A stretch of DNA of 54,226 bases from Pseudomonadales bacterium (lineage in GTDB: Bacteria; Pseudomonadota; Gammaproteobacteria; Pseudomonadales; UBA7434), in assembly GCA_013043705.1 (NCBI GenBank), contig JABDNS010000120.1, positions 1 through 54,226 of the forward strand, read 5' to 3'. Made by a program: the position numbers and the translations under genes. Below the pieces are notes generated by a model. That model did not search any database, was not told the origin of the DNA, and was given only the letters and a program-made list of their open reading frames with translations. Below, piece by piece: positions 1 to 54,226 of the stretch (position 1 is the stretch's first letter; every line of letters begins with the position of its first letter).

Positions 1-472
1 AAAGATCGCGCCTCTCAAGCGCTTCGGAGAGCGTCACCACATCCAGCGGCTCAGCAGCGTCGGCCAGCCGCGCAAGTTCGGCAAAGATATGCGTATGTTT
101 TTGGTAGTAGAAGTCGCTGGCGCTAACTCTGTCGGACACAGAGTCCCAGGCTTCGGTTGATACCAAAATGCCGCCGATTAAAGAGCGCTCGGCCTGCTGG
201 GAGTGGGGCAGCGTTTTAACCGAGCCCACATCGTTGGCGTATTGTGCGGATGGCGAGAAGCTGTCGCCAAACGCACGCAGCGGCCCTTCGTACGCAAGCT
301 CCGGGTCTTCGCTTTGCGCAGCTTGGTAATCTGGTTCCGTGAATGGCGCAGCATCAGCGCTGCTATCACGATTTGCGGGGTTATCGAGTGGGCCGGCGGA
401 TGATACATCGGCCTCTAAAGAACCGGCGTCTATGTCGGGCCCTGCGGGCTCGTGAGTGTCAGTTTCGTCCAC
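1..472 (-). CDS. dnaB: Replicative DNA helicase DnaB, N-terminal part (runs off window)
   Basis: This reading frame is missing from the ORF track because it leaves the window at base 1. Translated by eye it starts at a GTG (472-470), with AAGG nine bases upstream and an in-frame stop just before. After about 88 acidic, low-complexity residues it reads PHSQQAERSLIGGILV...DFYYQKHTHIFAEL, the classic start of the DnaB N-terminal domain that binds primase and packs the hexamer collar. DnaB unwinds DNA at the replication fork. Its place directly after rplI is the usual gammaproteobacterial order. The helicase core with its Walker motifs lies outside the window. The acidic leader before PHS is much longer than in typical DnaB; an internal GTG about seven codons before PHS is an alternative start but has no visible ribosome-binding site. 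Confidence 0.93.
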   Translation of the reverse strand, partial: MDETDTHEPAGPDIDAGSLEADVSSAGPLDNPANRDSSADAAPFTEPDYQAAQSEDPELAYEGPLRAFGDSFSPSAQYANDVGSVKTLPHSQQAERSLIGGILVSTEAWDSVSDRVSASDFYYQKHTHIFAELARLADAAEPLDVVTLSEALERRDL

Positions 473-570
473 ATTCAACTGCCTTCAATAGAAGTCATTG
501 AAAATTTTTTTATTAATGTGCACCGCGACCTTCCAATAAGGGCACGCAAGCAGCGCAGCAAAACCGATGC

Positions 571-1017
571 CTACTCAGCCTCTACAATAACATTGATATT
601 AGCGCTGACATCGGTGTGCAGGCGCAATTGTACCTCATAGGTACCGATTTCGCGGATAACACCCGTAGACAGGATGACCTCGGATTTTTTGATTTCCTGG
701 CCGGCAGCCGTAACCGCATCAGCAATATCGCGGGTTCCAATGGAACCAAACAATTTGCCTTCTTCGCCAGCGTTGGCCATGATCTTCACGCTAAATTCTT
801 GCAACTGCTCAACCCTTTGCTGCGCGGTAGCCAGCGCGGCATCAGCCGCTGCTTGCAACTCTGCCCGGCGCGCCTCAAAGTCTGCAACATTGGCCTGCGT
901 TGCCGGAACCGCCTTGCCGTAAGGAATCAGGAAGTTTCTGCCAAAGCCGGATTTAACCCTGACTTTATCACCAAGATCGCCGAGCTTGGATATCTTTTCC
1001 AGTAGTATCACTTCCAT
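571..1017 (-). CDS. rplI: 50S ribosomal protein L9
   Basis: The 148-residue product begins [25 protein letters not shown] and continues with [10 protein letters not shown], the conserved N-terminal L9 domain that binds 23S rRNA. A long helix rich in A, E and Q follows, then the C-terminal domain ([14 protein letters not shown]). The length matches the family (about 148-150). L9 sits at the base of the L1 stalk and helps maintain reading frame. The gene is fourth in the rpsF-rpsR-DUF2232-rplI series and lies about 100 bp before dnaB on the same strand. Nothing unusual was seen. Confidence 0.98.
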
Positions 1018-1088
1018 CTTTCTTCTACCTCGTTAAATCGTTTGCTTACTTCATAGATTAATTGCATTAATCGCTTTAGTTCTTGCGA

Positions 1089-1961
1089 TTAACGATTACG
1101 GGCCAGCCTGGCTCGAAAATCCAGCGCGCTGTCGGCCACTGCAATAGCGGCCAATAAAGCCATTAACGGCCGAACAAGCACAAACACCATCAGGTAAAAC
1201 ATCAGCAACCAGCCGCCACCCAATCCAAGTTGCCGGGCCACCGCATGCACTAGCGCCGTGCCCGCTATCAACATGGGGACTATGAATAACCAGCCCCAGG
1301 CCGGGTAAGCCGTTTGTGCTGCAATTGCAACAAACCCTGCAACAAGTGCCAGCGCATGAAAACGCTGCAACCGCAGGGCATGAAACTCGTCACGAAACCC
1401 GCCCGGGTTGTACAGCATGGCCTGCCACCAACGCGCCACCAACAAGCTGAAAGCTACCGTTATCGATTGCATAACGGCGATCATTCCAATCACCTGCACA
1501 CCATCGGGCGCCGTGAACTGCGGCAATTTCTCAAGCTCGGCCGCGCTCAAAGAACGCTGCATCTGCTCCTGGAAACGCAGTAGCAGTTCTTCAAAAACCA
1601 CGCGCACAAATTCAACATATTCCGGCAGCGCAAACACAATGGCCACACACCATGCGCCAACCACCACAGGGAGCATAAGCAATGCCACCGACCAGCTCCT
1701 GCTGTGTCTTAACACCAGCGCCAGCCCCACCGCACAAACTGCCGTGGTCAAAGGGCCTATGTCACCAGCCTGCATCCAGAACGCGGCTGGTAAAAGTGCA
1801 CCGGCAATAACCGGCGTGGCGCGACCCAAGCCATGCCGCAGCACGAATAGCGCAACGACTGCTGCACCCAACCAGCTTAAAAATAATGAAGCCGTTGGTA
1901 AGGCAGCCGCTACGGCGCCCTGTAAGGGGCCGCGCATCGCGAATTCCGCGTAAGCTTTCAA
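1089..1961 (-). CDS. DUF2232-family integral membrane protein of the rpsR-rplI interval
   Basis: A 290-residue, very hydrophobic protein with about seven or eight predicted transmembrane stretches, for example LFLSWLGAAVVALFVL near the N-terminus and LMFYLMVFVLVRPLMALLAA near the C-terminus. A soluble, charged loop (FEELLLRFQEQMQRSLSAAELEKLP) sits around residues 125-150. A membrane protein of this type often lies between rpsR and rplI in Pseudomonas-like genomes and belongs to the DUF2232 group; its function is unknown. The first codon is TTG; I keep it because the N-terminus MKAYAEFAMRG resembles remembered Pseudomonas versions. The ATG at residue 9 (base 1937) is an alternative start. Confidence 0.8.
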   Translation of the reverse strand: MKAYAEFAMRGPLQGAVAAALPTASLFLSWLGAAVVALFVLRHGLGRATPVIAGALLPAAFWMQAGDIGPLTTAVCAVGLALVLRHSRSWSVALLMLPVVVGAWCVAIVFALPEYVEFVRVVFEELLLRFQEQMQRSLSAAELEKLPQFTAPDGVQVIGMIAVMQSITVAFSLLVARWWQAMLYNPGGFRDEFHALRLQRFHALALVAGFVAIAAQTAYPAWGWLFIVPMLIAGTALVHAVARQLGLGGGWLLMFYLMVFVLVRPLMALLAAIAVADSALDFRARLARNR

Positions 1962-2080
1962 AAGCTGCGCCGTCCTGTCGCAGCCTGTTCAATAATTAAC
2001 ACAACAAAATCACGCCACTATCTTGCACGCCCCGGAATCGCGCGCAAAGCCTGCGGTGCAACAAAACAATATCGATAAAT

Positions 2081-2308
2081 CTATTTGTGGCTATCGGTGT
2101 ACGGAATCAGCGCGAGGTAACGCGCACGCTTAACCGCGGTAGCCAACTGCCTTTGATAACGGGCCTTGGTGCCGGTTATTCGGCTGGGCACAATTTTCCC
2201 CGTTTCAGAAATATATTCTTTGAGGATATCCAAGTCTTTGTAATCTATATGCTCAATACCTTCAGCGGTGAACTTACAGTATTTGCGACGTCGAAAAAAA
2301 CGAGCCAT
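2081..2308 (-). CDS. rpsR: 30S ribosomal protein S18
   Basis: The product [64 protein letters not shown] is an unmistakable 75-residue S18, which pairs with S6 on the small-subunit platform. The ORF track starts four codons earlier, at a TTG. The ATG at 2308 is preferred because GGAG lies about six bases before it and the resulting length matches the family. The gene follows rpsF by about 60 bp on the same strand, without a priB gene between them. Confidence 0.97.
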
Positions 2309-2371
2309 GCTGCTCTCCAATTAATTCATTAAGCAATTCGTTAAGGGTGCAATACAGAACAAGCCAGCCGT

Positions 2372-2854
2372 CTAGCTTTCGCTGGCAGCATCGGCATTCG
2401 AAGCTGCAGCGCCATCTTCACTCTCAGCTTTATTCTCGGCAGCAGGCTTGGCATCAGCGCCCGCAGCCTGGCGATCCCGGCCACCACCTGATTCCGAGCG
2501 CGCGTCGTAACGCGCTTTGCGCTCACGTTGCTCTTTTTCGGCTTTCATAATTTTGGATTCGCCAACTTCCGGGGCGTCGGTGCGAATTACCAGGTTGCGC
2601 AGCACCGCATCGTTGTAACGGAAATTGGTAGTCAGCTCATCCAGCGCTTGCTGGCCAGCTTCAACGTTCATCAGCACATAATGAGCTTTATTGAGTTTGT
2701 CGATCGGGTAGGCCATCTGGCGCCGCCCCCAATCTTCGACACGATGCATCGTGCCGCCATCTTTGGTGATCGCCGCCGTATAACGCTCGATCATGCTGGG
2801 AACTTGTTCACTTTGGTCAGGGTGGACCATGAACACTATTTCGTAGTGCCGCAT
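2372..2854 (-). CDS. rpsF: 30S ribosomal protein S6
   Basis: The N-terminal 100 residues are a standard S6 ([63 protein letters not shown]). S6 binds S18 and the central domain of 16S rRNA. The protein is 160 residues, longer than the E. coli form (about 131-135), because of a disordered tail rich in A, E, D and G. Variable acidic C-terminal tails are common in S6, and E. coli glutamylates its own. GAGGAG lies a few bases before the ATG. First gene of the ribosomal operon; a promoter-like sequence lies 127 bp upstream. Confidence 0.97.
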
Positions 2855-2980
2855 CGTATCTCCTCGCGGTTGGCGCCTCCCGTTCTAAGCCTGGCGGCTA
2901 CGCGGTGAGGCAAGGAGTAATGCCCTAAAAGCGCTTGAGGCGCTAATCCGAGTACTCAGAGGGGCGAAAAAAGTGGGCGG

Positions 2981-3009
2981 ATTCTACGCGAACGAGGGTT
3001 GGCTTGCAA
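2981..3009 (-). promoter_or_regulatory. Sigma-70-type promoter of the rpsF operon
   Basis: On the minus strand TTGCAA (3009-3004) is followed after exactly 17 bases by TAGAAT (2986-2981). The -35 box matches the consensus at four of six positions and the -10 box at five of six. A GC-rich discriminator (CCGCCC) follows the -10 box, as is usual for stringently controlled ribosomal promoters. It lies about 127 bp before the rpsF start and about 80 bp past the stop of the upstream signalling gene. Read by eye only. Confidence 0.55.
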
Positions 3010-3089
3010 CGGCCAAGCAGGCCTTTGCAAAGACGGAAGCAGGGAAAAAGTTTGTTGCGCTGGCGACGGGCTGCCGCAGCGTGTAAAAA

Positions 3090-4883
3090 TTAGCCAGCGG
3101 CGCGATTTTGAGCAGGGTTTTGTATCGAGCGGGCAAATTCCATGAATTGCTCGGAGGGCATGGCCTTGGCGAAGTACCAGCCCTGGATAACGTTGCAGCC
3201 AAGCTCAACCAAAGTATCCACTTGCTCGTAGCGCTCAACGCCCTCAGCCACGGTGCTAAGCTCCAGACTTTTTGCCAGCGCGATAACCGCTTTAACAATA
3301 GACAAGCCGCTGGTGTTGCCCGGTATATCAACCAGGAAAGAGCGATCAATCTTCAATTCATCGATGGGTAATTGCTGCAAGTAGCTAAGCGAAGAGTAAC
3401 CCGTGCCAAAATCGTCCATCGACAGTGAAATTCCCAAATTCCGCAGCTCGTGCAAGATCAACAGCTTGGCGTCGATGTCATTCATCACCAGGCTTTCGGT
3501 AATCTCTACTACAAGCAGATCCGGCGGCAGGCCGCTCGACGCGAGCGACTCGAGTATGGCGGATGCTAGCAATGCGTGGCGAAACTGTTTGGCCGACACG
3601 TTGACCGATACCTTTATATCGCCCAGGCCCTGCTCGCGCCATAGGGCAGCCTCGGTGCAGGCTTGCTTCAGAATCCAGTCGCCAATCGGAATAATTAGCC
3701 CGGTATCTTCTGCCAAAGGAATAAACTGGTCCGGTGGCAAAAAGCCCAGCTCTGGATGCTCCCAACGCAGCAATGCCTCGGCACCCACGATGCGCCCGGT
3801 TAATGCATTAATTTTTGGCTGGTAGTGCAGTGCCAACTGATTGTCTTCGCGGGCGCGTCGCAGGTCGCCCTCAAGGCGCAACTTTTTCCTCGCCTCTTCA
3901 TTAATTTCCTTGGCGTAAAAGCGGCTTTGGTTGCCACCATCGTTTTTGGCGTAAGCTGTTGCGGCAGTGGCGGCCTTGAGTAAAACGTCACTATCTTCGC
4001 CGTCCTCCGGCGCATGCGCGATACCAATGCTGGCGGTTAAATAGATTTCCTGGCCCGCAACTTTGCAGGGGCTCTCGAAGGATTCAAGTATGCGCCTGGC
4101 GATCTGGCTACTTTCGGATGCATGCAGCACGCCTGGTAAAACCACCGCGAACTCATCGCCCGACAATCTCGAAATATTTGTCCAGGCCTGCTGGTCGTCT
4201 AAACCGCGTTCGCCCTGGATCGATCGCAATGTCGCAACCAATCGCTCCGCTACCTGCTTTAACACCTGGTCGCCAACTTTGGGTCCAAGGCTATCGTTAA
4301 CCTGCTTGAAGCGATCCAACGCTGCCGTAAGTACCGCAAGCCCACCGCGTTCGGCGATTTCTTTTTCTAAAACCCAGCCGAGTCGATCCAGGAAAAGTTT
4401 TCTATTCGGCAGCCCGGTCAGGTCATCATAGTTTTCCAGCCTGTCCTGGTAGGCCTTCACCGTGAGGATGTTGCGCAGCCGCAAGATCAATTCACTGGGA
4501 TCAACCGGCTTGGCCAGAAAATCCGTTGCACCAAGCTCCAGCGCGCTAAGCTTGCTCTCTGCATCGGTAGATGAGGTTAAGACAATAATCGGCAGGTGTT
4601 TAAATTCGTCCGTCTCGCGAACGCTTTGCAGAATTTCAAAACCGCTGACCTCGGGCATGTTAAGGTCGAGCAGCAAAAGGTCGGGCGAGCACTCCTGCAT
4701 TTTTTGCATTGCCGACGGCGAGTGCTCCACGGCAACGAAATTATCGTAGCCATGCTCCTGCAGGTAGGTTTCAACAAGCTCCATCATGATGGGCTCATCG
4801 TCCACCATCATAATGACAGCACTGCCACCGCTGCTAAACGACGGCGAGCTATCTTTATCAACCTGCTTGTTGGTTTCACTCAT
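3090..4883 (-). CDS. REC-GGDEF-EAL response regulator, probable c-di-GMP phosphodiesterase
   Basis: 597 residues. An N-terminal receiver domain (about 22-138) has the acidic pair VDDE, phospho-acceptor D73 in LLLLDLNMP, and K125 in LAKPVD. The GGDEF domain (about 150-320) is degenerate: the signature is SGDEF (241-245), the first metal-binding Asp of the usual DLDRFK motif is Ala (AALDRFK), and the upstream RxxD inhibitory site is absent. The EAL domain (about 340-585) looks intact, with EALLRW, NVSAKQF, EITES, DDFGTGYSSL, LKIDRSF and VAEGVE. I therefore infer c-di-GMP hydrolysis controlled by phosphorylation, with the GGDEF domain as a likely GTP sensor or relic. The gene lies 203 bp after the hybrid kinase gene on the same strand, so that kinase's HPt domains are its natural phosphodonors. 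Cytoplasmic. Confidence 0.93.
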   Translation of the reverse strand: MSETNKQVDKDSSPSFSSGGSAVIMMVDDEPIMMELVETYLQEHGYDNFVAVEHSPSAMQKMQECSPDLLLLDLNMPEVSGFEILQSVRETDEFKHLPIIVLTSSTDAESKLSALELGATDFLAKPVDPSELILRLRNILTVKAYQDRLENYDDLTGLPNRKLFLDRLGWVLEKEIAERGGLAVLTAALDRFKQVNDSLGPKVGDQVLKQVAERLVATLRSIQGERGLDDQQAWTNISRLSGDEFAVVLPGVLHASESSQIARRILESFESPCKVAGQEIYLTASIGIAHAPEDGEDSDVLLKAATAATAYAKNDGGNQSRFYAKEINEEARKKLRLEGDLRRAREDNQLALHYQPKINALTGRIVGAEALLRWEHPELGFLPPDQFIPLAEDTGLIIPIGDWILKQACTEAALWREQGLGDIKVSVNVSAKQFRHALLASAILESLASSGLPPDLLVVEITESLVMNDIDAKLLILHELRNLGISLSMDDFGTGYSSLSYLQQLPIDELKIDRSFLVDIPGNTSGLSIVKAVIALAKSLELSTVAEGVERYEQVDTLVELGCNVIQGWYFAKAMPSEQFMEFARSIQNPAQNRAAG

Positions 4884-5086
4884 TAAAAATCGCGCTCCAG
4901 ACTCTGCGCTTTACAATCTATTATCGGCAAGTTCAATTTGCCCATTCCACTGTTAACTATAGTAATCGGCCTGCCTTTCACTATCCCGATAGCGCGTTTA
5001 GCCCATGAAATCAGGGTCAGGTCACAGTTTTTGTATTACGCAAAAGAAAGGAAAATACGCAGTAACCTGCGCCGCTTGAGCGCGGA

Positions 5087-8023
5087 TCAGGCGCTTTGCT
5101 GGCCAGGCTCATCGCCTACCGGGTCGGGCACCACCATGCGCTGACGCAGGTCCTCGATAACCGCCACACGCTGCGCTATATCGCCCGAATCGCAGGCCTT
5201 GGCCGCCTGTTCCAGCTCCGCAGCCGGCTCTGTGAACGCGGCAAAGCCAACGCTGCCCGCAGAGCCTTTAAGCCAATGCGCCAGGTTAGCAATTTCATTG
5301 AAATCGGATTTGGAGACCGCTAGGTGTAGGGTATCGAGCTGTTCGTCGAGCCGCTCGATAAACTTCCGCACGATATTGCAAAACTTGGCATTTGATGTGG
5401 GTAATGAAGATTTCAACGTCGCGGCAGGCGCTTTGGCTGCGCGTACAGGCTTGCTGGCCTTTGCAATCGCCGCCTGGTCTGCGCTGCGCTCGCTCACATC
5501 AATGCGTTCGTACTTGCTGCGGATTTCGGTAATCAACTCGGCGCAGTGCACCTCGTTGCCGGCCTTGGCCTGCACTTCGAGCTCAGCCGCAACCGCAGAA
5601 AACTGGTCGAAGCCAACCGAACCACCAGACCCCTTAAGCCAGTGCGCAAGGTCGGCCAGTTTGCCGTAATCTTTGGCATCCCAGCTTTGCTCGAATGCTT
5701 CGACCTGGTCGCCAAGGCGAACAACAAACTTCTCGACGATTGGGCGGAACTTGTCGTTGCTGTCTAGCAGTTTGGAGCGAACCGGATCCAGGGCTGTAGC
5801 TTCTGGTGCTGGCACATCCGATGCGGCGCCATTGGCAACTGGCATTGCTGCCGGCGCGCTCGGTTTAGCCGCTGCCGGTGTTGCGCCCAGCGTCTCAACC
5901 ATCAGCGCAATCAGCTTGTCGATAACGATAGGCTTGGCCATATAACCCGTGAAGCCCGCTCCGATACACTCCTGCTCAGTGCCCTTCATTGCGTTGGCGG
6001 TTAACGCATAAACCGGTTTGTCGTAGCCGCGCTCGCGCAACACGCCAACCGCTTGCATACCATCCATCACCGGCATATTAATATCCATCAACACGATGTC
6101 GTAGTCATTAGCGGCAACTTTTTCGGTACCAACCAAGCCATTTTCAGCGGTGTCGATAGTAAGACCAAGATCGCCCAGCACAACCTGGAGCAGCTCGCGG
6201 TTTTCAGGGCCATCGTCAACCACTAGCACACGCGAGTCCGGGAACTCCCAGTTTACGTTGGCTGCTTCTTCACTTTGTGAGCCTTCGTCCAGCAACTCGC
6301 TCGGCGACAATAGCGGTACACCGCTCACATCACCGGTGGGAATATCCAGGATAAAGGTCGAGCCCTCACCATGCTTGCTGCGCACTGAAATGCTGCCACC
6401 CAGCGCCTCGACAAACTTTTTACTGATCGTTAATCCAAGCCCGGTACCGCCAAAGCGACGCGATATCGACGTATCGGCCTGGGTAAACGGATTAAATACA
6501 TTGTCGGCCTGTTCCTGGGTCATGCCGATACCGGTATCACTGACTTCGACCAGGATGCTATTGCCCTCGGGCGACTCCTGGTAACGCGTAACAATTCTTA
6601 CGCCACCCTCTTCAGTAAACTTGATGGCATTACCCACTAAGTTGGTAAGCATCTGGCGAAAACGCGACGGGTCCGAATGAATAGAAGCCGGTAGCGAACC
6701 GCGCGGACAGTACTCAAGTGAAATATTCTTCTGCTGTGCCTTGATCTGCATGATGCGAGTAACTTCGTGGATAACCTTATGCAGTTCGCAATCAATTATT
6801 TCCATATCCATGCGGCCAGCCTCGACCTTCGACAAATCGAGAATATCGTTGATCAAGCCAAGCAGGTGCTCGCCGCTGGAGGAAATCGTATTCAGGTACT
6901 TGATGCTCTCCTCCTCCGTTTTGCCCTGGCCTCGTTTCAGAATCTCGGTAAAACCAAGAATCGCATTCATTGGTGTACGAATTTCGTGGCTCATATTGGC
7001 CAGGAAATCGCTCTTCGCCTTGTTGGCGTCTTCGGCCATTTGCATGGACAGGCGCAGCTGCACTTCCTTTTCTTCAAGTTCGGTAATATCGTCAAAGCTA
7101 ACCAGGACGCCCTTTGCAACTTCGCCATCCGCCATCACCGGCGAGCAATTCACCATAAAGGTACGCGTCTTGCCATCGTCACTCTGGTCTGGCAATTTGA
7201 CGATCACACCCAAACGGGATGTGGCATCCTGCATCGCTTGATACCAGGGCCACTCATCGGCCGCCGGGCTTTCGTTGTTCTCTAGCTGCCACTCGAAATC
7301 GGCGATGCGCAACCCGACCAGCGCGTCCGCTTCGCTATCTACAAGCGACTCAAACGCGGAGTTGGCCAATACAATGTTTTGTTTGGCATCGAGCACCAAC
7401 AAGCCTTCAGCGATGGTGTCCAGCGCCGAACGCACTCGATCTGGAATCGCCTGGCTGGGATCGAGGTGCTTGAGCATGATGCCCAAATACAGGTAGAAGC
7501 AGAAAAAACTCAAACCACCGATGCTTGCTATAAGCACGACTAGCGGTTGCCGGAAAAAAGACCAGTCACCAATGGGTGCCGCCGGGCGAAAGCGCAGCTC
7601 AATCGAGCCCCAGAGCTTGCCGCGTTCGAGGATGGGCACCTGCAGCTGGGTTTGGGTTGAGGTATTTGCTTCAATGGGCTCCCAGTGCATCTTGTGGTTG
7701 GCGACATCCGCAAGAATTTTCCCGCTCGCATTGCGCACACCGGCTGAGAGCAGATCGGGGTTGCGTTGCACAATCAGGTTCAGGTTGGCTTCAACCCTGC
7801 GCAAGTCCGAGCGAGTAATAAAAACCGAACTGTTGGCAGCAATCGCCTCGGCCATTGCCGCGCGGCCTTCCAGAATCGCCCCTGTCCTGTCGGGAACTAG
7901 TCCTGCGAAAGCGGCCACCAGCATCAAGCTGACAATAATACTGGCCTGGCCCAGTGCAATCCTGAACTTGGCGCTCTGCGCGTTGAGTATCGCCCTGATC
8001 GGCCGAAGGATGAAATTGATCAT
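5087..8023 (-). CDS. Hybrid sensor histidine kinase with two tandem HPt domains
   Basis: A 978-residue inner-membrane kinase of BarA/TorS-like design. Order, in chosen-start numbering: TM1 at about 27-45, a periplasmic sensor of about 110 residues, TM2 at about 160-184, a PAS domain (about 200-315), HisKA with H346 in SHEIRTPMN, HATPase_c (NLVGNAIKF, DTGIGM, GTGLGL), a receiver with D647 in VLMDINMP and a conserved K in AKPI, then two HPt domains with the same core, AHWLKGSGGSVGF (H794) and AHWLKGSAGSVGF (H916). Two HPt domains in one kinase are uncommon and look like a tandem duplication. The ATG at 8023 is preferred over the track's TTG because GGGGGAA lies seven bases before it. The gene begins 48 bp after the giant exoprotein gene and is followed by a REC-GGDEF-EAL regulator, suggesting an H-D-H-D relay to c-di-GMP turnover. 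Confidence 0.94.
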   Translation of the reverse strand: MINFILRPIRAILNAQSAKFRIALGQASIIVSLMLVAAFAGLVPDRTGAILEGRAAMAEAIAANSSVFITRSDLRRVEANLNLIVQRNPDLLSAGVRNASGKILADVANHKMHWEPIEANTSTQTQLQVPILERGKLWGSIELRFRPAAPIGDWSFFRQPLVVLIASIGGLSFFCFYLYLGIMLKHLDPSQAIPDRVRSALDTIAEGLLVLDAKQNIVLANSAFESLVDSEADALVGLRIADFEWQLENNESPAADEWPWYQAMQDATSRLGVIVKLPDQSDDGKTRTFMVNCSPVMADGEVAKGVLVSFDDITELEEKEVQLRLSMQMAEDANKAKSDFLANMSHEIRTPMNAILGFTEILKRGQGKTEEESIKYLNTISSSGEHLLGLINDILDLSKVEAGRMDMEIIDCELHKVIHEVTRIMQIKAQQKNISLEYCPRGSLPASIHSDPSRFRQMLTNLVGNAIKFTEEGGVRIVTRYQESPEGNSILVEVSDTGIGMTQEQADNVFNPFTQADTSISRRFGGTGLGLTISKKFVEALGGSISVRSKHGEGSTFILDIPTGDVSGVPLLSPSELLDEGSQSEEAANVNWEFPDSRVLVVDDGPENRELLQVVLGDLGLTIDTAENGLVGTEKVAANDYDIVLMDINMPVMDGMQAVGVLRERGYDKPVYALTANAMKGTEQECIGAGFTGYMAKPIVIDKLIALMVETLGATPAAAKPSAPAAMPVANGAASDVPAPEATALDPVRSKLLDSNDKFRPIVEKFVVRLGDQVEAFEQSWDAKDYGKLADLAHWLKGSGGSVGFDQFSAVAAELEVQAKAGNEVHCAELITEIRSKYERIDVSERSADQAAIAKASKPVRAAKAPAATLKSSLPTSNAKFCNIVRKFIERLDEQLDTLHLAVSKSDFNEIANLAHWLKGSAGSVGFAAFTEPAAELEQAAKACDSGDIAQRVAVIEDLRQRMVVPDPVGDEPGQQSA

Positions 8024-8045
8024 CCGGTTTTCCCCCAATTCACTC

Positions 8046-8063
8046 CCGGTATTTCACTACCGG
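8046..8063 (-). other. Small hairpin between exoprotein and kinase genes
   Basis: CCGGTA (8046-8051) and TACCGG (8058-8063) form a perfect six-base stem with a six-base loop in the 48-bp gap between the giant gene's stop and the kinase start. There is no T-run, so it does not look like an intrinsic terminator. It could stabilise mRNA ends or reduce read-through. Weak evidence. Confidence 0.3.
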
Positions 8064-8071
8064 CGTTTCGT

Positions 8072-11000
8072 TTAACTACTTTCATCGTCTGCTTCAGGCT
8101 CTTCACCTTCAGCTGCAGATGATTTGTCAATGATCGCCTCTAGCGATTCGCCATCGCCTTCATCGTCGCCAAGGTTATTCAGCACCGGCAATGGATCGAT
8201 GAAGCGCCACATGGGCATCGCCGACATCACACTACCGAGAACCGCTCCGCTACGCGCCAACCAGGCCACGTAGCCTGCAGACATACCAGCTGAAACTGCG
8301 AAGGTACTGCCGATAACGGGCGCGCTCTGCAATGCGTTTTCAACAATGTTCTCGCGCATCTTGTCTACCGCATCAACAAAGCCGTTGAACTGTACCAGCG
8401 TCAGTGGATCGCTAAACGGCGTATAGGTATTCTGTAAACGTACCAACTCAACGTTCAATGCGGTTTGTTCAACGCTCTTAAATTCATTATCGATATCAAG
8501 ATACTGTGCCGCCTCGATGCCCTGTTCAGAATCCGCTGCAAAATCGGCGTCAATTCCATTGCCTGAATCTTCATCTTTAATAGAAACCGAATCATCGTCT
8601 GAAAACCCGTCCTCGTAAGAATCGGTAAACTCACCTTCGGGTTCTGCAGCAACTTCCGGCTGTTCACTATTGTCTTCTACTTCCGTTTCGCCACCTGTTT
8701 CAGGCGCTGGCTCGACTTCAGGTTTTATCTCCGGCTTTGGAGGCTCGGGCTCGATAACCACCGGCGCAAAAACAGCAACTTTATTACTTGCTACCGACTC
8801 ATCCTGGCCTGCGTCATCGGTGTAACTGACCACTAGCGTAATAAACGAATTGATGTCTGCTTTTGCAATGGTATAGGTTGCCGAAGTTTCACCAACAATA
8901 TCTACACCGTTGCGCTGCCACTGGTAATTCAGTGCGCCCATGCCATCGTCGTCGGCAATGCTAATGGTTGCAGACAGCACGTCACCAGCTCCAGGGTTGG
9001 TACTGGATAGAGCAACCTTACCGGTTGGTGCATCGTTGGTATTGCCCACGGTTATGCGGAACGTATCGGTGGCCGGTGTTGAGCCAGCCTGGCCGTCGTC
9101 GGCGGTGAGTTCCACATCAATAAAGCCGACATCGCCGTTCAAAGGTGTGCCGCTGAAGGTGCGGGTCGCTGGATCGAAGTTCAGCCAGGCAGGCAACGCG
9201 CCGCCGCCACTCAACGTGGCCGAGTAAGCCAGGCTGTCGCCGGTATCAACATCACCAAAGGTATTGGCGTTGAACGTAAAGCTGAACTTCGCGTCTTCGC
9301 TGGCCGCTTGGTCGGCTATGGCGTTATCCAGCGTTGGATTATCGTTGCTGTTGGCAACGCTTATACGAAATGTGTCGGCTGCAGGTGTACCGCCATTGCC
9401 GTCATCGGCGCTGACTGCCACATCGATAAAGCCGACATCGTCGTTCAAGGGTGTTCCGCTGAACGTACGCGTAGCGGTATCAAACGACAGCCAGCCCGGC
9501 AGTGCGCCGCCACCGGCCAGCGTGGCCGAGTAGCTTAGCGTATCGCCCGTGTCTTCATCACTGAATGTATTGGCCGGCACGACGAAGCTGAATGCGCTGT
9601 CCTCGGTTGCCGGCTGGTCAGGAATAGGGTTCGCTACCAATGGATCGTCGTTGGCATCGCTAATACTGATCCCAAACCTGTCATCAGCTGTGCCGCCAGC
9701 GCCATCATCTGCGACAACTTCGATATCAATATCGCCCACGTCAACCTGCAGCGGCGTGCCGCTAAAGGTACGTGTCGCCGCATCAAACGATAGCCAGCCC
9801 GGTAACGGATCACCATTTGCTAACGTTGCCGTATAGCTTAGTGCCTGCCCTTCAAAGTCACCGAAGGTATCGCTGGCGAAGGTGAAACTAAACGCGCTGT
9901 CTTCGGTGGCAGCCTGGTCTGGTATCGGGTTGTCTACCGTAGGGTCATCGTTACGGTGATCGATGGTAAGGCGGAATGTATCGACCGCCGGCGAACCACC
10001 TTCACCGTCATCGGCTTTGACTTCTATATCGATAGTGCCAATCGCATCATGCCCTGGCTCTGCACTGGAGAAGGTTCGCGTGGCCGGATCAAAGTTGAGC
10101 CAGGTTGGCAGCGAACCGCCGCCAGCGAGCCGTGCGCTGTAAGTCAGTTCATCGGCATCTGCGTCTGCAAAAGTATTGGCCGCAAAGGTAAAGCTGAAAG
10201 CGTCATGCGCAAAACCGAGCTGGTCGGCGATCGGGTTGGGCACCGTCGGATTATCGTTGCTGTTGCCCACGGTAATGCGGAATACATCGCTGGCCGGCGT
10301 TGAACCGGTCTGGCTGTCGTCCGCAGTCACTTCCACATCAATAAAGCCGACATCGCCGTTCAGCGGTGTGCCGCTAAAGGTGCGCGTTGCTGCATCGAAG
10401 TTCAGCCAGGTTGGCAGCGCCGCGCCGCCACTCAATGTAGCCGAGTAAGTCAGGGTATCGCCATCGGCATCGCCAAAGCTGTTGGCGTTAAACGTAAAGC
10501 TGAATGCGGTATCTTCAATCGCGGACTGGTCAGCGATTGCGTTTTCGACCGTTGGGTTATCAGGTTGCGGAGTGACAAGAATATGTACCACGCCGCCGGT
10601 TTGTAGAGCACCACCGCTACCGGAGTTACCGTTGTCATTGACAAAGACGCCAAGCTGGGCGGGGCCAAAATAGTTTTGGTCGACCTTGTAGCCCAAACCA
10701 TCGAGTGCCGTGTTTAGCGAGGCAACACTGCCCGTCATGGTTATAGTTGATGTACCGACGCCCGAAATGCTGGACAAGCCGGAGACATCACCCGGCGTCA
10801 GCGTGCCGCGATTGGCCGTGAGCTGAATCGTCAGCGCACCAGAAGTATTCTGCGCTACGTCTACATCATCGACATCAATGGCATTACCATTGGCTGCGCT
10901 GAATACTAGCGTGCCGTCCTCTGGAACGCTTTGGTGCGTAATTTGCGCAAAATTGCTTAGATCCTGCCCTGCGTTGAGTGAACCGGGGGAATCAATCGCT

Positions 11001-14000
11001 CCAGCCCCCCAGGAAAATGTAGCGCCCGGGCCTTGCAGCTGAAGCGAAGCCCCCACAGGCGTCAATAGCCCGCCTTCAAATACGCCGATGTCTGTCGAGG
11101 CCATGCCCGTCGCCGGACCCTCCACGGCGACAAAACTGCCCTCGTAGCTAAGAAACTCCATCACGTTGCCGCGATTGTCTACCAATGCAATGCCATCGGG
11201 GTTGCCGCTGGTCGCATTCTGGATCTGGTCCGTCCCACTTGGCAGCCAAGCGACCGCACCGAATCCCATCGTTTCATTCGGAATAAACCCGGAGAGAGTT
11301 TCAGTATGGTATACAGATCCATCGAAACCGTTGTAAAGAACAATACTCCAACCGCTGAGATCAGTGCCTGCGACACCCGCGATTTCAACAAACTCACCGA
11401 AATCAATGCCGACATTGTCGTAGTGAATCTCGTTTATAAAGACCGCTCGGGGCGTTGACAGCGTGGGCGCATCGTTCACGCCGTCAACTGTAATCCGGAA
11501 TGTATCACTGGCGGATGTTCCTCCCTTGCCGTCATCCGCGATCACTTCAACATCTATAAAGCCAACATCACTATTGGACGGCGTACCACTGAATGTGCGC
11601 GCAGCCTCATCAAAAGTCAGCCAGGCTGGCAATGCACCGCCGCCAGAGAGCTGCGCACTGTAGGAAAGCGCATCGCCATCGGCATCGCCAAACTTGTCGA
11701 CTGCGAAAGTAAAGCTGAATGGACTGTCCTCAACGGCGACCTGGTCAGCTATGGGGCTGCCCAGTGCTGGATCCTTGTTCGGCACAGTCGCCATGCCAGG
11801 CTCATAAAAAGAAAGCGCATTAATTGAGCTCGCGTTCCCTCCGTTGCTGACAGTCAACGCAACATCAGACCCATCGAACAAGACCTGCGCATCGACAATC
11901 GTATTCGCAACGCTATCGAGTTCTGTTGCATTTATTTTCAGCGCGATAACATCCGTCTGCTCGGCAGTAACCTGCGTCTCACCCGCAGTTCCGACGGTGA
12001 TCGGGTCATTGGCACTATTGGTCTTCATCGTCACCAGCAGCGTGCCCTGGCTAACATTTACACCTCCAATGATGCTATCGACTTCTACGAGCTCAAGGCC
12101 CTGTATTTGTTTACTGGCGTCACTCATAAAATCCACGCCGAGTAAAAGATTTTGCTCACCATTAAGATTATCGTAAGTAACGATATTTGCATGCACAGCA
12201 GGGTCTGACCGGGCAATCAGGTAGGTACCGGCTGCAAGATTGGTATCTACGCCAACGGTTACCGCGCTTTCTACAATCGTCACGGCGTGAATGTTGGCGG
12301 GCGTGGTTCCATCCGCTTTCATCACGGCGTCTTCCAGAAGAAACTCGTATTCTCCGGTTGTAGGCGTATAGACAAGCAAATCGGTGTTTCCCACCGCGAT
12401 CAAGCCACCTCCTACCGCTGGTACAGATACGTCGGACCGCATCGAGACAACTATCTGGCCGGGTTGGAGATCATAGGTGCCGGCAGCACCGCCCACAAAA
12501 GTTTCCACTGTCACGCTGCTGCTGACAACGTGCAAAGCGCGGACATTGTCGGACAGAGACAGTTCGTTGACAAAGGTTCCATCGGTGGGCGTCACCTGGT
12601 TGCCATCACCGTATTCCAGCTGCAGGCCCGGATCAGCAAAAGAAACAATGTCATTGGACGCGAATGATGTCGTATTGTTATCGTTCGCAATGCCATCCAC
12701 CGACATCCACAACTCAGGCGTTGCCGCCGTACTGACGCTGATTGTTGCGGTGGCGATGTTCGAATCTAAGGCCCCATCATTAGCGCGGTAGGTAAACGTT
12801 TCTGGCCCGGTAAAACCTGCATCAGGAATGTATTCAAAGCTTCCATCAAAAGCGATGTCGGCAACGTAGATCTCATAATTCCCGCTGATATTTGAAGTGA
12901 AGGCAACCCGGGTACCGTCGGGAGAAAAACTGGGCACCTTGTCATCAAAGCCTCCATTGCTGGTCAATTTCTGCAAGTCCGAACCATCGGTGTTGACCAG
13001 ATAGATTTCGTTGTCGCCATCCTGGCTGGAATGAAATATAACCCTGCCACCATCGGGGGTGAATGCAGGTGCCCTGTCATGCGCGGGCGAGTCATAAAGT
13101 AGCGTTGGGGCCGTGCCATCGGCATTCATGATGTACAAGCCAAACTCGCCGCCATCCCGATTGCTGGTGAAAACAATCTGGCTGCCGTCGGGAGACCAGC
13201 GCGCATACCTGTCATTAAAAGTATTGTCGGTAAGCTTGTTAGCACTCCCTCCTGTAGAAGGCGCGGAATAGATTTCGAAATCACCATCGGCATCGGATAC
13301 AAAAAGAATCGTGCTGCCATCGGGTGACCACACCGCCTGTATCTCAGTCGAACCATTGGTGGTTACCTGCGTGCCGATACCTCCACTTGCCACATCGACA
13401 ACATAAATGTCGTCGTTGCCTGCCAGATTGGAGTGAAAGGAAATCTGCGTTCCATCCGGGGACCAGCTCGGTAACCCTACATTGCCAGTGCCGTGATTTG
13501 TCAATTGGGTCAGGTCACTACCACCTGAATTGACTATCCAGATTTCTTCGGTACCCGAACGATCAGAAACAAAGGCAAGCTTGCTTCCGTCTGGCGACCA
13601 AGCTACGTTCGTATCAATGCCTCCTGAGGGCGCAATTGCGATTTCGTTTACGAATCCGGTCGGCACAAGTTTCAGTACGCCGTTGGACGGGCCGTCAACC
13701 ACCCAGGCAGACATCGGATCGCCGTCAAAATCGTTGGCTAATAGCCCATCTGCTGCGTCAACCACCAGCGTATTATCCTGACCGGTTGAATAGTTCGGAT
13801 CGTCGCTGGCTACTGGAGCGACATTAATGTTCGCAACATCGATAATATCCACGTCGCGCGGAGTAACGACCCCTGTTACAACTGCGGTCACGCCGGATCC
13901 GTCAAGGTTGGCCTGGTAAATCTGGTCAGTGCCATCATCACTCCAGTACAGCTTGCCGGCAGCACCGTCCACGGCCAGGCCATAGGGAGCGGTTAAGCCA

Positions 14001-17000
14001 CTAACCACGGTTGTCAGGTTAGTGCCGTCGGTATTGACGCGCTTGATCGTGCCGGTAATGTCATCCGACCAGTAAAGCTGTCCAGCCACAAGATCCAGCG
14101 CGATATCAGCCGATGAACCCACGCCGCTGCTAACAAGATTTGATGTGCCAAGGCCGTCGAGAGAGGTTACTTTGATCCTGTTGACCGTCGGATCGGCCCA
14201 GTAGAGCTTGTCGTTGTCTACATCCAGCACGATGCCACTGGGCACTGAAGGGCTGCCAAGGATGCTTTCAATCATCGTTCCATCGAGGTTGGCTCGCTTG
14301 GCTTCGCCACCACCACCTTCAACCCAATAGATTTTTCCGTTGGTGAGGTCCAGGTCGATTGCAACGGTCCCCGGCACCGCACTGACAATGGTTTCAATGC
14401 CTGAGCCATCCAGGTCTGCACGCTGGATACTATTGAGCACGTCATCTGACCAATACACTTTGCCGCCCTGGATATCCACCGCCACGCTCAGCGGGCTGGT
14501 GAGACCCGTGACCAGGTCAGAGGTGTTGTTACCACCAAGATCCGCCGCTTGTATTTTGCCAGCAGCCTGGTCTACCCATACCATCTCGATTGAACGGGCA
14601 TTAACATCAATGCTGAATGTTGCGATCGCATCAGAATTATTCACATGTCCGTCGCTGGCAATGACCTCAAGATTCAACAAACCGACATCGGCAGCGCCCG
14701 GTGTGCCACTGAACGTCCTGGTTGCAGAATCAAAGCTCAACCATGAAGGCAGTACGCCTCCACCTGCGAGCTGAGCCGAATATGAAAGTGCATCGCCATC
14801 AACGTCGCTGAAGGTATTGGCTGGATACGTATAGCTGAAGGCGTTGAATTCGATCGCGCTCTGATTGGGAATAACATTTGCCGCTGTTGGCGCCGAGTTA
14901 TCGGCAATAACAATATCAAAGGTTGTCGAGGCAGGCGTATTTTCAATGTGCGGGTCGCTGGCGATAACCTCGATTGTCACCGTGCCAATATCCGGGGTGT
15001 CTGGTGTGCCTGAAAAAGTCTTGGTCCCCGCGTTAAAACTCAGCCAGACAGGCAGCGTGCCGCCGCCCGGGAGCTGCGCTGCATAGCTAAGGCTCTCAGC
15101 CTCTGGCTCGGCAAACGCATTGTTCGGCACCACGAAATTAAATGGCACAAATTCCGTGGCGGCCTGGTTGCTTATACCCGCGTTGACGCCGGGATCGGCA
15201 TTGTCACTGACGACAATATCAAAAGTCGCGACCGGCAGGGTGCCGCCGCCGCTATCGTCCGCAGTAACTTCAATCGTCAACGTTTCGATATCCGCAAACC
15301 CTGGCGTGCCGCTGAACTGCCTTGCGCCGGCATCGAAATTTAGCCACGCAGGCAGCGCGCTACCTCCCTGCACCTGTGCCGAGTAGGTAAGCGTGTCGCC
15401 CTGGTCTACATCGTTAAAAGTGTTCGCCGCAAACTTGAAGCTGAACGGCACATGCTCCGTGGCGACCTGGTTAGGTATCGAATTTTGCAGCACCGGGTCG
15501 TCATTGGTGTTGACCACAGTCAGGTTAAATGCGGAATAAGCATTGCTTGCTGACTTGCTGTCATTGGCAAGTACTTCGATAGCGATGGACCCCACGTCAC
15601 TGTTTAGAGGCGTGCCGTAGAATCGCCCCAGCGTCGCATCAAAATTTAACCAGGAAGGCAGCGTCAACCCGTCAACGGGCTTCGCCGTGAAAGTTAGCGG
15701 ATCGCTTTCAGCGTCACTGAAAGTCGAGGCAGGAATCGTGAAGTCGAAAAAAGCGTCCTCAAGCGTGCTCTGGTCTGCTATCGGATTCGCAGTTACCGGC
15801 GCGTTGTTTGGCGTGGCGCCCTGTTCGAATGCCCCGATGTCTGCCGAGCCATCGCCTCGCACATAACCGCGCGAGTCCATGGTCTGCGTATTGCTGCCAT
15901 TGTTAACGGCCAGACTAGCCCCCGCAAACGCATGGGTCTGTACGATGCCGCCGTTAAAGGCCAGCGCACCAAGGTTGGGATCGGCAATGATGTCGGTAGA
16001 GAAGCTGCCGCCACTGCCAGTGGTGTTTTCCACCAGGTTGGTGCCATCGCTTGAAAAAGACCCGGACACGTCTTTTTGCATGCCACCGGCCGTGTTGTCG
16101 GCAATGATTGTGTTACCCAGCGCGACGCTGTCGTAGTTGGCGATACCGCCACCAAATCCCACCGCATGGTTGGAAGCGATGGTCACGTTTTGCATCTGCA
16201 GTACGCCATTGTTGTAGATGCCGCCGCCTTCACCGCCAGACGCATTGGTATCTGTGGCCGTATTGCCGCTAATGGTCACATTGGTCAAATCCAGTACGCC
16301 GCCATCGTGATAAATGCCGCCGCCGTGGCCGGCGCTGTTACCGCTGATGGTGACGTTTTCAAGCAGGCTGTTCGCCCGCAGGTACAGGCCGCCGCCGCTG
16401 TCCGTAATTGTCGTGGAGTTATTGCTTGAAATGGTGGAATCCGTCAGCTGGATGTCGCCATCGGAATAAATACCCGCGCCTTCCTTCGCTGTGTTGCCGG
16501 TAACAACAATCCGCTCACCTTCAAATTCTGCGTTGCCATCATCCACCCAGATACCACCGCCTTTATCACTGGGCGCGCTACCGCCTGTAACAGTCAGGTC
16601 GCGCAGCGTGAGACCGGCATCGTTACTCTTCACGTGAAAAACGCGGTCGATGCCATTGGCATTGATTGTTGTATTGGTAGAACCGGCGCCTACGATGGTA
16701 ATGTCGCTGCTAATGTCGAGGTCGCCCTGTTCTGCGTCGTCTTCGCCAGTACCGCCAATGGCCAGCGTGTAGGTACCAGCAGCCAGCTCAATCACATCAT
16801 CCCCGCCCAGCGCATTAGCTTCCATGATGGCTGCGCGAAGCGAAGTATTGCCACCCGCATCCAGTGCTACGCCGTCGCCGGGATTGATATCTACCGTATC
16901 GGCAAAGGTGTTAACAGTGAAGATATCGAGTGTGGCCTGCCATTGCTGCTGGAAGCTGGCACTAAACGCCACTTGTGTTTCAATGTTGCCAGTTTGGTAT

Positions 17001-17890
17001 TCTAGGTCCCAGTCGCCGCCAAGACTGGCCGCACCGGTTAAGTCATCGCTGGCCGCTACATCGGCGCCGGTCACCGTGGCCAAGGAAGCGAGCATGGCTT
17101 GCCCGGCATCGCTGGCGGCGAGGTTGCAGCCATAAATCATCAGGTCGGCGCCTTCCGATAGCGCACTACCCCATGTTATTAACGCTTCATTGCTGGCGAC
17201 AATACCCTCGGCGTCCAGAACACCGTTGCCAAGCGCAATAGCGCCAGCTTCACCGTGGCTAACCAGGTGAATGGCTTCGAGGCCACTGTAATTACCCAGC
17301 ACGTCGGCAATTTGCTCGACGCCGTCTTTTGTGTCGTCAAGCAGGAATACGATGTACTGCGTGTCGCCGGCATCACTGGCGATGCCCCGCAACAATTGCT
17401 CGTAATCTGGCGTGGCAGCGTCCACGAAAATAATTTCCTGGCGCGCAAAATCCGGATCGTTCAACTCCGGCAGCAGCGCGGCCAGTGCATCGCTGCTGTT
17501 TTGGTTGGCGTTTTGAGCATCCCCGCCAGCACTAAAATCGAAATTCGCAACGTCGTTGTACAAATCGGCAAGCGATGCAAGGTCAACCGCTTCGGACGCG
17601 GCAATATCTTCACCGGGTTTGCTGTTGTTCAGCAGGAATGGCGCAACCAGGTCTTCCAGATTACTTTGATTGTCCAGCCCCACATTCGCATGAGCCAAGT
17701 CTTCATGCAGCAAGTCGTTCGCTGCTATACCGCCCAGCACATCGGCCGACAATAATACGCGCGGCTCGAGCCGCTCAAACACCGTATGCGCCTGGTCTTG
17801 CACATAAAGTCTATTGTGCGTGGCGCGGCTACATTTTTGGATAAGCGCACGGAGGGATCCGTGGCCGGAGAGGGGGCGACGTGGGTTCAT
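8072..17890 (-). CDS. Giant LEPR-XLL / DUF4347 multidomain exoprotein (3272 aa)
   Basis: Domains in order (approximate residues): basic leader without a clear Sec signal; FERLEPRVLLSAD (38-50), the LEPR-XLL motif; DUF4347 (152-320) with HLVSHG and IYGCN; a right-handed beta-helix region of choice-of-anchor Q/CSLREA type (323-690) with many GGGIY turns; four CADG/He_PIG-type Ig repeats (695-1097); a YWTD-like six-bladed propeller (1101-1355); an Ig/cadherin-like domain split by a TolB-like WSPDG propeller (1408-1680); an unrecognised beta-rich region (1723-2033); a fifth CADG repeat; a lamin-tail-like domain (FINEIHYDN, about 2150-2310); a cadherin-like domain; five more CADG repeats (2443-2951); a YQWQRNG Ig domain; a P/E-rich linker; and an acidic tail holding a hydrophobic segment (GYVAWLARSGAVLGSVMSAM, about 3195-3225). 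Likely exported and surface-bound or released, acting as an adhesin or matrix protein. The neighbouring M50/HlyD genes probably export it and the downstream kinase/EAL pair may control it. Function inferred, domains seen. Confidence 0.9.
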   Translation of the reverse strand: MNPRRPLSGHGSLRALIQKCSRATHNRLYVQDQAHTVFERLEPRVLLSADVLGGIAANDLLHEDLAHANVGLDNQSNLEDLVAPFLLNNSKPGEDIAASEAVDLASLADLYNDVANFDFSAGGDAQNANQNSSDALAALLPELNDPDFARQEIIFVDAATPDYEQLLRGIASDAGDTQYIVFLLDDTKDGVEQIADVLGNYSGLEAIHLVSHGEAGAIALGNGVLDAEGIVASNEALITWGSALSEGADLMIYGCNLAASDAGQAMLASLATVTGADVAASDDLTGAASLGGDWDLEYQTGNIETQVAFSASFQQQWQATLDIFTVNTFADTVDINPGDGVALDAGGNTSLRAAIMEANALGGDDVIELAAGTYTLAIGGTGEDDAEQGDLDISSDITIVGAGSTNTTINANGIDRVFHVKSNDAGLTLRDLTVTGGSAPSDKGGGIWVDDGNAEFEGERIVVTGNTAKEGAGIYSDGDIQLTDSTISSNNSTTITDSGGGLYLRANSLLENVTISGNSAGHGGGIYHDGGVLDLTNVTISGNTATDTNASGGEGGGIYNNGVLQMQNVTIASNHAVGFGGGIANYDSVALGNTIIADNTAGGMQKDVSGSFSSDGTNLVENTTGSGGSFSTDIIADPNLGALAFNGGIVQTHAFAGASLAVNNGSNTQTMDSRGYVRGDGSADIGAFEQGATPNNAPVTANPIADQSTLEDAFFDFTIPASTFSDAESDPLTFTAKPVDGLTLPSWLNFDATLGRFYGTPLNSDVGSIAIEVLANDSKSASNAYSAFNLTVVNTNDDPVLQNSIPNQVATEHVPFSFKFAANTFNDVDQGDTLTYSAQVQGGSALPAWLNFDAGARQFSGTPGFADIETLTIEVTADDSGGGTLPVATFDIVVSDNADPGVNAGISNQAATEFVPFNFVVPNNAFAEPEAESLSYAAQLPGGGTLPVWLSFNAGTKTFSGTPDTPDIGTVTIEVIASDPHIENTPASTTFDIVIADNSAPTAANVIPNQSAIEFNAFSYTYPANTFSDVDGDALSYSAQLAGGGVLPSWLSFDSATRTFSGTPGAADVGLLNLEVIASDGHVNNSDAIATFSIDVNARSIEMVWVDQAAGKIQAADLGGNNTSDLVTGLTSPLSVAVDIQGGKVYWSDDVLNSIQRADLDGSGIETIVSAVPGTVAIDLDLTNGKIYWVEGGGGEAKRANLDGTMIESILGSPSVPSGIVLDVDNDKLYWADPTVNRIKVTSLDGLGTSNLVSSGVGSSADIALDLVAGQLYWSDDITGTIKRVNTDGTNLTTVVSGLTAPYGLAVDGAAGKLYWSDDGTDQIYQANLDGSGVTAVVTGVVTPRDVDIIDVANINVAPVASDDPNYSTGQDNTLVVDAADGLLANDFDGDPMSAWVVDGPSNGVLKLVPTGFVNEIAIAPSGGIDTNVAWSPDGSKLAFVSDRSGTEEIWIVNSGGSDLTQLTNHGTGNVGLPSWSPDGTQISFHSNLAGNDDIYVVDVASGGIGTQVTTNGSTEIQAVWSPDGSTILFVSDADGDFEIYSAPSTGGSANKLTDNTFNDRYARWSPDGSQIVFTSNRDGGEFGLYIMNADGTAPTLLYDSPAHDRAPAFTPDGGRVIFHSSQDGDNEIYLVNTDGSDLQKLTSNGGFDDKVPSFSPDGTRVAFTSNISGNYEIYVADIAFDGSFEYIPDAGFTGPETFTYRANDGALDSNIATATISVSTAATPELWMSVDGIANDNNTTSFASNDIVSFADPGLQLEYGDGNQVTPTDGTFVNELSLSDNVRALHVVSSSVTVETFVGGAAGTYDLQPGQIVVSMRSDVSVPAVGGGLIAVGNTDLLVYTPTTGEYEFLLEDAVMKADGTTPANIHAVTIVESAVTVGVDTNLAAGTYLIARSDPAVHANIVTYDNLNGEQNLLLGVDFMSDASKQIQGLELVEVDSIIGGVNVSQGTLLVTMKTNSANDPITVGTAGETQVTAEQTDVIALKINATELDSVANTIVDAQVLFDGSDVALTVSNGGNASSINALSFYEPGMATVPNKDPALGSPIADQVAVEDSPFSFTFAVDKFGDADGDALSYSAQLSGGGALPAWLTFDEAARTFSGTPSNSDVGFIDVEVIADDGKGGTSASDTFRITVDGVNDAPTLSTPRAVFINEIHYDNVGIDFGEFVEIAGVAGTDLSGWSIVLYNGFDGSVYHTETLSGFIPNETMGFGAVAWLPSGTDQIQNATSGNPDGIALVDNRGNVMEFLSYEGSFVAVEGPATGMASTDIGVFEGGLLTPVGASLQLQGPGATFSWGAGAIDSPGSLNAGQDLSNFAQITHQSVPEDGTLVFSAANGNAIDVDDVDVAQNTSGALTIQLTANRGTLTPGDVSGLSSISGVGTSTITMTGSVASLNTALDGLGYKVDQNYFGPAQLGVFVNDNGNSGSGGALQTGGVVHILVTPQPDNPTVENAIADQSAIEDTAFSFTFNANSFGDADGDTLTYSATLSGGAALPTWLNFDAATRTFSGTPLNGDVGFIDVEVTADDSQTGSTPASDVFRITVGNSNDNPTVPNPIADQLGFAHDAFSFTFAANTFADADADELTYSARLAGGGSLPTWLNFDPATRTFSSAEPGHDAIGTIDIEVKADDGEGGSPAVDTFRLTIDHRNDDPTVDNPIPDQAATEDSAFSFTFASDTFGDFEGQALSYTATLANGDPLPGWLSFDAATRTFSGTPLQVDVGDIDIEVVADDGAGGTADDRFGISISDANDDPLVANPIPDQPATEDSAFSFVVPANTFSDEDTGDTLSYSATLAGGGALPGWLSFDTATRTFSGTPLNDDVGFIDVAVSADDGNGGTPAADTFRISVANSNDNPTLDNAIADQAASEDAKFSFTFNANTFGDVDTGDSLAYSATLSGGGALPAWLNFDPATRTFSGTPLNGDVGFIDVELTADDGQAGSTPATDTFRITVGNTNDAPTGKVALSSTNPGAGDVLSATISIADDDGMGALNYQWQRNGVDIVGETSATYTIAKADINSFITLVVSYTDDAGQDESVASNKVAVFAPVVIEPEPPKPEIKPEVEPAPETGGETEVEDNSEQPEVAAEPEGEFTDSYEDGFSDDDSVSIKDEDSGNGIDADFAADSEQGIEAAQYLDIDNEFKSVEQTALNVELVRLQNTYTPFSDPLTLVQFNGFVDAVDKMRENIVENALQSAPVIGSTFAVSAGMSAGYVAWLARSGAVLGSVMSAMPMWRFIDPLPVLNNLGDDEGDGESLEAIIDKSSAAEGEEPEADDESS
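9035..10560 (-). repeat. Five tandem ~102-codon CADG/Ig repeats inside the exoprotein gene
   Basis: Five consecutive units of about 306 bp encode the pattern [DN]xPxxxNxIxDQxxxEDxxFSF...LPxWLxFDxATRTFSGTPL..DVGxIDVEVxADD. The first and last units are also very similar at DNA level (shared stretches such as TCAATAAAGCCGACATCGCC on the plus strand), suggesting fairly recent duplication or gene conversion. Five related but more diverged units lie elsewhere in the same gene (about 14600-15800 and 11480-11780). Copy number in this stretch may be prone to assembly collapse. Confidence 0.85.
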
Positions 17891-17930
17891 GGCCGATACA
17901 ACTCGCTTCGGGTTCTACGCAATACGCGCA

Positions 17931-18959
17931 TTAAGGCGAAAGTGCTGCAAAGCTTTCGCGGTTATGGTTCCCCTCCACCATGGTCTGTTGCGCCAATGCT
18001 GGCGCAATGTCGGACGCCTCTGTTGCCGGCGTCTCTTTTTGATTGCTATGAACGTTTGAATCCATTTGCTCTACTTCGCTATCCACATCGGCAATATTCT
18101 CAACGGGGAGGAAGTTCAGGTCGCATTTGAGGCCTGCAGGAATTTTATTTTCCGGGTTAGGCAGTGACAGGCGCACACCGAAAGTGCCGCTGGCCGCATC
18201 GCCCATTTTGTCGACGATGGTTACAGTGGCATCCTGTGTGGGTAGGCTTAATGTTTCAAGGCGCACCTTGGCAACCATGCCAACTTCTACATCACCAAAC
18301 ATATCGATGGGAACGATCGCATCTACTTTCAATGGATCCAGCTGTGCGATACGAACAACCGGCTGGTCTTCCACGTATTCGCCCTGGGCTTTGAAGGTTT
18401 GTACTACGAATCCGGAAATCGGCGAGCGCACAGTTTTTTGCTCTAACTGCTGGTAGGCACGATTAAGTTCCAGCTTGCGTACGCTAACCAGGTCGCGTGC
18501 TTGCTGGAGTTTCCAGGTAGATAGCTCAACCTCGCGATCAGCGTCGTCCTTGTTCTGGTAGGAAACCGCATCAGTGTCGTACAGCATATCGATACGCTTT
18601 TGCTGGCGCTCGGCAAAATCCAGGTTGATTTGCTCGAGGTAAACTTCAGCTTCAATTTCAGCGCGTTTTTTGGCTAATGCAACTGAAGCCTGCTCAACAC
18701 GCGAAGCCAAGGTGGCAACCACCTGGTTTTCGTCAACGTAATCACTGCGCTCTGCAAGCAGGTTTTCAACCACGCCCGGCACCGGGCTGGACAAATCGAT
18801 AACCTTGTGCGGGCTGACCACGCAATCCACCGGCGGCATGGACGCAGCAGCAAGCGAAGGCTCGTCCAGCGAGCCCTGCTGTGCGACCGAAACTGCACTG
18901 ATACCGATCAGTACAGCGATTGAAAGATATCTCTGATGATTTTTTTGAATGAAAAACAC
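17931..18959 (-). CDS. HlyD/RND-type periplasmic adaptor (membrane fusion protein)
   Basis: 342 residues. An N-terminal signal or anchor (YLSIAVLIGISAVSVAQ) is followed by a lipoyl-like half-motif (VVSPHKVIDLSSPVPGVVENLLAERSDYVDENQVVATL), a coiled-coil hairpin (about 88-165), the second lipoyl half (KTVRSPISGFVVQTFKAQGEYVEDQPVVRIA) and a beta-barrel (VDAIVPIDMFGDVEVGMVAKVRLE). The last 60 residues are polar and probably disordered. Adaptors of this fold link an inner-membrane transporter to an outer-membrane channel. The start is a GTG with GAGGTGGGG just upstream. The gene lies 40 bp before the giant exoprotein gene on the same strand, with 206 bp of AT-rich DNA upstream that could hold a promoter for the pair. 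No ATPase or TolC gene is nearby. Confidence 0.88.
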   Translation of the reverse strand: MFFIQKNHQRYLSIAVLIGISAVSVAQQGSLDEPSLAAASMPPVDCVVSPHKVIDLSSPVPGVVENLLAERSDYVDENQVVATLASRVEQASVALAKKRAEIEAEVYLEQINLDFAERQQKRIDMLYDTDAVSYQNKDDADREVELSTWKLQQARDLVSVRKLELNRAYQQLEQKTVRSPISGFVVQTFKAQGEYVEDQPVVRIAQLDPLKVDAIVPIDMFGDVEVGMVAKVRLETLSLPTQDATVTIVDKMGDAASGTFGVRLSLPNPENKIPAGLKCDLNFLPVENIADVDSEVEQMDSNVHSNQKETPATEASDIAPALAQQTMVEGNHNRESFAALSP

Positions 18960-19165
18960 GGTGCCCCACCTCTATGAGTTGCTTTTTTAACTATAGCTAT
19001 TGCTCACAAATTAGCTGCGTGGTCACGCAAGAAAAACGCGAAGCAGCGCACAATCTGCTTGCGAAAATATTTTTTGTTTTTGGTACCGATTTCTTAGAAA
19101 AATGCTTGTGTTTCAATGGGTCACAAAGAAAAACAATCAGTTAGCATAAGCAGGCGAGCCCAAAG

Positions 19166-21328
19166 CTAACCGGCCAGCTGCCGGGTCAGCAATAATTGAA
19201 GATGACGCCATAGGCGAATACCAACTGCTTGTTCTGTATGAACAAATCGAAGTTCCGCCAACTTGCCAAGATAGGCGTCCTGCGAGAGTGCGGGCAATTC
19301 GACATCGAACTGGAAAACTTCATAGATTGCCTTCAATCCCTGCTCGTCGCGCGCATCAACCGGTATACGCCCGCCATATTTGCTGCCTAACAGCGGGCTC
19401 GGCAATGCGTTGGTAGCCATTGGCACTTCAGAAACGCTGTTGCTTGCAACGCTTTTGAAGGGCTGGCTTTGCAAGCGAGCCTCTACTCGCTTGGTATGTC
19501 GGCGCACATCATCAACGTCATTTTGTTCAACCGCCACGCGTACCCGAACCTGCCTTAAATCGACCACGTGACCCAGCAGGTCTCCCTGTTTGACGAAGCG
19601 CCCGGGTAAATCCGCTGCCGAGCCAAGCGACAACCAGCCATCGCGTTGCGCCTTGATTTCCAGGCTACGGCTTTGACGCTCCAGGTCTTCGTACTCCGCC
19701 CGTGCACCACGTATTTCATCAACCACTTGTGCCGCTGCGTTCAAATCGGCAACCAGTAGCGACTGGTGCCTGACTTTAAGCTCGTACAACCTGGCTTTTG
19801 CCAGTTGCAAGCGCGACTGTAAGCCTGGCTCTTCAAGCTTGAGCAAGATATCGCCTTCGCTGACTTTTTGCCCATCATGGGCAATGATATGTGCAATGAA
19901 ACCATCTGCGCCACTTCGCACTGGCGCACGGTCGCCCAACTCAATAACGCCAGCCACATGTGTACTGTGTGGTAGCGGAATCACAAAAAACAGCAGGTAA
20001 ACTGAAGCGGCAATGCCCGCACAAACTGCTTTCATCCTGGTTGACTTGGCCTGGGCCGCCACTTCGGGTGCGATTTTTTTAAGCCCTTTAATAAGCGGCA
20101 TAACGAACTGCAAGAAAAGCATCCACACCGTTAGCACAATACCGAAGATAAAAAACTTTCCAACAATGTAGAGTGCAATGGTGAACGAAATAAACAATCG
20201 GTAGATAAATGCCGCAATACCATAGCTTATAAACCAGCGTCGCTCACCGCGGCTGGAGACTGGCGTTTTGGCCCCACTAATGCCCACGGCATAACGCTTG
20301 AACAGGTAAGCAAGATACTGATTGGAGCGCGTGCCAAGGTTGGGTATTTCTATGGCATCACAAAAAACATAGTAGCCGTCGAAACGCAGCAGTGGGTTAC
20401 CATTAAACAGCAGCGTACTTATACCGCCGATAAAAGCGACATTAAACATCGCATCGCGCAATGTACCTGGTTCCAGCCAGACCCAGGCAATCAGCGCAAT
20501 GCTCGACAACAACAGCTCAACGACAATACCGGCGGCTGCCACCGCCATGCGCTGATACTTGTTTGCGAAAGTGCTGCTCGATGATGCATCAACGTAGGGA
20601 ACAGGCATCAAAACCAGGAACATCAGGCCCATCTCATGGACTTCGGCACCCCAGCGCCGGGCGACCAGGCCATGACCCAATTCGTGTGCGCCTTTCAATA
20701 GCGGGTAGATAAACCACAGCAACAAAACGTTGCCCCAATCCATAAAGCGCGACTCGAAGTGCACCACAAGTTCCGGCCAACGACTCATCGCCAACAATGA
20801 GGCCCACACCGCAAGCACGCAGGCCAATGCAATCGCCGGCACGCCAAACACCGCTTTGCTTCTGGGCGCGAGCCAGCCCAGCCATTTGTCGGGGTCGACC
20901 AGGGGTATCTTTACCGCCAGCGGGCGCAACATGGCTTGCAGCCACGGTGATGGCTTTTTTGCGGTGCCCGCTGAAGTCGCAGCACCCTGCTCTTCTACCT
21001 CAGGCAAGCCGGCGAGCATGTCGGCCTCACGCAATGCCGCCAACAAGCGAATGATTTCTGCAGTATCGGGTGCCAGGTCGGGCAGTTGTACCCTGGCGGC
21101 ATCGAACGCCTCGCCTACCGTTTTTACGCTATTGAGTTGCTCAAGAAATAGTTTGGAAAATTCATCGCAGCGGAAATAACTAGCCGCAAGGGAATTGCTA
21201 ATCACATACCAGGTTGCATGGCGATACTGATGCTCAAATATGCGAACATGATTGTGCAAGAACGGCCGCGTATCGGCGATTTGCTGCCAGGGATCCTGCA
21301 CCATTTCACTCACGGCAACAGTGTCCAC
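19166..21328 (-). CDS. PqqD-like / M50 site-2-protease-like / HlyD fusion membrane protein
   Basis: 720 residues from the track start. An N-terminal PqqD-like domain (about 20-105) is followed by a polytopic membrane region (about 155-455) with the zinc-metalloprotease signature HELGH at 215-219 and a second S2P-type motif NPLLRFDG (311-318) carrying the expected third metal ligand Asp. The C-terminal periplasmic part is HlyD-like: a lipoyl half (VAGVIELGDRAPVRSGADGFI), a coiled-coil hairpin and a second half (IKAQRDGWL). M50-family proteins with adaptor domains occur in some peptide-export loci; here the protein probably takes part in export or processing of the giant exoprotein. The start is uncertain: GTG 21328 overlaps the upstream gene by 19 bp, GTG 21313 gives a GTGA overlap, and ATG 21304 leaves 5 bp. 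All three imply translational coupling. Confidence 0.88.
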   Translation of the reverse strand: MDTVAVSEMVQDPWQQIADTRPFLHNHVRIFEHQYRHATWYVISNSLAASYFRCDEFSKLFLEQLNSVKTVGEAFDAARVQLPDLAPDTAEIIRLLAALREADMLAGLPEVEEQGAATSAGTAKKPSPWLQAMLRPLAVKIPLVDPDKWLGWLAPRSKAVFGVPAIALACVLAVWASLLAMSRWPELVVHFESRFMDWGNVLLLWFIYPLLKGAHELGHGLVARRWGAEVHEMGLMFLVLMPVPYVDASSSSTFANKYQRMAVAAAGIVVELLLSSIALIAWVWLEPGTLRDAMFNVAFIGGISTLLFNGNPLLRFDGYYVFCDAIEIPNLGTRSNQYLAYLFKRYAVGISGAKTPVSSRGERRWFISYGIAAFIYRLFISFTIALYIVGKFFIFGIVLTVWMLFLQFVMPLIKGLKKIAPEVAAQAKSTRMKAVCAGIAASVYLLFFVIPLPHSTHVAGVIELGDRAPVRSGADGFIAHIIAHDGQKVSEGDILLKLEEPGLQSRLQLAKARLYELKVRHQSLLVADLNAAAQVVDEIRGARAEYEDLERQSRSLEIKAQRDGWLSLGSAADLPGRFVKQGDLLGHVVDLRQVRVRVAVEQNDVDDVRRHTKRVEARLQSQPFKSVASNSVSEVPMATNALPSPLLGSKYGGRIPVDARDEQGLKAIYEVFQFDVELPALSQDAYLGKLAELRFVHTEQAVGIRLWRHLQLLLTRQLAG

Positions 21329-23160
21329 AACTTAAGACCAATCCACTCGACCATGTCATGGAACAGGATAAAAGCATAGCTGCGCGAAGCTACCGAAATC
21401 TTAGCATTGCCCTGCATGCCTGGACGCAAAAAACCCAACGGCTGCGTTACCCTGGCTTCGGTACGATAAATTACTTCACCGTCACGCACTTCAAAAACAG
21501 TGGCGACGTTGTCGATAACAAAGGGAATGCGTTGTCCGGGAAACGCGGTAAGTGAAAGCCAACCACGCTGGCCAGCCTGCACTTCACGGATTTCGCGCTC
21601 GCTAACATCCAGCACAATACGGTATTCGTTCAGTGGCGCAATCTCGAACAGCACGTCACCGCGCTCTACCGGCGCACCCAGGGAAGACGAAAGATCACCA
21701 TCGATAATCACGCCATCAAGCGGCGATAACAACTGCGCACGATCCATTTGCTGCGCTACCAGGTCGAGCTTGGCATCGGCTTGTGCTATCTGTGCTTTTA
21801 GAATTTGAGATTGCGCATTGTCGCGCTCGGCCAGCGCCTTGCGGTACTGCTTGGATAGCTCGGCTTTTTCGCTGGTCCAGCGCGCGCGTTCAAGAATAAT
21901 TTCACGCTGGTCCAACTCGGCCAGCACCTCACCCATTTGAATCGTTTCGCCCGCCTTATGCAGTGCGCTGGCAATATAGCCATCGAACGGTGCAACCACC
22001 GCGCGCTGGATTTTCCCTTCAAGGCTGGCGGTCGCCGATACCCGGTGATCGCCAGGCACGGCAAAAAGCAACAGCAGCGCCGCGACAGAAAATACCGTGG
22101 CCAACTTGGTACGATAGAAACCTTCACCGAGCAGCCGCTGCAAATAGCGATGAAAACGCAAGCGAGTGGCGCGCCATGACCATGCCTCGCGGTACTGTTG
22201 TAGGCCAACGTAGGCGCCTAGTATTTCCGCGTACGCTGCAAGGCGCTGCATCGCTTCATTGCCCAGCGGCTGGGCACTTTGCACGCAAAGCGCACCCAGC
22301 GACTCACCCAATGACTGAAGGGGCAAGCAAACCGTAGGGTATTTTTTTGCAGAATCGCTTTCGCCGGCCACCACCTGGGCAAGCACGCGGCCAGCGTTTA
22401 GGGCTTTTCCTTCGTTGCACGCTTCCTGCATCAAGCTTTCAATTTTCTGCAGCGCCGCCACCCTGCGATCAAACTGGGTGACGTTAGAGATGCCCGCAAT
22501 CTTCAGGCCCGTTTTACTTTTATCATTCTGGCTGCTGCCGATTGCAATATAAACGCGCTCGCATTGCAGGGCATTTTTTAGTGCGTTACAAACGACGGGT
22601 ACGGCTTGCAGCAGAGATTTTTCGGCAAATGCTTTTTGCAGGCTCGCCAAATCATCCGGCGCTAGCAAAGCTGTTGTTGCAGCGCCTGGCGTATCAACTG
22701 TTTCTGTGTTGGCAGGCTGCGCTGTATCAAGCAGTAACTGCAGCCACGCGGCACCCCAGCCTAGAAGCTGGTTCACCACTGCATGATGTTCGGCACCTAC
22801 GTTGAGCTGCACCGCAATCGAACAGCTTGCAGCCTCGATATCATTTTCGAAGTGGAATGCTGCCAGGCCAGCCACCGGCAGCGGGTGCGAAACCAGTAAA
22901 TCATTGTCGGGCGCGATCGCCAGATTACCGGACACCGCCGAATTTGAGGTGCTGGTAGTTGGCACACCGCGGCGCGAAGCCAGCGCTGCTGCATCAAGCA
23001 GCGCAGCGTTTGCCGAAGTACCCTGCGGGTAGCTGGCAATGCAATGCTGGGCAATCGCCTGCGCACGCCCGGGCGCATCGCCAAGTACAACAACGGCGCT
23101 TTGCACACCCGGCAACATATGGCACAGCTGCGCCAACCAGCGCTGCACTATTGACTGCAT
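21310..23160 (-). CDS. GAF-domain / HlyD fusion protein
   Basis: 616 residues. Residues 1-345 are predicted cytoplasmic and include a GAF-like domain (about 184-316: LLQAVPVVCNALKNALQCERVYIAIG ... PTVCLPLQSLGESLGALCVQ). One transmembrane helix (LATVFSVAALLLLFAVPG, 353-370) leads to a periplasmic HlyD-type adaptor: lipoyl half (IQRAVVAPFDGYIASALHKAGETIQMGEVLAEL), coiled-coil hairpin (about 420-490), second half (LLSPLDGVIIDG) and beta-barrel (YRIVLDVSEREI). The fusion puts a small-molecule sensor fold on the inside and an adaptor on the outside of one helix, so export might be gated by a cytoplasmic ligand (inference). It is the first gene of the export/exoprotein locus and overlaps or abuts the M50-HlyD gene. 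Confidence 0.87.
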   Translation of the reverse strand: MQSIVQRWLAQLCHMLPGVQSAVVVLGDAPGRAQAIAQHCIASYPQGTSANAALLDAAALASRRGVPTTSTSNSAVSGNLAIAPDNDLLVSHPLPVAGLAAFHFENDIEAASCSIAVQLNVGAEHHAVVNQLLGWGAAWLQLLLDTAQPANTETVDTPGAATTALLAPDDLASLQKAFAEKSLLQAVPVVCNALKNALQCERVYIAIGSSQNDKSKTGLKIAGISNVTQFDRRVAALQKIESLMQEACNEGKALNAGRVLAQVVAGESDSAKKYPTVCLPLQSLGESLGALCVQSAQPLGNEAMQRLAAYAEILGAYVGLQQYREAWSWRATRLRFHRYLQRLLGEGFYRTKLATVFSVAALLLLFAVPGDHRVSATASLEGKIQRAVVAPFDGYIASALHKAGETIQMGEVLAELDQREIILERARWTSEKAELSKQYRKALAERDNAQSQILKAQIAQADAKLDLVAQQMDRAQLLSPLDGVIIDGDLSSSLGAPVERGDVLFEIAPLNEYRIVLDVSEREIREVQAGQRGWLSLTAFPGQRIPFVIDNVATVFEVRDGEVIYRTEARVTQPLGFLRPGMQGNAKISVASRSYAFILFHDMVEWIGLKLWTLLP

Positions 23161-23318
23161 TTCAACCCACTATGGAATATCGAATCGTTATCACTCTTTA
23201 GAATAGTCCAGCAGGGGGTGATTGCCATCGCTTAAAAAGCAGCCGAAAGCGGCGCAAGTTACTGATTATTATTTTAATTATGCGACGTTTACGCGACAGC
23301 AGAGCCTTGCGCGTAAAT

Positions 23319-24752
23319 CTAAAGATAAGGTGTAAACAGCGCCGCAACCGAATCACGCAGGCGCGCATACACACCACGCCCGGTTAGGTCAGCCAGCAAA
23401 AGCGGCTCGCTAACAGCAATGGTGTCGCGAAAGTGACCCAACAACTGTTGATTCAGCGCAGTCGAGAATATTTCAATACCGAGCTCAAAATTAAGTCGTA
23501 AACTCCTCGGGTCCAGGTTGGCGGAACCTACCAGTGTGTAGCTATCGTCAATGCAAAGCAGCTTGCTATGACAGAAAGGCTTGGGTTGGTAATAAACAGA
23601 AGCTCCCGCCGACAATAATTCCTCCAGCACATTGCGATTGGCCCAATGTACCACCGGGATATTACTGCGCTCGGGCAATACGATATTGACCGCAACCCCG
23701 CGCAGCGCCGCCGACTGCATTGCAGAGACAAGTTCCCGGTTCGGCAAAAAGTACGGCGTCATAATATATATATGGTTTTTAGCGGCGCTGATTACCCCCC
23801 TTATGGTAAGCGCCAGGGCGTCCAATTCTTCGCTTGGCCCATCCGGAATAAGCCGGCACAGTTCATTACCAACAGCCGCAACATTTGAACGTCGTGGCGG
23901 AGAGGCTTTGCCACCGGTTGTGAAATTCCAGTCGTGGTAGAAAAGCTGAATCAGCTCATCGACTATTGCACCTTTAAAACTAAAGTTGATATCTGTAACT
24001 TCCCGCATGCCCTTATTATTTTTCAGGTTATAGGCACCAATATTCATTCCGCCCGCGAAAGCTTCGCTTTCATCGACCAACAATAGTTTTCTATGGTTAC
24101 GCAGGTTTATTGAAAAACTGGGCGGTATAAATCGCGGCGGCAAAAATTTAGCGGCATTTACGCCCCGCTTCCTTAGCATGGCCGAGGCTTTATGAAATGA
24201 GTAATACTCACCGATACCATCGAGCAAGACCTTTACATCAACGCCACGGCCCACCGCTCGCTGCAGTGCATCAATAAATTCCATACCAGTGGCATCATCT
24301 TTAAAAATATAGGTAGAGAGCAAAATGCTGTGCTCGGCATTCTCTATGGCGTCGAGCATTCGCGGGTATGCCTGCTCACCGTTATACAACGCTTCCGCAG
24401 CATTGCCGCGGATGAGTATGTGGCCGCAAACCTTATGCCCAACCTGGATTAAGCTTTGGTCGGTGCCAACACCGCTGGGAGCGACTGAATGCGCTTTGCG
24501 AACACCTTTCTCACGCGGCACAATAAACAAGTTCCTGTCGAGCTTGCGCGCACGTGTTCGCACCCGGTTGATGCCAAAAAGGAAATACAGGAATGGGCCA
24601 AGATAGGGAATGAATACGCAGGCCAGTATCCAGCTAAGCGCTGCCTGGTAATCGCGCTTGAACATCAGGATATGGTAAACCGCCCACAACGCTGGCGCGG
24701 CGTAGATAAAAATAAGCAGATTAGTGTAAAGCCAGGACTCCATACTGCGCAC
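23319..24752 (-). CDS. cls: Cardiolipin synthase (phospholipase D superfamily)
   Basis: 477 residues. Two N-terminal transmembrane helices (LLIFIYAAPALWAVYHIL and LSWILACVFIPYLGPFLYFLFG) are followed by two PLD half-domains with HKD-type motifs: NHRKLLLVDESEAFAGGMNIG and CHSKLLCIDDSYTLVGSANLDPRS. Length and topology match ClsA-type enzymes, which join two phosphatidylglycerols into cardiolipin at the inner membrane. The track start is a GTG; ATG 24743 three codons on is an equal candidate. It is upstream of and co-directional with the exporter locus, but 158 bp of AT-rich DNA separates them, so co-transcription is uncertain. Confidence 0.92.
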   Translation of the reverse strand: MRSMESWLYTNLLIFIYAAPALWAVYHILMFKRDYQAALSWILACVFIPYLGPFLYFLFGINRVRTRARKLDRNLFIVPREKGVRKAHSVAPSGVGTDQSLIQVGHKVCGHILIRGNAAEALYNGEQAYPRMLDAIENAEHSILLSTYIFKDDATGMEFIDALQRAVGRGVDVKVLLDGIGEYYSFHKASAMLRKRGVNAAKFLPPRFIPPSFSINLRNHRKLLLVDESEAFAGGMNIGAYNLKNNKGMREVTDINFSFKGAIVDELIQLFYHDWNFTTGGKASPPRRSNVAAVGNELCRLIPDGPSEELDALALTIRGVISAAKNHIYIMTPYFLPNRELVSAMQSAALRGVAVNIVLPERSNIPVVHWANRNVLEELLSAGASVYYQPKPFCHSKLLCIDDSYTLVGSANLDPRSLRLNFELGIEIFSTALNQQLLGHFRDTIAVSEPLLLADLTGRGVYARLRDSVAALFTPYL

Positions 24753-24828
24753 TGTAGTCCAAAGCGGGCGTTCGGGTCTAGCGCATTATGTTTTTACTAA
24801 TGAACGCAGAAAAATTGAGCGGTGGCTA

Positions 24829-25578
24829 CTAGAACCAGGCACGCAAGCCAAACACCAACGCACCCTCCTCGCTTCGTTCTCCCGCTTCGCGCTCAAATCT
24901 TTTTGTATTGCCGTACGCTTTTTCCCAATTGATGCCGATGTAGGGAGCAAATTCGCGACGAACTTCGTAGCGCAAACGAAGCCCGGCCTCAATTTCTGAT
25001 AAGCCAGAACCAACACCCGTTTTCATATCGTTATGCGCATGCGCGTTAACTTCTATTTCCGGCACCAATGCCCAGCGCTGCGTGAGCATCAGCTCATATT
25101 CCGCTTCGGCGCGCAAAGCGCTTCGCCCCGACCTGCCCAGAAAAAGCGAAATATCCACTTCAAACCAGTACGGCGCCAGGCCATTCAAGCCAATCGCTAA
25201 CCAGTTTCGTCGTGGCCCTGGCTCGAAATCGCGGCGCAGGCCAAGCTGCCAATCCCAGTACGGCAGAATTGCCCTGCTGTAACGCAACTGCCACTCCGAG
25301 ACCTGGGTTTGACCATCGGCGCGCTGCATCTCGAAATCCAACCACAATTTGTCCAGGTCATAGCCTAGCCAGCCCGCGCCCTCAAGCACTTCAGGATCTA
25401 CGCCATCAACCGCCCTTTGCTCTAGCTGCTCTAACACCAGCATCGCGAGCAAGGGGTTATCCTTGCTTGCGGCCGTTACGGTGAATGGCATCAACAATAA
25501 TACCGGCAACAGTGCCTGAAACATTATTTTCAATAACGAGCCGCCGGCAACCAAATCACAGCGCGTAATCAAATTCAT
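24829..25578 (-). CDS. copB: Outer-membrane copper resistance protein CopB/PcoB
   Basis: 249 residues from the chosen start. A signal peptide (MFQALLPVLLLMPFTVTAAS) precedes a CopB beta-barrel with family signatures: GWLGYDLDKLWLDFEMQ, RYSRAILPYWDWQLGLRRD, LGLNGLAPYWFEVDISLFLG-like wording, YELMLTQRWALVPEIEVNA and the C-terminal AFGLRAWF-type strand. CopB is thought to sequester or expel copper at the outer membrane with CopA. The Met/His-rich N-terminal segment found in many CopB proteins is absent. I chose ATG 25578, whose ATGA overlaps the copA stop, rather than the track start lying inside copA; this indicates translational coupling. Confidence 0.9.
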   Translation of the reverse strand: MNLITRCDLVAGGSLLKIMFQALLPVLLLMPFTVTAASKDNPLLAMLVLEQLEQRAVDGVDPEVLEGAGWLGYDLDKLWLDFEMQRADGQTQVSEWQLRYSRAILPYWDWQLGLRRDFEPGPRRNWLAIGLNGLAPYWFEVDISLFLGRSGRSALRAEAEYELMLTQRWALVPEIEVNAHAHNDMKTGVGSGLSEIEAGLRLRYEVRREFAPYIGINWEKAYGNTKRFEREAGERSEEGALVFGLRAWF

Positions 25579-27488
25579 ACTACGCGCACCTCGCGGAACA
25601 TACCGGGCATGTGATACATCAGGTGGCAATGGTACGCCCAGCGGCCAAGCGAATCCGCAGTAACCAGGTAGCTGATACGTGAACCTGGCTGAACCAGCAC
25701 AGTGTGCTTGCGCGGAATTTTATCCGGTTCACCCGTTTCAAGTTCACTCCACAAGCCGTGCAAATGCATGGGATGCGTCATCATGGTGTCGTTAATTAAT
25801 GTGAAGCGAACGCGCTCACCGTGCTTGAGTATGATTGGATCGGCATCGGCAAATTTAATACCATTCATCGACCACATGTAGCGGTTCATATTGCCAGTGA
25901 GGTGCAGCTCAATTTCGCGCTGTGGCTCCCGCCTGTCTCGCGTTGGATGCAAGCTAACGAGATCGGCGTAGCGCAACACGCGGCGACCATAGCGCGTGGC
26001 ATGATCACGCAGACCAAGGCCAGGGTCGGTCAAGCCGCTGGGCGCCTGCTCCACACGCATATCAACATGCGGCCCAAACTCTGAGGCGAAGTGTGTGATT
26101 GGCTTTTCACTGACATAACCTGCTGGCGACAGACCCGCATTGCGCTCACTGGTGACAGGCATTGCATGACCAGCATGATTCATAGCACCGTGATTCATAG
26201 CACCGTGATTCATAGCACCATGGTTCATCGAGCTGTGATCCATTACATCGTGGTTCATTGCACCATGGTTTTCATGCGCCGCATCGCCACCACCTTGGTG
26301 CGCAGAATGATCCATACCCTGCATCGACATACCCATATCGCGATGGCCGAGCACCGGCGCGTGGTCCATCGCGGGAATATCTGCCTTCAAACCAGGGCCG
26401 GGCGTTAAAGTGCCGCGTGCATAGCCTGTACGATCGATGCTTTGCGCGAAAAGGGTATAAGCGCTACTTGCGTCAGGCTCAACAATGACATCATAGGTTT
26501 CTGCCACACCAATACGAAACTCGTCGACACTAATCGGCTCGATATTCTGGCCATCGCTGGCCACCACCTTCATTTTTAAACCAGGTATACGAAAATCGAA
26601 AATAGTCATCGCTGCTGCGTTGATAATACGCAGCCGAATTTTTTCGCCCGGTTTGAAAACCCCGGTCCAGCCCTGCTCGGGTGTACGCCCATTGCATAAA
26701 AAAGTATAGGTATAACCCGTTACATCGGCGATGTCCGTATCGCTCATACGCATTTGGTTCCACATGGTGCGCGCCTTCCAGGTTTCAGCAATGCCTTTAT
26801 GCTTAATGTCTTTTAGGATGTCACCAACAGTGCGTTCGCGAAAGTTATAGTAGTGACTCATTTTCTTGAGCTTGGCATAAATATCTTCGGGCTGTTCGTC
26901 AGACCAGTCGGATAGCATCACCACATAATCGCGATCGTAGGCAACGGGATCTTCGCCGGCGGGGTCGATAACGATTGCGCCGTACAATCCTGTTTGCTCC
27001 TGAAAACCGGAATGGCTGTGATACCAGTACGTGCCACTCTGTTTAACATCAAACTGGTAAGTAAACGTAGCGCCCGGCGCAATACCATCGAAACTCAACC
27101 CCGGCACGCCATCCATACGCGTGGGCAAAATCATGCCATGCCAATGGATTGAGCTTGTATAAAGTAAATTATTCGTAACCTGCAGCGTAACCCGCTCACC
27201 CTCTTGCCAGCGCAGCACAGGCGCGGGCACAGAGCCATTAATTGCAGTTGCGCTTCGCACACGCCCGGTGAAATTTGCTTGCCTAAGATCAATATTCAAT
27301 GCGAAATTATTGCCGCGTAGCGTTTGGGTTTCGGTGAGAGCGGGCGCAGCATGCCCCGCCAAAGCAGCTAATGCTGGCGGCGCGGTACCCAGCAAGGCAG
27401 AACAGGACAATCCTGTAACAAATTGCCTGCGCGATAAATGCAGCGGGCGATTCTGGCCTGCATGGAATTTTTCGAACTTGAACGGCAT
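25575..27488 (-). CDS. copA: Multicopper oxidase CopA, TAT-exported copper resistance protein
   Basis: 637 residues. A twin-arginine signal (LSRRQFVTGLSCSALLG) is followed by three cupredoxin domains carrying all four multicopper-oxidase copper motifs: HWHGMILPTRMDG, YWYHSHSGFQEQ, HPMHLHGLWSE and YHCHLMYHMPGMF. A Met/His/Asp-rich insert (MDHSAHQ..., then the pentad MNHGA several times, about residues 375-450) is the expected copper-binding region. CopA probably oxidises Cu(I) in the periplasm. It forms an operon with copB. No strong Shine-Dalgarno precedes the ATG at 27488. A 230-bp spacer separates it from the divergent desaturase-family gene; no cop regulator (CopR/CueR) is in the window. 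Confidence 0.94.
   Translation of the reverse strand: MPFKFEKFHAGQNRPLHLSRRQFVTGLSCSALLGTAPPALAALAGHAAPALTETQTLRGNNFALNIDLRQANFTGRVRSATAINGSVPAPVLRWQEGERVTLQVTNNLLYTSSIHWHGMILPTRMDGVPGLSFDGIAPGATFTYQFDVKQSGTYWYHSHSGFQEQTGLYGAIVIDPAGEDPVAYDRDYVVMLSDWSDEQPEDIYAKLKKMSHYYNFRERTVGDILKDIKHKGIAETWKARTMWNQMRMSDTDIADVTGYTYTFLCNGRTPEQGWTGVFKPGEKIRLRIINAAAMTIFDFRIPGLKMKVVASDGQNIEPISVDEFRIGVAETYDVIVEPDASSAYTLFAQSIDRTGYARGTLTPGPGLKADIPAMDHAPVLGHRDMGMSMQGMDHSAHQGGGDAAHENHGAMNHDVMDHSSMNHGAMNHGAMNHGAMNHAGHAMPVTSERNAGLSPAGYVSEKPITHFASEFGPHVDMRVEQAPSGLTDPGLGLRDHATRYGRRVLRYADLVSLHPTRDRREPQREIELHLTGNMNRYMWSMNGIKFADADPIILKHGERVRFTLINDTMMTHPMHLHGLWSELETGEPDKIPRKHTVLVQPGSRISYLVTADSLGRWAYHCHLMYHMPGMFREVRVV
26165..26235 (-). 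repeat. Tandem 15-bp repeats encoding MNHGA in copA
   Basis: On the plus strand a 15-bp unit similar to TTCATAGCACCGTGA occurs at least three times in a row, encoding MNHGA pentads in the copper-binding insert. Slippage here would change the number of metal-binding pentads without shifting the frame. Confidence 0.8.
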
Positions 27489-27718
27489 AAAAAAGCAGGC
27501 CCGGAAGTCAGCTTGATCCGCCAGCGGACGCTATTGCGTCTATACGCTTTGAGCGCGCTGCGAATGTGGCTGTGCATGATGCTAAGTAGCAGCTTATAAA
27601 AAGCGAGTGTAATCCTTTACGGATAAAGCTGTCGAGGGCAACCGAATAGGCCGAAGCTGAATAAGGTGTAGAATAGCGGGATACCTCAAACGCTGCCTGC
27701 CGCTTACCGAATAAAGTC

Positions 27719-28528
27719 ATGCCAATTGAACTCATCCTGCTATCGCTAAGCCCGATATTCCTGGCCTTTGTGATCTGGGAATATCGTCGCCAGCGCGAAA
27801 TTTACGACGTCCGGGACAGCCTGGCCAATGCACTGCTGGCATTGATGCACCAGGCCTCGGATGCGCTGGCGCTAATCGTGCTAATGCCCCTGTTCAACTG
27901 GATTTACCAATACCGCATTTTTGACATAGAGCTAAGCGTTGCCACTATTGCGCTGGCTTTCCTGATCCAGGATTTTCTTTACTACTGGTTTCACAAAGCC
28001 TCCCACAACGTACACTGGCTTTGGGCAGCACATGTGGTACACCACAGCTCCACGCGGCTTAATTTTTCTACCGCGTTTCGCCAAAGCTTGATGTACCCGG
28101 TAGCGGGCATGTGGGTATTCTGGACTCCCATGATGTTATTGGGTTTTGATCCGCACACCGTGTTTGCGGTGGTGGCACTAAACCTGGCCTACCAGTTCTT
28201 CGTGCACACACAGGCCGTTGGAAAACTGGGCTGGCTGGAAAAAATATTCAATACACCGTCGCATCACCGCGTACATCATTCGGTGAACGACAAATATATT
28301 GACAAAAATTTTGGCGGCGTACTAATTATATGGGACAAACTGTTTGGCAGTTTTGTAGAAGAGGATGCGAACGACCCTTGTCGTTACGGCATCCGTGGCC
28401 AAATACACAGCAACAACGTGTTCACCATTAGCTTCCACCAATGGCGGCACATGTTTCAGCGGGTGTTTAATGAAAGGGGAATGAAGAGAAAACTATCGGC
28501 GCTGTTTGCCTACCCGACTCATGATTAA
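27719..28528 (+). CDS. Sterol desaturase / fatty acid hydroxylase family membrane enzyme
   Basis: 269 residues. Three or four transmembrane helices and the di-iron histidine boxes of the family are visible: HKASHNVHW, HVVHHSSTRLNFSTAFRQ and, after the last membrane segment, HHRVHHSVN. Such integral-membrane enzymes hydroxylate or desaturate lipids or hopanoid/sterol-like substrates using O2; the substrate cannot be read from sequence. GTMWVFW-like and LLGFDPHTVFAVVALNLAYQF stretches are membrane segments. It is divergent from copA and convergent with fadA, so it is probably transcribed alone. Confidence 0.88.
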   Translation: MPIELILLSLSPIFLAFVIWEYRRQREIYDVRDSLANALLALMHQASDALALIVLMPLFNWIYQYRIFDIELSVATIALAFLIQDFLYYWFHKASHNVHWLWAAHVVHHSSTRLNFSTAFRQSLMYPVAGMWVFWTPMMLLGFDPHTVFAVVALNLAYQFFVHTQAVGKLGWLEKIFNTPSHHRVHHSVNDKYIDKNFGGVLIIWDKLFGSFVEEDANDPCRYGIRGQIHSNNVFTISFHQWRHMFQRVFNERGMKRKLSALFAYPTHD

Positions 28529-28585
28529 TTGCGGTTAGCTGCGATTAAATGGCCGGGCAGGCGAAACAAAAAAACATCTGGCAAG

Positions 28586-29770
<1,185 letters not shown>

Positions 29771-29782
29771 TTACCCTATCAG

Positions 29783-31921
29783 TTAAGCGTAATAATTTTC
29801 GCCGGCCTTGGCCATGGCGCGCTGTTTATCGGTTACCTCGTAGATTTTCCCGAGGTGTTTGTACTGGTCGGCCATGGCAACGAAGTTGGCCATACCCATG
29901 CTGTCGATCCAGCGGAAAACACCGCCGCGGAATGGCGGGAAGCCAACGCCGTAAACCAGCGCCATGTCGGCCTCTGCCGGCGATTCAACAATGCCGTCTT
30001 CCAACGCGCGCGCCAATTCGGTAGCCATTGGCACCATCATGCGCGCAATAATTTCTTCTTTGTCAAACTCTTTACGTGCGTCAACGTGTGGCTCTAGCAA
30101 CTTGTAGGTTTCTTCTGACACCTGCTTCTTGGGTTTCCCGCGCTTGTCGAGCTCGTAAACATAAAAGCCTTTACCATTTTTCTGGCCGTAGCGCTCATTC
30201 TGGTACATAACGTCGCCGCCAGTGGTGTAGGTTTTACTCATTCTGTCGGGATAGCCATCGGCCATGACCTGACTGGCGTGGTCACCGGTATCGATACCCA
30301 CCACGTCCATTAAGTAGGCAGGGCCCATTGGCCAACCCCAGCGCTCCATCACTTTATCGACTGCCTGGAAATCTGCGCCATCTTTCATCAGCCCCATAAA
30401 GCCTGCGAAGTAAGGAAACAACACGCGGTTTACAAGGAAGCCCGGGCAATCGTTAACGACAATCGCTTTTTTACCTAGTGCATTGGCGTAAGCGACGGTG
30501 CGGGAAATGGCGGTATCGGATGTTTTCTCGGCGCGAATGACCTCTACCAACGGCATCTGGTGCACCGGATTAAAAAAGTGCATGCCGCAAAAATTTTCGG
30601 GTCGCTCCAGCGCCTCGGCGAGATGTGTAATCGAAATGGTTGAGGTATTGGAAGCCAACACTGCATCGGCGTTGACGGCTTTTTCTACTTCGGCCAGCAC
30701 AATTTGCTTGACCTTGGGGTTCTCGACAACCGCTTCAACCACCATATCTACGCTGTCGAAACCATCGTAGCTAAGCGTGGGATCGATGCTGGCAAGAATC
30801 TCGCCCATCTTTTCAACCTTCATGCGCCCGCGGTTAACGCGCTTGCTGAGCAATTTATTCGCTTCGGAAAGCCCAAGGTCCAGGCCTTCTTGCGCAATAT
30901 CTTTCATCTTTATTGGCACGCCTTTGAGCGCACTCTGGTAGGCGATGCCGCCGCCCATAATGCCCGCGCCAAGCACCGCAGCACGGCCAATTTTTTTGTC
31001 GGCTTTTTTCTCCCAGCCTTTGGCTTTTTTGGCAAGCAACTGGTCGCTAAGAAACAGGCCGATCATTGCTTTGGCAGTGTTAGAGCCAGCCAGCTTCATA
31101 AAACCATCGGCTTCAACATCCAACGCACCGGCACGATCCATGCCCGCAGCTTGCTGCATGCACTCAATTGCAACAATCGGCGCAGGGTAATTCGGGCCAG
31201 CCTGGCCCTTCACAAAAGCCTTCGAGGTTTCAAAAGCCATCATCGCTTCGGTCTGGTTCAAGCCAAGTGGGCCAGTTTTTTGTTTGCGCCTGGACGCGTA
31301 ATCCATCTTGCCATCAATAGCGGCGTGCAGCACTTTTAGTGCCGCGTCATGCAAATGCTCTGGCGCCACCACGCCATCGACAACACCTGCTTTCAAGGCT
31401 TTGTCGGCGCGTTGCTCAGCACCCGATGCAATCCAGTCTATCGCCGTATCTGCACCGGCAATGCGCGGCAATCGCACCGTGCCGCCCCAGCCGGGAATGA
31501 TGCCGAGCTTGGTCTCAGGCAGGCCGATCTTGGCAACAGTACTCATCACGCGAAAATCGCAAGCCAGCGCAATTTCCAGGCCACCGCCCATGGCATAGCC
31601 GTTAATCGCAACAACAGTAGGCACCGGCAAGTCTTCGAGCCGATTGAACTGAATATTGTTCGGGTCGGATTTTTTATCGAAGTCTGAACCGAATGTACTT
31701 TCAAACTCGGTGATATCTGCACCAACAATAAATACCGGCTTGCCACTACTGACCAGCACACCTTTCAGGTCTTTAACAGACCCCAGTTCATCGAGTGCCT
31801 TGCCAAGCTCTTGTACCGTTACCGAATTAAACTTGTTGACCGATTCGCCTTTCAGGTCAAAATTCATTTCAACAACGCCGCCTTCAAGCGACTTCAAAGA
31901 AATAGCATCACCTTTAAACAT
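29783..31921 (-). CDS. fadB: Fatty-acid oxidation complex alpha-subunit (enoyl-CoA hydratase / 3-hydroxyacyl-CoA dehydrogenase)
   Basis: 712 residues. The N-terminal crotonase domain includes [34 protein letters not shown] and [18 protein letters not shown], with the two catalytic glutamates in the expected segments. The C-terminal dehydrogenase has the NAD-binding [18 protein letters not shown], the catalytic [15 protein letters not shown] and the tail [14 protein letters not shown]. Together with FadA it carries out the last three steps of beta-oxidation. First gene of fadBA; the 5' region is shared with the divergent yghU gene. Confidence 0.97.
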
Positions 31922-32320
31922 CGAGTATTGCCTCTATCTGGAACATCTGTGGTTGCGGGTAAATAGTTTCAGGTATATTGCTGTGCGTGCTGCTAGCTAC
32001 GGGTAAAGGCGTGTGCATCTTTACGAGTTGCTGCGGGTATTCGTGGCTGCTGCAGTAATTCGCGGAAATTCGGGCCGCATTGCGTATTCGCGGGTTCACG
32101 GATCGAAGCGCGGCCTACCTTCGCGCGCCGCCAGCACAAAACAGCTAAGCCAACGATTACCCACTCTTTAATAACTGGCGCGCATTACACGATGAGCAGC
32201 GCCGATTTGCAAGACTTTGCTGCGCCCTGCCAATGCTGGCAAAATAGGCGCTGGGCAAATGCCCGGCAGTTCAAAAAAAACATTTTCTGCATAATTTTCA
32301 ACGACGCAGCGAGATTTCAT
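31922..32320. other. Divergent intergenic region between fadB and yghU
   Basis: About 400 bp without a supported gene once the GTG start of yghU is accepted. It must hold the promoters of fadBA (minus) and yghU (plus). I could not pick out a FadR- or PsrA-type operator or a convincing -35/-10 pair by eye. Short ORFs of the track here (31914-32099 minus, N-terminal part of 32192-33172) show no recognisable protein character. Confidence 0.6.
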
Positions 32321-33172
32321 GTGAGCAAATCCAAGCAGTACACCCCCCCAAAAGTCTGGCAGCATGACGCCGAAAGCGGTGGCCGTTTCGCCAGCATCAA
32401 CCGCCCGGTTGCAGGCGCAACACATGATAAACCCCTGCCGGTAGGTGACCACCCAATGCAGCTGTACTCGCTGGCCACGCCGAACGGCGTAAAAGCCACG
32501 ATTATGCTCGAAGAACTGCTGGCGCTGGGCCACAGTGGCGCAGAATACGATGCGTTCCTGGTTAACATTATTGAAGGTGACCAGTTCGGCAGCGGCTTTG
32601 TTGAGATCAACCCCAACTCAAAAATTCCCGCGCTGCTGGACAACAGCACATCGCCGCCAACCCGCGTTTTCGAATCCGGCGCAATCCTGGTTTACCTGGC
32701 CGAAAAATTTGGCGAGTTACTACCTACAGCACCCGCCGCACGTGCTGAATGTATGTCGTGGCTATTTTGGCAAATGGGTAGCGCACCGTATTTGGGTGGG
32801 GGCTTTGGCCACTTTTTTGCTTACGCGCCAGAAAAAATTGAATACTGCATAAACCGATACGCAATGGAAATTAAACGGCAGCTTGATGTGCTGGACCAAA
32901 ACCTTGCTTCACGCAAATTTCTTTGCGGCGATGACTACAACATTGCCGACATCGCCACCTACCCCTGGTATGGCATGCTGGTAATTGGCGACCTCTACAG
33001 CGCGCAGGAATTTTTGAATGTTAAGTCATACAAAAATGTTGAGCGATGGGCCAACGAGATTCATGAGCGCCCCGCTGCGAAGCGTGGGCGACGTGTTAAC
33101 CGGGTTTGGGGAGACGAAGATGCCCAAGTACCGGAGCGACACAGCGCCGAAGATATCGACCGTGCCCTGTAA
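32321..33172 (+). CDS. yghU: YghU-type glutathione S-transferase / disulfide-bond oxidoreductase
   Basis: 283 residues from the chosen GTG. It reads YTPPKVWQHDAESGGRFASINRPVAG, LYSLATPNGVKATIMLEELLALG, INPNSKIPAL and RVFESGAILVYLAEKFGELLP, matching the Nu-class GST YghU of E. coli, which binds two glutathiones and has glutathione-dependent disulfide reductase activity. The C-terminal helical GST domain follows (LDQNLASRKFLCGDDYNIADIATYPWY). The track ORF starts 43 codons earlier, but that leader has no GST character, the shorter form matches the E. coli length (about 288) and GCGAGA precedes the GTG. Cytoplasmic, probably oxidative-stress related. Confidence 0.92.
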   Translation: MSKSKQYTPPKVWQHDAESGGRFASINRPVAGATHDKPLPVGDHPMQLYSLATPNGVKATIMLEELLALGHSGAEYDAFLVNIIEGDQFGSGFVEINPNSKIPALLDNSTSPPTRVFESGAILVYLAEKFGELLPTAPAARAECMSWLFWQMGSAPYLGGGFGHFFAYAPEKIEYCINRYAMEIKRQLDVLDQNLASRKFLCGDDYNIADIATYPWYGMLVIGDLYSAQEFLNVKSYKNVERWANEIHERPAAKRGRRVNRVWGDEDAQVPERHSAEDIDRAL

Positions 33173-33191
33173 AGTACATTAAGCGAGCGGC

Positions 33192-36100
33192 TTACGCTCC
33201 TTCGGTGGAATCCTGCGCGCCCATACCGGCTGCCGCTTGCTCGCCTTTCGCGACTCGCTGATCTCGCTTTGCCTGCCATGCCGCATATTTTTCGCGCCCC
33301 GCCACCGGCAGCGCCAACATGGCGGGCGTTGCAATTAGCGTGAGTATGGTTGCAAAAGACAGGCCGAATACAATAGCCTGCGATAGCGGCTCCCACATCA
33401 TTGACATCGAACCGCTGGCGGTCACGCTACGGTGAACCAGGTTGACAGACAAGCCGCAAGCCAGCGGCAACAATCCAAATACCGTTGTCAGTGTTGTAAG
33501 CAACACCGGGCGCAAGCGCTGCGCGGAAGCGCGCACAATGACTTCGCGCTGGTTCAATTCCGGGTGTCGGTCGCGGACATGGTTGAAGGTATCGATCAAT
33601 ACAATATTATTGTTCACCACAATGCCTGCCAGCGCCACCACCCCCACGCCAGTGAGTACCGCACTAAATGCATTGCCGGTAATTATTAAACCCAGCAGCA
33701 CTCCCGCAGTTGACATAACCACGGCAAGCAAAATCAACGTACTCTGGTAGAAACTATTGAACTGTGTAACCAGCAACACAAACATCAGCATCAGCGACAA
33801 CAAAAAAGCCAGCTGCACAAAGGCAATAGACTTGCTCTGCTCTTCATTCGCGCCCCTGAAAATAATCTCGATGGCTGGGTCAAAGGTCTGTTGATCGATC
33901 CATTCCTGTATTTCACGCAACTTGGCGTCGGCAAAATAACCCTCTTCCACCTCGGCACGCACGCGCTCTACCGGCACGCCGTTAGTCCGACCAGCAGTAT
34001 CGACACCCTGTGCTGGCCGCATACTCACGAAGTTGGAAATTGGCACCAGCCCCTGGTTGGTGTTAATTCGCAAGCGCTCCAACGCTTTTATACCGCGCTC
34101 GTGCCGGGGGAAGCGCACGCGTATATCCACAGAATCCTCTGCGCCAGCCGGTCGATATTCATCGACCTTCACACCGTTCGTTACCAGCTGCACTGCCACG
34201 CCCGCGGCCACTACGTCGGCGCCATAAATAGCTGCTTGCACACGGTCGACCTGCAAGCGCCATTCAATCGACGGCAGTGCCAGCGTATCGTCGATATCAA
34301 CTAGCCCCGGCAAGCTCTGCATGTACTCGCTTAACCTTGCCAGGGCCGGCTCCAGCAACGCACGATCGCGCGAACGCATCTCTATTTGGATGGACTTGCC
34401 AACTGGCGGCCCGCCTTCAAAGGGGAATACGTCAACCTGAATGCCTGGCATTGATTCGGTGCGCCTGCGTATTTCGCGCATGACTTCGAAACCGCCAATA
34501 TCTCGTTGCTGCTCATGTAGTAACTCTATAAAAAATGAGCCGATGCGGTCTGAAGATCCTGTATCCGTAAAAGAATCCTGTGCCGTCTGGACCCCCGCAG
34601 ATAAGGTTTGCGTATTCATCGCGCGCAAACCATCAACGTCGATAATGCGGCCTTCTACCTCTTTCACCAATTCATTGACTTCGCTGGCCGAATAATTTCC
34701 GCGCGCCCTAACCGATACCTGCAAGTACTGTGGCTCGGCTTCGGAGAAGAAAATCATGCCAGCACCGAACTTATCATAAGACACGAATATACCTGCCAGC
34801 AGGCCAAAAATAATCAATAGTGTTCGAATCGGGCGTGCGGTCACGCGGCCAAGAAAGCGCGCATAACGACCGGTAAAGGTTTTCAGCGAAGCAGGGTCTC
34901 CTGTTTCGAGCACGTGCATTTGCACCGCTTCCTCACGGTGCGCGCGAGGTTTGCCAAACAGCGTACCAAGCACCGGGCCAAACAATAGTGCGTAGAACAA
35001 CGATCCCACCAATACCGTAAATACGGTTATCGGCAAATAACTCATAAACTGGCCGGATACGCCGGGCCAAAACATCAGCGGCAAAAAAGCCGCCAGTGTT
35101 GTTGCAGTAGACGCTACAACCGGCCAGAACATTCTTTTCACCGCCGCTGCGTAGGCTTTGCGGTGATCCATACCATCGGCCATCTGCCTATCGGCATATT
35201 CGGTTACCACAATCGCGCCATCGATTAGCATGCCCAAACCAAGCAACATGCCAAACATCACCATAAAGTTGAAGGTATAACCGAGCAGGTAAATAATGAT
35301 GACCGAAAACAGCAAGGATACCGGTATACCAAGCCCAACGATTAAACCGCTACGAACACCCATTACCGCAACCACAAGCACCATAACCAACGCCAGCGCG
35401 GTAACGATATTGCCTTGTAGCTCCGAGACCTGCTCGCGGCTAAACTCTGCCTGGTTGTGCGAGATAACAAGGTCGATACCTGCGGGCACCCGCGCCCGCG
35501 CCGCGTCAACAATGGCCACTACTTCATCTGCGGTACTGACAATATTGCCGTCGGCTTTTTTCTTTACCGCAATAGTTATACTGTTGCGGCCATTGAACCT
35601 GGAATAAGCAGTGCGATCCTTGAAGGTGCGCTGCACAGTTGCAATATCGCCCAGCGTTATTACCGCATCGCCCTTTTGTACAATTGGCAATTCCAGTACG
35701 TCGCTAGCCTCTTCGACTAAAGAGGGCACCTTCACTGCAAATCGACCCAGGCCAGTATCGATGCTTCCGGCGGGGATCAGGCGGTTGTTGCGTTGCAGCG
35801 TGTTGATCAGCTGCTCGCTGGTAATACGGTAAGCCTCTAACGCTTCGGGATCTATAATGACCTCGAGCAACTCTTCCCGATGCCCTTGCAAATCGGCAGA
35901 TAACACCGAAGGAATGGTTTCTATTTCGTCGCGAAGCGCCAAGGCTGCCTGGTAAACGCTGCGCTCATCGACATTTTCGCCAAGTAAATTAACCTGGATC
36001 ATCGGAAAATTATCGATGCGGATTTCTTTAATGAAGGGCTCTTCAGCGTCGGAGGGCAATTCTGCTTTTGCGCGGTCGACTGCTTCACGTAGATCGAACA

Positions 36101-36416
36101 GGGCTTCGTTGAGACCTTGCTCTATTTCGAATTCGACGAATGTTGTGCCTATACCCTCGGCCGCCAACGAGTTGATTTCTGCAACGCCTTCAATTTTGCG
36201 AATTTCCAACTCCATCGGTTCGATAAGCAATCGCTCGGCATCTTCGGGCGAAATGCCTTCGTGCACCATGCCAACATAAAAGAACGGCAAGTCGACGTTG
36301 GGTTCGCCTGCAATGGGAATCGCGTTGCGCGCAAAAACGCCACAAAAAATTACCATAAACATCAGCAGCATGGTGGTACGCGTGCGACTGATCGCATTGT
36401 CGATAAATTTAATCAC
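33192..36416 (-). CDS. RND-family efflux permease
   Basis: 1074 residues from GTG 36416, five bases after the adaptor's stop; the track start lies 43 codons upstream inside the adaptor gene. Twelve transmembrane helices in two halves with large periplasmic loops fit the AcrB/HAE-1 fold (FVEFEIEQGLNEALFDLREAVDRAKAELP; LGLGMLIDGAIVVTEYADRQ; ALAGIVVNNNIVLIDTFN). In AcrB terms the TM4 Asp pair is D-G rather than D-D and the TM10 Lys is Asn, so the proton relay differs from classical drug pumps; substrate unknown. It forms an operon with the adaptor; no outer-membrane factor gene is present, so it may use a TolC encoded elsewhere. Confidence 0.93.
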   Translation of the reverse strand: MIKFIDNAISRTRTTMLLMFMVIFCGVFARNAIPIAGEPNVDLPFFYVGMVHEGISPEDAERLLIEPMELEIRKIEGVAEINSLAAEGIGTTFVEFEIEQGLNEALFDLREAVDRAKAELPSDAEEPFIKEIRIDNFPMIQVNLLGENVDERSVYQAALALRDEIETIPSVLSADLQGHREELLEVIIDPEALEAYRITSEQLINTLQRNNRLIPAGSIDTGLGRFAVKVPSLVEEASDVLELPIVQKGDAVITLGDIATVQRTFKDRTAYSRFNGRNSITIAVKKKADGNIVSTADEVVAIVDAARARVPAGIDLVISHNQAEFSREQVSELQGNIVTALALVMVLVVAVMGVRSGLIVGLGIPVSLLFSVIIIYLLGYTFNFMVMFGMLLGLGMLIDGAIVVTEYADRQMADGMDHRKAYAAAVKRMFWPVVASTATTLAAFLPLMFWPGVSGQFMSYLPITVFTVLVGSLFYALLFGPVLGTLFGKPRAHREEAVQMHVLETGDPASLKTFTGRYARFLGRVTARPIRTLLIIFGLLAGIFVSYDKFGAGMIFFSEAEPQYLQVSVRARGNYSASEVNELVKEVEGRIIDVDGLRAMNTQTLSAGVQTAQDSFTDTGSSDRIGSFFIELLHEQQRDIGGFEVMREIRRRTESMPGIQVDVFPFEGGPPVGKSIQIEMRSRDRALLEPALARLSEYMQSLPGLVDIDDTLALPSIEWRLQVDRVQAAIYGADVVAAGVAVQLVTNGVKVDEYRPAGAEDSVDIRVRFPRHERGIKALERLRINTNQGLVPISNFVSMRPAQGVDTAGRTNGVPVERVRAEVEEGYFADAKLREIQEWIDQQTFDPAIEIIFRGANEEQSKSIAFVQLAFLLSLMLMFVLLVTQFNSFYQSTLILLAVVMSTAGVLLGLIITGNAFSAVLTGVGVVALAGIVVNNNIVLIDTFNHVRDRHPELNQREVIVRASAQRLRPVLLTTLTTVFGLLPLACGLSVNLVHRSVTASGSMSMMWEPLSQAIVFGLSFATILTLIATPAMLALPVAGREKYAAWQAKRDQRVAKGEQAAAGMGAQDSTEGA

Positions 36417-36421
36417 TGCTG

Positions 36422-37531
36422 TTAATCGCTCAATATCCCAAGCGCCGATGCTTCCTGTAAAACAGGCGCCACATTTTGCCCGGCCAGTACAGATTCCTGG
36501 CCTACGGTAATCAACCTGACTCGCTGCGGCAGCCCGGTGACCCACACACCTTGCTCGGTGTCTTCCAGCAGTGAAATGGGATGAAACTCCACTATGTTGT
36601 TGTCATCAACGACTCGCAAACCTACTTCGCCATTGTCATTCAGCGTAAACAAGGCCGGCGATACCAAATGCGCCATAACTTGATCGAGTTTGACACTCAG
36701 CCGTGCAGTTTGGCCCGACTTTAGAGAGCGATCGGCATTCGCAACCGTTACCTCTATAGGAAACGTGCGGGTAACCGGATCACTCTGGCTGGCAACAAAA
36801 GTAACCACGCCTTGCAACGATCGGCCCGCTACTGTTTTGCCGGTGACCGTAGCGCCGACCGGCAGGAAGCCAACATCACTTTCAGAAATATTCGCAGTCA
36901 CTAACATTGGGTCGAGGTCGATCAACGTCACACAAGCAGTACCAACGCTGGCATAGTCCCCTACGTGCATATGCAGTTTGTCGACAACGCCGGCAAATGG
37001 CGCTCGCACACGCGTATTTTGCAAATTAATTTGCTCTCGCTTTAACAACGCCCGCGCACTTTCAAGCCGGGCTTCGGCCGCTGCGATCGCCGTTTTAGAC
37101 TGCAAGCCCTTTGCCTGCAACTTGCGCGTACCCTCGTATTCGATCTCGTACTGGCGCAGCTGTGCTTGCGCCTGCACGACCGCCGCGTTGCGATCATCTG
37201 TTGCCAATTCACAAAGTAAAGTACCTTTCTTGACGAAGTCTCCCCTTTCTACAGGCCGGGCAACAACTGCGCCGGCCACTTGGGTCTTGACGTCAACCTG
37301 GCGCTTGCTTTGGGTTTTGCCGCGCAATAAAAGCTGCCTTACTCGCGGTTGCGAGTCGATGATGCGGACGCGTACCGAGGCGGGCTGCGGTTGATTCTGC
37401 GCTTGCTCAGCATTCTGGACAACAATAGTCCTGCTTTCAGATTCATTGCCATCACCAAAGAAGGCACCGCTTAACAGCCAAAGTGAAACAGCAATAGCGA
37501 TTGCTAGTGCTGTAAGAAAGTTTCGCTGCAT
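36422..37531 (-). CDS. RND efflux periplasmic adaptor (membrane fusion protein)
   Basis: 369 residues. An N-terminal membrane anchor (FLTALAIAIAVSLWLLSG) is followed by the lipoyl half (VAGAVVARPVERGDFVKKGTLLCELATDDR), a coiled-coil hairpin (about 115-170), the second lipoyl half (VRAPFAGVVDKLHMHVGDYASVGTACVTLID) and the beta-barrel (LVTANISESDVGFLPVGATVTGK). It links the downstream permease to an outer-membrane channel. The stop TAA and the permease GTG are five bases apart. The 289 bp upstream, before the convergent-side SDR gene, shows no recognised regulator site. Confidence 0.94.
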   Translation of the reverse strand: MQRNFLTALAIAIAVSLWLLSGAFFGDGNESESRTIVVQNAEQAQNQPQPASVRVRIIDSQPRVRQLLLRGKTQSKRQVDVKTQVAGAVVARPVERGDFVKKGTLLCELATDDRNAAVVQAQAQLRQYEIEYEGTRKLQAKGLQSKTAIAAAEARLESARALLKREQINLQNTRVRAPFAGVVDKLHMHVGDYASVGTACVTLIDLDPMLVTANISESDVGFLPVGATVTGKTVAGRSLQGVVTFVASQSDPVTRTFPIEVTVANADRSLKSGQTARLSVKLDQVMAHLVSPALFTLNDNGEVGLRVVDDNNIVEFHPISLLEDTEQGVWVTGLPQRVRLITVGQESVLAGQNVAPVLQEASALGILSD

Positions 37532-37820
37532 ACAATAATCCGGAAAATTCGATGAGACGCGCGCTTCAACTTCAGCAAGCTAGCTGCGCAAATAACATAC
37601 ACAAACAACATACGCGAAAAGCGCCAACAGGGATTAAAAGCCAGGAATGCGATTACCGAGGGTAAAGCGTGTATTAACCGGGGCGGTTGAGCCTGCGGGC
37701 ATTGGACGCAACTAGGTGCAATCCGATCTATTCATTGTAGGTACTGTGACGATCGGCAGCAACGAAAAGCCGCGGAATTCTGGACAAATACTGTGACTTT
37801 TGCTGCCGCGAGGCTGTGGT

Positions 37821-38570
37821 TTAACTCATCTTTTTGAGCATTGACAGCGGCGCAACTTTCAGAACAAGCCGCACCACGGCCCAGGGCCAGGCGGGCACAT
37901 AACTGTTGGCGCCCTCGCGTTCAATGCTTTTGACCAGGGCCTTACAGCCTGTTTCAGTATCGACCATAAACGGCGTGTTCTTCACTTTCTCGTTGATTTC
38001 ACTACGAATAAAGCCCGGGTGAACAGTGGAGACAACGATCGGCGTGTCTAGCAGGTCGATACGCATACCTTCGCTCATGGAAGACAGCGCTGCCTTGCTG
38101 GCCGCGTAAACATTTAGCGCGCGCCTGGCGCCACGCAGCGCGCTGATCGAGGAAATGGTAACCAGGTGGCCGGCATTCTGCTTACGAAAAATCTCGAGCG
38201 CCGCTTCACATTGCGCAAGCGCCGAGACAAAGTTGGTAATCGCTGTTTGGCGGTTCGCTTGAAAATAGCCTGTACCTATTGAGGCACCTTTGCCCATGCC
38301 CGCATTGACAATAATCCGGTCGAGACTGCCGAGGTCTTGCTCAAAAGCTTTGAACACTTCGAACACTTGCTCATGGTTATCGACATCGAGCGCCCTGATT
38401 GAAACTTGCAGCGATGAATCAATCGCCTTTATTTCATCTCGTAAACTCTCTAGCCGATCGACCCTGCGCGCGGCCAATGCAAGATTGCGCCCCTTGCGTG
38501 CAAACTCCAGCGCCATACCGCGACCCAAACCCGAACTTGCGCCGGTAATCAATATATTTTTTCGCGTCAT
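37821..38570 (-). CDS. Short-chain dehydrogenase/reductase
   Basis: 249 residues from ATG 38570. The classical SDR signatures are present: ILITGASSGLGRGMALEF (NAD(P) binding), NAGMGKG, the catalytic Ser in TISSISALRG and YAASK for Tyr/Lys. RR in AARRVDRL suggests NADPH preference. The substrate is not predictable. The track start is 22 codons upstream, where the sequence has no SDR character; the shorter start puts the Rossmann glycine motif near the N-terminus as usual. Apparently monocistronic. Confidence 0.9.
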   Translation of the reverse strand: MTRKNILITGASSGLGRGMALEFARKGRNLALAARRVDRLESLRDEIKAIDSSLQVSIRALDVDNHEQVFEVFKAFEQDLGSLDRIIVNAGMGKGASIGTGYFQANRQTAITNFVSALAQCEAALEIFRKQNAGHLVTISSISALRGARRALNVYAASKAALSSMSEGMRIDLLDTPIVVSTVHPGFIRSEINEKVKNTPFMVDTETGCKALVKSIEREGANSYVPAWPWAVVRLVLKVAPLSMLKKMS

Positions 38571-38627
38571 TGATGAACTCACTATGATGTAGTCGCTATG
38601 TAGTCGTTTGCCAGCGCCCAGAAAGAA

Positions 38628-38658
38628 CCGGGCCAACCACTCAACGCGGTTGGCCCGG
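38628..38658 (-). terminator. Terminator-like hairpin after the small lipoprotein gene
   Basis: CCGGGCCAACC (38628-38638) and GGTTGGCCCGG (38648-38658) form a perfect 11-bp stem with a nine-base loop. On the minus strand the stem is followed by TTCTTTCTGG, a poor but T-rich tail. It lies 54 bp past the lipoprotein stop and just before the SDR start. Confidence 0.5.
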
Positions 38659-38711
38659 CAGCTATCTTAACTGATTAAAAGTAGTGAGGGGTTAGAAACG
38701 CCGTTAATGGG

Positions 38712-38966
38712 CTAATCCTGGTAGTCCTCGACCTTGCGGCGCGCATCGTTAGCCGCCTCTTCCACATCCTCACCCACTTCCTCAGCGGTATCACGCAAGT
38801 TATCTATTGGGTCATCATTATTCTCGCAGGCCACAACCAGCGGAAGCGCTAGCAGTGCCGCTAACGCCATCGTTACCCGGCGCGATGACCTGGCCCGAGG
38901 CGTCTTTGTGCAAGCCGCCGCATTAATGGTATTGGTTGGGGCCGCAGCAATTTTCTTAATAAGCAT
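38712..38966 (-). CDS. Small acidic lipoprotein
   Basis: 84 residues. A long basic N-region (TKTPRARSSRRV) leads into a hydrophobic core and the lipobox LVVAC (MALAALLALPLVVACEN), giving a mature lipoprotein of about 38 residues that is highly acidic and helical (DNLRDTAEEVGEDVEEAANDARRKVEDYQD). AGGAGG lies six bases before the ATG, a very strong Shine-Dalgarno. A near-consensus sigma-54 promoter lies 62-78 bp upstream. I do not recognise a named family. Small amphipathic lipoproteins of this kind occur beside CsbD/DUF1328 stress genes; an envelope-stress role is inference. Confidence 0.78.
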   Translation of the reverse strand: MLIKKIAAAPTNTINAAACTKTPRARSSRRVTMALAALLALPLVVACENNDDPIDNLRDTAEEVGEDVEEAANDARRKVEDYQD

Positions 38967-39027
38967 AAAGTGCCTCCTATCGTAGTGCTATGTAGTTAAA
39001 GGGTTTGAATTTAAGCACTTAAAGTAT

Positions 39028-39044
39028 TGCAGCAAGCGTGCCAA
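39028..39044 (-). promoter_or_regulatory. Sigma-54 promoter of the small lipoprotein gene
   Basis: On the minus strand TTGGCACGCTTGCTGCA has the invariant GG and GC separated by exactly ten bases and a full TTGGCACG -24 element; only one base of the TTGCA -12 element deviates. It lies 62 bp before the ATG of the lipoprotein gene. Confidence 0.75.
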
Positions 39045-39238
39045 CTGCTAAACGCCACCCTAAACCGGGTAATAGCGCGCTGAGTCGCTGCGATCACGCG
39101 CATTCGTAGACCCGGCGGCAGGTAAATTCTACAAAGCCTGCAAATTTTACCGGGCGGTCGACAAGCATTGCGCCCTGATCCTGAACAGTTTTTACCCACC
39201 CAGGCGCCGAAATCCCGCAGGATAGCGGTTCTGGAAAG

Positions 39239-39255
39239 TTGGCATAGCGGTTGCA
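39239..39255 (+). promoter_or_regulatory. Sigma-54 promoter of the DUF1328-CsbD genes
   Basis: TTGGCATAGCGGTTGCA matches the sigma-54 consensus TTGGCACGNNNNTTGCW except at the two bases after TTGGCA, with GG and GC correctly ten bases apart. It lies 72 bp before the DUF1328 ATG. A sigma-54 activator gene is present 1.8 kb downstream (41098-42450). Confidence 0.72.
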
Positions 39256-39326
39256 ATATTGATCATGCACCACGAGTACAAAGCAAAAATACGTTTTTAA
39301 CTTTAGAAAAGAAAAGGAGGTACACC

Positions 39327-39491
39327 ATGTTTCATTGGGCACTGATGTTTTTAATCGTTGCAATTATCGCCGGTGTACTCGGCTTACCAAGTGTTGCGGT
39401 AATAGCTTCGGAAGTCTCATGGATTTTCTTTGTCGTCGGTTTAATCCTGTCTGTGCTGCTGTTTGTGATGGGTAGGCGCCCTCCCCTTTAG
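39327..39491 (+). CDS. DUF1328 (YtjA-like) small membrane protein
   Basis: 54 residues with two transmembrane helices (HWALMFLIVAIIAGVLGL and ISWIFFVVGLILSVLLFVMG-type), matching the DUF1328/YtjA family both in length and in the FHWALMFLIVA start. AAGGAGG six bases before ATG 39327 fixes this start; the track ORF begins 53 codons too early. Function unknown; the family is often found with CsbD and other stress genes in Proteobacteria. A sigma-54 promoter precedes it. Confidence 0.88.
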   Translation: MFHWALMFLIVAIIAGVLGLPSVAVIASEVSWIFFVVGLILSVLLFVMGRRPPL

Positions 39492-39594
39492 GAGCCAATA
39501 GCCAACCTCAGTATAAGTAGCAGACGGATTCGGGGGCACGCAGTAACCAAGCGTCAACCGCAACCAAATCAACCCAACCAATAGGAGTCATTTT

Positions 39595-39798
39595 ATGAAC
39601 AACGATATTCTTAAAGGCAAATGGAAACAGTTGAAAGGCGAAGCCAAACAGCGCTGGAGTGAACTTACCGACGACGACCTGGATCGCATCGACGGTAAGA
39701 AAGAAGAGCTGGTCGGTGCTATCCAGGAAAAGTACGGCAAAACCAAGAAAGAGGCTGAGCAGGAGCTGGAAGAGTTTCGTGAAAAACTCGATAGCTAA
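39595..39798 (+). CDS. CsbD-family stress protein
   Basis: 67 residues: MNNDILKGKWKQLKGEAKQRWSELTDDDLDRIDGKKEELVGAIQEKYGKTKKEAEQELEEF matches the CsbD/YjbJ family, small charged helical proteins that are abundant under osmotic or starvation stress and have no known biochemical role. AGGAG precedes the ATG. It follows DUF1328 by 103 bp and is probably co-transcribed from the same sigma-54 promoter; I found no second promoter in the gap. Confidence 0.93.
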   Translation: MNNDILKGKWKQLKGEAKQRWSELTDDDLDRIDGKKEELVGAIQEKYGKTKKEAEQELEEFREKLDS

Positions 39799-39859
39799 GT
39801 GGGCTGCCGCATGGAAGCGGCCTTACTGTCTTCCTTAAATCCAGATGAAGGACACTCGC

Positions 39860-40801
39860 ATGGCACAGGCAGAAACCAGCACCCAGGTGGCGACCGAACC
39901 AACGGCGGTGGCAGCGCCACAGAGCATCGCAGATGTTGCGGACTCGCTAAATATGACTTTCCTCGGAATCTGGGACGGGTTTATTAAACACACACCCTAC
40001 CTTATCGCGGGGCTGATGGTTCTACTGCTTACCTGGATTGCGGTTGCCATTTTTCGTCGCGTAGCAGGCAGGGCGCTTTCGCGTAGCGGGCTGCGCTCTT
40101 CCTTGCGCGAGTTGCTGCTAAGGCTCGTTGCCATTGCAATATGGTTCGCCGGTTTATTGTTGGCTGCGATGTTCTGGTTTCCCGGCCTCACACCCACTAC
40201 TGCGCTGGGCGGCCTGGGCTTGCTTTCGGTTGCGGTGGGCTTTGCGTTCCAGGATATTTTCGAAAACTTCTTCGCCGGCATTCTGTTGCTGTGGCGCTTT
40301 CCGTTTGAAAACGGCGATTATATAGAGTGCGAAGGCATTATGGGCGAGGTGGAAGACGTTACCGTGCGTATGACCAAGATTCGCCAGACGACTGGCGAAC
40401 TGGTACTGGTGCCCAACTCGGTGCTATTTAAAAACCCGGTGAACGTGATGACCAACAGAGGCGCCAGGCGCGTCGATATCGTTGCCGGCGTCTCCTACGA
40501 CAGCGATGTAGAGCAAGCCACAGAAATCATTGAGAAAGCCGTGAAAGCTTGCAATTCAGTACTGGGCGACAGGCCAATACAGGTTTTCCCTCAAGCCTTC
40601 GGAGCCAGCAGTATCGATATTGAAGTTGCCTGGTGGACAGAGGCCAAACCGGTAGACATTCGCGCCTCACGCGCAGAAGTGGTTTGCGCGGTGAAACGCG
40701 CACTCGATGAAGCGGGTATTGAAATACCATTCCCGTATCGCACGCTCACTTTTAAGGAGCCGCTGCCCACTAAGCGCGTTGACAACAATGAGGCCGCGTA
40801 G
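39860..40801 (+). CDS. Small-conductance mechanosensitive channel (MscS family)
   Basis: 313 residues from ATG 39860, chosen because GAAGGA lies seven bases before it; the track ATG five codons earlier has no such site. About 35 disordered residues precede three transmembrane helices. The pore-lining TM3 and beta domain carry the MscS signature GGLGLLSVAVGFAFQDIFENFFAGILLLWRFPFENGDYIE, and GEVEDVTVRMTKIRQTTGELVLVPNSVLFKNPVNVMTNR follows. It acts as a tension-gated safety valve in the inner membrane under hypo-osmotic shock. Situated in the sigma-54/CsbD stress block. Confidence 0.95.
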   Translation: MAQAETSTQVATEPTAVAAPQSIADVADSLNMTFLGIWDGFIKHTPYLIAGLMVLLLTWIAVAIFRRVAGRALSRSGLRSSLRELLLRLVAIAIWFAGLLLAAMFWFPGLTPTTALGGLGLLSVAVGFAFQDIFENFFAGILLLWRFPFENGDYIECEGIMGEVEDVTVRMTKIRQTTGELVLVPNSVLFKNPVNVMTNRGARRVDIVAGVSYDSDVEQATEIIEKAVKACNSVLGDRPIQVFPQAFGASSIDIEVAWWTEAKPVDIRASRAEVVCAVKRALDEAGIEIPFPYRTLTFKEPLPTKRVDNNEAA

Positions 40802-40803
40802 CG

Positions 40804-41103
40804 ATGCATGAAGAAACAGAGAGGATAGCAGGCGATGCGTTCAGCATCGCCTTGCCGGGCAAGCTTGATAACAGAATTTTTGACGCCGATGGTAATACAG
40901 CTGGCAGAATTGAAAAGTTGCTAATTGATGTTAACAACGGTTTAATTCGCTATACCGAAGTAAAGCTTTTGGAACACGGCAGCGTGCGCCTGCCCTGGGC
41001 CACCTTGCTGGCTAAAAAAAGTGGCGGTTATACGCTGTCGCCGATTGGCAAGGCATTAATCGACAGTGCGCGCTCCAGAAAACAAAGTAAAAGTAAATCA
41101 TGA
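40804..41103 (+). CDS. PRC-barrel-like small protein
   Basis: 99 residues. KLDNRIFDADGNTAGRIEKLLIDVNNGLIRYTEVKL...VRLPWATLL has the beta-rich pattern of PRC-barrel domains (a 'G..vG.i.dl.id...G.i.y.v' signature), followed by a basic tail (SARSRKQSKSKS). PRC-barrel proteins of this size often accompany CsbD and MscS genes; the role is unknown. The start is two bases after the mscS-like stop, with GAGG ten bases upstream, so the two are coupled. Its 3' end overlaps that of the convergent sigma-54 activator gene by six bases. Confidence 0.75.
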   Translation: MHEETERIAGDAFSIALPGKLDNRIFDADGNTAGRIEKLLIDVNNGLIRYTEVKLLEHGSVRLPWATLLAKKSGGYTLSPIGKALIDSARSRKQSKSKS

Positions 41104-42450
41104 CTCGTACTCCTTGAGCCGGTTGTACAGCGTCTTCAGTGATATACCCAATTTTTCTGCCGCAGCTGTCTTGTTGCCTTCGGTTGCCTCGAGCGTGGCA
41201 TAAATTAACTTGCGCTCGGCATCCTCGAGAGAGGCGCCGACTGAAACTGTAAGATAGTCGCCATCGTCCACATCTGCAGCGGCCTGGGCTTCTGGAAAAT
41301 GCTCAGCCTCTATTTTGGAAGACGCCATGATGTGCGCGCGCTGAACCGCACTTCTTAGCTCCCGCACGTTACCAGGCCAGGGGTATTTTTGGATGGCTTC
41401 GATGGCCGCAGGCGCAAGCGCCTTTTCAACGCCATGCTCAAGGTTTAGCTCGTGCAGAAAATGCAGCGCGAGGCCAAGCGCATCATCGCCTCGGTCACGC
41501 AACGGCGGTATGTTCAACGGAAATTGGGCAATGCGAAAATACAGGTCTTCGCGCAACAGGCCTTCGGCAATGGCCTCCTGCGGGTCGCGGTTGGTGGCTG
41601 CAACGATCCGCGCCGTCATCTCCAACTCTTTTTCTCCACCCACGCGCCTGAAGCGTCGCGACTCCAGTACGCGCAACAACTTAACCTGCAAATCCATGTC
41701 CATCTCGCCAATTTCATCGAGCAGCAAAGTACCTCCGTCAGCGCGCTCGAAAAACCCGGCATGCTGGTTCTGCGCACCGCTAAAAGCACCTTTTTCGTGG
41801 CCGAACAATTCACTTTCAGCGAGCTCGGCGGGTATGGCGCCGCAGTTCATTGCAACGAATGGCCCCTCTACAGCGGATAATTCATGAATAGTTTGCGCAG
41901 CTAGCTCCTTGCCGGTACCGCTCTCTCCCACCAATAACACCGACGCATTGCTGGGCGCAACTTTGCGCAACATCCGGTATAACTTGCGCATTTTTTTTGA
42001 ACTGCCACGCAGTAATCCAAACTGGTCTACAACGTGGTCGTGCGCATGTCGCTCAGCGCTGGCGGCAGCGCTAAGTCTCTCCTCGCGAATATCTTGCAAT
42101 AGGTTGGCGATGAACGGTTGATCCAGCGGTTTACAGAAAAAGTAACTGGCATTGAGCTTAATACCACGACGCGCTCGAACCGGGTCATCGCAATGGTGCA
42201 TCAGTGCCACGTCCGCATCTTCCAGGCTCTGGTGCTGCAGCAATTCAAGGCCTTCACCATCGGGAAGATCCAACGCAATAAATGCTGCGAGGAGTTTGTC
42301 GCCAACGTTATCAAGAAATCTATGCGCGTCAGCCAGGGTGCTGCACAACATAGGATTAAGCCCGACGTCGCGTAGAATATTTTCCAACACTTGCGAATGC
42401 GCGGCGTCTTCATCGACTACTAGCGAGCAGTATTCAGGGGCGACCGTCAT
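41098..42450 (-). CDS. Sigma-54-dependent transcriptional activator with degenerate receiver domain
   Basis: 450 residues. The receiver-like domain (about 1-125) has Ala at the expected phospho-acceptor position (A59 in FIALDLPDG, measured from the conserved G) and His where Thr/Ser is usual (ALMHHCDD), although Lys is kept (FFCKPLD). The AAA+ domain is complete: GESGTGKE, sigma-54 loop GAFSGA (usual GAFTGA), LLLDEIGEM, and R-finger region LREDLYFRIAQFPLNIPPLRDR. A Fis-type helix-turn-helix closes the protein (NKTAAAEKLGISLKTLYNRLKEYES). It should open sigma-54 promoters, and two such promoters lie 2 kb away in the stress block. The altered receiver suggests phosphorylation-independent control. 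It lies 42 bp after the symporter gene on the same strand. Confidence 0.93.
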   Translation of the reverse strand: MTVAPEYCSLVVDEDAAHSQVLENILRDVGLNPMLCSTLADAHRFLDNVGDKLLAAFIALDLPDGEGLELLQHQSLEDADVALMHHCDDPVRARRGIKLNASYFFCKPLDQPFIANLLQDIREERLSAAASAERHAHDHVVDQFGLLRGSSKKMRKLYRMLRKVAPSNASVLLVGESGTGKELAAQTIHELSAVEGPFVAMNCGAIPAELAESELFGHEKGAFSGAQNQHAGFFERADGGTLLLDEIGEMDMDLQVKLLRVLESRRFRRVGGEKELEMTARIVAATNRDPQEAIAEGLLREDLYFRIAQFPLNIPPLRDRGDDALGLALHFLHELNLEHGVEKALAPAAIEAIQKYPWPGNVRELRSAVQRAHIMASSKIEAEHFPEAQAAADVDDGDYLTVSVGASLEDAERKLIYATLEATEGNKTAAAEKLGISLKTLYNRLKEYES

Positions 42451-42492
42451 GTTTTTTGCTTCGCTCCTACGCGATTACTTTTTTCCCTTTGC

Positions 42493-44130
42493 TTAAGAAA
42501 CATTATTTTTAGTAAACGCACCTGCTTTCAGGCGTTTTTGATAATCCAGCAATTCCTTTTTGATAATTGGCGCCAGCAAATACAAACCAAAGATATTGGG
42601 CAGCGCGATAACAAAAACCAACGCGTCGGAAAATGAAAGAATAGCGCCCAACTGCACCGAACTACCCAATGCCGCAAACGAACAAAAAACCAGCTTAAAA
42701 GCGTTTTCTGCCAGCGCCGAATCACCTACTAGATAGGTCCAACCCTTTAAGCCATAGTACGACCAGGCAATTAATGTAGAGAAAGCGAACAGCACCGCCA
42801 CAATCGACAACGGTACCGCCGACCATCCCAGGGTTCCACTAAAGGCTCGCGATGTAAGCTCCACACCCTGGACGCCCGCGCCCGCCATTTCCGGCGTATA
42901 GACTGTGGTCAGGATAACCAATGCAGTTAACGTACAAATAACTACCGTATCGATAAACGGTTCCATCAAGCCAACATAGCCTTCAGTAATTGGCTCGCTG
43001 GTGCGCACCGCTGAATGCGCCACCGCCGCCGAACCAATACCGGCCTCATTCGAAAAAACCGCTCGCTGGAAGCCAAGAATCATTACTCCCAGCATGCCAC
43101 CGCCAATTGCTTGCGGGTTAAAAGCCTCGCTAAAAATAGCCTGTAATGCACCGGGCAACCTGTCGGCATTCATGGTGATTACCGTCACTGCGCCTATTAC
43201 GTAAGCCAGCGCCATAAATGGCACCAGTTTGCTGGTAACGCGGGCTATGCTTTTGATCCCGCCAATAATCACCACAGCAACCAGGCTGGCAAGCACAAGG
43301 CCAAACAGCCAACCCAATTCAGCAAACCTGCTTTGCTCGCCACCGGTAATAAACACGAACTGCTCGAAGGCCTGGTTCGACTGGAACATATTGCCAATAC
43401 CAAAGCAGCCAATAACAATCGACAAAGCATAAAAAGCGCCCAGCGGCCTGGCCGCCCAACTCATGTTGCGTAACCGCAGCGCCGCCTCCAGGTAATACAT
43501 TGGCCCGCCAGATACTGACCCATCGGGATTGACCTTGCGAAATTTAACGCCCGCCACGCACTCTGCAAACTTGGTCGACATACTCAGGAAGCCGGCAACG
43601 ATCATCCAGAACGTCGCGCCTGGACCTCCAACGGAAATAACCACAGCGACACCGCCGATGTTGCCAATTCCCACGGTTCCCGACACAGCGGTCGACAAAG
43701 CCTGGAAGTGGCTAACTTCACCCTCTGTTCCAGCTTTGGCGTAATCACCGCGCAACAAGTGGAAGGCGTGGCGAAAGCCGCTAAGGCTTAGAAAATTAAA
43801 ATAAAAAGTAAACACCACAGCGGCGCCAGCTAGCCAAAGCACAATCCATGGCAAGTCGGCGCCAAATAAATTTATCTTATAAAAAACGAAGTTGGAAACG
43901 GCTTCAGCAATTGGCTCGACCCAGGCGTTGATACGCGCATCAAGGCCAGTGGCGGCCTCTGTAGCGCCAGCTGGCTGGGACCAGGCAGAGACGACCACAA
44001 TCAACAACAACGCAAGCAGGCAGGTCTGCGCTGACCCGGCCAGACGTATTGAATTCAGCGACTCGTAAGCCGTTTGGGCAGGGCGAACTATGGTACAGTT
44101 ATTTGCCTTTTGCTTAGAATACATCATCAA
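42493..44130 (-). CDS. Sodium:alanine/amino-acid symporter (AGCS family)
   Basis: 545 residues, about eleven or twelve transmembrane segments. AGCS hallmarks are visible: the GTVGIGNIGGVAVVISVGGPGATFWMIVAG region after HFQALSTAVSG, FRKVNPDGSVSGGPMYYLEAAL, and FSNEAGIGSAAVAHSAVRT. An N-terminal hydrophobic segment resembling a signal peptide (LLALLLIVVVSAWSQPAGA) extends the usual start by about 50 residues. It imports small amino acids such as alanine or glycine with Na+, in keeping with a marine setting. Only 30 bp separate its ATG from the divergent aldehyde dehydrogenase start, so promoters must overlap coding DNA or one start is further in. Confidence 0.93.
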   Translation of the reverse strand: MMMYSKQKANNCTIVRPAQTAYESLNSIRLAGSAQTCLLALLLIVVVSAWSQPAGATEAATGLDARINAWVEPIAEAVSNFVFYKINLFGADLPWIVLWLAGAAVVFTFYFNFLSLSGFRHAFHLLRGDYAKAGTEGEVSHFQALSTAVSGTVGIGNIGGVAVVISVGGPGATFWMIVAGFLSMSTKFAECVAGVKFRKVNPDGSVSGGPMYYLEAALRLRNMSWAARPLGAFYALSIVIGCFGIGNMFQSNQAFEQFVFITGGEQSRFAELGWLFGLVLASLVAVVIIGGIKSIARVTSKLVPFMALAYVIGAVTVITMNADRLPGALQAIFSEAFNPQAIGGGMLGVMILGFQRAVFSNEAGIGSAAVAHSAVRTSEPITEGYVGLMEPFIDTVVICTLTALVILTTVYTPEMAGAGVQGVELTSRAFSGTLGWSAVPLSIVAVLFAFSTLIAWSYYGLKGWTYLVGDSALAENAFKLVFCSFAALGSSVQLGAILSFSDALVFVIALPNIFGLYLLAPIIKKELLDYQKRLKAGAFTKNNVS

Positions 44131-44160
44131 AAGTTTCCGCTTTATTGTGTTATTGGATGC

Positions 44161-45555
44161 ATGGAAAAGACATCACTTAAAACGATTTCCCCGGTCGACG
44201 GATCAGTGTACGTCGAGCGGGAATATGCAACAGCTAAGGCAATAGAAACCAGCCTGGAAAGTGCGCGTCACGCGTCAGCTTCGCTTGCTGCGCTCTCCAT
44301 TAAGGAACGTGTGGCAATGTGCCGGCGCGCGCTCGACTATTTCGAGGCAAACCGCCAGACCATTGCCGAGCAAATTAGCTGGCAGATGGGCAGACCAATA
44401 GCGCATAGCAGCGGCGAGGTTTCCGGGCTGGTGGAACGCGCCAGTTACATGATGGATATCGCCGAGCCATCGCTGGCTGACATTGTGCCCAAGCCAAGCG
44501 CAGGCTTCAAACGTTTCATTCGCCGCGAGCCACTGGGCACGGTTTTAGTGGTGGCCCCGTGGAACTACCCACTGCTGACTACAACCAACGCCGTTTTCCC
44601 TGCATTGTTGGCCGGAAACAGCGTCATCCTGAAACCCTCTGCACAAACGCCGCTTGCCGCAGAGCATTTTGCAAAAGCCTTTGAGCACTCCGGCATACCC
44701 GATGGTGGCCTGCAGTGCCTACATCTTAACCATGCCGACACCAGCGCTATCATTCAGCGAAAAGCGGTGGATTTTGTTTGTTTTACTGGCTCGGTTGATG
44801 CCGGGCGCAGGATAGCAGTTGCCGCAGCGGAGCGCTTTGTTGGCGCGGGGCTGGAATTGGGTGGCAAAGATCCCGCTTACGTGATGCCCGATGCCGATAT
44901 GACAAATACCGTAGAACAGCTAATCGACGGCGCATTTTTTAACGCCGGGCAAAGTTGTTGTGGTATCGAGCGAATCTATGCACATGAAAGCGTTTACCAG
45001 GAATTCGTAGAGCGCTATTGCGCAGGCGTACGCGCATACCGCCTTGGCAATCCGCTAGAAGCCTCCACCACATTGGGGCCGGTAGCAAAGCAATCGGCCG
45101 CCGCATATATACGCGAGCAAATAAAAAGTGCGGAATCGCAGGGTGCTAAACGCACTATCGCTGCCGACTCGTTTCCGGCAGACGATGGCCGGGGTTGCTA
45201 TTTGGCACCGCAGGTATTAATTGAGGTAAATCATGATATGTCGATTATGCGAGAGGAAAGTTTCGGGCCAGTGGTTGGCATCATGCCGGTAAAAAATCAT
45301 GATCAGGCCATCACACTCATGAACGATTCTGATTTGGGCCTTACCGCCTCGCTATGGACGCAAGATGCCAAAGTGGCCGAAGCGATGGGCGCGCGCATTC
45401 AAACCGGTACCGTATTTATGAACCGCTGCGACTATCTTGACCCGGCGCTGGCCTGGACTGGCGTGAAAGACACCGGCCTTGGCGTTAGTTTGTCGGCGCT
45501 GGGTTTCGCGCAGCTTAGCCGCGCCAAATCCTATCACCTTAAATTGGGCGACTAG
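44161..45555 (+). CDS. NAD(P)-dependent aldehyde dehydrogenase
   Basis: 464 residues from ATG 44161, where the protein begins MEKTSLKTISPVDGSVYVER as in relatives; the track start adds 29 unlikely residues. The ALDH signatures are complete: VVAPWNYPL, FTGSVDAGRRIA, catalytic Glu in LELGGKDPAYV and catalytic Cys in NAGQSCCGIERIY. It oxidises an aldehyde to an acid; the substrate is not decided by sequence. The class I amidotransferase seven bases downstream recalls the PuuC/PuuD pairing of the gamma-glutamyl polyamine pathway, so an amine-derived aldehyde is plausible (inference). Confidence 0.93.
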   Translation: MEKTSLKTISPVDGSVYVEREYATAKAIETSLESARHASASLAALSIKERVAMCRRALDYFEANRQTIAEQISWQMGRPIAHSSGEVSGLVERASYMMDIAEPSLADIVPKPSAGFKRFIRREPLGTVLVVAPWNYPLLTTTNAVFPALLAGNSVILKPSAQTPLAAEHFAKAFEHSGIPDGGLQCLHLNHADTSAIIQRKAVDFVCFTGSVDAGRRIAVAAAERFVGAGLELGGKDPAYVMPDADMTNTVEQLIDGAFFNAGQSCCGIERIYAHESVYQEFVERYCAGVRAYRLGNPLEASTTLGPVAKQSAAAYIREQIKSAESQGAKRTIAADSFPADDGRGCYLAPQVLIEVNHDMSIMREESFGPVVGIMPVKNHDQAITLMNDSDLGLTASLWTQDAKVAEAMGARIQTGTVFMNRCDYLDPALAWTGVKDTGLGVSLSALGFAQLSRAKSYHLKLGD

Positions 45556-45562
45556 CAGCATC

Positions 45563-46270
45563 ATGCATCTTGGCTTCCTCAACGCCGATGAATTAAAGGC
45601 AGAGTTTGTCGCCAACTATGGCGACTACCCGGATATGTTTTCGCACCGGCTGCGTAACATTGAGCCGGCGCTGCAAGTGTCTACCTACAATGCGCACAAC
45701 GGCGAGCTACCGGCATCGATCGACGAAACCGACATCTACTTGCTTACCGGCAGCAAGCACAGTGTTTATGAAAATGAACTTTGGATATCGCACTTAACCG
45801 AGTTTGTGCAAGCGCTGCATGCGCAAAAAAAACCGCTTATCGGCATCTGTTTTGGCCATCAAATGGTTGCGCATGCGCTAGGTGGCAAGGTCGAAAAATC
45901 CGAGCATGGATGGCAGGTAGGCATCAAGCGCAACGCTCTCAACAGCGCGGCAAAAGATATTGGCATTCAAGCCAAACACTTCCAGATTATTTCCAGCCAC
46001 CAGGATCAAATTGTTGAGCTTGCACCGGGAACCGAAGTGCTTGCGTCAGAGTCGCAGTGCCCATTTGCGATGACCAGGCTTGGTCGGCATATATTCACGG
46101 TGCAAGGCCATCCCGAGTTCGATAAAGCCTTCGCTAAAGATGTTTACACCATGCGGCGCAAAATTTTGGGTGAGCAAACCTACCTCAATGCCATTGACTC
46201 ATTGAACTTCGAAACCGACAACCAGGCTGTTTTGCAATGGGCGCTCGATTTCGCGCGCCAGGACCTGTAA
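45563..46270 (+). CDS. Class I glutamine amidotransferase-like protein
   Basis: 235 residues from ATG 45563, seven bases after the aldehyde dehydrogenase stop; the track ORF starts inside that gene. The nucleophile elbow GICFGHQMVAHALGG and the His-Glu pair in VQGHPEFD give the Cys-His-Glu triad; YLLTGSKHSVYE is the oxyanion-side strand. Stand-alone class I domains of this length hydrolyse glutamine or gamma-glutamyl bonds. With the adjacent aldehyde dehydrogenase a role in removing gamma-glutamyl groups from amine-catabolism intermediates is possible but not shown. Confidence 0.88.
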   Translation: MHLGFLNADELKAEFVANYGDYPDMFSHRLRNIEPALQVSTYNAHNGELPASIDETDIYLLTGSKHSVYENELWISHLTEFVQALHAQKKPLIGICFGHQMVAHALGGKVEKSEHGWQVGIKRNALNSAAKDIGIQAKHFQIISSHQDQIVELAPGTEVLASESQCPFAMTRLGRHIFTVQGHPEFDKAFAKDVYTMRRKILGEQTYLNAIDSLNFETDNQAVLQWALDFARQDL

Positions 46271-46273
46271 GCG

Positions 46274-47098
46274 CTAATAAGGCTTGTCGCCGTCTATTGT
46301 GGTTCGCTCCAGCAGCCTGTGTGCCGGGAAGTAGTCGTTGATAGGCTTGTGTTGCGTACTGCGGTTATCCCACAGCGCAATTGAATTAACCTGCCACTGA
46401 AAACGGCAGGTGTATTCTGGCGTTGTTATATGTTGGTATAAGAAGTTAAGTAGCGCGTCACTCTCTGCTTTTTTCATACCCACAATGTGCGTAGTAAACA
46501 GTGAATTCACAAAGATGACCTTTTCCCCAGTTTCCGGATGCACGCGAATTACCGGGTGCTGGACCGGGGGGTTATCAATCACTGCCTGCGCAAGGCGCTC
46601 CCGCCCGCCAGGCTCGGCAAGACTTTCCTTAAAACCCCAACCGAAGTCGTGCACCGCTTTTAAGCCGGACAACATCGATTGCATTTGCGATGACAAGCCC
46701 TCGTAAGCTGCGGTCATGCTAGACCACATTGTATCGCCACCGCGCGCTGGAATTATACGGCTACGCAGCACCGTACCTAACGGCGGATGCTGCCTGAAGG
46801 TCATATCGGTATGCCAGGCTTCGATTTTGGTTAGCTTGCCGGTCTTGCTTTCCAGAATGGTGATTTCGGGAAAACCAGCCACCGTGGCATAAGCGGGGTG
46901 CGACTGGAGCGGGCCAAAGCTTTCGGCCAGGGCCTTATGCTGCGCGTGCGAAATATCCTGGTCACGAAAAAAGATCACCTCGTGTTCCAGTAACAAGCGG
47001 CGAATCTCGCTATAAACTTTATCATCTACGCCAGCGGTCAAATCAACGCCGTGCAATTCGGCACCAATAACCCCACCAACAGGTTTTACGTCAAACAA
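46274..47098 (-). CDS. TauD/TfdA-family Fe(II)/2-oxoglutarate dioxygenase
   Basis: 274 residues. The metal triad is visible as HTD in AWHTDMTFRQHPPLG and the distal His in WDNRSTQHKPINDYFPAHRLLER, where the Arg binds 2-oxoglutarate. The N-terminus (GGVIGAELHGVDLT) and EVIFFRDQDISHAQH are typical of the family, which includes taurine, alkylsulfate and 2,4-D dioxygenases. Next to a sulfatase gene, an organosulfur substrate is tempting but sequence does not settle it. Convergent with the amidotransferase gene; REP-like hairpins lie upstream. Confidence 0.92.
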   Translation of the reverse strand: MFDVKPVGGVIGAELHGVDLTAGVDDKVYSEIRRLLLEHEVIFFRDQDISHAQHKALAESFGPLQSHPAYATVAGFPEITILESKTGKLTKIEAWHTDMTFRQHPPLGTVLRSRIIPARGGDTMWSSMTAAYEGLSSQMQSMLSGLKAVHDFGWGFKESLAEPGGRERLAQAVIDNPPVQHPVIRVHPETGEKVIFVNSLFTTHIVGMKKAESDALLNFLYQHITTPEYTCRFQWQVNSIALWDNRSTQHKPINDYFPAHRLLERTTIDGDKPY

Positions 47099-47117
47099 TT
47101 ATTTTCTCCAATAAAAA

Positions 47118-47224
47118 CCACGGGGACAGTTTACTTTGTAATTTGGGTTTACCAAATTACAAAGTAAACTGTCCCCAAGGGTTCAAGCGGGCAGACCAAA
47201 CTACAAAGTAAACTGTCCCCGTGG
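47118..47224. repeat. REP-like compound hairpin (left arm plus two right arms)
   Basis: GGGGACAGTTTACTTTGTAA..TTTGG (47122-47146) and its exact complement (47152-47176) form a perfect 25-bp hairpin with a five-base loop. A second, near-identical right arm (47196-47224) pairs equally well with the left arm over 23 bp, including outer CCACGGGG/CCCCGTGG ends. The element fills the gap between the sulfatase stop and the TauD-like start. The core resembles palindromic REP sequences mobilised by REP-associated transposases in marine Proteobacteria (recalled, not searched). No transposase gene is in the window. Confidence 0.85.
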
Positions 47225-47225
47225 T

Positions 47226-48860
47226 TTAGCTGCCGTTTTTGCAAAAGCCAGCCAGCCACCACTTTGGCGTGCAGTCGTAGATGAGCCTGCCGCGTGGACC
47301 ATGCTGGGCATCTAGAAGGCGCTTGGTAACTTCGTTCGGTGCCATGCCCGGCGCGGGTTTGTCCTGCAGCTTGGCAATAGGAATCGGGTAACTTGCCCAA
47401 TCCAGCGGTGCGCGCCAGCCCGGTGGTGGAGCGAGCTCGCTTCGGGTTCCGCTAATCGGGTACAGCGCGCGCCAATCATATATTTTTTCTGCAAGTTCGC
47501 GCACTACTTCGGGATGTTCCTGCGCGAGGTTGTTGTACTCATAAGGATCTTCATTGATATTAAACAAGTGATTCGTAACATCAATGGAAAGCTGCCCCTG
47601 CTCAAGCTCCTGCACTAACTTCCAATCGTCGTTAAAGGCGGTTAACGCGATCTGGCCCCGAATTGGGGTTTCGGAGGTGAAGTAAACCAGCTCGTCTCGA
47701 GGCTGGCGCTTACCATTTTTAATCGCAGGCCACATGCTGCGGCCATCGAACTTGCGCTCATTCTGTGCTTCGATACCCGCCGCTTCTGCAAGTGTGGGAA
47801 ATAAATCCATTACTGTCATGATTTGTTCCATACGCTTGCCGCCGGCAAGCTCGGCAGGCCAGCGCAAAAGCGACACAACACGGATACCACCCTCAAAGAC
47901 TTCGCCTTTGCCGCCGCGCAGTGGTGCATTATCGGCACCACCCACTGAGTAAGCTGCGCCGCCGTTATCACTAAAGAAAACTACAATCGTGTTGTCTGCA
48001 ATCCCCTCACTATCCAGCGTATCCAGCACCTGGCCAATGGCCTGGTCCATACCATCGACAACCGCGGCAAACATTGGCCTGGCACTTTTTTGCAACGTCA
48101 TTTTTGCAAGGCGCCTGGTGTGGTCGGTTTGCTTTGAACGCGCGGGCGCCAGGTCAGTATTGATGTCAGCGTACTTGTCTTGCAAATTCTGCGGCGCATC
48201 CAGCGGCGTATGCGGCGCTATAAAAGGCATGTAAACAAAAAATGGCTTGCCCTTGTCGCGCTCTCGAATATAGCGTGACACTTCGTCACCCAACAGGAAG
48301 GTTTCGTAACCCTCATCATTAATGGATACACCATTGCGTTGAAAATCCTTACCGCCCTGGTTTGAGAACGGCGGATAAAAGCCAACTTCAGTATGCAGAT
48401 GACCGTAAAAGTGATCGAAGCCGCGGTTGTTTGGGTGAAAGGTCATTTGCGAATGACCCAGGTGCCACTTGCCCACCATTGCGGTTTGATAGCCCGCTGC
48501 CTGGAATGTTTGCGGCAGGAAATGCTCGTCTGGGTGAATGCCAGCATTGCTCCACGGCAGGATCACCGCATAGGCCACGCCGAGTCGAATCGGGTCGCGG
48601 CCGGTCATTAGCGCCGCCCGTGTTGGCGAACAAATGGGCGTGGTGTAAAAGCGGTTCAACTCTACGCCTTCTTTCGCCAGGCGATCCAGCGATGGCGTAT
48701 CGATATCACCACCGTGAAAACCTACATCGTTCCAGCCCAAATCATCGGCGAGCATGACAACAACATTGGGTTTAGCAGCCGCTGCGAATACCAGCGCGCC
48801 TGGCGCGCAAAATATGCAAGTCAATACCGATAATCCGGCGATCAGTTTAATTAGGCGCAT
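47226..48860 (-). CDS. Secreted arylsulfatase (formylglycine type)
   Basis: 544 residues. A signal peptide (LIAGLSVLTCIFCAPGALVFAAA) is followed by the sulfatase fold: PNVVVMLADDLGWNDVGFHG (metal-binding Asp pair), the CxPxR maturation motif PICSPTRAALMTG whose Cys becomes formylglycine, MVGKWHLGH, and VFFSDNGG. It hydrolyses sulfate esters in the periplasm or outside; marine sulfated polysaccharides or small aryl/alkyl sulfates are candidates. A sulfatase-maturating enzyme is not encoded in the window. The gene is bracketed closely on both sides by REP-like hairpins (47118-47224 and 48910-48966) and interrupts the surrounding catabolic gene series, so it may have been inserted as a unit. Confidence 0.94.
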   Translation of the reverse strand: MRLIKLIAGLSVLTCIFCAPGALVFAAAAKPNVVVMLADDLGWNDVGFHGGDIDTPSLDRLAKEGVELNRFYTTPICSPTRAALMTGRDPIRLGVAYAVILPWSNAGIHPDEHFLPQTFQAAGYQTAMVGKWHLGHSQMTFHPNNRGFDHFYGHLHTEVGFYPPFSNQGGKDFQRNGVSINDEGYETFLLGDEVSRYIRERDKGKPFFVYMPFIAPHTPLDAPQNLQDKYADINTDLAPARSKQTDHTRRLAKMTLQKSARPMFAAVVDGMDQAIGQVLDTLDSEGIADNTIVVFFSDNGGAAYSVGGADNAPLRGGKGEVFEGGIRVVSLLRWPAELAGGKRMEQIMTVMDLFPTLAEAAGIEAQNERKFDGRSMWPAIKNGKRQPRDELVYFTSETPIRGQIALTAFNDDWKLVQELEQGQLSIDVTNHLFNINEDPYEYNNLAQEHPEVVRELAEKIYDWRALYPISGTRSELAPPPGWRAPLDWASYPIPIAKLQDKPAPGMAPNEVTKRLLDAQHGPRGRLIYDCTPKWWLAGFCKNGS

Positions 48861-48909
48861 AGTTCTTACCCATCACAGTTATTTTGCAACCACTTGAATG
48901 GTAATACCT

Positions 48910-48966
48910 CGGCGACAGCTTACTTTGCCATTTGGATTTTCCAATTGGCAAAGTAAGCTGTCCCCG
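48910..48966. repeat. REP-like hairpin, diverged copy
   Basis: CGGCGACAGCTTACTTTGCC..TTTGG (48910-48935) and CCAATTGGCAAAGTAAGCTG..TCCCCG (48941-48966) form a 26-bp stem with two mismatches and a five-base loop. It shares the GACAG.TTACTTTG core with the element at 47118-47224 and carries the same CCCCGTGG outer end. It lies about 50 bp upstream of the sulfatase start and just after the DapB-like gene's stop. Confidence 0.8.
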
Positions 48967-48971
48967 TGGGA

Positions 48972-50042
48972 TTAAGCCAACTCAGGGCGATACAAACCTT
49001 TGCCGCAAATTTTCGGCAAGTCCCAGGCCGCGACCATGCCGGGCTTGTGCCCTACCACGGCTGGAATGGCGTTTACCAGGCAGGTAGCCGTTTGGATGAC
49101 GCCAGCCACCGCATGGTCGCCATTGCGGTCTTCCATATCCATACTAATCGTCATATTCGGCTCGCCTTCGATAATGGCCTTGTAACCTTTCCCCTTTGGC
49201 CAATCCGGGCACATGTCATCGGTTAAACGCGTTACGTGCTCAAGCACAATCGCATCGCGACCGCCAACCACGCCACGCACCTCAAACCGAACAGCGCCCA
49301 TAGTGCCCTTCTTGAAAACACCCATCGCGTTTTCGGTATCGGCATCAAGCGGAACCCGCTCAAACACCTCGTAGACTTTTTCTATTTCAACGCCAAGCGC
49401 AGCGCCCACCGAGCGCACCGAACCGCCCCAGGCCATCGATAGCACGCCGGGCTCAAAGAACATAATTTTGTGGTCAATTGGATAGCCAAAGCCCATTACC
49501 TCGCGAATGGTATGCTCCTGCTCGTAAGTGGCGTAATTAATAATTTCCTGCATACGCACGCTGGTCCAATACTCGGAAACACCGGTGAAAACCAAAGGCA
49601 TGGTGTCATTGGCAAACCCCGGATCGACGCCGTTGTTAAAACAGGTCGTACCGCCCTTTAAACAAGCAGCCTGGATTGGCTCGGCCAGGAACTGCACATC
49701 GGGGCTGTCGGGTTGTTGCAACATAAACAGTGAGGAGGCAACCACGTTGATGCCCTGCGACAAACAACGCGCCTGGTCCTCAGCCGCCTCCATCATGCGG
49801 GTTTCAGAGTGCGCGGTATACACAACACAATCGGGCTTCAGTCCCAACACTTTATCAATGTCGCTGCTTGCAATAATGCCTGTCGGTTCATCCAGGTTTG
49901 CAAGCGCCGCAACATCTTTGCCAACGCGCTCGGGCGTGGTGACGATATGGCCAACCAGCTCAAGCTCGGGATGGTTAACCACTGCCCGTACCGCAAACTG
50001 GCCTACGTTACCGGTACCCCAGGTCACTACTTTCAATGTCAT
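48972..50042 (-). CDS. DapB-like NAD(P)-dependent dehydrogenase (amine dehydrogenase-like family)
   Basis: 356 residues. The Rossmann N-terminus KVVTWGTGNVGQFAVRAVVNHPELELVGH and the pattern CVVYTAHSETRM, GINVVASSLFMLQ, TCFNNGVDPGFANDTMPLVF match proteins annotated as dihydrodipicolinate-reductase-like or NAD(P)H-dependent amine dehydrogenases, related to 2,4-diaminopentanoate dehydrogenase. They are common in actinobacterial and marine catabolic clusters; the true substrate is unknown. On the same strand as the SDR/epoxide hydrolase/amidohydrolase genes upstream, after a 77-bp gap. Confidence 0.82.
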   Translation of the reverse strand: MTLKVVTWGTGNVGQFAVRAVVNHPELELVGHIVTTPERVGKDVAALANLDEPTGIIASSDIDKVLGLKPDCVVYTAHSETRMMEAAEDQARCLSQGINVVASSLFMLQQPDSPDVQFLAEPIQAACLKGGTTCFNNGVDPGFANDTMPLVFTGVSEYWTSVRMQEIINYATYEQEHTIREVMGFGYPIDHKIMFFEPGVLSMAWGGSVRSVGAALGVEIEKVYEVFERVPLDADTENAMGVFKKGTMGAVRFEVRGVVGGRDAIVLEHVTRLTDDMCPDWPKGKGYKAIIEGEPNMTISMDMEDRNGDHAVAGVIQTATCLVNAIPAVVGHKPGMVAAWDLPKICGKGLYRPELA

Positions 50043-50119
50043 TATTTTTTCCTCCGAAAACGATTAGACGCATTGGCAATGCGCAATGTTAAACTTCACT
50101 CTCTGTTCAGATTTTAAAT

Positions 50120-50899
50120 TCACGATTCATAAGCGGCCATTTTTGTCATATCTACAGTAGCGCCACCGTCAACATATAGATTTTCGCCAGTAATGCAGCG
50201 AGCGGCATCGCTGGCAAGAAACAACACCGCACTGGCGATATCGCCAGCCTCAACATAAACACCCGCGCCCGGCTTATTGGTCAAACTTTCTTGCAAGCGG
50301 TCGATGCCTTCGGTTTGCAAAACGCCGCCAGGTGCAACACCATTTACCCTGATGCCAAGCGGCCGCCACTCTACCGCCGCACTACGCGTAAAAGATACAA
50401 CGCCAGCTTTGGCAGCAGCGGCATGGGCCTGCCACGCAACGCCAAAATTTTCATACGGCGCTGTGATATTTATAATCGCACCGCCATTTTCTTTCATCCA
50501 TGCATCAAAGGCAGCCTTGCTTACATTGAACGTGCCCTGCAGGTCGATGTCGATTACGGTTTTGAAAGCATTGGCTGAAAGATCTTCGATACGCGCTGGA
50601 AAATTGCCCGCCGCATTGTTAACCAAAACATCCAGGCTTCCCCATACAGCGATAATCTCGTTGACAACAAGCGCAACCATCTCGGGCTTGCGGATATCAC
50701 AAGCAATTGCAATGCATTCAATACCGTTTGCTTTTAATTCTTCTTTCGCTGCATCGAGCACCACTTGCTTGCGACTTGCAATCGCAACCTTGGCACCATG
50801 CTCGCCGAATGTCCGGGCGATGACGTTACCGATGCCGGTGCCGCCGCCAGTTACTAATACAACTTTGCCTTCGAACAAGCCTTGGCAAAAAACACTCAT
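50120..50899 (-). CDS. SDR-family protein resembling 2,4-dienoyl-CoA reductase
   Basis: 259 residues. VVLVTGGGTGIGNVIARTFGEHGA binds NADP(H) and NNAAGNFPARIEDLS is the AAGNF signature of peroxisomal-type 2,4-dienoyl-CoA reductases. The usual YxxxK is replaced (HAAAAKAGV), so the classical catalytic Tyr is missing, as in that subgroup. GGVLQTEGIDRL and ENLYVDGGATVD are typical ends. It likely reduces an unsaturated CoA thioester or related ketone. Its ATG overlaps the epoxide hydrolase stop (ATGA), giving tight coupling. Confidence 0.88.
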   Translation of the reverse strand: MSVFCQGLFEGKVVLVTGGGTGIGNVIARTFGEHGAKVAIASRKQVVLDAAKEELKANGIECIAIACDIRKPEMVALVVNEIIAVWGSLDVLVNNAAGNFPARIEDLSANAFKTVIDIDLQGTFNVSKAAFDAWMKENGGAIINITAPYENFGVAWQAHAAAAKAGVVSFTRSAAVEWRPLGIRVNGVAPGGVLQTEGIDRLQESLTNKPGAGVYVEAGDIASAVLFLASDAARCITGENLYVDGGATVDMTKMAAYES

Positions 50900-52074
50900 T
50901 CAGCTCTCCTGCTGTTCTCCTGCGTTCGCATCGGCCTGAAAAATGCTTGCATATCTTTTACCAGCAATTCAGGCGATTCCATCGGCGCAAAATGCCCACC
51001 CTCCGTTTCAACAGTCCAACGCTGGAGGTTATAGTATTTCTCGGCCCAGCGATGTGGAAACAATTGATTGTCGTGCTCAAACTGCAGTACCGCGGTTGGC
51101 GCAGAAACGATGGGAAGATGGGCGTCGTCGACCGCAGGCATAAAGTGCAATGACTCGTAATAGTAGCGCGCCGACGTTACGTAGGTTTCGGTAAGCCAAT
51201 ACAGCATCACCGTGGTTATTAACTGGTCTTTGTCGAAGCAGAACTCAATATCGCCTTTGCAATCACTCCACTCAAAGCGCTTTTCAATTAGCCAGGATGC
51301 CAATCCCACCGGCGAGTCATGCAAGGCAAAAGCCGCAGTTTGCGGCCGCGTCATTTGCAGGTTCAGGTAGGCGGCGGACTCGCCATTAAAGGCATTATTC
51401 TTTTGCTGCCATGCTTTCTCGCCCTCGCCGTAGTCTTCGGGCGCAGGGAATGGATTGGAAAACGGCATAATAAGATTCAGGTAAACTCCATGCAGACGCT
51501 CCGGTGTTTTGTGGCCCATAAAAGCTGCCACCATGCTACCGAAGTCACCGCCTTGCACACAGAATTTTTCATAGCCCAACTGGCTCATCAGTCCGGGCAA
51601 TAGCTCCGCAGCGCGATAGAAATTCGTATCGCCGGGCTTTTCGATCGGGCTTGAAAAAGCAAAGCCCGGCAAAGAAGGCACGATGACATCGAATGCATCG
51701 GCGGGGTCACCACCGTAGGCCGCCGGATCGGTTAGCGGTTCAATTATTTTCTGGAAGTCCCAAAACGTCCAGGGCCAACCGTGATTAAGGATGAGCGGAA
51801 GCGGGTTGGGCCCCTTGCCTTTTTCATGAATAAAGTGAAGTGGCGTGCCGTCAATACTGGTTTTGAAATGACCAAAGCGATTAATCGCACGCTCTTGTGC
51901 ACGCCAATCGTAGGTATTGATCCAGTACTCTACGAGTTCGCGCAAATACGCAAGGTTAGTACCTGCAGACCAATTCTTATTGTTGCCAATCTCAGGGGGC
52001 CAGCGAGTACGCAACAGGCGTTCGCGCAGATCGTCCAACTGTGGTTGGGGAATATCAACGCGAAACGCTTGCAT
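50896..52074 (-). CDS. Epoxide hydrolase (EHN plus alpha/beta-hydrolase)
   Basis: 392 residues. The N-terminal EHN domain (VDIPQPQLDDLRERLLRTRWPPEI...YLRELVEYWINTYDWRAQERAIN) is followed by an alpha/beta-hydrolase with the oxyanion HGWP (ILNHGWPWTFWDF), nucleophile Asp in QGGDFGSMVAAFMG and a His near EGGHFAPMESPELL. This matches microsomal/JHEH-type epoxide hydrolases, which open epoxides to diols. It starts seven bases after the amidohydrolase stop and overlaps the SDR gene, so three enzymes are probably co-transcribed. Confidence 0.93.
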   Translation of the reverse strand: MQAFRVDIPQPQLDDLRERLLRTRWPPEIGNNKNWSAGTNLAYLRELVEYWINTYDWRAQERAINRFGHFKTSIDGTPLHFIHEKGKGPNPLPLILNHGWPWTFWDFQKIIEPLTDPAAYGGDPADAFDVIVPSLPGFAFSSPIEKPGDTNFYRAAELLPGLMSQLGYEKFCVQGGDFGSMVAAFMGHKTPERLHGVYLNLIMPFSNPFPAPEDYGEGEKAWQQKNNAFNGESAAYLNLQMTRPQTAAFALHDSPVGLASWLIEKRFEWSDCKGDIEFCFDKDQLITTVMLYWLTETYVTSARYYYESLHFMPAVDDAHLPIVSAPTAVLQFEHDNQLFPHRWAEKYYNLQRWTVETEGGHFAPMESPELLVKDMQAFFRPMRTQENSRRAE

Positions 52075-52081
52075 AAGAGAT

Positions 52082-53794
52082 TTAGGCCGCGCGTATCAAC
52101 TTACCTGGCCTTGCTTCGGTTGGTTTACCATCGCGCATAATAACCTCGCCACTCACCAAGGTATAACGATAACCGTCGGCGTCCTGGAATACGCGCTTGC
52201 CACCCGCGGGCAGGTCATAGGCCATTCTTGGCGCGTTAAGTGTCAGGTTTTCGTAGTCGATAATATTAATATCCGCTTTTTTACCCAACTCAAGTGTGCC
52301 GCGATCATTCAGGCCCATGCAGCTAGCGGTGTCATGCGTTTGCATTTTTATTGCCTGCTCCAGGCTAAAGCGCTTGCCGCGTTCCCTGTCGCGGGTGAAA
52401 TAGGTAAGCAACTGCGTAGGAATAGAGGCATCGCATAACACACCGCAATGCGCACCGGTATCGGCAAGGCTTATCACCGCGTTCTCGTCTTCAAGCATTT
52501 CGATCTGTCGATTAAGGTCGCCATTGTCGTAGCCCATAATCGGGAAGTACAGCATCGCATCACCGTTGCGCTTCAGCAACGCATCGTAGGCGTATTCCTG
52601 CGGCGTTACGCCAGCAGCTTTGGCTTTCGCTGCCACGCTATCCTCAAGCCGGGGCTCGTAGTTGGGATCTTCACCAAGTTCGAACATCATGTCGAAATCG
52701 GTAGCCATACGGTCGGCAATTTCATGACCCATGCTTGGCGTCGGCTCCGCCAGAATCGCAGCGCGAACCTCCGGCTTTCTTAATTCATTGAGTCGCTCTT
52801 CAGGCGTTAGCATGCCCAACTTGCCAAAGTTCTGGTGCATGTAAAACGGGTGAACCGTGCCATTAAAATTCATCAGCACGCTAACCGGCCGCGCCCCAAC
52901 GTTTGGAACCAGCTGTGCACCTTCTGCATTGGCCGACTTCACATAGTCGAGTTGCTGTTGCACGCGAGGCCATTGGTCGCCGGTCTGGTAAAATATGGTG
53001 AAGTTTACTTGGCAGTTGTTTTCGATGGACAAGCGCTTCATCCAGTCCATCTCTTTTTCCCAGTCGTCCCAATCCGAAACAAGTTGATACACGCCCTTGC
53101 CAAGCGCACCCATGGACTTGCCAATACCAAGCAACTCGTCTTCGTCTGAGTAGGTACCCGGCACCGCATCGCCAGCGCGTGTCATATGCAGGGCGGTGCG
53201 TGATGTGGAAAAACCGATGGCGCCAGCATCCAGGCCCTCTTCGACGATGGCCCGCATTTTTTGAATGTCTTCTTCCGTGGCCTTTTCGTTCGCGATACCA
53301 CGCTCACCCATCACGTAAACACGCACCGCGCAGTGAGGAACCTGTGCTGCTATATCCACCGCCCTGGGCATATTCTCTAACGCATCAAGATATTCGGGGA
53401 AGCTCTCCCAACCCCACTCAAGCCCTTCGTCGAGCGCGGAACCCGGAATGTCTTCAACGTCTTCCATCACCTCTATAAGTTCTTTATGCGCCTTGTCGGT
53501 AGGCAGGCAGGGCGCGAAACCCACGCCGCAGTTACCCATCACCAAGGTGGTAATGCCATGATTAACCGCCGGGCTGCACATCGGGTCCCAGGTTGCCTGC
53601 CCGTCCATATGACTGTGTGCATCGACCCAGCCAGGGCATACCAACAAACCACTGGCATCGATTTCTTTTTTCGCGCTGCCCTCTACTTTGCCAATCGCGC
53701 TGATTGCGCCGTCTTTAACCGCAAGGTCGCCATTAAAAGCAGGCTTGCCGGTACCGTCGATGATTTTTCCATTGCGGATGATTAAGTCGTACAT
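52082..53794 (-). CDS. Amidohydrolase family 3 protein (D-aminoacylase / N-acyl-D-amino-acid deacylase type)
   Basis: 570 residues. The metal-binding HSH is in [19 protein letters not shown], preceded by the family N-terminus [78 protein letters not shown] and [19 protein letters not shown] are typical of D-aminoacylase-like amidohydrolases. Cytoplasmic (no signal peptide). It probably hydrolyses an amide or N-acyl bond of a small compound. First gene of a same-strand series continuing with the epoxide hydrolase, SDR and DapB-like genes. Confidence 0.92.
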
Positions 53795-54127
53795 TGTTCA
53801 GGCCTCACGTGTGTTTTTATATCGGTGAATTCAAGCGCATCGCCGTGTTAGCGCAATGCTTGGCTGGATTCGACGATGGGGGTCACTGGACGATTCTAGA
53901 GCAATAAATCTAGGTAAAACAGCATGCGAAAGGACTAAATTGCATAAAACAGGAGATACCGGCTAGGTTTGATCAGGCGTGGGAGGCTGGACGAGCAAAG
54001 ATCAAGCAGGGTTGGTGGGTGGTATGGGATGGACATCGAGTAAGCGGGCCCGCGGGGTCGTACTGGATTGACAAAACCGCCGTTGCCTCCGGCGCTTTAA
54101 CCGCTGCGCGGCGGCCTGCGGCCGTCC

Positions 54128-54151
54128 AATAAATCGCTGTGGCGATTTATT
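54128..54151. repeat. Perfect 10-bp hairpin
   Basis: AATAAATCGC (54128-54137), four-base loop TGTG, GCGATTTATT (54142-54151). There is no T-run on either side. It may be a repeat unit or part of a structured leader/trailer of the gene beyond the window. Confidence 0.55.
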
Positions 54152-54196
54152 GTCGAACCGACTTCAGAACCAAGTCCAGTGCCTCCAATCGGATAT

Positions 54197-54225
54197 AAAA
54201 AAGGCCCACCCCGCAGGGGTGAGCC
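54197..54225 (-). terminator. Rho-independent terminator of a gene beyond the window
   Basis: On the minus strand GGCTCACCCC, loop TGC, GGGGTGGGCC (one G-U pair) is followed by TTTTTT. It is a strong intrinsic terminator for a minus-strand transcript arriving from the right-hand side of the window. Confidence 0.8.
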
Positions 54226-54226
54226 T

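Follow-up and report, generated by a model that had tools for sequence, protein, structure and literature searches.

A leader-binding-type domain, a membrane metalloprotease and an HlyD adaptor in one chain: a candidate hub for the processing and export of giant LEPR-XLL proteins

Introduction

Few bacterial proteins are larger than the LEPR-XLL giants, and the open-access papers found assign no function to the LEPR-XLL domain. The window analyzed here, the whole stretch of 54,226 nucleotides of contig JABDNS010000120.1 from a Pseudomonadales bacterium, encodes one of these giants in the same gene cluster as a protein that joins a PqqD-like domain, a site-2 protease and an HlyD adaptor. The original prediction proposed that this single protein could recognize a leader, act within the membrane and pass its substrate into a periplasmic duct. 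The evidence gathered from conservation, structural models and gene neighborhoods suggests that the protein probably serves, in the inner membrane, as the hub of a machinery in which a leader guides the processing and export of giant surface proteins of the LEPR-XLL type.

Gene and operon

The open reading frame at 19166-21328 was confirmed as a gene; it is encoded on the minus strand, starts with GTG and yields a product of 720 aa. It lies in a compact minus-strand order (GAF-HlyD, RRE-M50-HlyD, periplasmic HlyD, giant, hybrid histidine kinase and REC-GGDEF-EAL), with the beginning of the M50 gene lying within the GAF-HlyD frame. The features of the cluster are as follows.

19166-21328, minus strand: RRE (PqqD-like)-M50 metalloprotease-HlyD fusion, 720 aa
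21014-21295, minus strand: N-terminal RRE/PqqD-like domain of the fusion, putatively leader-binding, residues 12-105
19985-20890, minus strand: membrane M50/site-2-protease core, residues 147-448
20672-20686, minus strand: HELGH zinc-binding motif, residues 215-219
20375-20398, minus strand: NPLLRFDG, residues 311-318, with the third metal ligand D317
19169-19978, minus strand: periplasmic HlyD/membrane-fusion module, residues 451-720, with lipoyl half-motifs, helical hairpin and barrel
21310-23160, minus strand: GAF-HlyD adaptor, 616 aa, with one transmembrane helix at residues 353-371
17931-18959, minus strand: periplasmic HlyD adaptor, 342 aa, with a signal-peptide-like N-terminus
8072-17890, minus strand: giant protein (proposed cargo), 3272 aa, with LEPR-XLL, DUF4347, He_PIG Ig-like repeats and beta-propeller repeats
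17717-17782, minus strand: LEPR-XLL segment of the giant, ...FERLEPRVLLSADV..., the proposed leader or recognition site
8186-8308 (approximate ends), minus strand: C-terminal hydrophobic segment of the giant, SAGMSAGYVAWLARSGAVLGSVMSAMPMWRFIDPLPVL, with acidic tail
5087-8038, minus strand: hybrid histidine kinase, PAS-HisKA-HATPase-REC-Hpt-Hpt, downstream of the giant
3090-4883, minus strand: REC-GGDEF-EAL protein

The REC-GGDEF-EAL protein is a possible c-di-GMP regulator of the locus. A relative of the hybrid histidine kinase was also found directly downstream of the second LEPR giant of the same genome (L168:10444-13563). The window further encodes, at 25575-27488, a multicopper oxidase carrying a MNHGAMNHGAMNHGAMNH metal-binding repeat.

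Domain architecture of the fusion protein

The protease core was recognized by Pfam above the cut-off (Peptidase_M50, residues 213-410, E = 1.3e-7) and displayed the two hallmarks of an M50 site-2 protease, an HExxH in a membrane helix and a distal aspartate in NxNPxxxxDG. In a 10-sequence alignment (A1), the core presented 34 invariant columns that include all the metal ligands, with H215, E216, H219, N309, N311, P312 and D317 unchanged throughout. In a wider alignment, HExxH was present in all 45 domain-keeping rows, the divergent L092 being the exception, and the FDG aspartate was likewise intact across domain-keeping homologs of two clades, with one divergent exception. The earlier reading of HELGH and NPLLRFDG as a full set of site-2 protease ligands was therefore confirmed, on the minus strand, by the Pfam match and by the conservation among orthologs, the lack of which had been named as a refutation. 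Chance occurrence of the two motifs was ruled out by this family-wide conservation together with the models. The fusion of the membrane core to an adaptor, at the place where a transporter would sit, could also mean that the M50 fold performs no proteolysis and simply provides the HlyD duct with a channel through the membrane or a scaffold; this is very improbable, considering that the catalytic glutamate is retained along with the metal ligands in every domain-keeping homolog over both clades except L092.

The closest curated family was found to be the daptide leader protease (NCBIfam NF041824, daptide_HExxH; E = 5e-43), although the score of 147.6 bits is below the curated cut-off of 300. 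Daptide MpaP/DapP shares with the present protein the fusion of an RRE to an M50 intramembrane protease and works on an N-terminal motif of the L-E-x-M-E type, whereas the present protein adds an HlyD module and its proposed cargo has 3,000-15,000 residues instead of being a small peptide. In addition, the operon lacks the RiPP-modifying enzymes of daptide clusters (aminotransferase, dehydrogenase and methyltransferase) and contains HlyD, giant and signaling genes instead; with its different score, cargo and enzymes, the locus does not qualify as a daptide cluster. The epipeptide metalloproteases YydH/LiaK (NF058609) displayed weak similarity in the M50 core (E = 4e-6), but those proteins are short, act on peptide cargo and carry no HlyD module.

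The N-terminal domain was assigned at the family level, by profile and fold tests, as the sequence from the window alone gave no Pfam match for a PqqD-like domain. PF05402 (PqqD) was matched by 24 of 29 homologous N-termini, with a best E-value of 5e-8, and the family profile matched the solved PqqD structure 3g2b (E = 5e-4) and, weakly, the TfuB1 RRE (0.24). Since the HlyD part dominated the Foldseek search with the whole model, a separate AlphaFold model was computed for the N-terminal domain (residues 1-125); it presented the b-b-b-a-a-a order of RREs, with a pLDDT of about 90 over residues 11-105. The best PDB matches of this model were the leader-bound structures of the lasso-peptide RREs TbiB1 and TfuB1 (probability 1.00), with modest E-values (2.6e-3), and the top matches were all RREs. 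The family thus combines similarity to the PqqD profile with a winged helix of three strands and three helices, and the PqqD-like domain described earlier, borne out in this manner, is almost certainly an RRE as judged from profiles and model.

The C-terminal part was matched by HlyD_D23 (residues 457-628, E = 1.3e-8) and by HlyD_3 in Pfam, and Foldseek placed its AlphaFold model in the membrane-fusion protein (MFP) fold of MacA/MexA (E about 1e-11), in agreement with the HlyD module originally proposed. In the model, membrane helices separate the RRE from the adaptor, an arrangement consistent with an RRE in the cytoplasm and an adaptor in the periplasm.

Association with LEPR-XLL giants

The N-terminus of the giant exceeded the cut-off of the LEPR-8K model (NCBIfam NF012209; 31 against 17 bits) and is thus a full member of the LEPR-XLL family, which is linked here to an RRE-M50-HlyD protein. 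The same genome contains one other LEPR-XLL giant (5026 aa; 33 bits with the same model), located on contig C123 beside the only close paralog of the fusion protein in the genome (35% identity).

The co-occurrence of both partners was evaluated in two genome samples, for which the p-values are over-optimistic, as the samples overlap in part and the sampled genomes are related: among 274 genomes of the class, the M50-HlyD protein was present in 19 of 23 LEPR genomes compared with 39 of 274 overall (p = 5e-15), and strong homologs in 16 of the 23 and in 5 others (21 overall; p = 1e-16), while among 329 genomes of the phylum the protein was present in 39 of 40 LEPR genomes compared with 87 overall (p = 4e-25), and strong homologs in 31 of the 40 and in 5 others (36 overall; p = 3e-30). 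Physical linkage is stronger evidence than these values. For the 35 LEPR open reading frames with a listed M50-HlyD gene on the same contig, the distance to that gene was within 6 kb in 28 and within 16 kb in 34; some of the other giants are cut off by the end of their contig. In each sample, five genomes with a strong M50-HlyD protein had no detectable LEPR domain, and some of these may reflect broken contigs or divergent leaders, such as 'LESQERRILFSADAA' in L075. Genome G213 encodes a long LEPR-like giant and no matched M50-HlyD gene. The LEPR matches in G120 and G237 lie in short frames (99 and 168 aa, respectively) and are probably due to chance. In our judgement, the LEPR giants are very probably the substrate of the RRE-M50-HlyD protein.

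The LEPR motif as a putative leader

The 48 LEPR N-termini conformed to h-E-x-[LM]-E-[PQED]-R-[ILFVY]-L-[LYF]-S-[AG]-[DE], with E at position 2 in 46 of the 48 and L/M/I at position 4, E at position 5 and R at position 7 in all of them, a consensus whose tightness is partly by construction because the set was gathered by motif pattern or with the LEPR-8K model. The segment is preceded by a basic, non-hydrophobic stretch, and the giants present no Sec-like hydrophobic core at the N-terminus, in contrast to the clear ones of the periplasmic HlyDs.

In daptides, an RRE recognizes the leader motif ELExMEAP, and an M50 protease that depends on the RRE removes it; L(-7) and M(-4) of this motif proved essential for MpaB RRE-mediated processing. 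Cleavage takes place where the motif ends, the -1 residue following MEA (PMC10036551). The daptide L-E-x-M-E lines up against h-E-x-[LM]-E of the LEPR consensus. By analogy, the LEPR motif is likely to be the ligand of the RRE, and cleavage by the M50 core at the motif may be regarded as only slightly less likely, both in our judgement; a cut near LEPR|xLLSAD is predicted because the daptide motif ends at its cleavage site. The suggestion in the original prediction that the PqqD-like domain could be paired with the LEPR-XLL segment gained good indirect support through co-occurrence, linkage, the two independent pairs in one genome and the daptide parallel.

Giants of the distant M50-HlyD clade carry LEPRxxFDGA or LEPRxMLDAA instead (L080, L106 and L108), so that in this small sample the leader type appears to follow the protease clade. 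Loci of the same clade (L080, L081, L086 and L089) also encode proteins of the TolC family, one of which carries a SPOR domain, as well as cadherin-like proteins whose N-termini read LEPRxxFDGA or LEQRVVLDAA.

SecA-like ATPase and the possible route of export

In 23 of 28 scorable close-clade loci, as counted from their gene lists (for example L059, L061, L003, L007 and L065), the gene directly downstream of M50-HlyD was found to encode a SecA-like ATPase roughly 650 aa long. This ATPase contains DEAD, preprotein-binding and P-loop domains and resembles SecA and accessory SecA2 in having NBD1, the preprotein-binding domain and NBD2, with Walker motifs intact in most cases and degenerate ATP-binding motifs in L002, L005 and L006. 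It differs from both in its co-encoding with HlyD adaptors and in its extent, as nothing aligned beyond about residue 680 of housekeeping SecA, no SecA_SW match was obtained, and the scaffold, wing, two-helix finger and zinc tail are absent. The genome of the window contains no SecA-like gene and only the housekeeping SecA. In a maximum-likelihood tree, the SecA-less loci fall at three places within SecA-bearing branches; loss of the gene is therefore the simplest reading, and the lineage of the window is apparently one case of it.

The conserved unit also comprises at least three HlyD-type proteins, which is the number found in the cluster of the window, and mostly the SecA-like ATPase, so that the earlier idea, in which one protein alone delivers its substrate to a duct, is probably an oversimplification. 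Within the stretches examined, the close-clade clusters contained no ABC exporter or RND pump gene, and the RND pair of the window lies more than 10 kb from the M50-HlyD cluster. Neither a TolC gene nor a motor gene is present in the cluster of the window itself; the one OEP protein of the genome is encoded elsewhere, and a TolC-type gene belongs to the cluster only in the distant clade, where a TolC-family protein is accompanied by two HlyDs and no ABC pump (L081 and L086). RTX calcium repeats, typical of type I substrates, were found in most of the giants from SecA-type loci whose sequence was examined (8-22 repeats), and their occurrence in several of these giants indicates an extracellular destination.

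Type I secretion signals are C-terminal and uncleaved. The HlyB-HlyD-TolC systems share with the present one the HlyD adaptors, the RTX giants of many relatives and a cargo devoid of a Sec signal, whereas here the cluster has no ABC transporter, the defining component of a type I system, but an M50 protease, often with a SecA-like ATPase, and the cargo has a conserved N-terminal leader. In the main rival explanation, one of two PrtD-type ABC systems of the genome exports the giants, and the M50 locus is involved in processing only: the RRE-M50 part would trim the LEPR leader, an ordinary ABC-HlyD-TolC system encoded elsewhere would export the giant, and the HlyD module would only hold or recruit the cargo. 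Two pairs of PrtD-like ABC and HlyD genes are indeed present in the genome, unlinked to the cluster of the window (C118:3422-5155, L167; C123:1-2175, L168), one of them sharing its contig with the second LEPR giant, and the RTX repeats of many SecA-type giants would suit such a route. Nevertheless, close-clade clusters encode three proteins of the HlyD type, often together with a SecA-like ATPase, yet were devoid of an ABC exporter in the stretches examined, the distant-clade cluster has its TolC-family protein and two HlyDs without an ABC pump, and the conserved N-terminal motif is left unexplained by C-terminal, uncleaved signals. Restriction of the locus to processing is considered unlikely, and export through the HlyD duct is, in our judgement, rather likely. 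The PrtD-like pair on C118 is preceded by a gene for a small GSGSGS-repeat protein.

Proposed mechanism

For the preferred reading, in which the fusion protein is a hub of processing and export, we infer binding, cleavage and its site, assembly of the duct, and the direction and energy of transport as follows. Through strand addition, the mode in which RREs bind RiPP leaders, the cytoplasmic RRE would capture the N-terminal hEx[LM]E.R motif of the freshly synthesized giant, and the M50 core, whose membrane active site follows directly after the RRE, would cut in or just after the motif, near the predicted LEPR|xLLSAD position. The processed N-terminus would then pass to a periplasmic duct formed by the HlyD modules of M50-HlyD, GAF-HlyD and the separate HlyD, with a TolC-type protein of the outer membrane as its docking partner. 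The SecA-like ATPase, whose gene directly follows that of the M50 protein, would drive the transfer in most relatives; with the apparent loss of this ATPase in the lineage of the window, transfer there would have to rely on housekeeping SecA or on some other source of energy.

A broader and more tentative reading, possible but somewhat less likely than not, is that the locus represents an undescribed trans-envelope system, in which an RRE-guided fusion of intramembrane protease and HlyD replaces the ABC transporter, threads giant RTX/Ig adhesins out N-terminus first and removes a RiPP-like leader, with a trimmed SecA-like motor without the SecY-pushing parts in most lineages. If true, RiPP-style leader recognition would be applied to giant surface proteins, a site-2 protease would sit at the position expected for the transporter, and SecA would have been rebuilt as the motor of an adaptor duct. 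A search of open-access papers retrieved no matching description of the RRE-M50-HlyD combination or of an export route for LEPR giants; the parts are known, and the combination is new within the open-access literature searched.

C-terminal segment and signaling genes

The last alternative concerns quality control or regulated release, in which the M50 core would cut a regulator or a giant anchored in the membrane by its C-terminal hydrophobic segment, the RRE would sense the N-terminus of the giant as a status signal, and the histidine kinase and c-di-GMP enzyme would belong to the same pathway. Such a role would agree with the hydrophobic segment and acidic tail common to all three complete SecA-less giants, and with the hybrid histidine kinase and/or GGDEF-EAL protein that adjoins the giant in the window, on C123 and in L071. 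It is nonetheless improbable, more so than a function in processing only, given that all subtypes conserve the N-terminal motif, whereas only three giants, among the C-termini examined, carried the C-terminal segment, and that the nearest relatives among curated families are leader proteases from peptide clusters.

The three giants with this C-terminal segment are those of the window, C123/L017 and G190/L169. A stricter first pattern retrieved the giant of the window only, and a looser one retrieved all three; the shared pattern, SAGxxxWxxRxGxLLxSxxSxxPxWxxxDPLP, may represent a membrane anchor or a retention signal.
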